DNA from: Zygnema cylindricum
Lineage: Eukaryota > Streptophyta > Zygnematophyceae > Zygnematales > Zygnemataceae
Assembly (NCBI GenBank): GCA_037447655.1
Contig: JBBHKE010000817.1
Coordinates: forward strand, 92,191-156,190
Reading direction: 5' to 3'
Length of the DNA stretch: 64,000 nt
The position numbers were made by a program, and so were the translations under genes. Below the pieces are notes generated by a model. That model made no database searches. It saw only the letters and a list, made by a program, of their open reading frames with translations, and was not told the DNA's origin. This document shows, in pieces, positions 1-64,000 of this stretch. Positions within the stretch are counted from its first letter, which is position 1. Each line of letters starts with the position of its first letter.

Positions 1-592
1 TTTAAGGTACATTGTCGTACATTCCTTTATATTTGAGTACGACTACCAAAAAATTGTCGTACCATTAAGTTTTGTATGGTACACTTTCCGTACATTACTG
101 TACATTTCTGTTAATTTTCCGTACATCTTAAGATTTTTTAAGGATTTTCTATGATTACGCTCTCCGTATATTTTTGTACATGTTTGTACAGCGGAAACTA
201 AACGGATTTTAAAAAAAGTATAAAAGTCGCGAATACTACGTTAAAATCGGAAAAAAATCCAAATCCGTACAAATTGGACAATTATGGCTCAAACCATTAC
301 AATGGCTAAAAATTGTATACAAGCATAAACACACACAACACGAAACTCGCCCGTGTAACGGGCTCATTTTGTCTTGTATTAGTATTAGAGTAAAAGCTTT
401 TTTGTCTAAACGGGAAAAATCCAAATTAAAGTTGATAACACTAATTTTGATTTTACACTAATTATTTCTTAACGCTAATAGCGATTCACGGTGTAATTAA
501 TGTGAGACTGTCCAGCAGGTGACGTCATCGTACGATGGGCCTCGATTGAACATCATAATCTGCACTAAAATGTACGGTTTCTTTTTAAACTA
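1..592. other. Intergenic AT-rich DNA
   Basis: No gene is supported here. The sequence is AT-rich with many short GTAC-containing words. The small open frames have no recognisable domain or coding character. Confidence 0.6.
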
Positions 593-664
593 ATGAAATC
601 ACGCCGAGCTTTGACGAACGTCAACGTCAACGGCGGCTTTCCATTGGACGAAAAATACTTTAAC

Positions 665-1165
665 CAATGGCATTTCGTCTTTTTTGGCAGAACATTATTA
701 TGGACTGTACGTTTGTTGTCTAGAATGTTTAAAATACGGTTACTAGGGTGTACCATACCGTATTACAAAATTTAATTACTGTTACGGATAGAGACAATTA
801 TTAATTAAAGGCCATAAATTTGTGGACCAGAATCGTCGAAGCCGGACGGTTCCTTGTCCAATAGCCTGTATCTTCCACACTATTAATTTTTTTATTTTAA
901 TTTATTGTTGCTATTTTATTTTTTCCACCGCTGTGACCTTTCATTGGATGGGAATGTGGCGACAGAATAGCTACAGTACATTGTGTATCTCTATTAGTGT
1001 TGATGTTTTTTTGCCACTTCAAACATCTTTTCTTCGTACACGCTTGTCGGCTTATCGATCTGACTGTTGCGATTGAAAAGTAAGATTCTGAGCTTCCAAT
1101 TGGCGCTCACAAATTGAATACCAGACAATTCTTTACGGAGAAAAGATATTTTAAGCGGCGAAGAA
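665..1165 (+). repeat. Old dispersed direct repeat, copy 1
   Basis: This block is similar in the same orientation to about 4800-5290, roughly 4.15 kb away. Shared stretches include the segment around 771-850 (TTAATTACTGTTAC, then GTGTGGACCAGAATCGTCGAAG) and around 935-975 (TTTCATTGGATGGGAATG). The copies have many substitutions and indels. They could be decayed LTRs of an old element, but no primer site or coding region lies between them, so the nature is unknown. Confidence 0.55.
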
Positions 1166-1173
1166 AGCACTTA

Positions 1174-2618
1174 GGGTATGTCCCCATGTAAGGGTTATTT
1201 TTGTCGTTTTCCTCTAAAACTTAACGCCGTACCCTTAAAGGTAGCGTTCCATCAGTCAAAAAGTGGGGTATTTTACAGAAATCCGCGCATATCCGTCCCA
1301 AACCGTACCGCTTATTTTGCTTTTATACGCGAAACAACATTACAAAGAATCTTGCCAATACTATTCGAAGGTCTGTGAGGTAAGACTGACCGTAAGATAT
1401 TCATTCGCGGGGTGTTTGCTTTATTTTTCTCTGTAGCTGACAACGTAGGTGTAAGAGGTGGGTTGTCACCTACAGAAAAAAAATGAATCGCGACACGTAA
1501 TACGATCAAGCTACGTGTCACAATGGACAACCAACGAAAATTCACAAAATTTGCACATTATATGTACCTTTCAAAATGCAACCTAAAATAAATAAATAAA
1601 ATCTTGACACGCTCATTCGTCGTGCTATTTTTGGCAACATTTTTTCGTCACACTATTTTTGGCAAAGGACTTTCGTTATGTTCAAAAACATAAACCCTTA
1701 AAAAAGAGTTGGCGTATAAGACTGGCGTTTGCAAAAAAATACAAAAGCTTTATCGTGTGATGACTTCTTACTAAGGTACATGGTACGCAAGTGAAGATTT
1801 GAAGTTAAATTTGTCGGTGTTAAAAATCTTAAGGATATTCAATATCGGATCGTAGTTTACGTGGTGCCACTCAATTTAGAACACGTGGTTTTCAGGCTCT
1901 ACGTGATGCAACATCATGTCAATTAACCCAACCCGAAGAGTTGGCCGTACGATTACATAATTTCTTGATGGAACGCCACCCTTAGTTAAAACCGTACAAC
2001 GAAATCGAAAAATATAGAAGTACAATTTGCGTCATTGCTAAACTTAGAATGTACTACATGTTGTCGTTTTGTGTTTTTCGACCCACAACCACGTTAATAA
2101 ACGTCATCTTCAAAATTTTATTTAAAACACATCGGCGATGTATTTTAAATCAAAGTATTTTCGCTAAACAAATAAAAAAACATAATCGCACATGTCGTAA
2201 ATTTTTCAAAATTTTCTAACGATTTCTACACGATTCGCTCAAGGAAAGGTAAACATTTTTTTTGTTTTGTTCATTTCCGTCCGGTACGGATTTTTTTCTG
2301 ATGCCATTTCACGTCGACCAGGCAGGAGACGCAAAGGCAAAGCACATCTTCTTCAACCATGAAATGGCATAGGCTGGAAGTCGCTACGTCTACAATGTCA
2401 CGATATGCGACGTCAGTAGCAGTTACAGAAAAAAAACGTGCATCCGCAAAATTCTAGATGTTGATAGGTAGCACGGGCATTGTCGACGTATACAATCGTC
2501 ACACATTTAAGTAACAATTTCGTTTTTACATATAGGGATACTTGAAAACCGAGTTTGCAGGATTTGTGCTAAAATACAATATAAGTCTGCTAAGTTACAT
2601 GTACATAGGGACATACCC
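1174..2618. mobile_element. TIR element with TA target duplication
   Basis: The left end starts GGGTATGTCCCCATGTA. The right end (2602-2618), read on the other strand, starts GGGTATGTCCCTATGTA, a 16/17 match. Both ends are bounded by TA (1172-1173 and 2619-2620), as expected for a cut-and-paste element that duplicates TA. The 1,445-bp interior has no intact ORF. A short frame near 1939-1984 reads RLHNFLMER, which resembles the LHNF motif of Harbinger-type transposases, but this is weak. The call rests on the termini. Confidence 0.5.
2018..2175 (+). repeat. Arm of long-range inverted repeat, left
   Basis: The sequence is inverted and repeated at about 3476-3650. Matching words include GTACTACATGTTGTC, TTTTTCGACCCAC and AACGTCATCTTCAAA. 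The arms are about 1.3 kb apart, and only this arm lies inside the 1174-2618 element. They may be two fragments of one family in opposite orientation. Confidence 0.6.
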
Positions 2619-4267
2619 TAAGGGTGATTCTCCATGTACTTGTAACTTAGCGAGCTTATTTTGTTTTTTAGCGCAGACCCGGATTTCAATTGTCTTTATG
2701 TGTAACAAACAAAGTTGTCATTTAAAGGCGTGATGATTGTATACGTCGACAATGCCCGTGACGGTTGTCGACAGTGTACAATCTGTGATGATGCACCAAA
2801 TTGTGAAAAAATGCTTTGAACGTCGCATAACCTTGCGTGACATTTGTAGACGTTAAGCCTTCCAACACTCTGCCATGGAGGACATCAATAGCTGAAGAAG
2901 TGTCGTTTCCGCTACCTTTTCTGTACGGTTGCCTCATTGGCAAATTCCACGCGTTTTGAATCCTTGTTAAACCTCATTTGCAGGGTGCATAGTGAGGTAA
3001 GATGCTAAGGAGGCAACTCCCTCTCCAATTTCACTTTGGCATCAATACCTCACAATCTTTTTTTCCTCCCTCGCAATCTTATCTTTCTCCTTCACAATCT
3101 TATCTTTTAAGTTTATCACAAGTTTTAAGGAGTGATGAATTTTAAAAGAGAGAATGTGAGGCTGCGTGAGAGAGCCGGCGTGCGCGATTTGCTGGGGCGT
3201 CCTCAAAGATTTCTCACGTTTTCGTGAAATGGCATCGTATAAGAAAGAAAGATTTTATTATGAAAAATAGAATGGTTAAACCATCAAATTACAGAACTTG
3301 ATTGAAAAGGAAAATTGTTGGAATTGAAAAATTGTCGTGAACGGAACGCGACAAAACAAAACAATTTATGTTCTTTGATGGACGCAAACGGAAAAACATA
3401 ACGAATAGTACCTCTCGCCGTCGCTTGAATTCGTTTGAAATTTTTGTAAAAATTTTTACACGTGTGAATACTTGTTCCTATTTGTTATTTGAAAATACTT
3501 TGTTATGAAACACATCGCCAGTGTGTTTTAAATAAAAGTTTGAAGATGACGTTTTTTGGCGTGGCCGTGGGTCGAAAAACACAAGATGACAACATGTAGT
3601 ACATCCTAAATTTGACGATGACGCAAAATGTACTTCTCCTTTTTTCTACTTTTTTGTATGGTTGAAACTTACGCGGTACGGCTCTAAGTTTCATAAGAAA
3701 ACGACAGAAAAAAACCCTTACTTTGGCACATGAAGACTTACCCTAAGTTTGGACGGCCGAATATTGCGGTGCCATTTAAATCCTAGTTCAATAGTAGGCG
3801 TTTTTATGGTAGGCCTTTGGTCGGCGCCTTTATCGTAAGTTGTGTTATGGGCTTTTCATGTGATCTTCTTAGATCGCTACTTTGATCAGCGACCGTCCGA
3901 TCGTCCAAATTTGACGGTGTAAATAATTTTTTTTGGTCCGAATGTTTTAATTGGTCTGAATAGGTCCGAATACAATATGGATCTTAAGGTCATATTGTAT
4001 GTTATGCATACAACAGGCATATTGTATGGGCCTACTTTCACTTACTTTTGAACTATGATTTAAATGACAGAGGCAAAGGGACCCCTAGTAGAGCTAAACC
4101 CTAACGGTTTACTCTTTACAACCGGTAAATAACTGCTGCGTAAACTACAGTATCGTACGATTACGACAGTTATAAACTGCACACACGCATGGAATCTACT
4201 GTAGTTTTTGCATATCCGTACATGCAGATTTCGTTTTTTTTTTTAAATGCACAGATCGAGTTTGATA
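2619..4267. other. Intergenic DNA, no gene seen
   Basis: Apart from the inverted-repeat arm at 3476-3650, nothing is supported. A 22-bp inverted match exists between 2477-2498 and 2733-2754. Around 3985-4045 there are several copies of ATATTGTATG. Confidence 0.5.
3476..3650 (-). repeat. Arm of long-range inverted repeat, right
   Basis: This is the reverse-complement partner of about 2018-2175, with similarity by eye around 80 percent. It lies outside the TIR element, so it is an independent fragment or marks a larger composite structure. No coding function is evident. Confidence 0.6.
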
Positions 4268-4465
4268 TTACATCTCAGCCGTTACGAATTATGAACGGTT
4301 CAGATTGTGTTTAAAAGTGATCGAAATGTGCGAAACAGGCGCACTGTATTATTCAATCGGGAATCTATGCGTTCGAAAACCTATAACACTACATCTCAGC
4401 CGTCAGGGAATCTGAACGGTCCGGATTGTCCTTTAAAGCGGTCGAAATGTGCGGGACCGGAGCAG
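4268..4465 (+). repeat. Imperfect tandem duplication, about 120 bp
   Basis: Two adjacent diverged copies start ACATCTCAGCCGT near 4270 and 4390 and both run to GGTCGAAATGTGCG-like sequence. Their mutual divergence suggests an old duplication. No coding role is evident. Confidence 0.6.
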
Positions 4466-4799
4466 ATCGATCGGAAATCTCTGGGTTCAGAAACAATTAT
4501 ACACAACCGTTCGATACGATAATCGTACGGTAAACATGATTAGATCTCCATCTGACTTTCCTGCAGCCGATCTCACGTCAAAGTACGATTGGCTTTGACC
4601 GACCGCCTACTTCTCCCGTACGATATTTTTTGATTCTATTATATTTACTGTACGGTATTTTTGAAACCAATGAAATCGTGCCGTTTTTTTTTTTTTTTTT
4701 TTTGCAAATAATTTGCGCGCCCGTGCAACAGTTGACTGACGTCAGCTTCGAACGGCGACATTCTATTGGAACAATATCTCAACTAACCAATAGTATTTC

Positions 4800-5290
4800 G
4801 CCATTTTTGACTCGCGGTGATTTCATTAGTCCAATACAGCAAGTCGCTATTTTTATGGCCTGCATGTCGTTTTCTGGAACGTTTAAAATACGACAGCTGA
4901 CGTGGACCGTATTACAGTATTTAATTACTGTTACAGATAGCGACAATTATTCATCAAAGGCCTTAAATGTGTGGACCAGAATCGTCGAAGGCAAACGGTT
5001 CCTGTCCGACAGCCTTTATCATGCACACTATTTAAAATTTTTTTTGTTTTTTTTTTTGCCACCGCTGTGACTTTTCATTGGATGGGAATGCGGCGACAAA
5101 ATAGCCAAACCGCGTATCGCTATTAGTGTAGAGGCTCTTTTTTGTCGCGTAAGACATCATTTCTCCGTTCACATTTGTCGGGATGCTAAAATCTGACGGT
5201 TGCGATTGAAAGACGAGGCTCTCGACGTTTGGTCGATGGCATCCAATCAAAAATCGGACAGGTGTGTACGGAGAAAAGATGTTTTAAGCG
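4800..5290 (+). repeat. Old dispersed direct repeat, copy 2
   Basis: This is the partner of about 665-1165. Both end in similar sequence containing ACGGAGAAAAGAT and TTTTAAGCGGCGAA (1138-1163 and 5269-5294). It is diverged and non-coding. Confidence 0.55.
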
Positions 5291-6486
5291 GCGAAAAAAA
5301 CCTTTGCACTAATAGCGATACACGGTGTACCGTATCGCAGTAGATCCGATTTATCTGATGGATCCGGGAACTGCCACGTGTCCGGGTCACATTATCCTTC
5401 CGTGTACAGCTCTGGACCGTACTCTACGAAGCTACTGTACTTGCTGCAACGTTCTGTATTTTGTCGTTTTGTGTGACTTAATCATGGGTTATCTGGGAAC
5501 TTATTGTGTTCAGTTTGGATTGGTTTTTCTTTTGTCCAATCAGCTGTATTTGTTTTTTTCCGGTCTGGTATTTTATTATTTTTCCGTATTTTATTTTTGT
5601 CTTACTGTAAAATTTTATTCTGTGGCATCAAAAGTTTTGAACCTTGAAATGATTAGAACTGTACATTACTGTAGCATTTACAAGACAAAAAAAATAAATG
5701 CATTTCGACAAAAAATAATTAAATATTGTTAAAATAGTATATTATTTGAAAAATTACGACTAAAATAATTAAAGTATAGTACGAGTACAATATAATACCG
5801 TACAGTATTACTCATAAAGTCATAATCTCATTTGCAAGTTTTTATTTCCTCAGAGTTCTGTTAGTACTTTAATACGACAAAATACGATAAAATACGACAT
5901 GCATACCATTTTGAGTCTCTACTGTACTTCTTATTTATTTTTTCGAACTTTATATTTTCAGATCTGCCCGTGGAAACTTTCAATATATATTGTGCCTCTG
6001 TCCGTACAGCCACATCCTGTATACAACTCTTTCAAAATTTTTTTTTTTGAAACCAGAAAAAAACAAAAAAACATAGAAAAAACAAAAAAAACAGAAAAAA
6101 CGTACAAAAAAACGGTTGTCCACATGCCGTAAAATACGGCGGGTCTTCAGCTGACAATAAATAATCCAAAAATAATTATATACTTCAAGACAAAACCATC
6201 CCGCACTTACGGAAATAAAATGCGTACGAAAAAACTTTTTGATTCGGCGAAAAAGTACACAAAATCCAAACCGTACTCCAAAACTCGAATCCGTACACAA
6301 AATATGCCGCGAAACGCGGAATCCAAAAGGTACAAAAAACAGAATCTACCAAGTGCACAAAAGTGGGAGCGTCCAAAAGTACATCCGTACATAATCCGTA
6401 CATATGTACTAAAAAGTACATATTTTGTCGCAGTTTAAAGACCTAAAAATCTCATCTTTTACCTCTTATCCAAAAAGCAACCTACT
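5291..6486. other. Intergenic AT-rich DNA
   Basis: No gene is supported. The frame at 5325-5732 is hydrophobic and low in complexity and matches nothing recognised. The A-rich and T-rich runs around 6045-6110 create short spurious frames. Confidence 0.5.
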
Positions 6487-6597
6487 TCGAATCTCTCCCT
6501 CCCTCCCTCCCTCTCTCTCTCTCCCTCCCTCCCTCTCTCCCTCCCTCTCTCTCTCTCCCTCCCTCCCTCTCTCCCTCCCTCTCCCTCCCCCCCCCCT
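6487..6597 (+). repeat. CT-rich microsatellite upstream of copper chaperone gene
   Basis: Nearly pure pyrimidine made of CTCC and CTCT units, ending in a run of C, lies about 130 bp before the predicted start codon at 6725. It may be promoter or 5' leader sequence of that gene. Length is likely unstable. Confidence 0.85.
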
Positions 6598-6724
6598 TCT
6601 AAGAAAAAGGGGAAACACTTAAAGGAAAAAAAAACCAAGAATAGTACAAAGATAAAGATTCATTTTAACCATTTTTTTTTTCTCTCTCTCTTTTTTTTTT
6701 TTTGAAAATTTCAAGAATTTCAAA

Positions 6725-7640
6725 ATGCCTGAGGTATGTATGAAAGGCATTTTTTTTTTTTTTTTTTTTTATTATTCGCTTTTTTTTTTTTAATGCATTT
6801 TTTATTAAATTAGAAATTCTAATTTATCAATTTTCCATTTGGGATTTACAGAAAATACACAAATATTCCCTCTCCCTCTCTTTCTCCCTCTCTCTATTCC
6901 TCCTCTCTCTCCCTCTCCCTTCTCGCTTCTTTCCCTCATCCTCTCCTCTCACTGTCCCCTCTCCCTCTCCTCTTCCTCCGTCGGCTCTCTCTATCTCTCT
7001 CTCTCTTCCCGTCTTCCTCTCTCTCCCTCCTCCTCTCCCCCCCTTTCCCCTCCCCTTTCCCCCGCCTTGTACCTCCACACTCCTCCCTGCTCTCTCCTCC
7101 CTCTCTCTCTCCCTCTCCTTCTCGCTTCTTTCCCTCATCCTCATCCTCTCCTCTCACTGTCCCCTCTCCCTCTCCTCTTCCTCCGTCGCTCTCTCTATCT
7201 CTCTCTCCCTTCCCGTCTTCCTCTCTCTCCCTCCTCCTCTCCCCCCCCTTTCCCCTCCCCTTTCCCCGCCTTGTACCTCCACACTCCTCCCTGCTCTCTC
7301 CCCCTCTCTCTCTCCCTCCCTCTTCTCCTTCCCCCCCGCTTCCCTCTCTCCCTCCCCCCCCCGCCCGCCGCCCCCATCCACAAAATTGCATAGTTTTAAC
7401 CTATTTGCCGATTTTCGCCTTGAAGTTGTCCTTTTTGTCGTTATTCCTATTTTGTCCTTATCCATTTTTTTCTGTATTTATTTTAGTCCATATTCTGTCC
7501 TCATTCCTTTTTTGTCGTTATTCGTTTTTTTTGTCTTCACTCCATTTCGTTGTATTTTCTTCCTCTCTTGTTTCTTACATTTTTGTCGTTTTCCTTATCT
7601 TGTCGTTTTGTGTGACAAAGGGTGACGCTCACAACGACAC

Positions 7641-7671
<31 letters not shown>

Positions 7672-9761
7672 AAAAAATTTCAAAATAGTGTCCCCCCCCC
7701 CCCCCCCCCCCCCCCCCCCGCCCCAAGAAAAACCTTAAAAAAAAAAAAAAAGATTTTGTCGTTTTTTCTTATTTTGTCGTTTTCCTTATTTTGTCGTTAT
7801 CCTTATTTTGGTCGTTTTGTGTGACAGACGGTGACGCTGAGGGTGGCCATGACCTGCAACGGATGCGTGGGGGCGGTGAAGAGGATACTGGGGAAGATGG
7901 AGGGTGAGAGAGGGGGGGGGGAGGGAGGGGGTTTAGGGGGGTTTTTTAGGGCTCTCTCTTTCTCTGTCTCTCCCTCTCTCTCTCTTTTTTCCTTTCTCTC
8001 TTTCTGACTCTCTTTATATCTCTTTCTCTCTCCCCTTTCCCTCTGGATCTCTTTGAAGAGGATTGTGGGGGGATGGAGGGTGAGGGGCGGAGGGATAGTT
8101 TTTTTTAGGGGTTTTTTATTGTTATCTTTATGTTCTCTCTCTCTCTCTCTCCCTCTCTCTCTCTCTCCCTACCCTCATATTCTTCTATCTAATTCCTCTC
8201 CCATCTCTTATCTACCTTCGTGATTCGCTAAATAGGTCACCTTTGTGGTGTATGGTTGGGTTATTGCTACACCCGTCTGCGGCCACAAGCCCGTGTGCTA
8301 GACCCAACCCAACACATACCTCTCTCTCCCTCTTTCACACTCTCCCCACTCCCACTCTCCGCTCTCTCCCTCTCCCCCTCCCCGTCTCCCCCTCGCTCCT
8401 CTCCCTCCCTCCCTTCTGATATTCAGTTTTCTCATTGCTTTATTGTTTTGTCTTCAATAGCTTTCCCTTGCATGGTTTGTCTTTTTGTGTATTTTGTCGT
8501 TTGTGTCCTTCTTTTCTGTCAAATTTTGTCCTTTTGTAACGTTTGTTTTTTTTTTTTCCTGTTGTCCTTCGTCTTCTTGTGTTATTTGCTTCTTATGTTA
8601 TTTTGTCTGTATTTGACCGTCTTTTGTGTGTTATTTGTCTTTTGTGGTTTTTGTCTTTTGTGTTTTTTTAGGGTCGTTGTGTACTCTACAGTCCTTGGAA
8701 TTCTGTTTTTGTCTCATTTGTCCGGTGTTCATTTTATTTATTTTTCGTTTTTTTTGTGTATTTTGTCTTTTCTGTATTTTGTTGTTTATGTAATCTCCTC
8801 TGGAATCTGGTCTTTCATTTATTTTGTCGTTCGCTTGTATTTGCCTTTTTTTTTTCTTATGTGATCTTTTATGAATTTTGTATTTGTGTAATTTGTCTTA
8901 AGTCCGTTTTGTCTTTTGTGTATTTTATCTTCTGTTTTTTTGGTTGTTTGTGTATCTCTAGTCTGTCTAATTTCGTCTTTTGTGTATTTCATTTGTGAGT
9001 CTTTGTAATTTTATATTTTATCATATAGTCTTTTATTAGTTTTCACTTTTATTTCTCATCGTTTTTGTATTTTGCCGTTCATATATTTTGTCTGTTTTGT
9101 TTTTGTCTTTTTCCAGGCGTGCAGTCGCACGACATCAATTTGTGCATTTTGCTGTTTGTGTGTTTTGTCTTTTGTAACTATTTCTTTTGTGTATTTTGTC
9201 TTTTGTGTATTTTGTCCTTTCCCTGGTTTGCAGCCACGCGACATTAGTCCGTGTTGCTGTTTGTGTATTTATTTATCTTGTCGTTTGAGTATTTTGTCGT
9301 TTGTCTATTTTGTTTTTTGTGTATTTTGTTGTTTGTTTATTTTGTCCCTTGTGTATTTTGCTTTTTCCCGGGTGTGTAGTCGCCTAGTCTGTGTATTTTC
9401 CTATTTGTGTTTTTTTTCTCGTTTATTTGCCTTGTCATTTGTGTATTTTCCCGTCTATTTTGTCGTTTGCTTATTTTGTCCTTTGTGTATTTTATCTTTT
9501 TCTAAGCTTGGAATCGTACGACATCAGTCCGTGTCTTTTGCCGTTTTGTGTTTTTTCTTTTTTAACATTTTCGTTTGGTATTTTCTCCTGTCTATTTTTT
9601 CTTTTGCGTATTTTGTCGCTTGCTTATTTTGTCTTTTTCCAGGTGTGGAGTCGTACGACATCAGTTTGGAGGAGCAGAAGGTGGTGGTGGTGGGGGAGGT
9701 GAACCCGGAGGAAGTGTTGGAGAAAGTGTCGAAAACCGGGAAAACAACGACATTTTGGTAG
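6725..9761 (+). CDS. ATX1/CCH-like copper chaperone (3 exons)
   Basis: Predicted exons are 6725-6733, 7828-7903 and 9643-9761. The intron borders are GAG|GTATGT...GACAG|ACG and GAGG|GTGAGA...TTCCAG|GTG. The spliced product is 67 residues, one HMA heavy-metal-binding domain: MPE, then [19 protein letters not shown], then [15 protein letters not shown], ending KTGKTTTFW. The MTCNGC loop (residues 11-16) carries the two Cu(I)-binding cysteines. In this family the protein passes Cu(I) in the cytosol to P-type Cu ATPases of the secretory pathway. Plant ATX1/CCH genes also have an intron just after a three-codon first exon (MSQ-like), which supports the 9-bp exon 1. The start is the only good ATG plus in-phase donor found upstream. 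Exons 2 and 3 are certain. Exon 1 is good but short, and introns of about 1.1 and 1.7 kb are unusual for so small a protein. Confidence 0.85.
6870..7371 (+). repeat. Pyrimidine-rich tandem repeat in intron 1
   Basis: CT-rich sequence holds a duplicated unit of about 200 bp. TCTCGCTTCTTTCCCTCATCC occurs near 6921 and 7120, and TTGTACCTCCACACTCCTCC near 7067 and 7271. It sits in intron 1 of the copper chaperone gene. Long proline/serine/leucine frames here, and arginine/glutamate frames on the other strand, are artefacts of the repeat. Confidence 0.85.
7602..7634 (+). repeat. Degenerate copy of exon 2 acceptor junction
   Basis: GTCGTTTTGTGTGAC followed by AAAGGGTGACGCT mirrors the true intron 1/exon 2 border at 7811-7841 (GTCGTTTTGTGTGAC, then AGACGGTGACGCT). 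The CAG of the acceptor has become CAA, so this copy should not splice at that point. It lies about 210 bp upstream of the real border and extends a few codons into exon sequence. Confidence 0.8.
7641..7719 (+). repeat. Poly-A tract then 28-bp poly-C tract in intron 1
   Basis: A run of A (7641-7667) is followed closely by an unbroken run of 28 C (7692-7719). Such a C run can form i-motif or G-quadruplex structures on opposite strands. Its exact assembled length should be treated as approximate. Confidence 0.9.
8054..8090 (+). repeat. Degenerate copy of exon 2 donor junction
   Basis: GAAGAGGATTGTGGGGGGAT, then GGAGGGTGAGG, copies the end of exon 2 plus its donor (true copy at 7878-7909, coding [10 protein letters not shown] then GTGAGA). 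The following G-rich and T-rich intron start is copied too (7931-7950 and about 8098-8115). The GT donor is intact, so it is a potential decoy 5' splice site about 175 bp into intron 2. Confidence 0.8.
8247..8320. repeat. Imperfect hairpin in intron 2
   Basis: GGTGTATGGTTGGGTT at 8247-8262 pairs imperfectly with AACCCAACACATACC at 8306-8320. This could be a small foldback element or a structure in the intron RNA. Confidence 0.45.
9110..9533 (+). repeat. Four degenerate copies of the intron 2/exon 3 junction
   Basis: The true border at 9643 (CCAG, then GTGTGGAGTCGTACGACATC) is preceded by four look-alikes beginning at about 9117, 9226, 9372 and 9506. For example, 9117 reads GCGTGCAGTCGCACGACATC, and 9506 ends with GAATCGTACGACATCAGT. 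Spacing is about 109, 146, 134 and 137 bp, so units of intron tail plus the first 25 or so exon bases were tandemly duplicated. The first copy keeps a good TTTTTCCAG acceptor. The others have lost or altered the AG. Confidence 0.85.
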
Positions 9762-9838
9762 AGAAGAGGGAGGGAGAGGGAGGAAGGAGAGAGGGAAAGT
9801 AAGGAAGAGGTGATGGTGAGGGAGAGGTGAGGGAGGAG

Positions 9839-10197
9839 GGAGGTGAAGCCGGAGGAGGTGTTGGAGGTGGTGTTGAAGACAGGGAAAACGGTGACATTTC
9901 GGTAGAAAAAAGACAGAAAAGAGGGAGGGAGAGGAAGAGGTGAGAGAGAGATTAGGCAGAGGGAGGATGGAGGAGGGAGGGGGACTGGTTTGGAAAGTGT
10001 GTTAAAAATGGGGAAAACGACAACATTCCGGTAAAACAATGACGAAAAAGAGAGAGAGGGAGGAGGGAGAGAGAGGGAGGAGGGAGAGGGAGGGGGAGAG
10101 AGAGGTTGAGATACGAGGGAGAGGGGGGAGGGAGGAGGGATAGAGACGTTTTAGAAAAGGTATCAAAGATCAGAAAAAAAAAATATCTTTTCGATAG
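9839..10197 (+). repeat. Three degenerate copies of the exon 3 end
   Basis: The last 20 or so codons plus stop (true copy ending at 9761, KTGKTTTFW stop) recur at about 9839-9905 (KTGKTVTFR stop), 9982-10034 (KMGKTTTFR stop) and 10145-10197 (diverged, A-rich). Each is followed by similar GAGGGAGG-rich flank. The spacing is 140-160 bp. Copies 2 and 3 keep the reading frame and stop position, so divergence is modest. Confidence 0.85.
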
Positions 10198-11419
10198 AAA
10201 ATATACGAAAATTGGGAGAGGGAGGGGACAACAACGAGGGAGGACTGGGAGAGAGGATGAGGGAGAGTTTGAAGGCTGGAAAAAATATTAAAACAGAACA
10301 AAAAAACAAAAGAGAAAGCAAATGATATTTGGTGAATTTGGAATTATTAAATTTTAGTTTTTGTATAGAATGGAATATTAAAGAGATAGTAAAAGACAAA
10401 AGATGCAAGAAGACATAATGCAGAAAAGACAAAGCGATGAGAAACTGGCCGTCCATGATAATGATTCGCTTTTTTTTTCCCTTTTTTTTGTTTTCTCTTT
10501 CTTCTCTCTTTTCTCTTCTATTTCTCTCTTTTCTCTCGATTTCCTCTCTTTCCTCTCTTTCCTCCCTCTCCCTCTCCCTCTCCCTTTCTTCGCTCTTTCT
10601 GCTCTCTTTCCTCTCTCTCATTCTCTTTCCTCTTTCTTTCTCTCCTCTTTCTTTTCGGTTTTATTTTGTTTGGAGCCTTTGGACAAAAAACCTTTAGAGG
10701 TTTAACACTTGAATGGTTTTTTAAACCTTTGTTGAAGTTTTTTTGTAAAAAACAGAAAAAAATAACCAGAGTGATCATGTTAAAAAAAAAGAGCAAAAAA
10801 ATATTATGTCTAGAGAAAAAAGAAATTTTACAGTAGAATATTGAAGCTGTTTTTGTACTTAAAACAAAACAAAAAAAAAAATATTAGGGTTTTAGTTTAA
10901 CAGGAAAATGTACTACATGTAATTTAACTTGTGAAAAATGTTATTTTACTTTGAAAAATAATTTGTTTTTTTTTTTTGCTTTTTTGCTGTCGTGGCTAAT
11001 TTGTTTTTCTCTGGGTTGTCATTTTTTATTTGTCTTTTCTCGAGTGTATCATTGCGGCGAATAAAATAAACATATTTTAAATATAGATGATTTTTTTTTT
11101 CACATAGATCATGTAAAAATATGCGACGAGTGTTATAATCATTCTAATACTTCGTAAATTAAACATAAGAAAACTATAATATACAAAAGTTTCGTAATGT
11201 TTTCCCTTTCGAGATGGGTGTTCGAGGATTAGATTTCTTTTTTCAGGTTTGCTTCTTTTTATTGTTGAGTGAAATATTTCTCTAATAGTTCTTCACCATT
11301 TTAACCTTACCTTATTTCCCTTCCCTCCAGTGTTTCTTTTCTCACCTTTTTCCCCCTTTGATGACCCCCTCATAAATATCCTCCACACTAAATTTGGACG
11401 TGGATTTTTTATTGTAAGA

Positions 11420-11600
11420 TTAGGCAAGTGAGGGAGAGACAAGAGAAGAGAGGGAGAGGGGGAAAGGAGAGGGAGGGAGAGAGGAGAGGGCGAGAGGAAC
11501 GAGGGAGAGAGAGGGGGAGAGGGAGGGAGAGAGGAGAGGGAGAGAGGAAAGAGGGAGAGAGAGGGGGAGAGGAAAAGAAAGTGGGGAGGAGAGAGGGTGG
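11420..11600 (+). repeat. GA-rich tract
   Basis: Almost pure purine on the plus strand, built from GAGAGGGA and GGGGGAGAGG units. It has mirror-repeat character and so could form triplex DNA. Confidence 0.85.
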
Positions 11601-11889
11601 GTCACGCTATATTGAGTCGTGGGGTTTGTCGAGCCCATTCTTGAAAGAGTCTAGAAAAGAATAGGAAGGAATGGGCATACACAATTCCTTATTAAAAAAG
11701 ATAGCGTTTTATTGCTCTCCATTGTATTATGAATCCCGAGAAAATTTGAGTAGCCTTATTTTTCGGTCTCTTAAATGAGAATTAACTCGCTATTCTCACA
11801 TTAGGAAGGTGGAATTGGCCCATGAAGACACCACCAATTTAACAATGTTTCCTTCTAAGACATACCAATGTTAGACTTATAGAGAGTAT

Positions 11890-12615
11890 AGACCATCAAT
11901 GTCTCTGTTTCCCTTTTCTCCCTCCGTTCCCCTCCATCTCCCTCCGTTCCCCTCCGTTTCCATCTGTTTCCATCCGTTGCCCTCCGTCCCCCTCCGCCCC
12001 CTCCCTTCCCCTGCTGTTCCCCCCCTTCCCTCCGTTTCCCTCCATTCTCATCCGTTCCCCCCCGTTCCCATCCGTTCCCTTCGTTCCCCTCCATTCCTCT
12101 CCCTTTCCTTCACTTTATTTCCCTCCGCCTCCTACGTTTCCCTCCCTCTGTTTTCCCTCTGTTCCATGTTGTTTCCCTCCGTTCCTTTCCGTTTCCCTCC
12201 TTTCCCCTCCATTCCCCTCCATCTCCCTCCTTTCCCCTCCGTCTCCCTCCTGTCCCCTCCGTTTCCATCCGTTGCCCTCCATTAACCTCCGTTACCCTCC
12301 ATCACCCTACTTTGCTCTCCTTACCCCTCGTCCACCTTCGTCCACTCCGTTCCTCTCCTTTCCCCTCTGTTCCCTTCCGGCTTCCCCCCTTCCTCCGTTT
12401 CCCTCTGTTCCCTCCGATTCCTCGGTTCCTCTCGTTCCCCTCCGTTTCCTTCCCTCCGTTTCTTCCGTGTCCCTCCCTTCATTCCCCTCTGTTAACCTCC
12501 CTGTTCCTCTGCATTTCCTTTGGTTCCCTCTGTTTCCCTCCGTTCCCCGCCGTTTCCCTCCGTTTCCAACCGTTTCCTCTTGTTCACTCTGTTCCCTCCG
12601 TTCCCTCTGCTTTCC
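11890..12615 (+). repeat. Degenerate CCCTCCGTTC-type minisatellite
   Basis: About 720 bp of short units close to TTCCCCTCCG (around 10 bp), almost entirely pyrimidine with a G every unit. Divergence between units is high, so the array is old or continually re-shuffled. Confidence 0.8.
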
Positions 12616-12955
12616 TGTCGTGCATGTGTCTAATTGAACCAACAAGCATGCAACCCAACCACCTGTCTAGCAGAAAAAGTGTAATACACAACGAGCAATG
12701 TAAATCTCTAAGCAAAAAGAATTATAATACAAAGCAAAAATGAATATGACAATGTAAAAAGGAAAAAAGGTGGAGAGAGATCCAAAGGCGAAGGTGAGTG
12801 GGCAGCCGAGAGACAGATCCATTTATTTACTAAGCCGATGGGTAGCCACTAGGCTCCACGGTCAGGGCATATTCCTTACAGGAGTTAGGTCTAGGATTTC
12901 AAATAAAGAAAAACAAAACAAGAAAAATGCAAGAAAAAAACAATAAAAATATGTG

Positions 12956-13230
12956 GAGAATCCAAGACAACCGGATCTTGACACGCCAATTGCAGAAAAG
13001 TACAACAAGAAAACAAACAATGAGTATATAAAGAGAATACGGGATAACTGAATTCTAACAAACAAGTGAAACTAGCAACAAGAAAATACAAGAAAGCAAC
13101 ATTAAAAATTTGCATAGAATCCGAGATAACCGGAATCGGACACACTAAAAATAAATTGCAGAAAATGATAATGGGAAACAATCAATGAAAAGTGGTAGAG
13201 AATCCGAGATAACCGGATTCTAACAAACCA
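12956..13230 (+). repeat. Tandem repeat with internal hairpin
   Basis: Four units start near 12956, 13033, 13118 and 13200. The core is GAATCCGAGATAACCGGATTC-like, in which GAATCC pairs with GGATTC. Two subtypes alternate: units 1 and 3 continue to TTGCAGAAAA, and units 2 and 4 to CTAACAAAC. The higher-order period is therefore about 165 bp. A related GAGCCGAGATAGCCGG sequence occurs near 48346 in the leader of element D. Confidence 0.7.
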
Positions 13231-13368
13231 AAAGTGAACTCCAACAAAGGTAACATAAATTAGACATCAAAATGTCAAACCCTAATCCACATATTGCATC
13301 CACAAAGGTTAGAGATAGCCTGAGAAAGTCTGCAAAATCCACACTAAAAGAGGTTGTTGAAGAGAAAC

Positions 13369-14150
13369 TGTTGTTATGAGACAACTGCTGGCAGTGAAGG
13401 TGAAGAAGATGCAGCAATAGTCATCGTAGAACAAATCAAGAGAGGAAGCTTCCACAAATACTGATGGCTAAACAACAACTTTGACAGACTAATTTAACTT
13501 TCAGAAAAACGCTCTAATGGTCCTGAAAGTTTACCACAGTGTAGATAACATACAAAAGAACACACACACAAAATTTCAATCAATTCCGCTCACAGATCTG
13601 TGAGATATGTAGAAATGAAATTACATAAAACTGAGTGTACAGTTTTCATATCATTTGTTCCTAAAAATCAAATTCACTAAGTCCTACTTCTATACACCGA
13701 AACTACACTAAGCTGTACGGAGGCATTCCAGCCGTACATCTAACATTCTATCACAACAAATAATTCACTATGAACAAAGTTCTATTCTACCAAATATTTA
13801 CACCGAAATTCAGACAACGTAAAGTGATAATGATCTAGTCACGCCTCGTCACTATTTGTTGGCGGCGGCTGTCAGCGGTCCGATTAGAGGATTTGGCACC
13901 GTAGAATTGACTTCACGAAGTCCAGTGGTCCTGCCGAATTTCCGTACGTCCACGGAGGACATACTCACGCATTCTCCCAAGTGACGACGCGTGTCCCAAG
14001 TGTGAATGAACCGTGAACTCCCAACTTCATTGTCACACTAATTTTGGTAAGTACTGAACCGAACTCAACCAAAAATAGCTTAAGTCCTGAACAGCTCTCT
14101 CTCCCTCACAACTGAAGCATAGAGAGGACTAAAGCTTTCTAAAAACAACA
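13369..14150 (-). mobile_element. Solo LTR, copia family B
   Basis: The reverse complement matches the LTRs of copia B (40167-40904 and 44994-45730) end to end, from TGTTGTTTTTAG at 14150 back to CTCATAACAACA at 13369. Flanks are GAAAC on the left and AAAAC on the right, a 4/5 match to a 5-bp target duplication. No internal sequence remains, so it likely arose by recombination between two LTRs. It is more diverged than the LTRs of copy B. Confidence 0.85.
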
Positions 14151-14832
14151 AAAACCGTGCGGACTCCGGCCGAAACCGAGTGAATTAACTTGTAGGGATT
14201 ACAATGAAAGTATAATGAGGAAAAAGAAAAGCTAAGCGCTTAACAAACTAAGGAAGTAAAAGCCTTGCATCGAAAAAAGCGACAATTTGACTAAGGAAAA
14301 AGACAAGGGAAAAAGACAGAAAAATCTAAATCCTCTTCGACGAATTCCTATACTCTCAAATTATGAGAGTACAAACCTTAAGCAATAGCCTAAGTACTAA
14401 CGAAATAGCCAGAGTACTAATTCCTGACATTTGCTAACTTACCAATCACGTGAGAGTATTTCACTATACAATTTGCGACTTGTTTGGGTCCTGGCCAATA
14501 AGCGACCATAACCATATGCATAAGTTACAAAATTCACAATCCGCAGATTAAAACCCATCCTAACTACATGTATGCGTGAACCTACATGGGTTCACGACTT
14601 CAATGTGAACCAAAAATCGAAGCACCAACAAACGCTCCGTGTACACGCAATTTGTACGTCGCGAAATTCCAACTAAAGTGAAATTACAGGCGAAAATAAA
14701 AGTACAAATTAAATATCGTGGAGGTTCGTCTATCTTGTTTCGTACGACCTCCAAACGATATCCTCATACGCCATTCGAATCGTGCAACTTCAAATCGCGT
14801 ACCTACGCACGAAATAAAACACAACGCACTAA
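14151..14832. other. Remnant resembling element D LTR/leader
   Basis: GTGAACCTACATGGGTTCACGACTTCA at about 14577-14603 resembles the D LTR segment near 31955 and 48930 (TGAACCTCCAAGGGTTCATGACTTC). All three hold the same inverted repeat, GAACC with GGGTTC. The rest has no gene. With 12956-13368 it may be one decayed D-type element split by the solo LTR. Confidence 0.4.
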
Positions 14833-15245
14833 ATATATATGTAAATATATATATATATATTAATAAAAATAATAAGATATGAATGTGTATATAATATATA
14901 TATGTACATATATATACATATATATACATATATATACATATACATATATATACATATATATACATATATATACAAATATATATATACATATACACACATA
15001 TTCCCATAAACACATATATGCATATACACAAATACACATATATACACATACACATATATACACATATATGTATATGTATATTAATATATATTTATATGTA
15101 TATATAAATGTATATGTATATGTATATATATATGTATATATATAACATATATATACATATACACACATATACATATGCACATATATACATATATATATAC
15201 TCACATATATATATGCATACATATATATATATACATACATATATA
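14833..15245. repeat. TATATACA-type microsatellite block
   Basis: About 410 bp of alternating purine-pyrimidine AT/CA repeats directly abut the start of the copia C LTR at 15246. The tyrosine/isoleucine frames are spurious. Confidence 0.9.
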
Positions 15246-16272
15246 TGTTGAAATTTATTGATTTTTAGAGTATTTTCTAGGTATAAATAGGTTAGTATAA
15301 AAGGGAAAAGAAAAGGGCAAACAGCCTGTCTTCACCTCCTCTCTCTAGCCCCCTCCTCTCTCTAGCCCACATACTTGTTGTAGTCACTGAAGGATAAAAA
15401 GAGTGGTTAAGCCATGGCTGCCTTAGTTCTGTAGGCAGGACTAAAGAGTGACAAATGTCACTCTCAAACAAAAGGTTGAGTCCGGCAGGACTCGAACCTC
15501 CGACCAGTAGAGTACGGCGTAGCCGATAACTCTAACTAGTCTGTAGTGAATTCCATTAAAATACATGGGGTGTGATACGTATTTAATCTTATACATGATC
15601 TTGAAACCGATTTACTGAAATGTGAACAAAGGAACATAGAACTAGTTAAAGTATTTCAATGCGGACGTCATTTCGCACGAAACAAATGAATCGGACATTT
15701 GTTTTGACGGTCGACATTTAATGTCTGATTTAAATCCAACGGCGCATATCACTCCCGAGATCGCAGAATGGTCACTTTGACGTTTATGAACGTGGCATGA
15801 CCTGGCGCCACGTGGAGAGATGATGTTTGGTTGTGGGAATTCCGCGGAACATACGGACTAGTGGAAAAGTGACACGCGTCTGCTTAGTGGCCTTGTCGTA
15901 CACAGGCCGTACAAAAGAACACCGGCCATTGTACCTTTCTGTACTTTACAGTCATGTGTATGGTCCGTATTTCAGTAGATAGGGGTTGTGAGAGGGATTT
16001 AGGACTTAGGAAAATCTAGTAGATAGTCTTGTCTCTCTAAGAAAGCTTTGTATAAAATTGGAATTTTTGCGGGCTCATAAGTTATCTGCTGGTTGGCCGT
16101 TTTCAGTGATTCTTTTTTCTACGGACTTATGGGAGTCTAAGCTGCACAGAGGTGTAGTCAAACTATCAGTTTGCCATTTTGAGCAGCAATGATTGTGGCT
16201 TGAAGTGGGTTAGTTAAACATGATCTAGAGGCTTCCTATATTCTGTCGTCCAATAGAAGACACAAAATTGAC
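15246..16272 (+). repeat. 5' LTR of copia C
   Basis: Starts TGTTGAAATT like the two solo C-family LTRs and ends ...ATTGAC, where the solo copies end ...ATTGCA. It contains an antisense tRNA-like module (about 15486-15545). Its last 200 bp resemble the matching part of the A and G LTRs (GTTATCTGCTGGTTGGCC and so on), showing that the three families are related. Confidence 0.85.
15486..15545 (-). other. tRNA-like module in C LTR (antisense)
   Basis: The minus strand holds a perfect B box GGTTCGAGTCC (plus-strand 15488-15498). About 25 bp upstream on that strand it holds an A-box-like GACTAGTTAGAGTTATCGGC (15522-15541). This is the layout of an internal RNA polymerase III promoter. A full cloverleaf was not verified, so it is not called a tRNA gene. 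Confidence 0.6.
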
Positions 16273-16287
16273 GGTTATGGGCCTACC
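16273..16287 (+). promoter_or_regulatory. Primer-binding site of copia C (half-tRNA iMet)
   Basis: GGTTATGGGCCTACC directly abuts the LTR. It matches 14/15 the complement of the anticodon arm of plant initiator tRNA-Met (GGTTATGGGCCCACC, from recall of that tRNA). Drosophila copia and yeast Ty5 are known to use such internal half-tRNA priming. The ATG in the site (16277-16279) is in frame with gag, and no in-frame ATG lies between it and the upstream stop at 16226-16228. Confidence 0.75.
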
Positions 16288-17707
16288 CTCTAGGGTGCAC
16301 ACCTTCAATGGATCTAGGTTCATCTATTGGGAAGCCATGATGATGGGAGCTCTGTGCGAAAAACGATACAGGGGTATCGTCACTCAACAAGTGAAACATC
16401 CACCTTCGCGAACTACACCAGGATTTGGAGGAGTAAGGTTTCCTGCAGCAACGGCTGCCTCAGCGGAAGAGGCAGATGATGGGGACAGCAGTGTGTCCGA
16501 AAAGGGGAAAGGGAAGGAGACACCCCTCACTCCTATTGCCACAGTACCGGGAGCGGCGACCGTGAAGTCCACGGAGAACGATACTCAAATGTGGGAGGAT
16601 GTAAACATGGCTGCCAAGAACTTCATTGTGAGGCACCTCACTCAAGCTTTGGCCACCCCTCATCTTCACATTTACAAGGCCGAGGAGTTGTGGTTGAGTT
16701 TGGTGGAGATTTATAGAGCTGGAACCATTCAGGAGCTCCAGTTGGCTGACCAAAAGCTAGTGAGTTACACTTACAAAGGAGGAAAGATGTTAGATTACTG
16801 TAACGTTCTTTCTTGTTTGTCTAAGGAGATGGAAAGTGTCGGGTGGACAGGTTAAATGAATATGAAATTTAACACCCTTATCATGAAGTTACCAGATGAG
16901 TTCGAGAACATAGTGTACCGAGTATAGGAAATGCCTGATAGTTCATGGAAGTGGAACACAGTGGTCAGGATGATACTTGTGCAGGAAAACACAATGGAGA
17001 TTAGGAGAGGAGGAAAGAGCATTCAAGCTCTAGCAGCAGGAGGGGACCGATGGGGGAAGGACTCAAAGAAACCATAGAAAGGGGAAAGAGATCATTCTGG
17101 AGGACCGAGGCCCCCAAAGGGTCTTTGTCATTTTTGCAAAAAGTCGGGACACTTCATCGCAGATTGTGTCAAGCTGTCGGAGCTGAGGCTCCAAGAGAAC
17201 CGTGGAGGGGGTTCTTCTGGAGGGAAAAAAAAGGCACTTGTGGTTACAAAAGTGACAAGAGAAACCAAGGAAGAGACTTCTGAGGAGGATGGGGAGCTTC
17301 TTCTTGACGAGAGTCTGGAGCAGAATGAGATCCCTCGGAGACAGAAGTGTGCCCTTGGAGCAATTCGAGAAGCTCCACAGGAAGGATGGATCATCAACTC
17401 AGGTGCATCCATGCATATGTGTCGTGAGATGGAACTCTTCAATAGGCTAAGAAAGATCCCTACTGTAGAGATAGAGTATGGGGATAGGAGAGTGGTTACT
17501 ACAAATTTTGTGGGATCAGTAGATTTGAAAGTCTTAGTGGAGGGTAAGACTTCTATACATACATTCTCAAATGTACTCTACATTCCTCAGCTGAGTAAAA
17601 ATCTTGTCTCTACGTCTGTGTTAGATGACAAAGAGTTTGATACTTTCACTAGAAAGGGCGTCTTTACAGCTAAGTATGGGGATGAAGTTTACTTCACAGC
17701 AGATAAG
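16277..17707 (+). pseudogene. Copia C Gag and protease, broken
   Basis: The Gag begins MGLPSRVHTFNGSRFIYW, matching copia A. In-frame stops occur at about 16852 and 16924, with frame changes after 17040. A CCHC zinc knuckle (CHFCKKSGHFIADC) is readable at about 17126-17167. The protease region at about 17390 reads WIINSGASMHMC, where copia proteases have D-S-G, so the catalytic Asp is replaced by Asn. The frame runs to the G insertion at 17707. It is clearly inactive. Confidence 0.85.
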
Positions 17708-17861
17708 TGTTGAAAAGAGGTAAATAATAGTTCACTTCCCTATTTTAGTTTTTCTTTAAAGAAAGAGAGTGAGGATCAAAGGCGCGCCATGGCTGCCGCA
17801 ATATTTATAAAAGTGGCAGTTTTTGAAGGAAAGGGTATTTTGGCTAAAATGATGCCTAAAT

Positions 17862-17925
17862 CTAGATTTGAACCTCAGACCTCTAGATTCTCTATAGCGA
17901 ACCGCCTTAACCATTAAGGCGTTAC
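17862..17925 (-). other. tRNA-like module in G LTR (antisense)
   Basis: The minus strand has an A-box-like CCTTAATGGTTAAGGCGG (plus 17902-17920) and a B box GGTTCAAATCT (plus 17864-17874), spaced as in tRNA genes. Of the modules here it looks most like a real tRNA D arm and T arm. The full fold was not checked. Confidence 0.6.
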
Positions 17926-18238
17926 GAAACGATACACGTGACGGGTTTTTTATTAATATAAACATTAACGCATTAGCTAATTAACAACAGACTAACCAAA
18001 AGGAGCAATTTTTGCATGAACGCGAATCTGAACCGTGTAAAATATGTTTTGATCGGATGGCTGGCATTATAGCCGCCACGCGAAGTGAGCTTTTGGCGGC
18101 ATACGGAGATATCATCACGCGGTGCCACGTGGCGCCACATTATTTGATACCAGAGAAGATGAGAGGAGGAACCATGGCTTCCGATTTGACAAGTGTCACC
18201 TTGTGGACCTTGTCGTACAATGGTCGTACAATAAGTAC

Positions 18239-19300
18239 TGTAGAAACTAATGGTTTTATTAGTATTTTCTAGATCTGAAAAGAAATATAGAAGTCGAGGC
18301 AGTCTATCTCTAACTTCTCTCTCCAACTCTCAAACTTGTCGCAGTCACAGAGAAATTGGAGAGGAAGCTAGAGCCATGGCTACCTTGGCTATCCTGAGGT
18401 TTACTGGAATTTTATGTTAGGGTTTATTTATTTAATTAAAAGGTATGTGCCGGCGGCAGGATTTGATCCATGTACCTGCCGGCCGGCAGATAGGAAGTAG
18501 CCGGTAGCCTTAGCCGTTAAGTCTAGCAGTAGTGTTACGTACTATATAGTTTGATATTTATTTAAATGATAATGCGTGCGATAAACCATTTAACTGAAAT
18601 GAATTACGGGATACATAGATCCAGTAAAATATAAATGTACGACTTACAGTACGGACACAAATCAGTACCGCGCATTTGTTTCGTAAATGAAACAAATACC
18701 GCGCATGTATTTATAACGGCTACGATTAAAGCCGACTTTAATCGGACGGCCGAGATTAGCGCCGAGATTAGCGCCGAGATCGCGGAGGAAGATTTCGGCG
18801 GTTTGTGGCCATCGCCACATCGGATGACACGTGGCGAAATTCCGTTGGATTGTGGAATCTCCGGAGATTATGGCACCGAATCCGGATTTGACATGTATCG
18901 ACATTTTGGCCATGTCGTACAATGTCCGTACATAAAGTACACCGGCAGCTGTACTTTTACGTACGGAACTCAATTCTGATTGGTTCCGTACATCAGTAGA
19001 TAGAGTTTGTGAGAGAGATAGGACTTAGAAAAATTAGAAGATAGGACCCTCTCTCCCAGAGAGCTTCTTAACAAAAGGTCAACTTTGACCCGCCATAACT
19101 TACTGCTCAGGGGAGCAAATTCAGAGTATCTTTTTGCTATCGACTCAGGGGAGTCTTGTCTTCACAGGGCTGAAGTTGGTCAGAGTTTTTGTCCGCCAGG
19201 GTGGCAGTTATTTTTGCTTAAACACAAAGGGGTCAGGATTATCCTAGAGGCTTCTTGGAAGCTGTCCACTCTTAGGACTTATGGAGGTCTCAGAGTTTCA
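18239..19300 (+). repeat. 5' LTR of copia A
   Basis: 1,062 bp, TGTAGAAAC...GAGTTTCA. It has one more 12-bp unit (GAGATTAGCGCC) than the 3' LTR. A tRNA-like module lies antisense at about 18455-18535. An ATG at 19281 in the last 20 bp opens a frame that runs through the LTR end into gag. Confidence 0.95.
18455..18535 (-). other. tRNA-like module in A 5' LTR (antisense)
   Basis: The minus strand has B-box-like GGATCAAATCC (plus 18459-18469) and A-box-like TAGACTTAACGGCTAAGGC (plus about 18512-18530). It is repeated in the 3' LTR (B box 23873-23883) and in the inverted A LTR (31097-31107, there on the plus strand). Confidence 0.55.
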
Positions 19301-22300
19301 GGTTTTGGGCCCACCATCTAGGGTACCAATCTTTAATGGAACTGGCTTCATATACTGGGAAAGTATGATGATAGGAGCTCTATGCGAAAAAAGGTTTTGG
19401 GGGATAGTGAGTGGACGATTGGGGCGTCCATCAAGTCTTGGAATTCCTCCAGGGTTTGGAGGAAGCAGATTCACCAGGAAAGAGGATTCACCTTCAACGG
19501 AGGAAACAAAGGAAGGAGAGGTGGTGGACAAAGGAAAGGAGAAGGAGGCGACCACACCAATAGCAACTGGTTTAGCATTCATGTCACCTATTCCGAGGAA
19601 CGAGGAGAATGATACTGAAACCTAGGACTTCAACAATATGGCGGCAAAGCACTTCATCCTACGCCATCTCACTCAAGGACTTGCATGTCCTCATTTGCAG
19701 GTAGAAAGGGCATCCGATCTTTGGATGGCTCTTATAGAGATGTACCGAGGTGGTACGATTCAGCAACAACAGTTGGCTGATCAGAAAGTTAAGGAGTATG
19801 TTTACAAAGGGGGAAATATGTTGGATTTTTGCAATGAGCTTGCTACACTCTTCATGGAGCTAGAGAGTGCGGGAAAAATTTTTAGTGAAAAAGAAAAGGT
19901 TAACTGTTTAGTGATGAAGTTACCTGATGAGTTCGTGAACATAGTTTACCGTGTGCAGGACTTGCCTGACTCAAGGTGGATATGGAACTCAGTGGTAGGG
20001 ATGATTCTCGTTCAAGAGAATACAATTGAGATCGGAAGGGGAGGAAAGAGTGGCCAAGCCTTGGCAACAGCGACTGATTGGAGGAACAGGGATTCCCGAA
20101 AACCGGTCGGAAACTATGGGGGTAGGGAGCAGAAAAAACAGACCGACGAGTTCGAACCAAGGGCTCCCAAAGGTTTATGTCATTTTTGTAAGAAACCGAG
20201 GCACTATATAGCAGAGTGCACTAAGCTAACCGAGCTTCGGTTAAAGCAGGGGCAGACCGATGGTACCCCGAGAGGAAAGAAAAAGGCCCTTGTCACACAG
20301 GTACTTGAGGCGGAATCCGAGGACGAGGACGATGAGCTCCTTTTGGATGAGGAGTTGGAGGCGAAAAATGAGGTCAAAATTCCACGAAGGCAGAAATGTG
20401 CTTACGGTGGATTGAAAGGTGAAGCAGGCTGGATTATAGATTCAGGTGCCTTAATGCACATGTGGAAAGATAGGCACCTGTTCACTAAGATAAGAAAGAT
20501 TCCCACCGTAGAGATAGAGTACGGGGATGGGAGGATAGTCACCACTACTCTTGTAGGATCGGTAGATCTAAAAGTGTTAGTAGAAGGAAAGACATCCATA
20601 TTAACATTCTCCGATGTATTGTTTATTCCGGAGCTGAACAAAAATCTTATCTCTACATCAGTATTAGATGATAATGGTTTTTTTACTAGCACTAGGGAAG
20701 GAGTCTTTACTGCTAGTTTTGAGGATGATGTCTATTTCATTGCTGAGAAAGGTAGCCATGGGATGTTTAGGCTGATCTTAAGTAATGAAAAGAAGAAACT
20801 TTATTATGCTGGTGTTCATGATATTATGATGTGGCATAAGAGGCTTGGGCATGTCAATCTAGATAAGTTAAGAGAGATGAAAAAGATGGGAGTGGTGGAA
20901 GGGATTCAGTTCAGTGAGAGTGATGATATAAGTGATTGTAGTGGATGTGCTCAAGGTAAAGCACACAGATTACCCTTTCCTAAGTCAGCCACCTATAAGG
21001 GAGAAAAAATTCTAGATCTAGTACACACAGATATTTGGGGACCGGCTAAAGTGCCCTCACCGGGGGGGAAGAGATTTATGATGACTATAACTGATGATTG
21101 GTCTCGGTATTCCCGGGTATATTTTTTGAAAAACAAGTCCGAAGCTGAGGAATGTTTTAGACAATATAAAGCATGGAGCGAAAAACTCCATGAAACTCCA
21201 ATCAAGAGAGTAAGGAGTGACAATGGTGGAGAGTATACTTCTAACCAGTTTGAGGATTTTCTGAGGGAAGATGGGGTTCAACACCAAAAGACAGTTCCAG
21301 AAAATCCTGAACAGAATGGGGTAGCTGACAGGTTAAATAGAACACTAAGTGATAGTTCTAGAAGTATGTTGTCAGATAAAAAGATAGGGAAAAGGTTTTG
21401 GGCAGAAGCAATGAACTGTGCTAATTACCTCAAGAATAGAGTTCTTACTTCAGCTATAAAAGATCAAACACCTTATGAGAGATGGACAGGCCGGAAACCA
21501 GACATATCTCACTTAAAGGTTTTCGGCAGTCAAGTGTTCAGTCTAGATACTGATCGGTCCAATTGGAAGCTAGATCCTAAAGGAAAACCAGGATACTTAT
21601 TAGGATATGATGAAGATGTTAAAGGATATAGAGTTTATGATCTAAAAAGGGAAGATATAATCTTAGTAAAGCATCTAGTAGTTATGGATGAAGGAAAGTC
21701 TGTAGATCCCTTCAAATATACGAAGCCAGTAAAAATCAAATTTGAGTCAGAAAATTCCGATGACTTTGAGCTTCCTAACTATCCAGGTTTTAGAGAAGAT
21801 GACATTCTTGCAGGAACAAATCAGACTGAAAAGGACTCGGCTGTGGAAACTCCAGTGACAACTCTACTCAAAGCGGAAGAAGTGGTGGAAATTGATTCGG
21901 AATCAAGGGATAGGGGAGAAGCCGAGTTTGTTCGAAAGAATCCACGAGAACCATCTATTCCGGCCTCAGATTTTGAGGGGGGGAGGAGAAGTAGCAAAAG
22001 ACTGCAAGAAAAACAGGTTAATAACAAGGTAACTAAACTATCTCATCAAGATGAACCTCAAACTTATGGAGAGAGGATGACTTGTCCAGAAAGAAACCGG
22101 TGGAAGACAGCCATCAATGAGGAGATGGCTTCAATCATGGCAGCCAATACTTGGGAGCTGGTGTACTGTCCACCTAACCGAAAACCAATCGGTTGTAAGT
22201 GGGTTTTCAAACTAAAACTGAACCCAGATAACACAATCGAGCGCTACAAGGCCAGATTAGTGGCGAAGGGATTTACACAAAATGAAGGAATTGACTACGA

Positions 22301-23639
22301 GGAAACCTTTGCCCCGGTGGTCAGATTTCCCTCCGTCCGCATACTTCTCAGTTTAGCAGCGGCGGAAGACATGGAAGTGCACCAGATGAACATCAAAACA
22401 ACCTTTTTGCATGGAGAATTGGAAGAGGAGATCTTCATGCGACAACCCGAAGGGTTTGTGGAAGAAGGAGAGGAGAGTAAGGTATGCCGGCTGATTTAAT
22501 CTCTTTATGGTTTGAAACAGGCGCCTCGACAGTGGAATAAGAAGCTTAATGAGTTTCTTACCGGTCTAGGATATATTCGGATCAGCTCAGATCACTCAAT
22601 TTATGTTTTCGAAGATGAGGAAGGTTTTATATTTATTGCAATTTATGTTGATGATTTGCTTGTTTTAAGTAAATCAATGGAAAAAATTAATAAACTGAAA
22701 ACCGATCTTAAGGGGAGATTTGAAATGAAGGATATGGGGGAAGCAAAATATATTTTGGGAATTCAAGTAGAGAGAGATCGAAAAAGGAAAATTATAAGAT
22801 TGACTCAAAAGGAAGCAATAGGGAACATGCTTGAAAAATTTCAAATGGATAAAGCTAATAGTTGTACAACTCCAATGGAGTTGAAGAAGGGAAGTGAGGG
22901 GAGTGAGGAAGAAGGAGTCATAGTCTTAGACGAGGAATTATCTCCTGATGAACAGAAGTTCATGCAAACTATTCCTTACAGGCAAGTAGTGGGAAGTCTA
23001 ATCTATTTTATGAATTGTTCCCGGCCGGATTTAGCTGCAGCTGTAGGAGTGCTGAGTAGAAGTCTAAATGCTCCCACTAAGAAGGATTGGGAGGCAGCTA
23101 AGAGAGTCCTCAGATACTTGGTAGGAACTAGAGATCTATGGTTGCATTTGGGTGGGGAGAATACTGACATCACTACTTGGAGTGATGCCCGTTATGGTGA
23201 TGCTCCGATGAGGAGATGTACTTCTGGATATGTATTATATGTGGGTGATGGGGCTTGCTGTTGGAGTAGCAAACAGCAAAAGGTTATTGCTCAGTCCACC
23301 ATGGAGGCTGAGTATATGGCCTCTTGCTCTGCTGTAAAAGAATTGATGTGGGTCAAGTCTTTGCTTGGTGAGCTTGGTCACCTTAAGAGTGGTGTTCAGA
23401 AAATATTTTGTGATAATCAGGCAGCAATCGCTATTTCTGCCAATCCTAAACACCATTTTAAAGCCAAACACATGGACATCAGACTCAGCTTTGTTAGAGA
23501 GAAAGTAGAAAACAAAATAATCAGTTTAGAGTACAGACCAGATAGTGAGATGGTAGCAGATATGATGACCAAACCTGTGCCTTCCCCTAAGCTAATTTTT
23601 TGCAGGGAGAAGTGTGGTCTGAAATTAAAGATTGACTAG
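19281..23639 (+). pseudogene. Copia A Gag-Pol with nonsense mutations
   Basis: Gag starts in the LTR/primer-site region (MEVSEFQVLGPPSRV). A TAG at 19624 interrupts Gag, and a TAA at 22497 interrupts RT before SLYGLKQAPRQW. Readable in order: zinc knuckle CHFCKKPRHYIAEC; protease WIIDSGALMHM; integrase HHCC zinc site (HKRLGH to CSGCAQGKAHR) with catalytic D residues in DDWSRY and SDNGGEY; RT YVDDLLVLS; RNase H TWSDARYG and AEYMAS; ending ADMMTKPVPSPK. The integrase third catalytic position reads NGVADRLNR where the family has AER, so Glu has become Asp. The frame is otherwise intact over 4 kb, which fits the young LTRs. Confidence 0.92.
19301..19315 (+). promoter_or_regulatory. Primer-binding site of copia A
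   Basis: GGTTTTGGGCCCACC follows the LTR end with no spacer. It differs at one base from the complement of the plant initiator tRNA-Met anticodon arm. The changed base turns the ATG seen in copia C into TTG. Confidence 0.75.
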
Positions 23640-23642
23640 AAA

Positions 23643-23652
23643 ATAAGAGGAG
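23643..23652 (+). promoter_or_regulatory. Polypurine tract of copia A
   Basis: ATAAGAGGAG immediately precedes the 3' LTR at 23653, the expected place for plus-strand DNA priming. Confidence 0.7.
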
Positions 23653-24702
23653 TGTAGAAACTAATGGTTTTATTAGTATTTTCTAGATCTGAAAAGAAAT
23701 ATAGAAGTCGAGGCAGTCTATCTCTAACTTCTCTCTCCAACTCTCAAACTTGTCGCAATCACTGAGAAATTGGAGAGGAAGCTAGAGCCATGGCTACCTT
23801 GGCTATCCTGAGGTTTACGGGAATTTTATGTTAGGGTTTATTTATTTAATTAAAAGGTATGTGCCGGCGGCAGGATTTGATCCATGTACCTGCCGGCCGC
23901 CAGATAGGAAGTAGCCGGTAGCCTTAGCCGTTAAGTCTAGCAGTAGTGTTACGTACTATATAGTTTGATATTTATTTAAATGATAATGCGTGCGATAAAC
24001 CATTTAACTGAAATGAATTACGGGATACATAGATCCAGTAAAATATAAATGTACGACTTACAGTACGGACACAAATCAGTACCGCGCATTTGTTTCGTAA
24101 ATGAAACAAATACCGCGCATGTATTTATTACGGCTACGATTAAAGCCGACTTTAATCGGACGGCCGAGATTAGCGCCGACATCGCGGAGGAAGATTTCGG
24201 CGGTTTGTGGCCATCGCCACATCGGATGACACGTGGCGAAATTCCGTTGGATTGTGGAATCTCCGGAGATTATGGCACCGAATCCGGATTTGACATGTGT
24301 CGACATTTTGGCCATGTCGTACAATGTCCGTACATAAAGTACACCGGCAGCTGTACTTTTACGTACGGAACTCAATTTTGATTGGTTCCGTACATCAGTA
24401 GATAGAGTTTGTGAGAGAGATAGGACTTAGAAAAATTAGAAGATAGGACCCTCTCTCCCAGAGAGCTTCTGTACAAAAGGTCAACTTTGACCCTCCATAA
24501 CTTACTGCTCAGGGGAGCAAATTCAGAGATTCTTTTTGCTATCGACTCAGGGGAGTCTTGTCTTCACAAGGGTGAAGTTGGTCAGAGTTTTTGTCTGCCA
24601 GGGTGGCAGTTATTTTTGCTTAAACACAAAGGGGTCAGGATTATCCTAGAGGCTTCTTGGAAGCTGTCCACTCTGAGGACTTATGGAGGTCTCAGAGTTT
24701 CA
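23653..24702 (+). repeat. 3' LTR of copia A
   Basis: 1,050 bp, nearly identical to 18239-19300. It ends GAGTTTCA before the AGTAC target duplication. Confidence 0.95.
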
Positions 24703-25131
24703 AGTACATCATCTATTGTACCTTCTTGTACTATATAGTGTTCCTATTGGACTAGGATTTAGTAGTAAGTAGTCGTGAGTAGGCAGACCAAGACTTAGTA
24801 AAATTTAGGTACCTCTCTCTCTAAGAGAGCTTGTAACTATAAAGGTCATCTTTGACCAGCCATAACTTACTGCTCAGGTGAGCAAATTGAGTGATTCTTT
24901 TTGCGTTTGACTAAAAGGAGTCAACTTACTGCTCAGGTGAGAAAATACAGGGATTCTTTTTGCGTTTGACTCAGAGGAGTCTTGTCCTCACAGGGGTGAG
25001 AGTGGTCAGAATATTTGTGTGCCTGGGCGGTGCTTAATCAGCGGGAAAGTACAAGGGGCAAATATTATCCTAGAGGCTTTACATAGGCTGCTCATTCTAT
25101 GGGTCAATGGATACCACATAATTTCAATAAG

Positions 25132-25493
25132 GGTAGCCAAGGAATGTTTAGGCTTAACTTGAGTAATGAAAAGAAGAATGCTTACTATGTTGGTGTTCCT
25201 AAGTTGATGATTTGGCATAAGCGTTTGGGACATGTGCATTTTGATAGGTTGAAGGAAATGAAAAAGCTTGGGGTAGTATAAGGCATTTAGTTAGGGGATA
25301 ATGAAATGATGGATGATTGTAGTGGTTGTGCTCAAGGTAAGGCTCACAGACTTCCCTTTCCTAAAGCCGCCACATATAGAGGTGAGAAAGTATTAGATTT
25401 GGTCCACATACATATTTTGGGACCTGCAAAAGTACCTTCGGTTGGAGGAAAGAGGTTTATGACGACAATAACTGATGGCTGGTCTAGATACTG
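25132..25493 (+). pseudogene. Copia C integrase N-terminal fragment
   Basis: Continues copia C after the G insertion: GSQGMFRLNLSNEKKNAYY, then WHKRLGHVHFDRL and CSGCAQGKAHRLPFP (the HHCC zinc site), ending TDGWSRY and a stop. Stops occur at about 25279 and 25288. The catalytic Asp before WSRY is changed (DGW for DDW). The remainder of pol is lost in the AT microsatellite. Confidence 0.9.
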
Positions 25494-25495
25494 AT

Positions 25496-25905
<410 letters not shown>

Positions 25906-25907
25906 GT

Positions 25908-26870
25908 TAGGTTTCGGCTTGGCCTCCCTCACCCACCTTTGCTTGGCTCTCTTGTTTGCTCTTGTGACCACGTTTTAGATCTCGACGGCATTCATTTGCT
26001 TCGTTGCTCCCACGGAGGCGAGTTGATTCAGGCGTAAGACACGATTCGAGAGAACATTGCTACCATCGCTTCCGAGGGAGGATATTGTGTCTGTCGGGAA
26101 GTTTCCCACATTATTCCTTCCCGTCGGATTAACATTCTATTACTTGATGGTGCGCGTCGTACATTTGGTGACGTTGTTTTTGTAAACCCTACATCTGATA
26201 GTGTTGTCAGTCGGGCAGCTCGACATGTGGGGGTGGCCGCACGCGCCGCGGCTAGGAGGAAGGAGCTTGATTATGCCCATCATGATGCTATGGATGGTTT
26301 CATTCCGATGGCGTTGGAGATATTTGGTTGTTTGGGTGTGGCTTTGGACGAGTTTCTCCGTGCTTGTGGTCGGCGTTTGTTTGAGTTGCGGGGACCTGGG
26401 AGCCCTTCAATTTCAGTACTTACTTCCTTTTACCGTCAACGTTTATCAGTGGCCCTTTAGCGAGTGCATGCTTCTATCCTACTTGGATCGTCTATTGCGG
26501 ATATGGATTGTCGACGTGTCCCGGAACTCCCTCCTCGTGCTCCTTCAGGGTTCGGGGACTTACGTGGTTGCTTTGCGTAGAGTTTTAGTTATGTTGGGGT
26601 TTTGTTGTTAGGCGTTAGCTCTTTCTTTTGGTGTTTTGTTAGTTGTTTTTTGCTTTTTTGGGTGTTTTTCGTCTACTAGTTGTCATTTCGTGTTGTCGTT
26701 GCTTTGCCTTGCTTATCGTTTTTTTTTCCTGTATGTAGTTTTTCAGTTTTTAAAGTCTTTCCATTCCCCATGGACTCAGATCCTTTTCCATCCACCTCCT
26801 TCCCCCCCCCCCTTTTATAGATATTCTTTTTATTATATTATTTATCTTCTTACATATCCCTATATATACC
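25908..26870 (+). pseudogene. LINE 3' fragment, zinc and nuclease-like domain
   Basis: About 50 codons are nearly the same as 30032-30175 of the next LINE copy: [17 protein letters not shown], then [10 protein letters not shown] and a stop at 26035. The same frame then continues to 26460: SRRINILLLDGAR, FGDVVFVNPTSDSVV, RAAARRKELDYAHHD, MALEIFGCLG. The Cys/His cluster followed by R-x-D...DG...DVV is reminiscent of the CCHC plus PD-(D/E)xK restriction-like endonuclease tail of some LINEs, but this is inference. About 400 bp of 3' untranslated sequence follows, T-rich and with a C run. Confidence 0.7.
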
Positions 26871-27150
26871 GGATCTGAAATTTGTCTTCTTCTTCCCCAC
26901 TACGCGACGGCACCTCCTCCTCGTCACCATGTACCTCCGGATCTGAAATTTGTCTTCTTCTTCCCCACTACGCGGCGGCACCTCCTCCCGGTCACCATGT
27001 ACCTTCGGATCTGAAATTTGTCTTCTTCTTCCCCACTACGCGACGGCACCTCCTCCCCGTCACCATGTACCTCCGGATCTGAAATTTGTCTTCTTCTTCC
27101 CCACTACGTGACGGCACCTCCTCCTCGTCACCATGTACCTCCGGATCTAG
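26871..27150 (+). repeat. 68-bp tandem repeats at LINE 5' end
   Basis: Four full units start with GGATCTGAAATTTGTC at 26871, 26939, 27007 and 27075, then a partial fifth unit at 27143. The units are nearly identical, so amplification is recent. They lie at the front of LINE copy 2 and may be promoter monomers, as in mouse L1. The frames through them are not real genes. Confidence 0.85.
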
Positions 27151-28519
27151 CTTGCGGCCGCTGCCAACAGCACGCTCACGGGCGAAATCATAGGTGTGTG
27201 GCCCCTCCGTAATCCCCACTAACTCCTTCCTCTTCGCTTCCAACGCCAAACACTTTATTTCTATTACCCCTTTGTACTCATACACACCTCAAACCCTACC
27301 GCCGGATCGCCTCACACACACACACAACAACAACAATAAAAACCGAGATTTCCTCCCTCCCTTTCATCCAATATCTTTCCTCCCCCTGAAGCATTGCACT
27401 CTCCCATTTTGTAAATCCCGATTTCCATTTCGATTTTGACGACCTCTGGATGTTCGACTGATTTCGATTTTCGATCTGACTTCTCGACTTTGATTCGCTT
27501 GAGATGGATTTTGATTTCGATGATTTGTCTGATTACTCGAGTTCCGGATCTTCGACACCGACGAGCTTCCATTCTCGACATTTCTCACGACGATTCGGTT
27601 CCTTCGATTTTCCTTTTCTCCGATCATGTCCAGCCATTCGACTTTTCCGTTTCATTCTTCCACGAACCTCGACATTGCCTCTTTAACATGATAATCGTTG
27701 GTGTCAACGCATCCATTTCATAACGGCTCGTATTGCCTCGAGCATAATGGTTACAATTTTGTCGAGCGGTTTCTTCCTTCTTCCACCATACTCCCGTCCG
27801 TACCTATGAGCGAAGATTGGGCATTTGTACGCGATTTAGACGTGCTTGGAGCTTATGATTTGGGGGGCCCCCGTCCGCGATTATACACATGGATTCCCAT
27901 GGCTGTGCAGATTATTGTACAGGACGCCCTCCACCTTCCTTTGTCCTGTATTTATTCGGATCCCGCGGATGTTGGACCTTAGCACCTCCTTTTCGTGTTT
28001 TCACTTTGGGTTCTAGTCTTACCTGGCCGTGGAGAAGGTAGCGGGGCCCAAGAAACTATGGCGCGATGTTGACGTTTCCTTTGAGGTGATTGGCGCGCCC
28101 TTCATGCCGAGCACGAGGATCGAGTTGCGAGTGCTTCCTTCACACCACGTCGTACATCTTGGACTTCAGATGTGCCATCTTCCTATCGTCGTGCAGTTCA
28201 TTTGGGTTGAGTGGGTGAGCTCTCTCGAGCGGTTCGGGCCCTCCAGCCATTTATTACTGCTCCTCGGTCTGCTCCTCGGTCTGTTGCGACTGTTGAGATT
28301 CTCCAAGCTCTTCATCCACCAGCTCTTACCCCTCAGTCCCCCTCTATTCACACCTTCGAGCTACCAAAGTGTTTGATCTTAGATCGAGACTCCTTTATTT
28401 AAGCCCTTACGACTTCTTCACATCTTTCAGCGGGGGGTCCTTCAGGCACTATTTATGAGCTATTTCGCGACGTTTTGCCTCCGAAATCTGGTGCCCGAGG
28501 TTTTGATATGTTTTTTTGA

Positions 28520-30277
28520 GTTTGTTCCCTTATTACGGCTGGCACTGTCCCTTCCCGTATTTGTGACCTCCTCACGGCCTCCTGCCTCGTAGCTGTCACC
28601 AAACCCAATGGGGGAATCCGTCGTATTGCAGTGGGCGAGGTATTGTACCGATTGGTGGCCAGCGCCATCTGCATCCAGCTCCAGCCATCTTTCCATGATT
28701 ATTTCTCTCCTCATCAGTTCGGAGTGGCAACCCGCGGGGGTTGTGAGGCTGTGGTCCACGGGATCCGGGCTTTGTTAGATGCCCATCCGGATTGGTTAGT
28801 CCTCCAGGTGGATGTTTCTAATGCCTTTAATATAGTGGATCGGAATGCAATTTTTTCGGAGCTTATGGCTGCACCTTCCCCGATTGTCCAGATATTTCCT
28901 TTTTTGAGAGCTTTTTATTTACTGAGCAGTAGCCACTCTTTCTCCAGTGATGATGATTTGGTCCCACTTTCCTCCACAACTGGCACTCGTCAGGGTGATC
29001 CTCTAGGGGGCCCTTTGTTTGCCCTAGCCCATTACCGCGCCCTCCGAGCTTCCGTAGTTGCTTACCCTTCTTGCCTCTTCCCTTCAGTCGCAGATGACAC
29101 ACATATTAGTGGTCCTTCGGATCAAGTTATACCGGCGTATGACTTTTTCAAGGCTCGCTTGGTCGAACTCAATCTTTCGGTCCAGTCCTCTAAGTGTGTT
29201 GTTTGGTCCCCACGTCCTATTCCTCCTCCTTTCACACCCCCTCTAAGTTTTCAGACTCCTCCCTTTGAAGGCATTCGTGTGTTGGGTTGCCCACTTGGTT
29301 CCGATCCATACGTCACGACATTCCTTGATTCCGCTCTTCAGACAGATTTATCCCACGTGGACGACCTTCATCACCTTTCTGATCCCCAGGTGGCCTTTAC
29401 TCTTCTCACACGGTGTTTCCCTCACCAACCCTCCTACCTTACTCGGAATTCCCCTCCCACCCCATCCTTTGTGTGTTCACTTTCTGCATTCGATGATCGG
29501 CTTATGGATGTCCTCCACACTTTGTTGGGCCGTGGAGCTTTTGATCGCGAGGCTTGGCCTGCGGCACGCATCCAAGCCTCTCTTCCTGTCTTGGGTGGCG
29601 GTTTGGGTTTACTCTCGACGACGCGTGTTGCTCCAGCCGCCTATTTGGGGAGTTGGTGCATTGTTGCTTCCACTATTGTCTCTTGTTTTCTGGCCGGGGA
29701 CACTCCTATTCTTGCGGCCGTGGTTCCCCGTGTTTCGGATGGTGAGCTCGCCTTCCAGCGGTCTCTTTCGGATGCATCACGTTCTCTTAATCCGGCTGCT
29801 ATCGAGGACATGCCGATTTTTTCCACTTGTTACGACATCAGTTGCGCGTGTTCAGGAATCCATTTCTGATCGCGTTGTCGCCGCTATTAAATCCGAGCTT
29901 CTTCAGGCGCTTCCTTCCAAATCTTCACGTGAACGTTTTCTATCTTGTGGCGGACCTGGCTCTGGAGCTTAGCTATTGGCCTTCCATATCTTATCCACTC
30001 TTCGTTTCACCCCTGCTCAGTTCACCACGGCCCTTAGGTTCCGGCTTGGTCTCCCTCACCCACCTTTGCTTGGCTCACTTGTTTGCTCCTGTGGCCACGT
30101 TCTCGAGCCTGACGGGGTCTATTTGCTTCGTTGCTCCGAGGGGGGCGAGTTGATTCATGCGCACGACACGATTTGAGACACCATCGCTACTATGGCTTCT
30201 GAGGGGGGATTTTTTGTTCGTCGCGAGGTCTCTCATATTATTCATTCGCGTCGGATCGACCTTGTACTACTTGATGG
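28520..30277 (+). pseudogene. LINE reverse transcriptase and C-terminal domain, frameshifted
   Basis: The RT motifs are in order: KPNGGIRRIAVGEVLYRL, PHQFGVATRGGCEA, QVDVSNAFNIVDR, GTRQGDPLGGPLFALA, and VADDTHISG as the catalytic box (usually [FY]xDD). The main frame closes at 29869. A +1 frame carries on with RVQESISDRVVAAIKSELLQ to about 29972, then [19 protein letters not shown] and CSEGGELIHAHDTI to a stop at 30174. Non-LTR RT with a Cys/His C-terminal domain is secure. The exact LINE clade is not. Confidence 0.85.
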
Positions 30278-31241
30278 TGAAACTTTGAGACCTCCATGAG
30301 TCCTCAGAGTGGACAGCTTCCAAGAAGCCTCTAGGATAATCGTGACCCCTTTGTGTTTAAGCAAAAATAACTGCCACCTTGGCATACAAAAACTCTGACC
30401 AACTTCACCCCTGTGAAGGCAAGACTCCCCTGAGTCGATAGCAAAAAAAATCTCTGAATTTGCTCCCCTGAGCAGTAAGTTATGGAGGGTCAAAGTTGAC
30501 CTTTTGTACAGAAGCTCTTTGGGAGAGGGGGTCGTATCTTCTAATTTTTCTAAGTCCTATCTCTCTCACAGACTCTATCTACTGATGTACGGAACCAATC
30601 AGAATTTAGTTCCGTACGCAAAAGTACAGCTGCCGGTGTACTTTATGTACGGACATTGTACGACATGGCCAAAATGTCGACACATGTCAAATCCGGATTC
30701 GGTGCTATAATCTCCGGTGATTCCACAATCCAACGGAATTTCGCCACGCGTCATCCGATGTGGCGATGGCCACAAACCGCCGAAATCTTCCTCCGCGATC
30801 TCGGCGCTAATCTCGGCCGTCCGATTAAATTTGGCTTTAATCGTAGCCGTAATAAATACATGCGCGGTATTTGTTTCATTTACGAAACAAATGCGCGGTA
30901 CTGATTTTTGTCCGTACTGTAAGTCGTACATTTATATTTTACTGGATCTATGTATCCCGTAATTCATTTCAGTTAAATGGTTTATCGCACGCATTATCAT
31001 TTAAATAAATATCAAACTATATAGTACGTAACACTACTGCTAGACTTAACGGCTAAGGCTACCGGCTACTTCCTATCTGTCGGCCGACAGGTACATGGAT
31101 CAAATCCTGCCGCCGGCACATACCTTTTAATTAAATAAATAAACCCTAACATAAAATTCCCGTAAACCTCAGGATAGCCAAGGTAGCCATGGCTCTAGCT
31201 TCCTCTCCAATTTCTCAGTGACTGCGACAAGTTTGAGAGTT
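30278..31241 (-). mobile_element. Copia A-family LTR, inverted, cut by assembly gap
   Basis: The reverse complement matches the A LTRs from their end (TGAAACTTTGAGACCTCC at 30278) almost to their start, but the first 60-70 bp fall in the N run. The left flank is GATGG, and the partner duplication would be in the gap. It carries the same tRNA-like module (B box 31097-31107). Solo LTR or the end of a full element cannot be decided. Confidence 0.9.
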
Positions 31242-31549
31242 NNNNNNNNNNNNNNNNNNNNNNNNNNNNNNNNNNNNNNNNNNNNNNNNNNNNNNNNNNN
31301 NNNNNNNNNNNNNNNNNNNNNNNNNNNNNNNNNNNNNNNNNNNNNNNNNNNNNNNNNNNNNNNNNNNNNNNNNNNNNNNNNNNNNNNNNNNNNNNNNNNN
31401 NNNNNNNNNNNNNNNNNNNNNNNNNNNNNNNNNNNNNNNNNNNNNNNNNNNNNNNNNNNNNNNNNNNNNNNNNNNNNNNNNNNNNNNNNNNNNNNNNNNN
31501 NNNNNNNNNNNNNNNNNNNNNNNNNNNNNNNNNNNNNNNNNNNNNNNNN
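31242..31549. other. Assembly gap (308 N)
   Basis: Unresolved bases. Frames reported through it are meaningless. The gap falls in repetitive LTR sequence, so its length may not be real. Confidence 0.99.
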
Positions 31550-31805
31550 CACTGTTCAAGTATAAGCTCTCATGTTGATCTCTATGTATGCCCTGTTTCC
31601 AGCCTAACATGAGGGCATGCCGTGGCGCCCTTGTGCTACATTTTAGTCGAAACTTGACCTGGTGTCATGCTGTAGTCTGCAGTCCTCAAGTTTGCCGATT
31701 TTTGACTGTCCACAGACTTCAGTACTTGGGAACCTCCAAGTACGTAGTAAAAACGAATCGAATTTCTCCCAAAACTAGGAGCTCCACATCTACATTCCTT
31801 CAGGC
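31550..31805. other. Unassigned sequence between gap and element D
   Basis: No gene is seen. It could be flank or an unrecognised part of the D LTR, since similarity between the two D LTR copies begins only at 31806. Confidence 0.4.
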
Positions 31806-32217
31806 ACAGCTACACTAATTCCTACATGTCTCTGAGCAGACAGGTTTCTATGCTAAACGCTGCCAGTTTGTAAAGACGACCGCTGCGTGGCCGCCTCGGA
31901 CTTCCTTACATCTACACCTCGAGGATCAAAACCCTCTTTAAGCTAAGCAAAAATGATGCATGAACCTCCAAGGGTTCATGACTTCAGACACCTGTCAGTT
32001 TTTAGCCGTTTGAACTCCTGACGTCTGATGTCGTACTGTGGTCCAGTTCAAAGCTGATTTTACATCGTGTTCCCGCGGTGCCGTACGGGAGTACAATCCG
32101 ACCTTTGTCCCGTATGTATCTCTAGTTGTACTCTCGAATATGAACTTGTCACGTCATCGAAACATCAATTAGTACGCGATAAAATAATAATACCTGCTGA
32201 CGTCTTACGGCATGACA
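31806..32217 (-). repeat. LTR-like block of D, 3' side
   Basis: Clear similarity to 48779-49187 in the same orientation. Both end (plus strand) GGCATGACA. They share the GAACCTCCAAGGGTTC inverted repeat and TTCCCGCGGTGCCGTACGGG. LTR termini are not firm: the purine-rich tract expected just outside was not found and no target duplication matches, so the true LTR may extend further or be truncated. Confidence 0.7.
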
Positions 32218-32476
32218 ACTGTCGTGCATGACGGTGTAACTGTGAATGGCATGCATCACATCCAACTTGGGTCGCCGATTATCACCAGAAAATGAATGAC
32301 CATGACATATGTACAGTATTCGTGACCACAATCGGGTACAAAGCATATATAACGCAACAAATAATAAATGAATCTGCTTGAAAAAGTAAATTATTCCGAA
32401 CACATAGACTTAGCAAGAAATTAAAAAAACAGAGCAAGGTCAGGTAAGTAAGGACGGAATTTCCCCCCCCAGCTCC

Positions 32477-32749
32477 TTAGCTTGCGGAGGAGCTGGTAAA
32501 AACTGTCGGTAGGTCGCGACATCCGTAGGAAAACCACTGTCCAACCGGGATAGTGTGCAGAGGTGGAACCAAACACTTCATATGGAATCCCAGATTGCAA
32601 TAGTCGCAAAGAAGCATTGTTGTTTCTCCATCAGCTAGCCGACAGAACTGACACTCAGTGGCCTCGGTAATCGGCATCCGCCACGTGTCCATGTTGTGGG
32701 AAAGGTCGGGTAGATAGGAAGGAGCACAATTTTTCGAATGCTCTCGCAA
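32477..32749 (-). pseudogene. PHD finger at the C-terminus of D polyprotein
   Basis: The frame contains ECQFCRLADGETTMLLCDYC, then NLGFHMKC and GQWFSYGCRDL. This is the C4HC3 PHD pattern: CxxC, CxxC, HxxC, then W followed by the last pair, of which the first Cys is Ser here. PHD fingers of this kind read histone H3 tails. It follows the integrase without a clear gap, at the place where chromoviruses carry a chromodomain, so a targeting role for insertion is plausible. Pol ends near 32425. One lost ligand suggests decay. Confidence 0.8.
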
Positions 32750-32857
32750 AGTTCGCTTGTCGGCCCTTTATAAGCTTAATAATCCATTAGCGTTGATTTT
32801 TGTTATCCTCAAAATGTGAGCCGAAACTTCCGTGTCGAGTGTGACAAAAGTTTGCCG

Positions 32858-33808
32858 TCACAAATAAACGTAATCCCCCACCCGGAAGGGTTTTTGTTGT
32901 GGTCGGTAGCTGCCACTGCGAGTCGTCCCAAACCGTAAGGAGTCGCGATGTTGGGCAATCTGCAAGTTTTCAGAATCCATGGGCATTTCTCTAGCGAAAA
33001 GCAACGCTCGGTTAGTTAGTTTTTTTAAAAACAGAGAACCAGACATAAGAGGTAGAGGTAAGCTTGCGGCTTTCTGTACATTCCTACATAGTAGTGGTTT
33101 TCGACCAAACAACATATAATACGGGCTCAAATTTGCCAGGTTGGCCTATACAGACATGCGATAACCCATGACAATATATCCTAATGATTCATCCCACACC
33201 GTAATCTGTTTTTCCAAGCAATGTTTACGCAAAGCACGCTTAAAGGTTTGTACCGCTCTCTCTGCCAAAGCGTCTGCTTGAGGATGATCTTGACTCGTCC
33301 GCCGGTGATCGATTAACGCCTCGTCCAGCATCTCATGAAATTCGCCACGGAACTCGGTTCCTTGGTCGGTAAGTACTTCTGCGGGGGCTCCATACCGGAG
33401 GAGCACGTAATCCTTAAAAGCTGCGGTGGTAAGTTTGGCAGTTTTCTGCGAGAGTGCCACAACTTCCACCCATTTACTGAAATTCTCGATCGTTATCATG
33501 ATGAATTGTTTGCCCCTTCGCGAAATGGGAAAGGGACTTGCACGATGACACGACCACCTGTAAAAGAGACCCCGAATAGGCAAGGGCTGAAGGGAGGTCT
33601 GTCGGTTCGAAAATGAAGTTCGTAGCCGGTCACATGTGCTGCATTCCTGCAACACAGCCGCCACATCAGCCTGCATGCCAGACCACCAATACCCTGATAG
33701 TACCAAACTCAAAGTCTGTTTGGTGCCATAGTGTCGAAGGTCAGTATGAATTTTGGTTGATAAGTGATAGTAGTTCAGTCGGCCGTGGGACATGCCGATG
33801 ACTTCCAT
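32858..33808 (-). pseudogene. Gypsy integrase of D
   Basis: The zinc-binding N-terminus reads HTDLRHYGTK with CSTCDRLR. The catalytic core contains ITIENFSKWVEV (the first catalytic Asp of the usual ID-FSK box appears as Glu), VLTDQGTEFRGEF (second Asp) and ALAERAVQTFKRAL (the Glu). The C-terminal part continues in a second frame at 33130-32858 with SPYYMLFGRKP and a VGDYVYL box. A stop near 33146 separates the two. It is defective. Confidence 0.88.
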
Positions 33809-34079
33809 CTGAGAGCAGACGAATAAGTGAGCCCCCTATCCATAAGTTACTTTGGGCTCTCTTACGAACACGCTCCTCTTCTATTGGTAGGGTGCCCGCC
33901 CGAAAAGATTGAGTAGATATAAAAAGAATTAAAGAACTATCCCGCCATGGATCGTGTTCGGTTTTGTGGTTTGTAGGTGCTGCAAAACTATAAATCAGAT
34001 GTGCTCCTGCTGATAAGGAGGCAACTGATTCGTCATCAAAATCCTGTCGTACACCGTTATCATTAGAGTGGGTCAAAGG

Positions 34080-34452
34080 GTTCCTGGAAATGTTGTCGGC
34101 ATTCAAACTGAGGAGCTCGGGTCAATGGATTATTTCCATGTCATATTCCTGTAAAATAAAAGCCCAACGGGCTAATTTGCTTGATAGCTTGTCATTGGTC
34201 ATGAGCCAATGCAATGGTTCATGTTCAGTAAGAAGGGTAAAAGGCTTGCCATAGAGATAATGTCAAAAATGCACAATACCCCAAACTGCGGCAAAGCATT
34301 CTCCCTCGTATCTACTGTAATTTGATTCCGCTTGATTTTTGCTTCTACTCGCGTAGGCCACCGCATATTCCTCACCTGTGAGTTCGCATTGAGTTAGGAT
34401 AGCGGCAATACCGGGCTTACCAAAGTCAGTCTGTAGACAAAACGGTAATTTA
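34080..34452 (-). pseudogene. RNase H of D
   Basis: Translation of the minus strand downstream of RT gives QTDFGKPGIAAILTQ, EEYAVAYASRSK, YSRYEGECFAAVW, TLLTEHEPLHWL, KLARWAFILQEYDMEI and LNADNISRNPL, the usual gypsy RNase H order. At least one stop interrupts it. Confidence 0.8.
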
Positions 34453-35079
34453 TCATTCGGGGGACGGAGGATGGGAGCGGTGGACAGTGCGTCCTTTAAT
34501 CCTTAAAATGCCTCGATCTGAGAGGGTCCCCACGTGAACGTGACTGATTTCTTCAAGATCATTTAATGGAGATGCAAGTGTGTTGAAACTAGGAACAAAC
34601 CGCCGGTAATAATTGGATAACCGTAGAAATGCACGCAGGCTAGTCAAATCAGTTGGGGCCAGTAGTTTACTAATTGCTTCCACTTTGACTTCTAGCGGGG
34701 TAATTCCCTCGGACGAGATAAAGTGCCCAAGGTATGGGACCCCTTCGGCCCCAAAGGTACATTTGGCAGGATGACATTTAAGTCCTACCTTTTTTAATTC
34801 TTTCAACAACCACTCTATATGCACGGCATGTTCCTCTATAGAGGCTGAAGCGATAATTAGATCGTCGATATAGAAACGGGCAAACTTACATCCCCCAAAG
34901 ACAGAGTCCATGACTTTCTTGAATACTGCCGGTGCATTTTTCAATCCAAAAGGCATAACCGCCCATTCCCAACGTCCGTCACTACCCCAAAATGTAGTTT
35001 TGTATCGATCTTTTTTCTCTATTTCAATTTGATTAAATCCCTTTTGCAGTTCTAGGATGCTAAATTATTTAGCTCCGCC

Positions 35080-35787
35080 TGCAATTATGTGTCCTCCATT
35101 GGACCACAGAATACAGGAAGCCTCTAAATAGTATTTAACTAACCCACTTCAAGCCACAACCACTGCTGTCCAGGAAGGCAAAATGACAGTTTAACTGCAC
35201 CTCTATGCAGCCTGGACTCCCCTGAGTCCGTAGCAAAAAAAGTTATTGAAAACGGCCAACCAGCCGATGAGTTATGAGGCAGTAAAATTGCCAATTTGTA
35301 CAAACTCTCAAAGGGAGAGGTGACTACCTACAAAAATTTTCTAAGTCCTGATTCCCTTTAATAACTTCAATCTACTGAAGTACGCACAAATAAGAGTACT
35401 GTACCGTACCAGAAAGTAATACTGCCGGTGTACCTTTTGTACAGCCTATGTACGACAAGGCTATTAAGCGGACGCGTGTTTGCTTTTCACTCGCCTATAC
35501 ATTCCTCAAAATTCCCATGACCGAATGTCATCTCTCCACGTGGCTCCAGGTTAAGCCACGTCACAAAACGCCAAAGTGACCACTCCGGGATTTCGGCGAT
35601 GATGTGCGCCGTTGGATTTACAGCGAGACGCAATCTTAGCCGTTATAAATACTTCCGCGACATTTGTTTCACTGTAGAAACAAAATGCGTGGTATCCGTT
35701 TTGAAATAGAATCATACTTCGTACTTTCATAAAACTGTATTTATGCATGACGTATACAGTTCTAGTTAAATGGATTTGTTCCTCCCA

Positions 35788-35825
<38 letters not shown>

Positions 35826-36143
35826 ATCATATACTATATCATTTAGCATTAGTCCTTGTCTAAATGGATAAAGCTGACCGCTATCGGCTAACTTGACGAA
35901 CCGCAAGTACCGGGATCAAATCCCGGGTCCGTAAGGTATATTTTTAGTAACCTACTAAAAATAACTGCCTGTTGAACTAAGGCAGCCATGGGTCAACCAC
36001 CCTCTCTATCCTTCAGTGACTACAACAACTATGGGGGCTAGAGAGAGGAGGTGGAGGCACGCTCGTCGTCCTTTTCTTTTCTTTTATACTAACATATTTA
36101 AAAAAAACCTAGAAAATACTCTAGAAATCTATTAATTTCAACA
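35080..36143 (-). mobile_element. Solo LTR, copia family C, inside D RT
   Basis: The reverse complement starts TGTTGAAATTAATAG and ends ATAATTGCA. It is flanked by CCGCC at 35075-35079 and 36144-36148. It shares the whole layout of the copia C LTR, including the CTCTCTCTAGCCCC and CCATGGCTGCC segments. It includes a TA run at 35788-35823 and a tRNA-like module on the plus strand. Confidence 0.93.
35852..35932 (+). other. tRNA-like module in solo C LTR
   Basis: A-box-like TCTAAATGGATAAAGC (35859-35874) and B-box-like GGGATCAAATCCC (35912-35924), followed by GGGTCC that could close an acceptor-like stem. It is antisense to the LTR, like the other modules. Confidence 0.55.
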
Positions 36144-36433
36144 CCGCCCACGTGATCAAAAATTTCCTCGGCCAACGGCATTCAATGTTGGTCTTGGATT
36201 GTACATGATTTCAGTTCTCGATAGTCCCCACACCTGCGACGTTCTGTAAAATTCCCCTCCGCGTTTTTTTTACGAGGCATGACGGAGGGCACCGCAATGG
36301 TGGAATCAAACCTATAAATCAGACTTGCCTCTTCTAACTCTGCGCATCGTTTGTCAACAGATTCCCATTCCGTTTTGGATAGACTATGCTTGGGCTTAGA
36401 TATAGGTCTGTCATCTTCCAGGTCAATAGTCAT

Positions 36434-36954
36434 TTTGTAAGTGGTGTGTCAACCTAAGTCTTTCATAGAGAAAGCAAATGCGTCTACGTTTCGGTTTATG
36501 ACTTCATCTAAAATTTCGTGTTTAGTTTTCTGTTAGTCTAGTTCAAAATTTCCATGTCGGTTTTTCAGGCATGTTAATGGTCATGGCTTCCATGGTTTGT
36601 GCAAATGCTAGCTGTTCATCTGCTATCAAAGAGTGACCCAACTCATACTCGACAGGAAGCTGATGCAAACAATTTACAGCGTGATGCCAACTTCTAAACG
36701 GAAATTCAGCTGTCCAGTGTGGTGATGCCCGTCCCGGTACCTGAGATCTAGCGGTCGTGTATGTTGGGAGAGACCAACTCATGTGACTAGGTTCCAAAAA
36801 ATCATAAATAGTGTGATCTTTGTCAGACTTAGCTGGGAAAGGAAAGAGGGCAAGTTGAAAAGTTGTACCCCGGAGAGAAGGTGAGGACTTGGAAGCTGTG
36901 TGTTTAAATGGTGTATGCCCCCCCCCCAGCTGATTGAGACGGATGGTTCTGTGC
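36434..36954 (-). other. Spacer between methyltransferase and RT of D
   Basis: Short broken frames (for example 36797-36543) with no recognised domain. A C run on the plus strand (36920-36928) may mark a frameshift. It probably encoded the RT-proximal linker. Confidence 0.4.
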
Positions 36955-38259
36955 CTATCGACCAGCTACGAACCCCATGCCTAAGACAAATGACAGTGAT
37001 TGGGGATCCAAGACACGACCAAGTAAGGTGCAGCACTGCCTCTCGGTGAGTCCCGGGGCAGCAGTGGTGCCTGAGATAAAATGTAAAATATGTTCTCGTT
37101 CTGTGGCAGTAGGTTCTTCAAAGCTGCCTGTATGAGTATTCTGAAGCATGCCCGATCCATTATGTGAGTATGCGTGAGAGTGTGGATATGCAACTAGTGT
37201 AGGCAGTGTACGTAGTGGCTGGCCCGGGATGTTAAGACCAAATGCAGGAGGATAGTCTGTTAGTATACATGTCTGGACTTTATGAAATGGAAGAAGTGCA
37301 TCCTGAATGGAAAGGTTAGGTGGTCTGGACAGCAAGGTTAGCTTCTTGGAGCCAACCCATGTCCACCAGGTTAGTCCACTTGGAACGAACGCAGTGAGCC
37401 AGCAAACCGTGGCGTGCATCATCGATAAATAACGGTGGTCGAATCAATGATTCGATGCGTTTTTAATCTGCGAGAACCGTGGGTCGGGGATCATTATAAA
37501 CTGCGATATTTTCTAGGATATATCCGAAAGGACGATCCTGTGTTTGGAAGAAGTGGATCAGACGAACCACCTTGAAGAACAACTAGTACGCGGATGTGCG
37601 AGACCTAAACCTTTCTCGGCCCTAGACATACCCTGACATTCCTATCCAGCAAAGAGGATATCAATTGGTTCCAATTCCATTGAATGATGATTTCGTATTA
37701 GCCGCATATCCTGTGGCAAAGCCGAATGCATATCGTGAAACGCAGATTCGGGTAAGAGATAAGGATACTGTCCGTGCAAGACTTGACAGTGGTGCAACTC
37801 AGTGCGTCTGGCCAAAGGATCAATATCTACGAAATAGTAGTGCTTTACCAGAAGACCGTTCCGAAGGCAAGAGAGAAGTGAAGTCCCTATTCCCGCAAAA
37901 AAGTCGAAGATAACGAGACCGTTTTGGTTAGGTTGTAAATTGACCAGTGTCCTTTTAATGGGCAAGAATCGGGACGAATCCATCGTAATGGAGGGTGGAT
38001 CTATAATACTAGATAAAGTAATCGGTATAGTAAATTTATAAAGCTGGTCAAAATCTGAAGAGTTTATGATAAATCCGGGTGTACTAAATAATTTTGGTAA
38101 ACCCGGGGGATTTGGTGAGATTTCATCCAGTGTTAGAGATTCAAGGATGTTTGCACCTATGCCAACTACGGCATAGGCTGGCAAGATTAGCGCTGAATGG
38201 GCCGTAGTAGGCATGGGTTGTCGGGCCGAGATAAGGGGTAAGCAAATTTTGCGTTCCAA
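36955..38259 (-). pseudogene. C5-cytosine DNA methyltransferase domain in D
   Basis: The minus-strand frame has motif I (FDFFAGIGTSLLS), the motif II acidic region (YYFVDIDPLARR) and the lead to motif IV (EPIDILFAG). A TAG at 37644-37642 falls exactly where the text continues ECQGMSRAEKGLGLAHPR, with the catalytic Cys at 37638-37636 in ECQ rather than the usual PCQ. After a frame change, a motif VI-like GYILENI follows. Motifs IX/X appear as TEREHILHF and RQCCTLLGRVLDPQSLSFVLG. C5 MTases transfer methyl from S-adenosylmethionine to cytosine in DNA. It lies between protease and RT, in the polyprotein order, so it is a captured domain. At least two stops and two frameshifts inactivate it. Confidence 0.85.
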
Positions 38260-38389
38260 AAATTGTTAGGTCTGTACGAAAATGTTTGATCAATGCATAT
38301 CAACCCCCCCCCCCTATGCGAAAAATGACGTCTATGCCAACAAGGCACTCATAATCACTCCACTTTGTGACCAAGGCGTGGGCATATAT

Positions 38390-39127
38390 CTATGCGAAAT
38401 TTGTCTCCGACTGGTTTTGGAACTGAAAACAAACTGGTTGTTTAGTGATTCCGAAGACCGGTTTTGTGGTGCCTATGGAAGTCAATAAACGTGTGGTTGT
38501 AGGTTGTAATTTCTCTGCTGTGAGACCTATTTTGATTGCATAATCTGACTCAAGGATAATTAGTATGGCCCCGGTATCCATGAGAAGTAACGCCGGAGCA
38601 ACCCCATTTATTGGGAACACCCGTAGGGTGTTATCCAAAAAACTTATGTAAGGTGTAAGACTAGTACGTTCTTCAAGGGTAATTGCTTGAAGAGACAGAG
38701 TGTTTTGATTATTTTGAAGGGCATGTAATGCGTGTGCAGACTCAGTTAGATCCACGGATTTGGTGTCGTGCACCAGATCGGGAAGCATGGTAGATAGTAT
38801 TGATAAAGGTTCTTTGACCTTATAGGTGTCTTGAATGCTCTTCTCTAGGATTGTTAATGCTTGAACGGTGATGCTTGAAGCCGTTTTTGGAATAGAGCCG
38901 CGGGGTTCTTTAGAAAATGATAGTGGGATACGTGTGTTAATGGATTTTGACTCACGATTATGATCGGGAGTCCTTTTAAAGTGAGCAGCCCGTTGTTGAA
39001 CAGTCGACTCCCGAAGAGATCGCCCAACAAAATAGGGCATATGGACCACAGTTCGAGCCATTGCAGTTAATTGCGGTTTGACCTGCGCCATAAGCGCGGC
39101 AAACTGCTCTTTCATCATGGCCGCCAT
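38390..39127 (-). pseudogene. Aspartic protease region of D
   Basis: A 245-codon frame. The catalytic box reads PALLLMDTGAILIILESDYA, a retropepsin D-T-G-A with hydrophobic flanks, followed by VFGITKQPVCFQF. The N-terminal half is unrecognised linker. It lies after the zinc knuckles and before the methyltransferase. The D-T-G-A triad is intact. Confidence 0.85.
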
Positions 39128-39294
39128 GGTTGCGTGTATCTTTGCTCTTTCTCAGTCCCTCTTGCTGATTTTGGGGGAAGTGTCATTCTCTTCCCCTTTA
39201 GGTGGAGTGACCAATTTCGCCGAGCGGGCAGGTATACCGCCGTTTTCGATTTGATTTTGATAACTAAAATCCGGATTTTAAATGTGACATCGTT

Positions 39295-39400
39295 GTACGT
39301 AATAACCTGTTTGATTGCACTGAGTACACATGGCTGCCTTGTTTGGACAACTGCGTGCGTCATGACCATTGTGACAGCATCAAAAACATATACGCATCAC
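39295..39400 (-). pseudogene. Gag zinc knuckles of D
   Basis: Two CCHC-type knuckles are read on the minus strand. The first has CxxC, then HNGHDARSC, with a stop between its first two Cys. The second is CTQCNQTGYYVQRC, with Tyr at the His position. Nucleic-acid binding by Gag is the family role. Confidence 0.7.
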
Positions 39401-40166
39401 AGGAGTTGTTGGTAAAGATCTCATGGCGGGGGCCCTTGGAGGTCTTCGGTTAGGCCATGGGTTGCGCGAGTTAGGATTCAGATTAGGGTAATCTTTAGGT
39501 GAAGGTTTGGGCCGCTCATGAGCGTCCCACCTGCAATTCTGTGTCCTCCATTGGACTACAGAATACAAGAAGCCTCTAGATAGTATTTAACTAACGCACT
39601 TCAAGCCACAACCACTACTCTCCTAGAAGGCAAACTGAAAATTTGAATGCACCCCTGTGCAGCTTCGACTCCCCTGAGTCCGTAGCAAAAAGAATCACTG
39701 AAAATGGCCAACCAGCCGATAAGTTATGAGTCGGCAAAAATGCCAAGTTTATACAAACTCTCAAAGAGAGAGAGGTTCCTATCTACTTAATTCTCTAAGT
39801 TCTAAATTTCTCTCACAACCCCTATCTATTGAAGTACGAACCAATCAGTTCACTGTAGGGTACAGAAAAGTACTCTGGCTCATGTACTTTTTGTACGACG
39901 TATGTACGACAACGCGATTAAGTGGACGCGTGTCCATTTTTAACTTGTCTTTTTGTTCGCCTGAATTCCTGCGACCAAATGTCATCCCTCCGCGTGGCGC
40001 CAGGTCATGCCACGTCCATAAACGCCAAAGTGACCATTTCGCAATCTCGAGCGTGATATACACCGTCGGATTAAATTCGACATTAAATGTCCGCCGTCAA
40101 AACAAATGTCTGATTCATTGTTTTCGTGCGAGATAAAGTTCGCACTATATAATACTTGGTTCTATG

Positions 40167-40904
40167 TGTTGTTTTTAGAAAGCTTTAGTCCTCTTTATGC
40201 CTCAGCTGTGAGAGAGAGCTGTTCAGGACTTAAGCTATTTTTGGTTGAGTTCGGTTCAGTACTTACCGAAATTAGTGTGACAGTGAAGTTGGGAGTTCAC
40301 GGTTCATTCACACTTGGGACACGTGTCGTCACTTGGGAGAATGCGTGAGTATGTCCTCCGTGGACGTACGGAAATTCGGCAGGACCACTGGACTTCGTGA
40401 AGTCAATTCTACGGTGCCAAATCCTCTAATCGGACCGCTGACAGCCGCCGCCAACAAATAGTGACGAGGCGTGACTATATCATTATCACTTTACGTTGTC
40501 TGAACTTTGGTGTAAATATTTGTGATAGAATGTTAGATGTACGGCTGGAATGCCTCCGTACAGCTTAGTGTAGTTTCGGTGTATAAAAGTAGGACTTAGT
40601 GAATTTGATTTTTAGGAACAAATGATATGAAAACTGTACACTCAGTTTTATGTAATTTCATTTCTACATATCTCACATATTTGAAAGCGGAAATGATTGA
40701 AATTTTGTGTGTGTGTTTCTTTTTATGTTATCTACATTGTGGAAAATTTTCAGGTCGTTTAGAGTAATTTTGTGAAAGTTATAGTCTGTCAACGTTTCTG
40801 TTCAGCCATCGGTATTTGTGGAAGCTTCCTCTCTTGATTTGTTCTACGATGACTACTGCTACATCTTCTTCATCTTCAGTACAAGCACTTGTCTCGGAAC
40901 AATA
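40167..40904 (+). repeat. 5' LTR of copia B
   Basis: TGTTGTTTTTAG...GAACAATA. The 3' copy ends GAACAACA, so the terminal CA has mutated to TA here. An ATG at 40847 opens MTTATSSSSSVQALVSEQ, which in the ancestral sequence would read through into gag. Confidence 0.93.
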
Positions 40905-43900
40905 GGTCACGAGCCCTCCTTCACGGATCCGGTCTTTGATGGACGTGGATATCTGTATTGGGCAGATTTGGATAAGTCTTACTTCAAGCAAGTGAAACTT
41001 ATTGATGTGTTAAATGGATCATTCGCAGAATCTGATGCCAGCTTTCATCAGAAAAATGACCAGACTTTGCATTTAGTAAAGCTTATGATATCAAAAGAAT
41101 TGCATATGACATATATTAATGTTGCAAAAGCATCAGATTTGTGGGATGCATTGAAATCTTCTTATGTTAAAGCTAGTGACCAGCATGAGATTATAACTGC
41201 TGGTCAAATCTATGAGTATAAGTACACAGGTGGTAGCATGGTGGAATACACTAATCAGTTTCAAATGTTACTGTCAGAAAATGCATGTTCTGGGGGGACT
41301 TTCTCCCCTTATCATCAGGCCATGATTCTCCTAAAGGGGCTTCCTAATGAATATAAATGAGCCTCAGATGAAATGAAAAAATTGTCTAAACCTCTTTGGA
41401 ATTTGCAAAAAGCTATAGAGTTTATCTTGGCAGAAGAGGCTACTCAGACAGTTTTAGGATTTGGAAAACCAGCTGTAGCATTTACGGCTCAGTTTCAGAG
41501 GGAAAATAGATATCAAGGGAATCAGTTTAATCCTCAGTTTGAGAAATGTGTTTATTGCTATACTGATGGTCACTCCTTCAGAGCTTGTCCTTTGTATATA
41601 AAAGCTCTTGAAACATGTACCATTCGGAAAGGATGGAGACACCGCGGACCTCCCATTTCCCAAAAACCTCCGAATAAAATTGTTGCATTTTCAGCGGAGG
41701 ATACGGAATTGGAGAAGAAAAAGACCGAGGAAACGACACCTGATGTGATCAGTTTTGCAAAAACAGATGACAAAGAGTTCTTTGCTCTCGCCAAACTCGA
41801 CATGATGGAAGGAGAAAAGGACCTCGGATGGATAATGGATTCCGGCAGCTCTTCACACATGTGTTGGAACAAGTCTTGGTTTAAAGAGATGTCTTCTATT
41901 CCTTTACGTCAGATCTTTTATGCTTGTGGCTATGCTGTTGAATCAAATGCCAAAGGAAACATAGATCAAGATTGTGTGATAGATGGAATTGTTGTTAAGA
42001 GAACTTTGTATGATGTCTTGTATGTTCCAAAGTTCAAGAAAAATATGTTTTCTACGTCTGTAGCTGAAAGCAAAGGCTTTGAGGTTCTCCAGAAAAATGG
42101 CAAGAAAATAGTGAGCAAGAATGGAAGAGTAGCTCTAGTAGGAACTAGAGGCCCAAACTTTTTGTACCGCATGGACCTGGCTAATAAAATTGATTTTGCG
42201 TACTCCAGTGTCCTATGTGATAATGTTTTGTGGCATAAAAGGCTTGGTCATGTGCACCATGAGAGACTTACTAAGATGATAAACCATAATATGATAGAGG
42301 GAGTCAAGCTTGGTCAAAAAGAGTTCGATGTTTGTGATGGTTGTGCTCTCGGAACGCTTCACAAGCTTCCTCTACCACAAGTTTCTGATCATCGAGCCAC
42401 AGATCTCCTTGGTATTATTCACTCTGATGTCTTCGGCCCTTCCAAAGTTCCCTCTCTTGGTGGCAGCCGCTTCTTTGTCACCTTTACAGAGGATTACTCC
42501 CGATATAGTCGCCTATACTTCATGAAGGAGAAGGGAGAAGTCTTCACTCACTTTAAGCACTACAAAATCTGGGCGGAGAAACTTCACCGCAAATCTATTC
42601 TTGCTTTGCGAACGGATAATGGTGGAGAGTATGTATCTCATGCATTTGCTGATTTTTTGAAAGAGAATGGCATCTCTCGAGAATTTACTGCTCCGTACAC
42701 ACCGGAACAAAATGGTGTTGCCGAGAGACTTAATCGGACTTTGACTGAATGTGCTCGATCTATGATGGCCGATAAAGGTGTGGATCCAAAGTTTTGGGGG
42801 GAAGCTTTTCATTGTGCTTCCTACATTAGAAATAGAGTGGAAACCCGGGCTGTTAGGGGTAAGACACCTTATGAAGTTTGGACAGGCAAAAAGCCAAATG
42901 TTAGTTATTTTAGAGTTTTTGGTAGCAAATGTTTTATCTTGGATAATCTTCCTAATTGGAAGCTTAGTCCAAAATCTGTACCTGGCATCTTTTTAGGCTA
43001 TGATGACGAATCTGCAGGTTATAGAGTGTATAATCCTCAGAGAGGATGTCTTCAAACAGCCAGGAATATTCAGATTAAAGAAGAAAGTCAATTTGTTGAC
43101 GTTTTTAGCATGGATGCAGCTGAAAGGAAAGAGAAAATACAAGAGTATATCATTCTTGAGCAGGTACCTTTTACTCCATCCTCTTCTACTTCTTCTACCT
43201 CTCTCCCAAATGCCTCAGGGCCGTCTAATACTCCTTCTGGAGCTGCTCCTTCTGTCGATGCTCCTCCGAATACACGCCTTGTGCGGCAATCTAAGGAACC
43301 AACCGTTCCCGCGTCAGATTTTCCGGGGGGAAGAAGGCAAAGTAGCCGCCTTCGAGGCGACCGAGTTGAGAGTGCTTTTTCTGCAAGCACAGAGGATCCG
43401 CTTACTATTCATGAAGCTTTTTCCGTTCCTGAAAGGATCATTGGATCTCGGCTGCAAATGAAGAGATAAAGTCAATTATGGAAGCCCAAACTTGGGAACT
43501 TGTGGAGCTCCCACCGAACAGGAAAGCTATCGGTTGTAAGTGGGTCTTCAAATTAAAATTGAATCCTGATAATACAATTGAGAGATATAAAGCTAGACTG
43601 GTTGCTAAGGGATTTAGCCAAAAGAAGGGAATTGACTATGAAGAGACCTTCTCTCCTGTGGTTCGCTTTCCTACTGTTACAGTTTTGCTATCTCTTGCTG
43701 CAATAGAGGATATGGAATAGCATCAGATGGATGTTAAGACAGCTTTCTTGCATGGTGATTTGGAGGAAGTAATTTATATGAAGCAGCCAGAGATGTATGC
43801 AGAAAAAGGGAAAGAAAATCTGGTCTGTAAACTGTTGAAGTCCCTTTATGGTCTAAAACAGGCTCCGAGGCAATGGAACCTGAAATTAGATGATTTTTTA

Positions 43901-44970
43901 ACCAATCTTGGCTTTACCAGGATCAGTTCAGATCACTCAGTCTATGTAATGCAAGGTGATGATGGAGTGATTTATGTGGCAGTTTATGTAGATGATTTGC
44001 TACTGATTAGCAAATCCATCAATGAGATTAATAAAATAAAATCAGCTTTGAATTCCCGGTTTGAAATGAAAGACTTGGGTGAGGCTAAGTATATTCTAGG
44101 AATTCAAGTAGAAAGAGACAGGAAACAGAAAATTATTTATTTAACTCAAAAGGAAGCAATCACGGACATGTTAGAAAAGTTTGGCATGTCGGACGCAAAG
44201 GGGAGTGCCACTCCTATGGAATTCAGGCAGAAATTGGAAGGCACGGAAACGGATGGTGGTGTTTTGGTTGATGGTTTTTTAGATTCAGGGGAGGCAGATT
44301 CTATGTCCTCCATTCCTTACAAGCAGATTGTCGGAAGCCTCATTTATTTCATGAATTGTACTCGTCCCGACATCGCAGCAGCGATTGGAGCCTTAAGCCG
44401 AAGCCTTCAAAACCAAGGAAATCAGACTATGAGGCAGCAAAGAGAGTTCTTCGTTATCTTGCAGGAACTCAAAATCTTAGACTCTCTCTCGGTGGAGAGG
44501 AAGTCAAAATTCATACATGGAGCGATGCGAGCTACGGAGATATGCCGAGCCGACGCTCCACCACCGGATACATTTTGAAGATCGGAAGTGGAACTTGCTG
44601 CTGAAGCAGCAAACTTCAGAAGGTAACGGCTCAGTCTACCATGGAGGCTGAGTACATGGCTGCCAGCTCGGCAGGTAAAGAGTTACTTTGGGTAAAGTCT
44701 CTTCTCCAAGAGCTTCTCTTTATGCAATCTGGACCATAGATAGTGTGGTGTGATAATCAGGCAGCAATCGCTATTGCATCTAATCCCGGTCATCACTTTA
44801 AGAGTAAGCACATTGACATCAAGCTACACTTTGTAAGAGAAAAGGTGATGGGAAAAGTCTTGAAGTTGAGTTATTTACCGGATGAGCAAATGGTGGCTGA
44901 TATGATGACGAAACCCTTACCTGCTCCCAAATTGAAGTTCTGTAGAGAGGCATGTGGACTGAGTGACTAG
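40847..44970 (+). pseudogene. Copia B Gag-Pol, multiple stops and frameshifts
   Basis: Gag runs to a TGA at 41358. The next frame (41373-43469) has zinc knuckle CVYCYTDGHSFRACPL, protease WIMDSGSSSHMC, integrase HKRLGHVHHERL with CDGCALGTLHK, then EDYSRYSRLYF, RTDNGGEYVS and EQNGVAERLNRTL, so the D, D and E residues are all present. A frameshift near 43440, a stop at 43720, a frameshift near 44410 and stops near 44602 and 44738 break RT (AFLHGDLEEVIYMKQPE, YVDDLLLIS) and RNase H (TWSDASYGDMPS, WCDNQAAIAIAS, ADMMTKPLPAPK). Integrase is better preserved than in copia A, while RT is worse. Confidence 0.93.
40905..40919 (+). promoter_or_regulatory. Primer-binding site of copia B, decayed
   Basis: GGTCACGAGCCCTCC abuts the LTR. 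It matches the initiator tRNA-Met anticodon-arm complement GGTTATGGGCCCACC at 11 of 15 positions. The position equivalence with A and C supports the same priming mode. Confidence 0.55.
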
Positions 44971-44993
44971 CAGAGTCTAAAGCTTTAGGGGAG

Positions 44994-45730
44994 TGTTGTT
45001 TTTAGAAAGCTTTAGTCCTCTTTATGCCTCAGCTGTGAGAGAGAGCTGTTCAGGACTTAAGCTATTTTTGGTTGAGTTCGGTTCAGTACTTACCGAAATT
45101 AGTGTGACAGTGAAGTTGGGAGTTCACGGTTCATTCACACTTGGGACACGTGTCGTCACTTGGGAGAATGCGTGAGTATGTCCTCCGTGGACGTACGGAA
45201 ATTCGGCAGGACCACTGGACTTCGTGAAGTCAATTCTACGGTGCCAAATCCTCTAATCGGACCGCTGACAGCCGCCGCCAACAAATAGTGACGAGGCGTG
45301 ACTAGATCATTATCACTTTACGTTGTCTGAACTTCGGTGTAAATATTTGTGATAGAATGTTAGATGTACGGCTGGAATGCCTCCGTACAGCTTAGTGTAG
45401 TTTCGGTGTATAAAAGTAGGACTTAGTGAATTTGATTTTTAGGAACAAATGATATGAAATTGTACACTCAGTTTTATGTAATTTCATTTCTACATATCTC
45501 ACATATTTGAGAGCGGAAATGATTGAAATTTTGTGTGTGTGTTTCTTTTTATGTTATCTAGATTGTGGCAAATTTTTAGGACGTTTAGAGCATTTTTCTG
45601 AAAGTTATAGTCTGTCAACGTTTTTGTTCAGCCATCGGTATTTGTGGAAGCTTCCTCTCTTGATTTGTTCTACGATGACTACTGCTACATCTTCTTCATC
45701 TTCAGTACCAGCACTTGTCTCAGAACAACA
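44994..45730 (+). repeat. 3' LTR of copia B
   Basis: 737 bp, closely matching 40167-40904. It is preceded by the purine tract TTTAGGGGAG and followed by the CTATG duplication. Confidence 0.95.
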
Positions 45731-45831
45731 CTATGTTCCTTTGTTCGTCATTCCGTTAATCGAATTTATGGTCGTAACACTGTTTAAATACATATCAAAC
45801 CTAATGTATCCTATCGAACTTCTACGACATA

Positions 45832-45895
45832 CTGGCTAGAGGTAACGGCTACGCCGCGCTCTGCCGGTCGAGGTTCGAGTCTTGTCGGACTCAAC
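45832..45895 (+). other. tRNA-like module in second solo C LTR
   Basis: A-box-like TGGCTAGAGGTAACGG (45833-45848) and B box GGTTCGAGTCT (45872-45882), antisense to the LTR. It is similar to the module at 15486-15545, as expected for one family. Confidence 0.6.
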
Positions 45896-46110
45896 CTTTT
45901 GTTGAGAGTGACATGAGTCACTTTTTAGCATTACCTGCTTAAGCTAGGACAGCCATGGCTCAGCCACCCTCTCTATCGCTCAGTGACAACAACAAGTATG
46001 GTGGGCAGAGAGAGGAGGTGGAGACGGGTTGTCCGCCTTTTTCCTTCTTCTATTTGTACTAAATTTAGACCTAGAAAATACCATATAAAACTAATAATTT
46101 CAACACCACC

Positions 46111-47279
46111 AGCTGGTCTGCATTTCATACTTTACACTATACTCTACAGCTTGCTCGAAGGTGAATTTAATGCCATATGCTTCGGTCGAACGATTCTGAA
46201 TGAACCGTCGAGATTGTGTGGGAAATTGACCCACGAATTTCTATACTGCCTCAGCCTCTAACATTAGATCCAGTAGGGCCTCACGCAAAGTTTCCATACG
46301 TGACCACAATGCCGGGGCTGTTTCACCCGGTTTGCGTTTGAAATTCATTAATTCTTTGACTTGGTAAGAATTCTGCAATTGATACTCGTCCTGTAATAAA
46401 TCGAATATTAACGAGACAAGATCTCTTAGAGGGACCAGCATTTTAAGTCTAGCCGGAATTGCAGCCCTAGCTACCACTGCGAATTGATGAGAAACCTCAG
46501 GTATTGAGGTGAAACTTCATTGCCTGCGGAGTCATAAACTGCGGGGACAACGGGTTGGAAAGGAATTTCGGGGCTGCCAATTATGGCTAGAGCTCGGGAA
46601 TAGGCGGGTGCTATTTCAATCATAACACAAATTTCCTCATATTTCCGTGTATAAAGGGATAGGGCATATCCTCTGAGGTATCTCCCTAGTAAAGAAAAAG
46701 CAACCCGCAGGTCGTAACGGTCTTGGTACCGAAATGTGAGGTCACGCATTTCGGTATTGGAAAGCATGCGAAAGTGGGACAAGGACATGGTGTTTTTGAG
46801 ACCAGAAAAACAAAAATGATGTTTGCCTCCTTCGATGTCCATGGAGGAAGCCATGCCTTTGCTGGAAGGGTAGGAATTAGTGTGTAAGGTATTGTTCACT
46901 GAGAAAATTGACGGCGGTAGCCTTAGACCTTGTATGTTAAGTGAGTCGGTGTCCGAATCTTCCGCGAACTGTGGGTGGAAGACGAAGAAACCGATGACGT
47001 AGACCTATGGAGAGAAGAAAGACCAGATCTGGACGGACAGGGTGATCCTAAAAATTGCGATGGAACTGCTGAGATTGGGAAAGATATTGGAGGGGAGTCG
47101 ACCGTAATTGACTCTTTGGACGACACTTGGTAAGAACGTGAGATTCTGGTGGTACCTGCCGAAAACTGTAAATTATTCCAGTCCGTTGGCATGTAACCAA
47201 AAGATTGTCCTATCCGAATGTAGCGAAATGCCAAACACACACAAACGTACGCTAATACCCGCAAACCTGAAAACACCAA
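46111..47279 (-). pseudogene. Gag (capsid region) of D
   Basis: Three frames follow each other: 47279-46923 (Ser/Thr-rich, with a possible start at MPTDWNNLQFS), 46899-46471 (FRYQDRYDLRVAFSLLGRYL), 46477-46241 (ELMNFKRKPGETAPALWSRM, typical of plant gypsy capsid). A tail reaches the solo LTR at 46105. The rest of Gag resumes at 39531 with WDAHERPKPSPKDYP. It is identified by position and by the capsid-like segment. Confidence 0.75.
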
Positions 47280-48778
47280 GCAGTTCGGTCTATCTTATAT
47301 CACTAGAGTTAGTCTACTCGAACTCTGTCTTTCACAATTCCACTCAAATCAAGCCACACCAAGCAAACTCGTGTCACCTATGAAAGGCCACTTGCGGCCA
47401 GATGTAACAAAGCAGGAAACTATTCAGGGCCGACACGGCCAGATCTAAGAAAGCGGGAAACTATTCAGGGCCAACACGGCCAAAGTTAGTAAAGCAGAAA
47501 ACCGTTAATCAAGACCGATCAAGGTCAGATCTAGGACCATGCAATGGATCTAGGACCATGCAATGATGATGTCCTATGCGAAGGAAAAGAAACTAAACCT
47601 TCAATAAGATCTTTAACCCTCTAAACAAGTTCACTTGATAACCTAAATCGCGCCTGCACCCACAAGGATCGGTTACTCACCTGAAGCGATAGCATCCTGT
47701 AGGATACTGTAAATGTCTCCCAACGATGCTCCAGTTCCAAGTTACGTTATCACACCACAACTCAATGCCAAAGTAGTTAGTAGCCTGTTAGGGTACGCGT
47801 ATCAACTTTAAGCAACGCTCTACCCAACTATTAAAGCAGTTATAATTTTATGTGATAATTCGTGAAACCTACTATATATATTTATATATACATATATTTT
47901 TTTCTCTTGGTTTTTAATATATATATATATATATATAAAAAAAAAAGGTTTGCTAGGTTTTCTGAGTGAGTTAATCCGGTAGGCAGACAAAAAGAGAAAC
48001 TATACCGGATTTACAGGCGAAATCAGAAAAATCGAACTCAAAGCCCACCAAGCAACGAAACCCTAAAAATTGAAAATAAAAACAGATTAAAGCAATCCAA
48101 AGAAAACCACTAGATTGGAAAAGAAAACAAAACAACTTATTAATGTTTGACTGAAAAAGAAAAGCAAATTACAATAACTAGACCAAAAGAAAACAATTGA
48201 CACAAGGAATAACGAAAATTAAAAATGAAACAAAATTAAGCACGGGAATATTTGCGACACTAGCCACTAGGCTCTTAAGTCTTTTAATATTCCCTACTAG
48301 GAGTCCAACCAACAGACAAGAACCCTTCCTTAACTGGACGAAGGAGCCGAGATAGCCGGTATTCCCACAGAGCCATACAGGACTGGAGCTAGACTGCAAA
48401 GTCAGCGCTCTGACAGCAAGAAACACCAAGTCCACGGACAGAATTCAACCACCACAGCACGTAGAAGACAGTCTGGAGGGAAACCTTGCAGGCTGGCTTG
48501 CGCCGGTAGATTAGGTAAGGTCTTAGTACAAAGAGAAGGAGAAGCTCAGAGACAATTACTAGCATGAAACTATGGGTCTGAAAAAAGGAAAAACCCTAAC
48601 TCAAAAACTAGCCGGTCACTAAATATTTAGGTAAAATCCCTAGCGATAGAGTTTGACAAATCACGAGAATAATGCTTGCCAGAAAACGACAACCTTCCAA
48701 TGTTGGATTCCCGTGCTTAATTTTGCAAAGTTCCTATCTTGCCAAATGGCATTTATCCTATGCTGTCACTAATCCGTA
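47280..48778 (-). other. Leader region of D
   Basis: No protein domain is seen. It holds tandem repeats at 47394-47514, a TA run near 47870-47940 and a GAGCCGAGATAGCCGG sequence at about 48346, related to the repeat at 12956-13230. It would be the 5' untranslated leader between LTR and Gag. No primer site was recognised. Confidence 0.45.
47394..47514. repeat. Three tandem units of about 43 bp
   Basis: Units begin GCGGCCAGATGTAACAAAGC, then CACGGCCAGATCTAAGAAAGC, then CACGGCCAAAGTTAGTAAAGC. They are followed by a short doublet of GATCTAGGACCATGCAATG (47528-47566). Confidence 0.75.
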
Positions 48779-49187
48779 CAGCTACACTAATTCCCACATG
48801 TCTTTGAGCAGATGTTTTATGTTAAACGTTGCCATTTTCTAGAGAGGACGGCTGCGTGGCCGCCTCGGACTGCCCTACATCTACACCTCGAGGATCAAAA
48901 CCCTCCCTAAGCTAAGCAAAAATGATGCATGAACCTCCAAGGGTTCATGACTTCAAACACCTGTCAAGTTTGTAGCAGTTTGAACTCCTGACGTCTGATG
49001 TCGTACCGGGGTCTTGCTCCATGCTGATTTTACATCGTGTTCCCGCGGTGCCGTACGGGAGTACAATCTGACCTTTGTCTCGTACGTATCTCTAGTTGTA
49101 CTCTCGAATATGAACTTGTCACGTCACCGAAAAATCAATTAGCACGCGATTAAATAATAATACATGTTGACGTCATACGGCATGACA
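48779..49187 (-). repeat. LTR-like block of D, 5' side
   Basis: Partner of 31806-32217. GAATT follows at 49188. The block has the same inverted repeat GAACCTCCAAGGGTTC and the CCGCGG-containing segment. The far end may be truncated. Confidence 0.7.
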
Positions 49188-52100
49188 GAATTAGTAAAAT
49201 TTATTATAGTGATATTTTTGACGACCGATATTCAAAGTTATCCGACGATAAAAGTGTATGATATATCGCTCCATGACAAATAAATTTGTTATCGCCGATA
49301 TATTTGTAGAAATGTATTATCATATAATATGTTATATGGTATTACACTGTATATAATATATAACATACCATATCACATATCAAAACTCAGGTCGTACATT
49401 ACAAAATGGAAGTGCGAAACTATTGTACCAACTGCGCAACACTTACTTTATAAAATGACGTAAGTTATAAGACCAAAAATATTAAACATGAATATATAGG
49501 TGAAAGCAGTGTACCGCATAGTTATCACAATATTTTGATATCCACACACGGGTTTATATATTAGTAGAATTTTGCAACATTTTCCTTACCGGTAAAATTA
49601 TTATCGATTGGAAAAAAGGTACATATCGATTATCAGTAAACAATCTGAAAAATATTAGGATTTTGTTAAATGCTTTTGATTAGCTAGGTTATTTATGGTT
49701 TGCAAACCAATGATATTGTGGTCTTACAAGATTCGTGGTGAGATTTCCAACATTATAGTTTGGTCATACAATAACATAAGTGACCCTAATTATAACTGAA
49801 TAATAGGCATTACAAAAATAGCTTATAACATAACTTACAGAAAATATCATTAAGTTTAAGTTAATATAAGTTTTAAGTTTCGACATCAACGCTTGTATAG
49901 CCCAAACGTACGACAATAAAAAGAAAATTATGCCTATAATATTTATTTTCTCGAAAGGAATTCTTAGTATTTGAACACTTTTACAAACATCTGCTCATGG
50001 GTGGGTATTCCGTAAGCCAGAACATTAAAATGAGGATATGTGAATAGAAACAAGCTCCACCACCATAATTTCGGTCTTAACTTCGGGTCTTTTGACAAAT
50101 CTGCTGACCGATGTCTTAGCGAATCCACCCAGATCGGCATAACGGAAATAAGACCTCAACATCTTTTGCATCGGACGTCTGATGATCCTGATGTCGGCAA
50201 ATATTCAAACATCGGTTGAAAATTGCAAAGATCCATTTTGTATCGGTTTAACCGTTACCTTACGTATCCCTTATTCCCACCCTCACCTTGAGATTTGGCG
50301 TTTACTATAATAAATAATGTACCTACCGTACGAAGGTTAAAATCGACGCCTGCCGACGGTTGTCATGCAGCTGTCATCTACCGGCCACTGACGTCATTCG
50401 ATCGAGTGGTCCCCGAGTCCCGACCACCGGTCTCCATTCGCGGAAAAATCACGCCAACAAGTGATTGGTTTGGCAGGTTAGGAGTTAGGACAAACGAGGT
50501 CGCGCCCTGGCCGTTATGTCGAGTTAAGTCAACTTTGACCGTTCGACGTCCACTCAACCTTTCACGTATCATTTCTGGCGGTCATTTCAAGGCTCTCAGC
50601 CTGCTGCATCGGGCCACGTGGCACGGTCGATTTTATCAGCTGTCTTTCATCGGACGGCAGGGAGGCTCTTTCTCGACCGTTAGGGTTGTTTTCCACTTCA
50701 GGTGTGCACCTTCTTTTTATCAGGTCTCACACATTCTTTACTTCTTTTCTTTCTCAAACTCTCTTGTTCCCCTTTCTCGACTTCTTTCATCCATGGGGAT
50801 CGCCTGTACGGAGAACACAGTTTCGCCATTTTTTCAGAGGTGTGCACTCCGCAATCATTGAATTTATCTTGTTTCTTTTGTTTTGTTTCTTGCATATTTT
50901 ACCTGTCGCCTTTTACTTTTGTGAATATGTTGTTGGATTTGAAGCAAGAAGGATGAGAGAGATATGGAATGGATGTCCCTATAGAGAGGGTGTGAATTTG
51001 TCCCTGGGGGAGGGGGAGAGGGGTAGAGGGAGAGGGAGAGGGAGAGAGACTTAAATCATATCCCTGCGGGCGTAGATAGACATAGACTAATAGAGTCATA
51101 CGTACACACAGACACTTGTCCTTGTGTATGCTTATTTTAGACTTAAAAAAAAAAAAGGAAAGGAAAGGAAGCAGGGACTTGCAACTTAAAATTTTTTTCC
51201 ACCGGAATTCTTTTGGATTTTGTGGCTTCACTTCAGCTGTTTTCGAGCTTGCTGAGAATACAAACAAAAGTGGAAATCCTGTCCGATTTACAAACCACCG
51301 GTGATCCATTTTTATGTACTGGATCAACCGGATTTACCGGATCAATCGTAATAGTATGGATTAGTATGGGTTAGTGTCGCATGAATCCTCGCCCTAGTCT
51401 CTGAAAATATACCGTTTTTGCAGTAGTGTGGTTCCACGCTATTATTGGTGTATATGAATACTCGCATAGTCGCTGAAAGTAGAACCGATTTTGCAGTTAA
51501 GTGGTTCCACACTATTTTTGGTGATGGACAGCATAGATAGATAGGACGTTAGGATGAGATATTATTTGTGCATTTTGGAGAAGATTCCTCCTGCTGAGAA
51601 AAAATAGGAGGCTGGTACCTTAGATTAGGTTTTTTCACTGAGCTTAAACTAAAAGGTCACGTTAATGATGGTGGTGATGGTGGCCGTCATAAACTGGAAA
51701 AAGGAAGGAGAAAGGTCGAAATTAGGGTTTATGTGGAGCTCTCATCTGTTCACAAGAAGAGCTGCTGAAAGAAAAGTTCTGTGGTGGCCCTTGCAGTGAA
51801 CCCTATTTTGGAGGAGACTGGCTCTGACCACACCTCATTTCTCCAATTTTTTCTTCGACACAGAAGTCAAATTTTCTGCAACTCGAAAGTGAATTTTTAT
51901 GCGATACAAAAGTGAATGATTGGCTGAAATCATTCATCTTGCATTTGGATTGGGGGAGCAGTCTCCTTCCTAGTCTTGACAGCAAGAGGAACAAGAGAGG
52001 GTGTCTTGTAATGATAAAATAATCACAACGTTTTGAAACGTTTGTGTATTTTTCAAGAGAGGTTATTTTGGCCATAAAAGATAAAATAAAGGAGAAGGAC

Positions 52101-52516
52101 TTAAAAACAGCGGGGTTAGAAAGTTTCTGTGGCGAGAGTTTTTATGGAAGGATGTTGGAAGCAGAAAGGAGAATGGTTTTGAGAACGTTTGTCATTGAAA
52201 ATTTGAGAAATAATTTGTGTACGAGGAAGGAATTTCATTCTAAATGGTGAATGGGTCTTTTACAGTTTTCGTAATCTGCCAAATTTCAACAGCGGACTTT
52301 TTTTGAAGTTTGGTTTCTGTTTCAGTTTATTCGTAAAACGTTTCTCTTTTTTCTTTTTTATGTTTGGGTGACAGCTGTATTTCTTGAGGTAGGAGAAAGA
52401 TTTGGCGATGAATTAAATTTGCGGTTCATGGTAGCTTTTTGGAGCTGTGCGACAATTGTCACGCCACTCATTCTTTCTCCTAATATTTTTTGCTTATAAA
52501 AACAAAACATAGAATC
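49188..52516. other. Intergenic and 5' region of the zinc-finger gene
   Basis: AT-rich to about 50280, including palindrome-rich sequence at 49330-49380. From 50280 it is GC-richer, and a 188-codon frame at 50295-50861 has no recognisable domain. It may be promoter or 5' untranslated exon of the gene starting at 52517. A possible 3' splice site TTTGGGTGACAG ends at 52372, so a leader intron is possible. No other gene is supported. Confidence 0.45.
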
Positions 52517-55500
52517 ATGGCTGGTCCTTCTACTAAGATAGGAACTGGAGGATCGGCCAGAACCAGGGGCCAAAAGCCAGAGTGGTGTAACGGGGGAGAT
52601 TGTGAGAGGAAGGGAGCACATATTCTTAATTTTAAAACTGAAATTGACCATCGACTGGCTCGCGGAGATGGAACAGTGGATGCCCCTAAAGTAGTTTTTG
52701 ACGCAAATGACCAAAGGATAGAGACAGAGAATTGTTTGGGGATAGTTGAAGGGGACGGGGAGGTGGTCTTGGGCACCACTTTAATTGAACGCGATGGTGC
52801 GAGGTTAAGAAAGGAAGTTATCGATGATAGGATGGAAGGAATGGAAGAGGGGCTGATTCTGGATTTGAGAAAAGGACAGACCTCTGCAAGGACTTCAGGA
52901 AGAGGTAGCACCAGGTGGTCAAATGGATTAGCTACCAATATAGGTTTAGAATATGATAACTGTAGGAGTAATTGTGGTGAAGACCGAAAGTATTCTGGAT
53001 ATGAGGAGTGTCAGATTTCTTGTGGAAAATGTAGTCAATTGAGGAAAATTAGTGCATGTGATGAAACTGAGGATTGTTGTATGGATGTCGACATTTCTGG
53101 GGGAATCAAAAGGCCGTCTGATGCAATGAAAATTGATGGTGGTATTGGGGATGGTATTGTTGGTACAGAGGAGCTTGTGCAGGTCAAAGAGGAGAATGGA
53201 ACAATGTCAAACGAGACTTGTTTGTATGATTATAGTGCAAATAATAGACCAAAAAAATTGTACAGTGGAGAAGTAGGAAGAAGAAAGAAGGTAGTTCAAG
53301 CCGCAGGTACTTTTCAGTTAAGCGACGTAGGAAAAAACAGAAATCTATGGAGGTGCGAAAGTAGGCTCAAGTCTTGCAACAACAGTCAATTGAAGGAACG
53401 AGAAACTCCACCACTGAGGCCAGCCGAAGTTTCTGGAAATATTTCAAATTGTCGTGAGAAGGGCATAAAGGAGCAGTGTAGTCAGGAATATTTGCTGATT
53501 GGGAAAGAGAAGGCCATGGAAATGGACTGCAATACGCTGAGACAAAGAAAGGGAGGTCCCAGGTTTGCCATGGACGGTGGAAAGAACATGTCAAAAGGTT
53601 TGAGGGAGTTAGTGCAGCTTGTGGCTTGGACAGGACCTGGTAGTGTTAATCATTCTGCAAAAAGAGTGTCTGCTGCGGCCCAAGTTGCGAGAACAGCTCT
53701 GAAGAGAGTTCAATGGCAAAAGAAAGACAGTGGAACGGAGGCTTCTCCCAGGCAGGTATTAGAGCTTTTTGCGAAAACTCTGTCAGGACAGGTAGGAGTA
53801 GGGAAATCTGGCAGTCACAAGAAGGGTGCTAAACGGGGGAATTTGCGCAAAGTTAGGAATGTTGTCGACAAGGGAATGGCGGAGCCACCACCGTCAACTG
53901 CTGAAGTTGTTGACAAGGAGACTTCCAAAAGTACCTTAAATGAGAAGTTACCCACTAAGCGTTGCCAAAAGTTGACAAGGAAATCTGTTAGAGGCCAAAT
54001 TAATGGCGTGTTTCGGGACTGGCGACCTTTTTTGAGATCCAGCCAGTTACAAAGGCAGGATGCTCAAGTTCCCAGCAATCTCCCAGCCTCTGAGAGGGTC
54101 GCTGAAAAGGACACTGTCATTGAAAAGGTTGGAGACATTAATGGCAATGGTTGTCACCTGTCAACAGATACAACTTCTGATAGTCCTTTTCCTATTCAGG
54201 GTACACAAGTCGTGAATTTTTGCACAGTTGTTTACAAGCGTGGAAATAGTGGATACAGAAATAGAAATGAAGTTACAGTTGTAACTGAAAATAGTTTTTC
54301 CAAGCAAGGAGTGGAAGCTGAGGGTAGGATTGGTGATGAGGCAGCATTCAGTAGGGAGAACGTCGGAGTTGAGAAAATAGATACTCAAAAAATGACTGAG
54401 GAGATACTGGAGACTGCTAACAGGGATGTGGATAGCTGTAAAGGAGTTTTACAATCGCAAGAACAAGACATTGACTTATTGTCCGTCCCGATTGACTCCA
54501 CGGAATCCCTTCCTGCATTGGCACCCAAGTTTCTGGAAAAAACCTATACGAAGACATCTAGAGAGTTGGAGTGGGAACCTGGTGTCTTCATGAGCAAGTG
54601 TTCTTCACGTGACCTTATCAGATGTTTAGAGAAAGGAGGAGTTGTGGTCAATCATCCAGAGGTCCTTAGTGAGGAGGGAGAGCTTGTCGGGACCTGCAAG
54701 GTTCGCCAAATGTCAGATATCTTAGGCTCTGTACATGTACCTAAGCAGTCTGTAATTCAGAGAGGGAGACCAAAATTGAAATTGAAAAACAAGTCCCATG
54801 AACGAGCTATTCCAGTACTGCAGCAATGGAACCACGTCGAAAAGGTATTTGAGGAGACCGAAGTGCGTGAGATTCCCGTGGTGGTTTCAGATGAAGGACC
54901 CATACCACAGCAAAATGAAGACCTACGGGAAACAGAGAGTAAAGCTCTGCCAAACGATGATGTCGAGAATAGTAAGATGTTTGATGTAAAGATTGAGCTA
55001 GCAGATATGGCAGAGGTTAAAAGTGGATGCCGAGAAGAGTGGATCAAGGTAGACAGGAGTCTTGCTGTTGATGGTTCTGGGACAAGTGCTGAAGGAACAG
55101 TAGAATCATCTCAGATTGAAGAGTCCGAAAGGGAGCCAGAGTGGGTTTTAGCCGAAGATCGAATTCTCAAAATTTCTCTTCCTTTGCCTGAGGACGGAAG
55201 TGAACTGGAGGTCATGCTGGCAAATATCGGGGAATCTCTGGGCGAAATGGGAGGCAATATTTCGATGAAGGCTACTCTGGTTCAGAAGGAGGTGGTGCAA
55301 CGAAAGGACTTAAATCAAGTGGGTTGTGGTGTGGAATATTCGGTAAGGTCTGACAAAAATACCGTAAGGAAATTATCGGTGGAGAATATTGCCATAGGAG
55401 ATTTGGCTGGGGATGAGACACTGAGATCTGTGTCTTTGTCCCCAGGTGCACAAGTGGCAGTTGATTTGCCGGGTTCTTTGTGCCTGATACAGTCTGGTTT

Positions 55501-58500
55501 GGAGTGTGGAGAAGAAAAAGACGAAGAACTATGTAAGGGAAACACAAGTGACGGCATGGAAATCCAGGGTAGTGCAGAGCAGCAGAATGAGGGTGAAGCC
55601 GAGACAACTGTAGTAAGACTACAAGAAGTGCCAAAAGAATTGTCAGAGTTTCAGGGAGTTGTGACTGTGTGCCTTGGACAAGATAATGAGCTTGTTACAG
55701 GACACCAAAAAGTTGAGACTGCCACAGAAAAGGGCCTGGAACCTGAGGTGGAGGTTGGGGCTTTGGGTAGTATGAGTGTGGAAAAAACTCCTTGTTTAGG
55801 CAATGGCATTTTGCAAGCGGTTGGTGCAGGAGAAGATTGCTCTGTTCAATTTGGGCACACCAGTTTGGCTTTGACAGGGAATGTTAGTAGTTGTGTAGTT
55901 TTAGAACCTTTTAAAGACTCAATTCGTGTAGACGGTGTGTGCGGGTCAAGGTTTCCTGTTCAACAAATGACAGTGGTAGAAAGTCAGCACTCACACATTG
56001 AGAACGGGAAGGAGAAGGAAACGGTTTGCGAATCTACTGAAGAAAATTCAATGGTAGTGGAGCCTTTTGTGAAAGATGGTCAAGCTGTTGATCTTTCAGG
56101 CTCCTGTGACAGTATTCCAGTGCTTTTAGAAACAGCAATGAACAAGGCAGATCTTGGAGAAGTGACACCGTGCAAAGTCTCCTCTATAGAAACTCACCAG
56201 AATAGTAGTAGAGAATCGGTTGACAATATGGAAAATTGTGTTGAAATAGATAAGGATGGTATAAGTGTCGAGGATAATAATTTAGCTACTGAGTTTGCTG
56301 AAGAACAGAAAGGTTCAGAAAAAGATCCTAGTTGCAACGAAATTAGTGAAAGGGAAATCTTACAAACCGACATGTTAGCACCTTGTATTCCTGAGACGAT
56401 CATTGATGGAGCTTCACTTGATGGGGTCTTTTCCTCGGTAGCAAGTGAGGGCGCACAAAGTGGGGACCAAGTGGTCAGGAATGAGCATCTTCAGGAGAAT
56501 GAAGAACATAAAGTGACAATGTCGGAAATGTCAGAACAAGGACCAGGAAAAACAGTTGTAGTTGCACTGGTGAGAGGAGGTGAAATAATGAGTAAATGCA
56601 AGGAAACTTGTGACAGCCTTAAGTCTGACTTCGATAAATTTACTGAATGTGTACCAGTGGTAGGAGACGAATGTGTTCAGGCACTGTTAAAGAATTCGAC
56701 AGGTTCGCTGTTGGTCTCTCAGCTTACATCTGGGGAGGAGCAACAAGCTTTGGATAAGGTCAAAGATGTACAACCTGAGCTCGCTGAGCCCGAACGGCAG
56801 AATGAGCTGGAGATCAAATCACTCTCTCCAAAGGATTCTGTGTGTCTTCTTTCTGTTGATACGCCAGGACATTCTGACTTAGTGAAGAAGACTAAATCGA
56901 CACTAATACAGAATGAAGCTTTACAGTCAGTATGTACAGAGGTGGTGGGCAAAGGCTGCAGTATTCCTGCTACTGGAGGGAGCTTGAGAAGTAACCATAG
57001 AAGGAAAGGAATCCCTAAGCGGAAGCAGGGCCTCACACTGTTAACTCAAACGGAAACCAAGCAAGAGTTTTCATTGGTTGTTTCGGATGAAAAGCCAACC
57101 AGTACCACAGGTATCTGCATGGAAACTTCTCCTGGTGAATTGGGACAATCACCTGGACAAGTAAAGGATTGCCCGTATGTGCCCTCACCTGAGCAAGTAA
57201 GGGATATAGGTTTTGGAATCAGAACCGGAACTGGGCTGTCTTCAAAAAGTACGGATTTCACTACTCAGTGTGGGAGTCAACCTCCAAATCATACAGGGGC
57301 TCTCGCTTGTGGAGCTAAAAATGGGTGTACCCAGTTGGCGATTATAGGACTAAAAATGTGCATGTCTCACATTTTGGAGGATGCCTCGGCTCCTTACAAG
57401 TCGTGTGAATTCGGGATTTTATCGAACAGTGGGAGCAATTGTCAGAGGGCTGTTTTCCAAGGAAATGTAGAGTCAAGGTAAAAAACTTTGCGACTCTTGG
57501 AGTACCTAAGTTTCCATGATGCAGTGTTTGTATGAGGTGTGGCTTGACCTCCTTTGGCTGTTTGGACTAATGGCCCATAATCGCAATTTGACTTTATGCT
57601 GGACGTTTTGTTCAGTTAACCCCATTCTTATAAACTGCAATTGGTTACTGACCTGTTTTTATGTCTTATGGATTGTAATTTTGCTTGATTTACCTCTCCC
57701 CTTTTTTGTCCATTTTGGATTGACGCATATATTCCATTAAGTTTGTGAAGCCGAAGAGGAGTATGTTGCTCATCTGAATCCCTTTTGGCTGCCGCGTGAT
57801 TTTCACTGTCAGTTTTTCTTTGATCTTATTATGTCATTAAGTTTCTCACTCTGCATTTTTTTTTCTTGTGCATGCTTGCTGTTCCCCTCTTTTTGTGGTA
57901 GCATGTTCTTTCTTTGTTTTTGATATTTGCCTGATCAATCTTGACATTGAACACTTTTGAATAATTTTGGCAGGTATTGTTTGCTGCATCGGGAACATGA
58001 TTCTGGGAAAAACTTACCATCTTGTACTGCCCAACAGGGATATTCTTCTCAGTCTATCCCTCGACATGGTTTTCAAAGCACTGTTCTTGCAGCCACTTTA
58101 GCTCATGACTTTATCTCTGAAGGAGAAGGCCTTTTTGTCCCATCCAACGTTTCCGCAGTCTCTCCAACTCATCTCTCTGTACCAAGTTGTAAACCAATGT
58201 GGGGCTCTGTGAGTCACAAGGCACTGCGAAATATGGTTAACCAGGACCCCATAGTTGATTTTTTTCCACATGTTACTAGCAGTGTTGAGCCAGTAAATAG
58301 AGGAGGAAACGATTCTAATGATAATACCAGGATTAACACTTGGGAGAGGGCATCATCATTTCCTGTTTTACCACCTCCTCTGTTCAAGTCTGGCCTTGAG
58401 GGTCCCTTGAACCCTTGTGGGCTTTTACAACGTTGGGGGGTGGCAATTCAAGGTGCCTCTGGTGGAGGTGACGGTAACGTGGTGTCGAGAGGATTGGAAA

Positions 58501-60284
58501 AGGGAAGTTTGGAGGATTCTGTCGCGATTGGAAAAGGGAGCAATTTGGAGGAGAACGAAGGGTTTGTTGGGAAAAACCGTAAGCGAAATTCGAAGTGCAA
58601 AAGTGGGACAAGTGGCTGTCTCGATGTGGATACTCCTGTGGATCAATTGCCTAAACGGAGAAAACGAAATGTTCAAAAACCAGACTTTTTTTGGGCAGAA
58701 GAATTGGCAATGATTGAGGTGGTCACTAAAGTTGGGAGACGAACCATGCTGTGGAATTGTCGATCATCGAAGGGAGTACAGGAAAAAACGAAAACCATCT
58801 CCAAGGTTTGCAAAGTTGCAAAAACAGTTGGAAAAGAGTTAGGAAACTCTCTCGCAGTGGAGGTGAAGAGTGGGGATAACAAAAACAGTAAGCAGTCAAA
58901 GACAAAAAAGAAAAAGATCATTACAATTCAGAGAGAGGGAGAACAGGCGGATGAGACGGAAGGGAAATTGGATACAATTCATAATCCTAATAGATCTGGA
59001 GATTGTGGGAGTGAGTGTGCTGATGTTGAAAGAGAGGGAGTAGCAGGAGTAAATGAGAATCTGGTTGGGTCAACTAATGGATTGAAAAGGAAATTAGATA
59101 CCTTAACAAGAGAGGGAAAAAGGGAAAAGACATCGGTATCAGATACGACTGATTTGACTTCAAATCGAGGAGCCAAGCTGGCGTCAAGGGAATTGAAAAC
59201 GGTTAGTGTCTCAGGGGGAGTGAGAAGGAAGGACCCACTTGGAGGAGATTCAAAGGTAAGAAAGAGAGGGAGCGCTGAGAAGGAGTCGGGGTATAATGGA
59301 TGCTCTGATGATGCAGTTGTTTTAAACGCGAGAAAAAAACAAACTGTAAGGCAGAAGAAGAAAGAAAAGGTAATTGAGGAGGATGCTTCTAGTGCTCCAC
59401 GGGTTATGGAGAAGGAGATCTGCAAGGAAAGTGATGGTGTGGGAGATAGTGTAGAAGAAAGCAAAGGTTTGAAGAAAGGGAAAATGCAGAAGGAGATCTT
59501 TGAGCTCAGAGGGACCTGGAAGGAGTTGACTGATTTTATGGAGAGGATGAGATGGCAAGAAGGCGTTTGTGGAGAAGAACTTGTCAAGGCGTGTGAGGAA
59601 GAGGCAGGTACAGGTAGCCGTGATCTTGTTCGTTGGGCACAAAAGAAAGGAAAGAGGCGATCAAAATTTCCAGAGACACGTTTGACCCACTCAGAAAAAC
59701 TAAGGCAACAAAGTTTAGACAGTGAGGGACAATGGACAGGGCTCAGTTGGCGAGAGAAGGGAAGAGTCACATCTGTGAGTGGGGAGGGAAATGATTGTAG
59801 TCGAAATTCTAGTGGTGAGGTCAGAGTAACGTCTCTCATACAAGGGCAGATTCCCCTTGAAGAGTCGAGTCGATGTAGTTCCGGAGGTGGTAATGGCAAG
59901 GAAGAAGAGGGTATGAAGTTGGTGGGATATGGAATAGGTCGAAAGAGCGAAAAAAGCCGGGACTATTTGAAACAGATGAACAAAGTACATTTGGAAGAAT
60001 CCATAGAATGTGATCTTAACCTGTCATGCGAGGTTGGCGACTGTGTTAAGAATTCGACCGATGGTGTTGTTAAGAATCGTAACGACGGTGTTAAGGATTT
60101 TAACAACGGTGTTAAGAATTCGGACGACGGTGTTAAGAATTCGGACGACGGTGTTAAGAATTCGAAGTCTTTGAAGGGATTTGACTTAAACTCAGTTGAG
60201 GCGGCACTCGAAGGTTTTGCCGAAGAAGAGGCGACAGCCGAAGCCGCCCGGTTGCTTGTTGGTTGGGGTTCAGGGAACTTTTAA
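52517..60284 (+). CDS. Large KANL2-like C3Hc3H zinc-finger protein (2 coding exons)
   Basis: Exons 52517-57477 and 57974-60284 join in phase (TCAAG|GTAAAA...TTGGCAG|GTATTG) to encode 2,423 residues. The ATG at 52517 has A at -3 and G at +4. The only clear domain, around residues 1595-1665, is a zf-C3Hc3H finger as in KANSL2 and INO80D: CGAKNGC, KMCMSHILED, then CEF, SNCQRA and, across the junction, RYCLLH. Such fingers occur in subunits of histone acetyltransferase and INO80 remodelling complexes, so a nuclear chromatin role is likely but not shown. The long N-terminal part is acidic and low in complexity. Exon 2 has basic clusters (PKRRKRNVQKP, TKKKKI) that could be nuclear localisation signals, a 7-residue repeat, and a conserved-looking end FDLNSVEAALEGFAEEEATA. 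The gene symbol is unknown. Confidence 0.85.
60044..60165 (+). repeat. Coding 21-bp tandem repeat
   Basis: Units of GGTGTTAAGAATTCGGACGAC encode GVKNSDD. About five to six units are readable, and the last three are nearly identical at the DNA level, so the array is recently expanded. It lies about 40 codons before the stop of the zinc-finger protein. Confidence 0.85.
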
Positions 60285-61051
60285 ATACCGCATTTAGTGT
60301 GGAAGTTCGTCGAGGCTCAGGGAAATTTTAACCGCCAGAAAGCTTACGCGGTCAATTTGCATTCAACTTGACATTTTTTTGGAACCAGCGGTGGAATGGT
60401 TCAGGGGAAACCAAAACAAATATGTATGTACAAAAAAAGGAAAAAGGAAAAAAGAAAAAAGAAAAAAAAAAAAAAGAACAAGAGAAAATGGAGTGGAAAG
60501 TGTGGAGAGTACAGAGAGTGTCGCTCAAAAAGTACGACGAACTATTCATAAGTGATGCAATATTGAAGGGAGGGAGGGAGGAAAAGAGCACAAGTAACTG
60601 TCCAGTCTGTAGTTGTGAGAGTTCATGTTTGAAAAAACTCAGTTCAAGGGGTTGTGAATAGTTTTTTCTTTCTTTGTCAGAGATATATAAATCAAGAATT
60701 ACTGCCATGAGATTTGGAGGTTTATGGGATGATGACAGAGAAAAGGAATATGGTTTATATAGGATTGGCAAAGTATTTTTGCACTAGTTACAGGAATGGT
60801 TAAAGGCGGGTTTGCGACAAATTTCTCATCGATTTTTTCGTTGAAGTGTAAAATGTAGAATTCTTGTCGATTTTTTCTTTGATACAAGTGTACGATTCGA
60901 AATTCTTGTCGAAATTCTTTTTTAGTGTACGTTTCAGTGTCTGGAATGTGAAAAAATATATACTTTATTGCCTTTGGTCTCTCCTTCCATGTAGGGCAAT
61001 GAAACTTTTGTTTGTTTGGTTTGGAAAGCTCTGATTGGTTGTCTCTGATTG

Positions 61052-61187
61052 GGTAATTGCACTATTCCTCATTTCGAGGGTAAATTGTAGAACTTGTACC
61101 TTTTTTTTGGGTAATCTATGCATGGTTTTACCCTAAAAGTGTACGATTTACCCTCGACATGAGGGGATTTCTGCAATGTAATTACCC
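61052..61187. mobile_element. Short foldback (MITE-like) element
   Basis: GGGTAATTGCACTATTCC at 61052, running to CGAGGGTAAATTGTA, is mirrored by TTTACCCTCGACATGAGG ending AATTACCC at 61187. The arms are about 45-48 bp with mismatches. No clear target duplication was found. Confidence 0.55.
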
Positions 61188-61701
61188 TATGAGAGGTTAA
61201 GGCCGTTGAAAATATTTTTTACTGTAGTTATGGGATAACTGCGGATTTTAATGAAGCATGTTGCTCGAAATAATATGTGTAATTTTTGTATTTCATTTTG
61301 CTTTTTTTTGCAAGTCCTGAACGTACAGAATTGTGGAGATAAGATTGATTGGATCAGAGAATACGTAAAAAGATAGAAATACGGTGTGAATATCAGTACT
61401 TGCCGTTTTAACATGCTCTGTTTTTTATTCGAGTGACATGAACGTATGTGAAAGCCTAGTTGGTATTTTTTTTATGTAATTTTCCTGAATAAGATCAACT
61501 GGGAGGATAAAAAGTATGAAAATAGATATGATATGGATGCCCGAAATACCTGGTACGAATGTAGAGGAGGATGAAGAACATATGATGTTGTATGTCAGGA
61601 ACGAAAATCACGGCGTACGTGGCGTATTAGACAATTTGACTTTTTCGCTAAAATAACATATTATATAAAAAAATAAAAATATTAAATTTAAAAAATACTA
61701 T

Positions 61702-61795
61702 ATATCGCGATAATTTATGTTGGTTTCAGTACGATATATCGAGGATTCTTCTCGATCGATATTCGATATATCGAATATCGAGATTATCGCGATAT
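61702..61795. repeat. Nested palindromes rich in CGATAT
   Basis: A perfect 26-bp palindrome at 61756-61781 (TCGATATTCGATA and its mirror) lies between ATATCGCGATAA (61702-61713) and its reverse complement TTATCGCGATAT (61784-61795). The whole could fold into a cruciform or hairpin. Confidence 0.8.
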
Positions 61796-62693
61796 GAATT
61801 TGCCCGATACCCAAATATGTGCCGATAGTAACAGGCACTGATTTACTAGTGATACAAAGACTGCGAATACGTTTTGGAACATTAGAGACAAAAAATTGTC
61901 TAGAGAGAAATCACTTTCGGAGTATCCCTTGCCAAGGAATTTGAATTGGCTTATTATGTGTTTCTTTGGACGTGAAGCAAATCTATGACGAGAAAAAAAT
62001 GTGATTTCAAAACCTCCAAAAGTAGAGGATGGTATTTTTTTTTGTTTTAGCTTGGTCTGGTGTCATCCTCTTATAATTGCTTGCCTCGCCGGTTTTTTTC
62101 TTTTCTTTTTTTTTTGTTATATGAGCATGTATATGTTACCTTACAATCGAGCATGGAAAACCACGCCAAATATAGTAGTAATATGGTTGTAATATGGGAA
62201 CGCAAAATTGTGTTACTTAATTGTCTGGGTGACGTCGGGTTATGTCATTCTCAATACGTCATCGTATCCGTACATCGTAACGAACGTCGAAACATTTCTT
62301 TGCTGACGTGTCCGCTTCATGTTACAATACGGTTTTTCCTGCCCAAAGAAAATCGTGTTTCCTTCGGAACGAAAGTACGAAAGCGCGCGACAGCAGTCAT
62401 CCAATCAGAAGGAAGAGGCTTTCGACTATTCATATGAGTCGTCCTATTGGCGGGTTTCCCTCGAAAATCACGACTTTCCCGTCGGGGCTCGAGTAGTACG
62501 GCGGAGGAGACCGACCAATTATATGTCGGCCTGCCAAGTCCTCGATTGTACTATTAAAGAAATTTAGGTCATTATATGGATTCGACGGGAAGCTCATGCA
62601 ATCATATTTTTTTGAGATTTTGTAATTAAGTAGAGAATGAAAAAAACATTAGGAGAAGTCCCTACAAGAAAAGTATTCAGGATTTTTTTGTCA

Positions 62694-63723
62694 ATGGGTC
62701 GCTTGCACTTGTTTTCCTCTTTTTATTTTATTTTTTTAATATGCAATTTGGTTTCAGTATGCGGTCAAACTCAGCAATGGATCTATGTTGTAAGACTATA
62801 TGGTGCGAATGAAGTTATGTATCCCGGAGATCCCTCCGGCAATGGAACAGCAGTATTGGATTTTAACGGAGCGACAAGTTCGGTCTCATTTGATATTAGG
62901 TGCAAATTTATGGCATAAAAGATGTATTTTGCAAAAATGTTCAAAGTGTAGTACATTGATGCTAAGAAAATTAATTAAAATAAAGCAAATTGTTATAGTT
63001 AGGGACAACATTAAGGCAGTATGAGTTGATAAATCACATATACGTATAATTCTCAAGAAAAACGGGCTAGTAAAATACTCTTCTAATCCTCTTTTCTGAC
63101 AACTCTTATAAAAGAAACTTTATTCTTATTTCTTCTCATCCTATGTCCATGTCGATGTAGACGCTAAAAATTCAAATTTGTTTGGAAACTCAAAATTGGG
63201 TACAAACAATACCAAGTCTCTACTTTGAACGAACCAAAGTTCCTATTGCCTACTTACAAATCCATTTCCAAAATCAAACCCGCACGTTCCATCATACCCT
63301 TTCGCCAACACTAAAAAACGTTTTAACGTTCTTTTCCACAGTGTCGCCGGCATTGATCAGCCGCAAGGAGTCGACATCAATTTTGGTTCATCCACATCCC
63401 AAGGCGGAAATGGAACCGTTGGATCGAGCGGTACCGTGATCTCCCTCGTGACGACGTTCACAGATTTCACAAGTACGGGCGTTGGATCGTACACTATTTC
63501 TGGTGAAGTTACAATTTCCGGCGACCTAATCACTAGCATTGTCGGGAATGCACAAAATTACTACGTGCAAGTTTACACTATATTGTATCCAACAGGTGAG
63601 CTATTTTACGGGGTTTTATTGACAAATTACATTGTTTTTAAGCCCTCTTGCATGCAGATGATTTTGTTTTGTCGTTTTTTGGAAAGTGAAAAGAAGTGTT
63701 GGGAAACATCCCAAAGATATTAA
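62694..63723 (+). CDS. Secreted CHRD-domain protein
   Basis: Exons 62694-62899 and 63342-63723 (ATATTAG|GTGCAA...TTCCACAG|TGTCGCC) join in phase to give about 195 residues. Residues 1-24 (MGRLHLFSSFYFIFLICNLV...) form a signal peptide. The CHRD domain follows: VVRLYGANEVMYPGDPSGNG, SVSFDIS, then GNGTVGSSGTVISL and NYYVQVYTILYPTGELFYGVL, ending with the family's G-x-L-x-x-G-x-L pattern. The biochemical role of CHRD domains is unclear; the name comes from chordin. A GTGAGC at 63596 could be a donor, so a further exon beyond the window is an alternative ending. An upstream in-frame ATG at 62637 would lengthen the N-terminus and spoil the signal peptide. Confidence 0.8.
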
Positions 63724-64000
63724 GGTTTTGGACAATGTTTTTCTAGTTTTGGTTTATTTATGATGTTTTTGGATACCATAAATCATGAATTGCATAGTAC
63801 TTTATGTATCCTGATATATAGAAATTGTTGGAAAAATAAAAATGATAAGTAAATAAACAATATGATTCCTCGCTTTTTGCATTTCCTTCATCTCTCTCTC
63901 AATGAATCTGTTAACTTGCAAATCTTCAGTTTTTCGTTATCCTTCTGCTTTTCGAAAGTATTATCATTTTTATCGCTGTTTTTTTCTTTTCTCCCTTTTT
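63724..64000. other. 3' flank of CHRD gene
   Basis: AT-rich, with AATAAA-like words near 63835 and 63850. No further coding segment is seen before the window ends. Confidence 0.4.

Follow-up and report, generated by a model that had tools for sequence, protein, structure and literature searches.

A decayed Gypsy-type retrotransposon of Zygnema cylindricum with split repeats and a predicted Dnmt3-like methyltransferase domain

The window, i.e. the whole stretch of 64,000 nucleotides analyzed here, carries on its minus strand a Gypsy-type retrotransposon that is no longer functional and includes a broken C5-cytosine methyltransferase (MTase) domain. The copy is probably a degraded member of a large Gypsy-type family with split repeats, in which a Dnmt3-like MTase forms part of Gag-Pol and would methylate the newly made cDNA of the element itself. 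The initial annotation had proposed a Gypsy-type element with a C5-MTase between the protease and the reverse transcriptase (RT), and this proposal is borne out by unbroken relatives found elsewhere in the genome.

The window copy was laid out by using pieces of an unbroken copy, L009 on contig C1344 of the same genome, as tblastn and DNA queries (Table 1). It spans approximately positions 49187 to 31806 on the minus strand, where a nested Copia element and an insert of 1 kb break its continuity, and the order of its polyprotein is gag, zinc knuckle, protease, C5-cytosine MTase, RT, RNase H, integrase and PHD finger. Both the protease upstream and the RT downstream of the MTase, as annotated initially, were found. 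The interval first assigned to the MTase, 36955–38259, was correct in part: the domain is present on the minus strand at 36925–37944, whereas the sequence above 37944 represents the linker between protease and MTase.

Table 1. Layout of the window copy of the MTase-bearing element. L009 pieces are queries taken from the unbroken copy on contig C1344.
Feature	Position	Strand	Evidence
Repeat A1 at the 5' end of the element, starting with TGTCATGC	48249–49187	-	87.6% identity over 946 aligned bases to the C1344 A repeat; end motif
Leader, A1 to gag	47837–48248	-	Three pieces, 80–87% DNA identity to the C1344 leader
Gag N-terminal part, broken	46016–47264	-	tblastn with L009 gag: three pieces, 66–77% identity, 3 stops
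Nested Copia inside gag, foreign to the MTase element	40166–45728	+	Repeats 40166–40902 and 44993–45728, 98% identical
Gag C-terminal part and zinc-knuckle region	39290–39559	-	tblastn with L009 gag; CCHC in L009
Gag end, aspartic protease (MDTGA near 38580), start of linker	38089–39289	-	Asp_protease_2 match weak, below curated cut-off
Protease and linker together	37945–39289	-	L009 pieces
C5-cytosine MTase domain, with stops and frameshifts	36925–37944	-	tblastn with L009 MTase, residues 1–340
Spacer, MTase to RT	36467–36923	-	L009 pieces
RT, N-terminal part	36104–36466	-	L009 pieces
Insert of approximately 1 kb within RT; 550-bp interspersed repeat and microsatellite	35080–36103		L009 pieces
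RT C-terminal part and RNase H	34200–35079	-	RVT_1 3e-23
Integrase, H2C2 and rve core	33299–34199	-	tblastn; Pfam on L009 piece
Integrase end and PHD finger	32495–33298	-	tblastn; PHD 8.4e-11 in L009
Repeat B1, ends ...GCACGACA	32220–32464	-	83.9% identity to C1344 B; junction
Repeat A2, truncated	31806–32217	-	90.8% identity to A1 (413 aligned positions); K2P 0.088

The MTase of the window copy shows 67.5% amino acid identity to residues 1–340 of L009 (E = 8.9e-145 when only the window was searched) and contains five stops. A stop codon precedes the ECQG box and the stretch from motif VI to motif VIII is out of frame with motif I, from which we conclude that this copy cannot make the enzyme. 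The divergence between repeats A1 and A2 (Table 1) shows that the copy is not recent, and repeat B2 was not found in it. No Pfam family matched either of the two MTase fragments of the window copy, and the fragment at 37642–38262 (206 residues) matched no PDB chain up to E = 10. The Pfam DNA_methylase search suggested in the initial annotation thus left the window fragments undetected, whereas the unbroken domain of copies L002 and L009 matched PF00145 (9.5e-13).

An interspersed repeat of 550 bp, with copies approximately 80% alike, is located at 35075–35618 (inside the RT), 39527–40072 and 15731–16270. A plain LTR model built on the pair starting at 35075 and 39527 was rejected because both are copies of this repeat, one of them inside the RT. 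Elsewhere in the window, very long open frames on the plus strand at 52484–57481 and 57951–60284 are likely to belong to a host gene, and the former ends in a zf-C3Hc3H domain (PF13891, 3.8e-10). The open frame at 28520–29869 on the plus strand has an RVT_1 match (3.5e-14) and perhaps represents a LINE-like element. The region 12616–14604, with the terminal motif ATGCACGACA and A-like fragments, may be what is left of a further element of the split-repeat family.

At least 152 matches, the window's own included, were identified in the genome (2689 contigs), a lower bound since 150 of 1403 first-look candidates were scored. L009 has a single open frame of 2395 residues reaching from gag to the PHD finger. 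Pieces of this polyprotein match the zinc knuckle, PF00145, RVT_1, RNase H, H2C2, rve and PHD models, and the protease match is weak and below the cut-off. The Gypsy (Ty3) order gag-PR-RT-RNaseH-IN with an rve integrase is thus present, with the protease match below the cut-off. REM1 of Chlamydomonas is a PHD-bearing relative. Besides the polyprotein, L009 contains no frame of at least 150 amino acids, and in another copy, L032, no frame within A1 and the leader exceeds 117 residues. Of 40 copies, 7 have an unbroken MTase, as do 2 of 6 further copies; these fractions describe no random sample since the copies were chosen partly for open frames. Among the unbroken copies, L062 was aligned over 333 of 340 residues, and L009 and L010 are 99.7% alike.

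The position of the MTase within the element is maintained across copies. A protease piece, which lay outside the query that had found the copies, is located upstream of the MTase on the same strand in all 40 copies, with DTG in the match in 29 of them. An RT piece follows downstream in 31 copies within the fetched stretch, and none is present there in the other nine. The 40 upstream protease pieces exclude a chance host insertion in one copy, which the initial annotation had raised as a concern.

The initial annotation had also suggested that other copies be examined for an intact frame and for dN/dS, and unbroken MTases do exist. For the pair L009 and L019, dN in the MTase was 0.048 and dS 0.689, giving a ratio of 0.069, as compared to 0.044 in an unbroken RT-RNase H part of 147 codons and 0.212 in the spacer; a second RT stretch, broken in L019, gave 0.397 against L009. 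The corresponding ratios for L009 and L020 (one stop) were 0.093 for the MTase, 0.057 for RT-RNase H and 0.188 for the spacer. Closely similar copy pairs showed higher MTase ratios, 0.17 to 0.42, as expected if some of the recent copies are already decaying. Between the subfamilies represented by L009 and L011, where dS is saturated, amino acid identity was 78.5% for the MTase, 92% for the RT, 60% for the spacer and 52% for the N-terminal part of gag. We conclude that the MTase domain is under purifying selection, with dN/dS values that lie between 0.07 and 0.1 for diverged copies and approach those of the RT. A passenger captured by chance and now drifting would explain why the MTase is broken in the window copy and in 33 of 40 copies, but this explanation is hardly credible and is already contradicted by the low dN/dS between diverged copies, the constant location behind the protease in all 40 copies checked and the identity retained across subfamilies despite saturated dS.

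The similarity searches place the domain near the Dnmt3 group. The unbroken domain matched DNMT3A (8.8e-11) and TIGR00675 (2.1e-11, below the cut-off of that model). When an alignment of seven copies was compared to PDB, the 29 best distinct sequences were DNMT3A, 3B or 3C, followed by HhaI (E = 0.003). The animal DNMT3A/3B/3C catalytic domains, the best matches among solved structures, share the motif VIII type AHRxRxxWxNL with the element; they differ by PCN in motif IV as compared to ECQ here, and only approximately 120–140 residues align well. The Dnmt3-like C5-MTases of phages and bacteria, such as that of Cellulophaga phage phi18:3, score equally (bit scores of 45.0 and 44.7 for phage MTases and 44.8 for DNMT3A) and share DPRSKLFFE in motif V. 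MTases of the phi18:3 type have SPCQ, are encoded by a stand-alone gene according to the record, and show approximately 30% identity.

No close viral or prokaryotic relative was found among the matches listed from IMG/VR, prokaryote genomes and phages. When IMG/VR was scanned with the single domain, no relative was detected, and with a mixed alignment at least 478 relatives were obtained, the best 80 of which were kept (25–33% identity). The mixed alignment identified at least 323 relatives in prokaryote genomes, and the best 80 were again kept (24–36% identity). A tblastn search against phages matched 417 records, and the 20 listed were all below 60% identity. In a tree of 113 columns, which took in DNMT3A/C and the 147 of 160 relatives with a long enough frame, the branch leading to the retrotransposon clade is long (1.83) and the clade is placed next to two prokaryotic sequences (support 0.926), with DNMT3A/C apart. 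Based on the score tie and the tree placement, we term the domain Dnmt3-like by similarity and assign no source.

The active site has an unusual feature. In C5-MTases, motif IV contains the catalytic Cys, and this residue, the Gln, the EN of motif VI and the RxR of motif VIII are typical of an active enzyme. Motif IV reads WECQ in all nine unbroken copies, which keep Cys and Gln and have Glu in place of the Pro of PC(Q/N). The corresponding position was Pro in all 160 relatives retained from the prokaryotic and viral scans (the best 80 of each), although one of the two search patterns in each scan spanned this position and permitted E or P only. The ECQG box, initially read as an ordinary variant of the (P/x)CQ box, is therefore not such a variant, with Glu in 0 of the 160. 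The conservation of WECQ implies that normal catalysis is not assured. The domain could have been kept for binding or scaffolding of cDNA, primer or SAM, with catalysis abolished or reduced by WECQ, as the contrast between 9 of 9 copies with Glu and 160 of 160 relatives with Pro would suggest. We regard this alternative as unlikely, since the unbroken copies retain the residues expected of an active enzyme, namely Cys and Gln in 9 of 9, EN(I/V) of motif VI in 8 of 9 and RxR of motif VIII in 7 of 9.

Related enzymes have been expressed in yeast. The DNMTs of SymbioDIRS-Dnmt3 are described as methylating CG in yeast (PMC5890265), which supports a reading in terms of DNA methylation. The DNMT of KnitGypsy-Dnmt3 gave no methylation in yeast, an outcome considered inconclusive by the authors (PMC5890265), which, within that limit, counts against DNA methylation and in favor of binding. 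The same publication suggests RNA methylation for SymbioLINE-Dnmt (PMC5890265), and a changed loop at the active site would fit a different substrate, so that the enzyme might methylate the genomic RNA or the tRNA primer in the manner of DNMT2 rather than DNA. This is quite improbable given that the best PDB similarity is to DNMT3 and that the one DNMT2 chain among the matches listed scored only E = 0.82. Methylation of the element's own cDNA would be the likeliest function.

The footprint of methylation in the genomic copies is slight. Forty sequences were compared to L009, and after removal of pieces below 300 bases or 80% identity and of sequences below 500 aligned bases, 32 were left. CG in L009 corresponded to TG or CA in the copies at 729 of 3690 positions, as compared to 487 of 3775 for the GC control (GT or AC). 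In the reverse direction, from the copies to L009, the numbers were 369 of 3200 and 244 of 3490, respectively. The excess of approximately 1.5-fold is unpolarized and hence weak evidence at best, and CpG decay that is only mildly raised gives no strong sign of heavy methylation.

The repeats of the element differ from those of a standard LTR retrotransposon. Split repeats in the order A-ORF-B-A-B were observed in three of five long loci, which are the three read end to end (C1344, C829 and C449), and in none of these is the internal region surrounded by two plain LTRs. In C1344, A1 (85514–86444) and A2 (94981–95911) are identical over 931 bases and B1 and B2 are 99.6% identical; the ends are TGTC and GACA, the target duplication is TTGG and the inner junction is GACA-GC-TGTC. 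C829 follows the same plan with the duplication AAGG, and in C449 the flanks of the same arrangement are TCAT and GCAT, with three of four bases alike. The 4-bp target duplications are thus exact in two of the three end-to-end copies, and the ends are TG...CA. C1407 contains the 3' part only, with no A1 found in the fetched flanks, and no repeats were found in the 9.9 kb read of C82, the flanks of which are outside that stretch. At the B1/A2 junction, GC is located between the end sequences of the element in C1344, C829, C1407 and C449 (L009, L012, L010 and L011, respectively), whereas the window copy carries GT. The junction with GC resembles the joined-ends junction of a circle.

The Gypsy label is accordingly supported by the domain order and the rve integrase, but the element has DIRS-like split repeats instead of two plain LTRs. 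Split direct repeats are a trait of DIRS elements, and here they are combined with an rve (DDE) integrase in place of a tyrosine recombinase, and with target duplications. Since the ends are of the integrase type and both repeats are nearly identical in a young copy, the element may replicate by a scheme that differs from that of standard LTR elements as well as from that of tyrosine-recombinase DIRS elements.

The element closely matches the published description of KnitGypsy-Dnmt3 from Klebsormidium nitens, with which it was compared by description, and its kind is hence already known. The present genome (352.8 Mb) is distinct from that of K. nitens, which is approximately 104 Mb. Of the MTase-bearing retrotransposons in algae and dinoflagellates, mentioned in the initial annotation, KnitGypsy-Dnmt3 and SymbioDIRS-Dnmt3 are published (PMC5890265). 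KnitGypsy-Dnmt3 is described as having a DNMT3 in the Gypsy Pol ORF (de Mendoza et al. 2018, PMC5890265), with an MTase under purifying selection (Ka/Ks below 0.2) and, according to a figure legend, a DIRS-like repeat arrangement combined with Gypsy domains (PMC5890265). As far as these descriptions go, a Dnmt3-related MTase in the Pol ORF, DIRS-like repeats and purifying selection are common to both elements. WECQ, the PHD finger, the GC junction, the TG...CA ends and the 4-bp duplications were seen here, K. nitens being known by description, and the main text of that publication makes no mention of PHD (PMC5890265). SymbioDIRS-Dnmt3 of dinoflagellates similarly has a Dnmt3-like MTase in the ORF of the RT and A-coding-B-A-B repeats, but is described as integrating by a tyrosine recombinase, unlike the DDE integrase of the present element (PMC5890265). 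A 2024 paper cites the 2018 work and, in the part consulted, adds no such element (PMC11244446), and an opinion paper from 2019 proposes an antiviral role (PMC6338049). No such element in a further host appeared in the titles and abstracts found, which covered few subscription journals and were searched with terms other than WECQ. New here, with K. nitens compared by description, are the large copy number in a second genome, the conservation of WECQ, the presence of a PHD finger and an end structure with target duplications.

Retrotransposons are usually the targets of DNA methylation, and a selected MTase of their own therefore poses the question of its benefit to the element. According to the proposed methylation of cDNA, the MTase would be made as part of the polyprotein, packaged with the RT, and would methylate the double-stranded cDNA soon after its synthesis, either ahead of integration or at about that time. 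Joining of the outer ends would fall to the integrase, which the PHD finger may guide. The new copy would then arrive already methylated, which might protect it or give it the appearance of host chromatin. The complete scheme, in which a WECQ MTase acts on the element's own cDNA or RNA in combination with split-repeat replication, insertion by the integrase and a PHD reader, is a tentative and somewhat doubtful proposal. The many copies, some with an unbroken MTase, and the odd motif IV make the activity directly testable, and the split repeats combined with a DDE integrase, TG...CA ends and GC at the inner junction point to an unusual replication scheme. If the complete scheme is true, an element with WECQ, PHD finger and integrase would be a self-contained write-and-target module for entry into chromatin.
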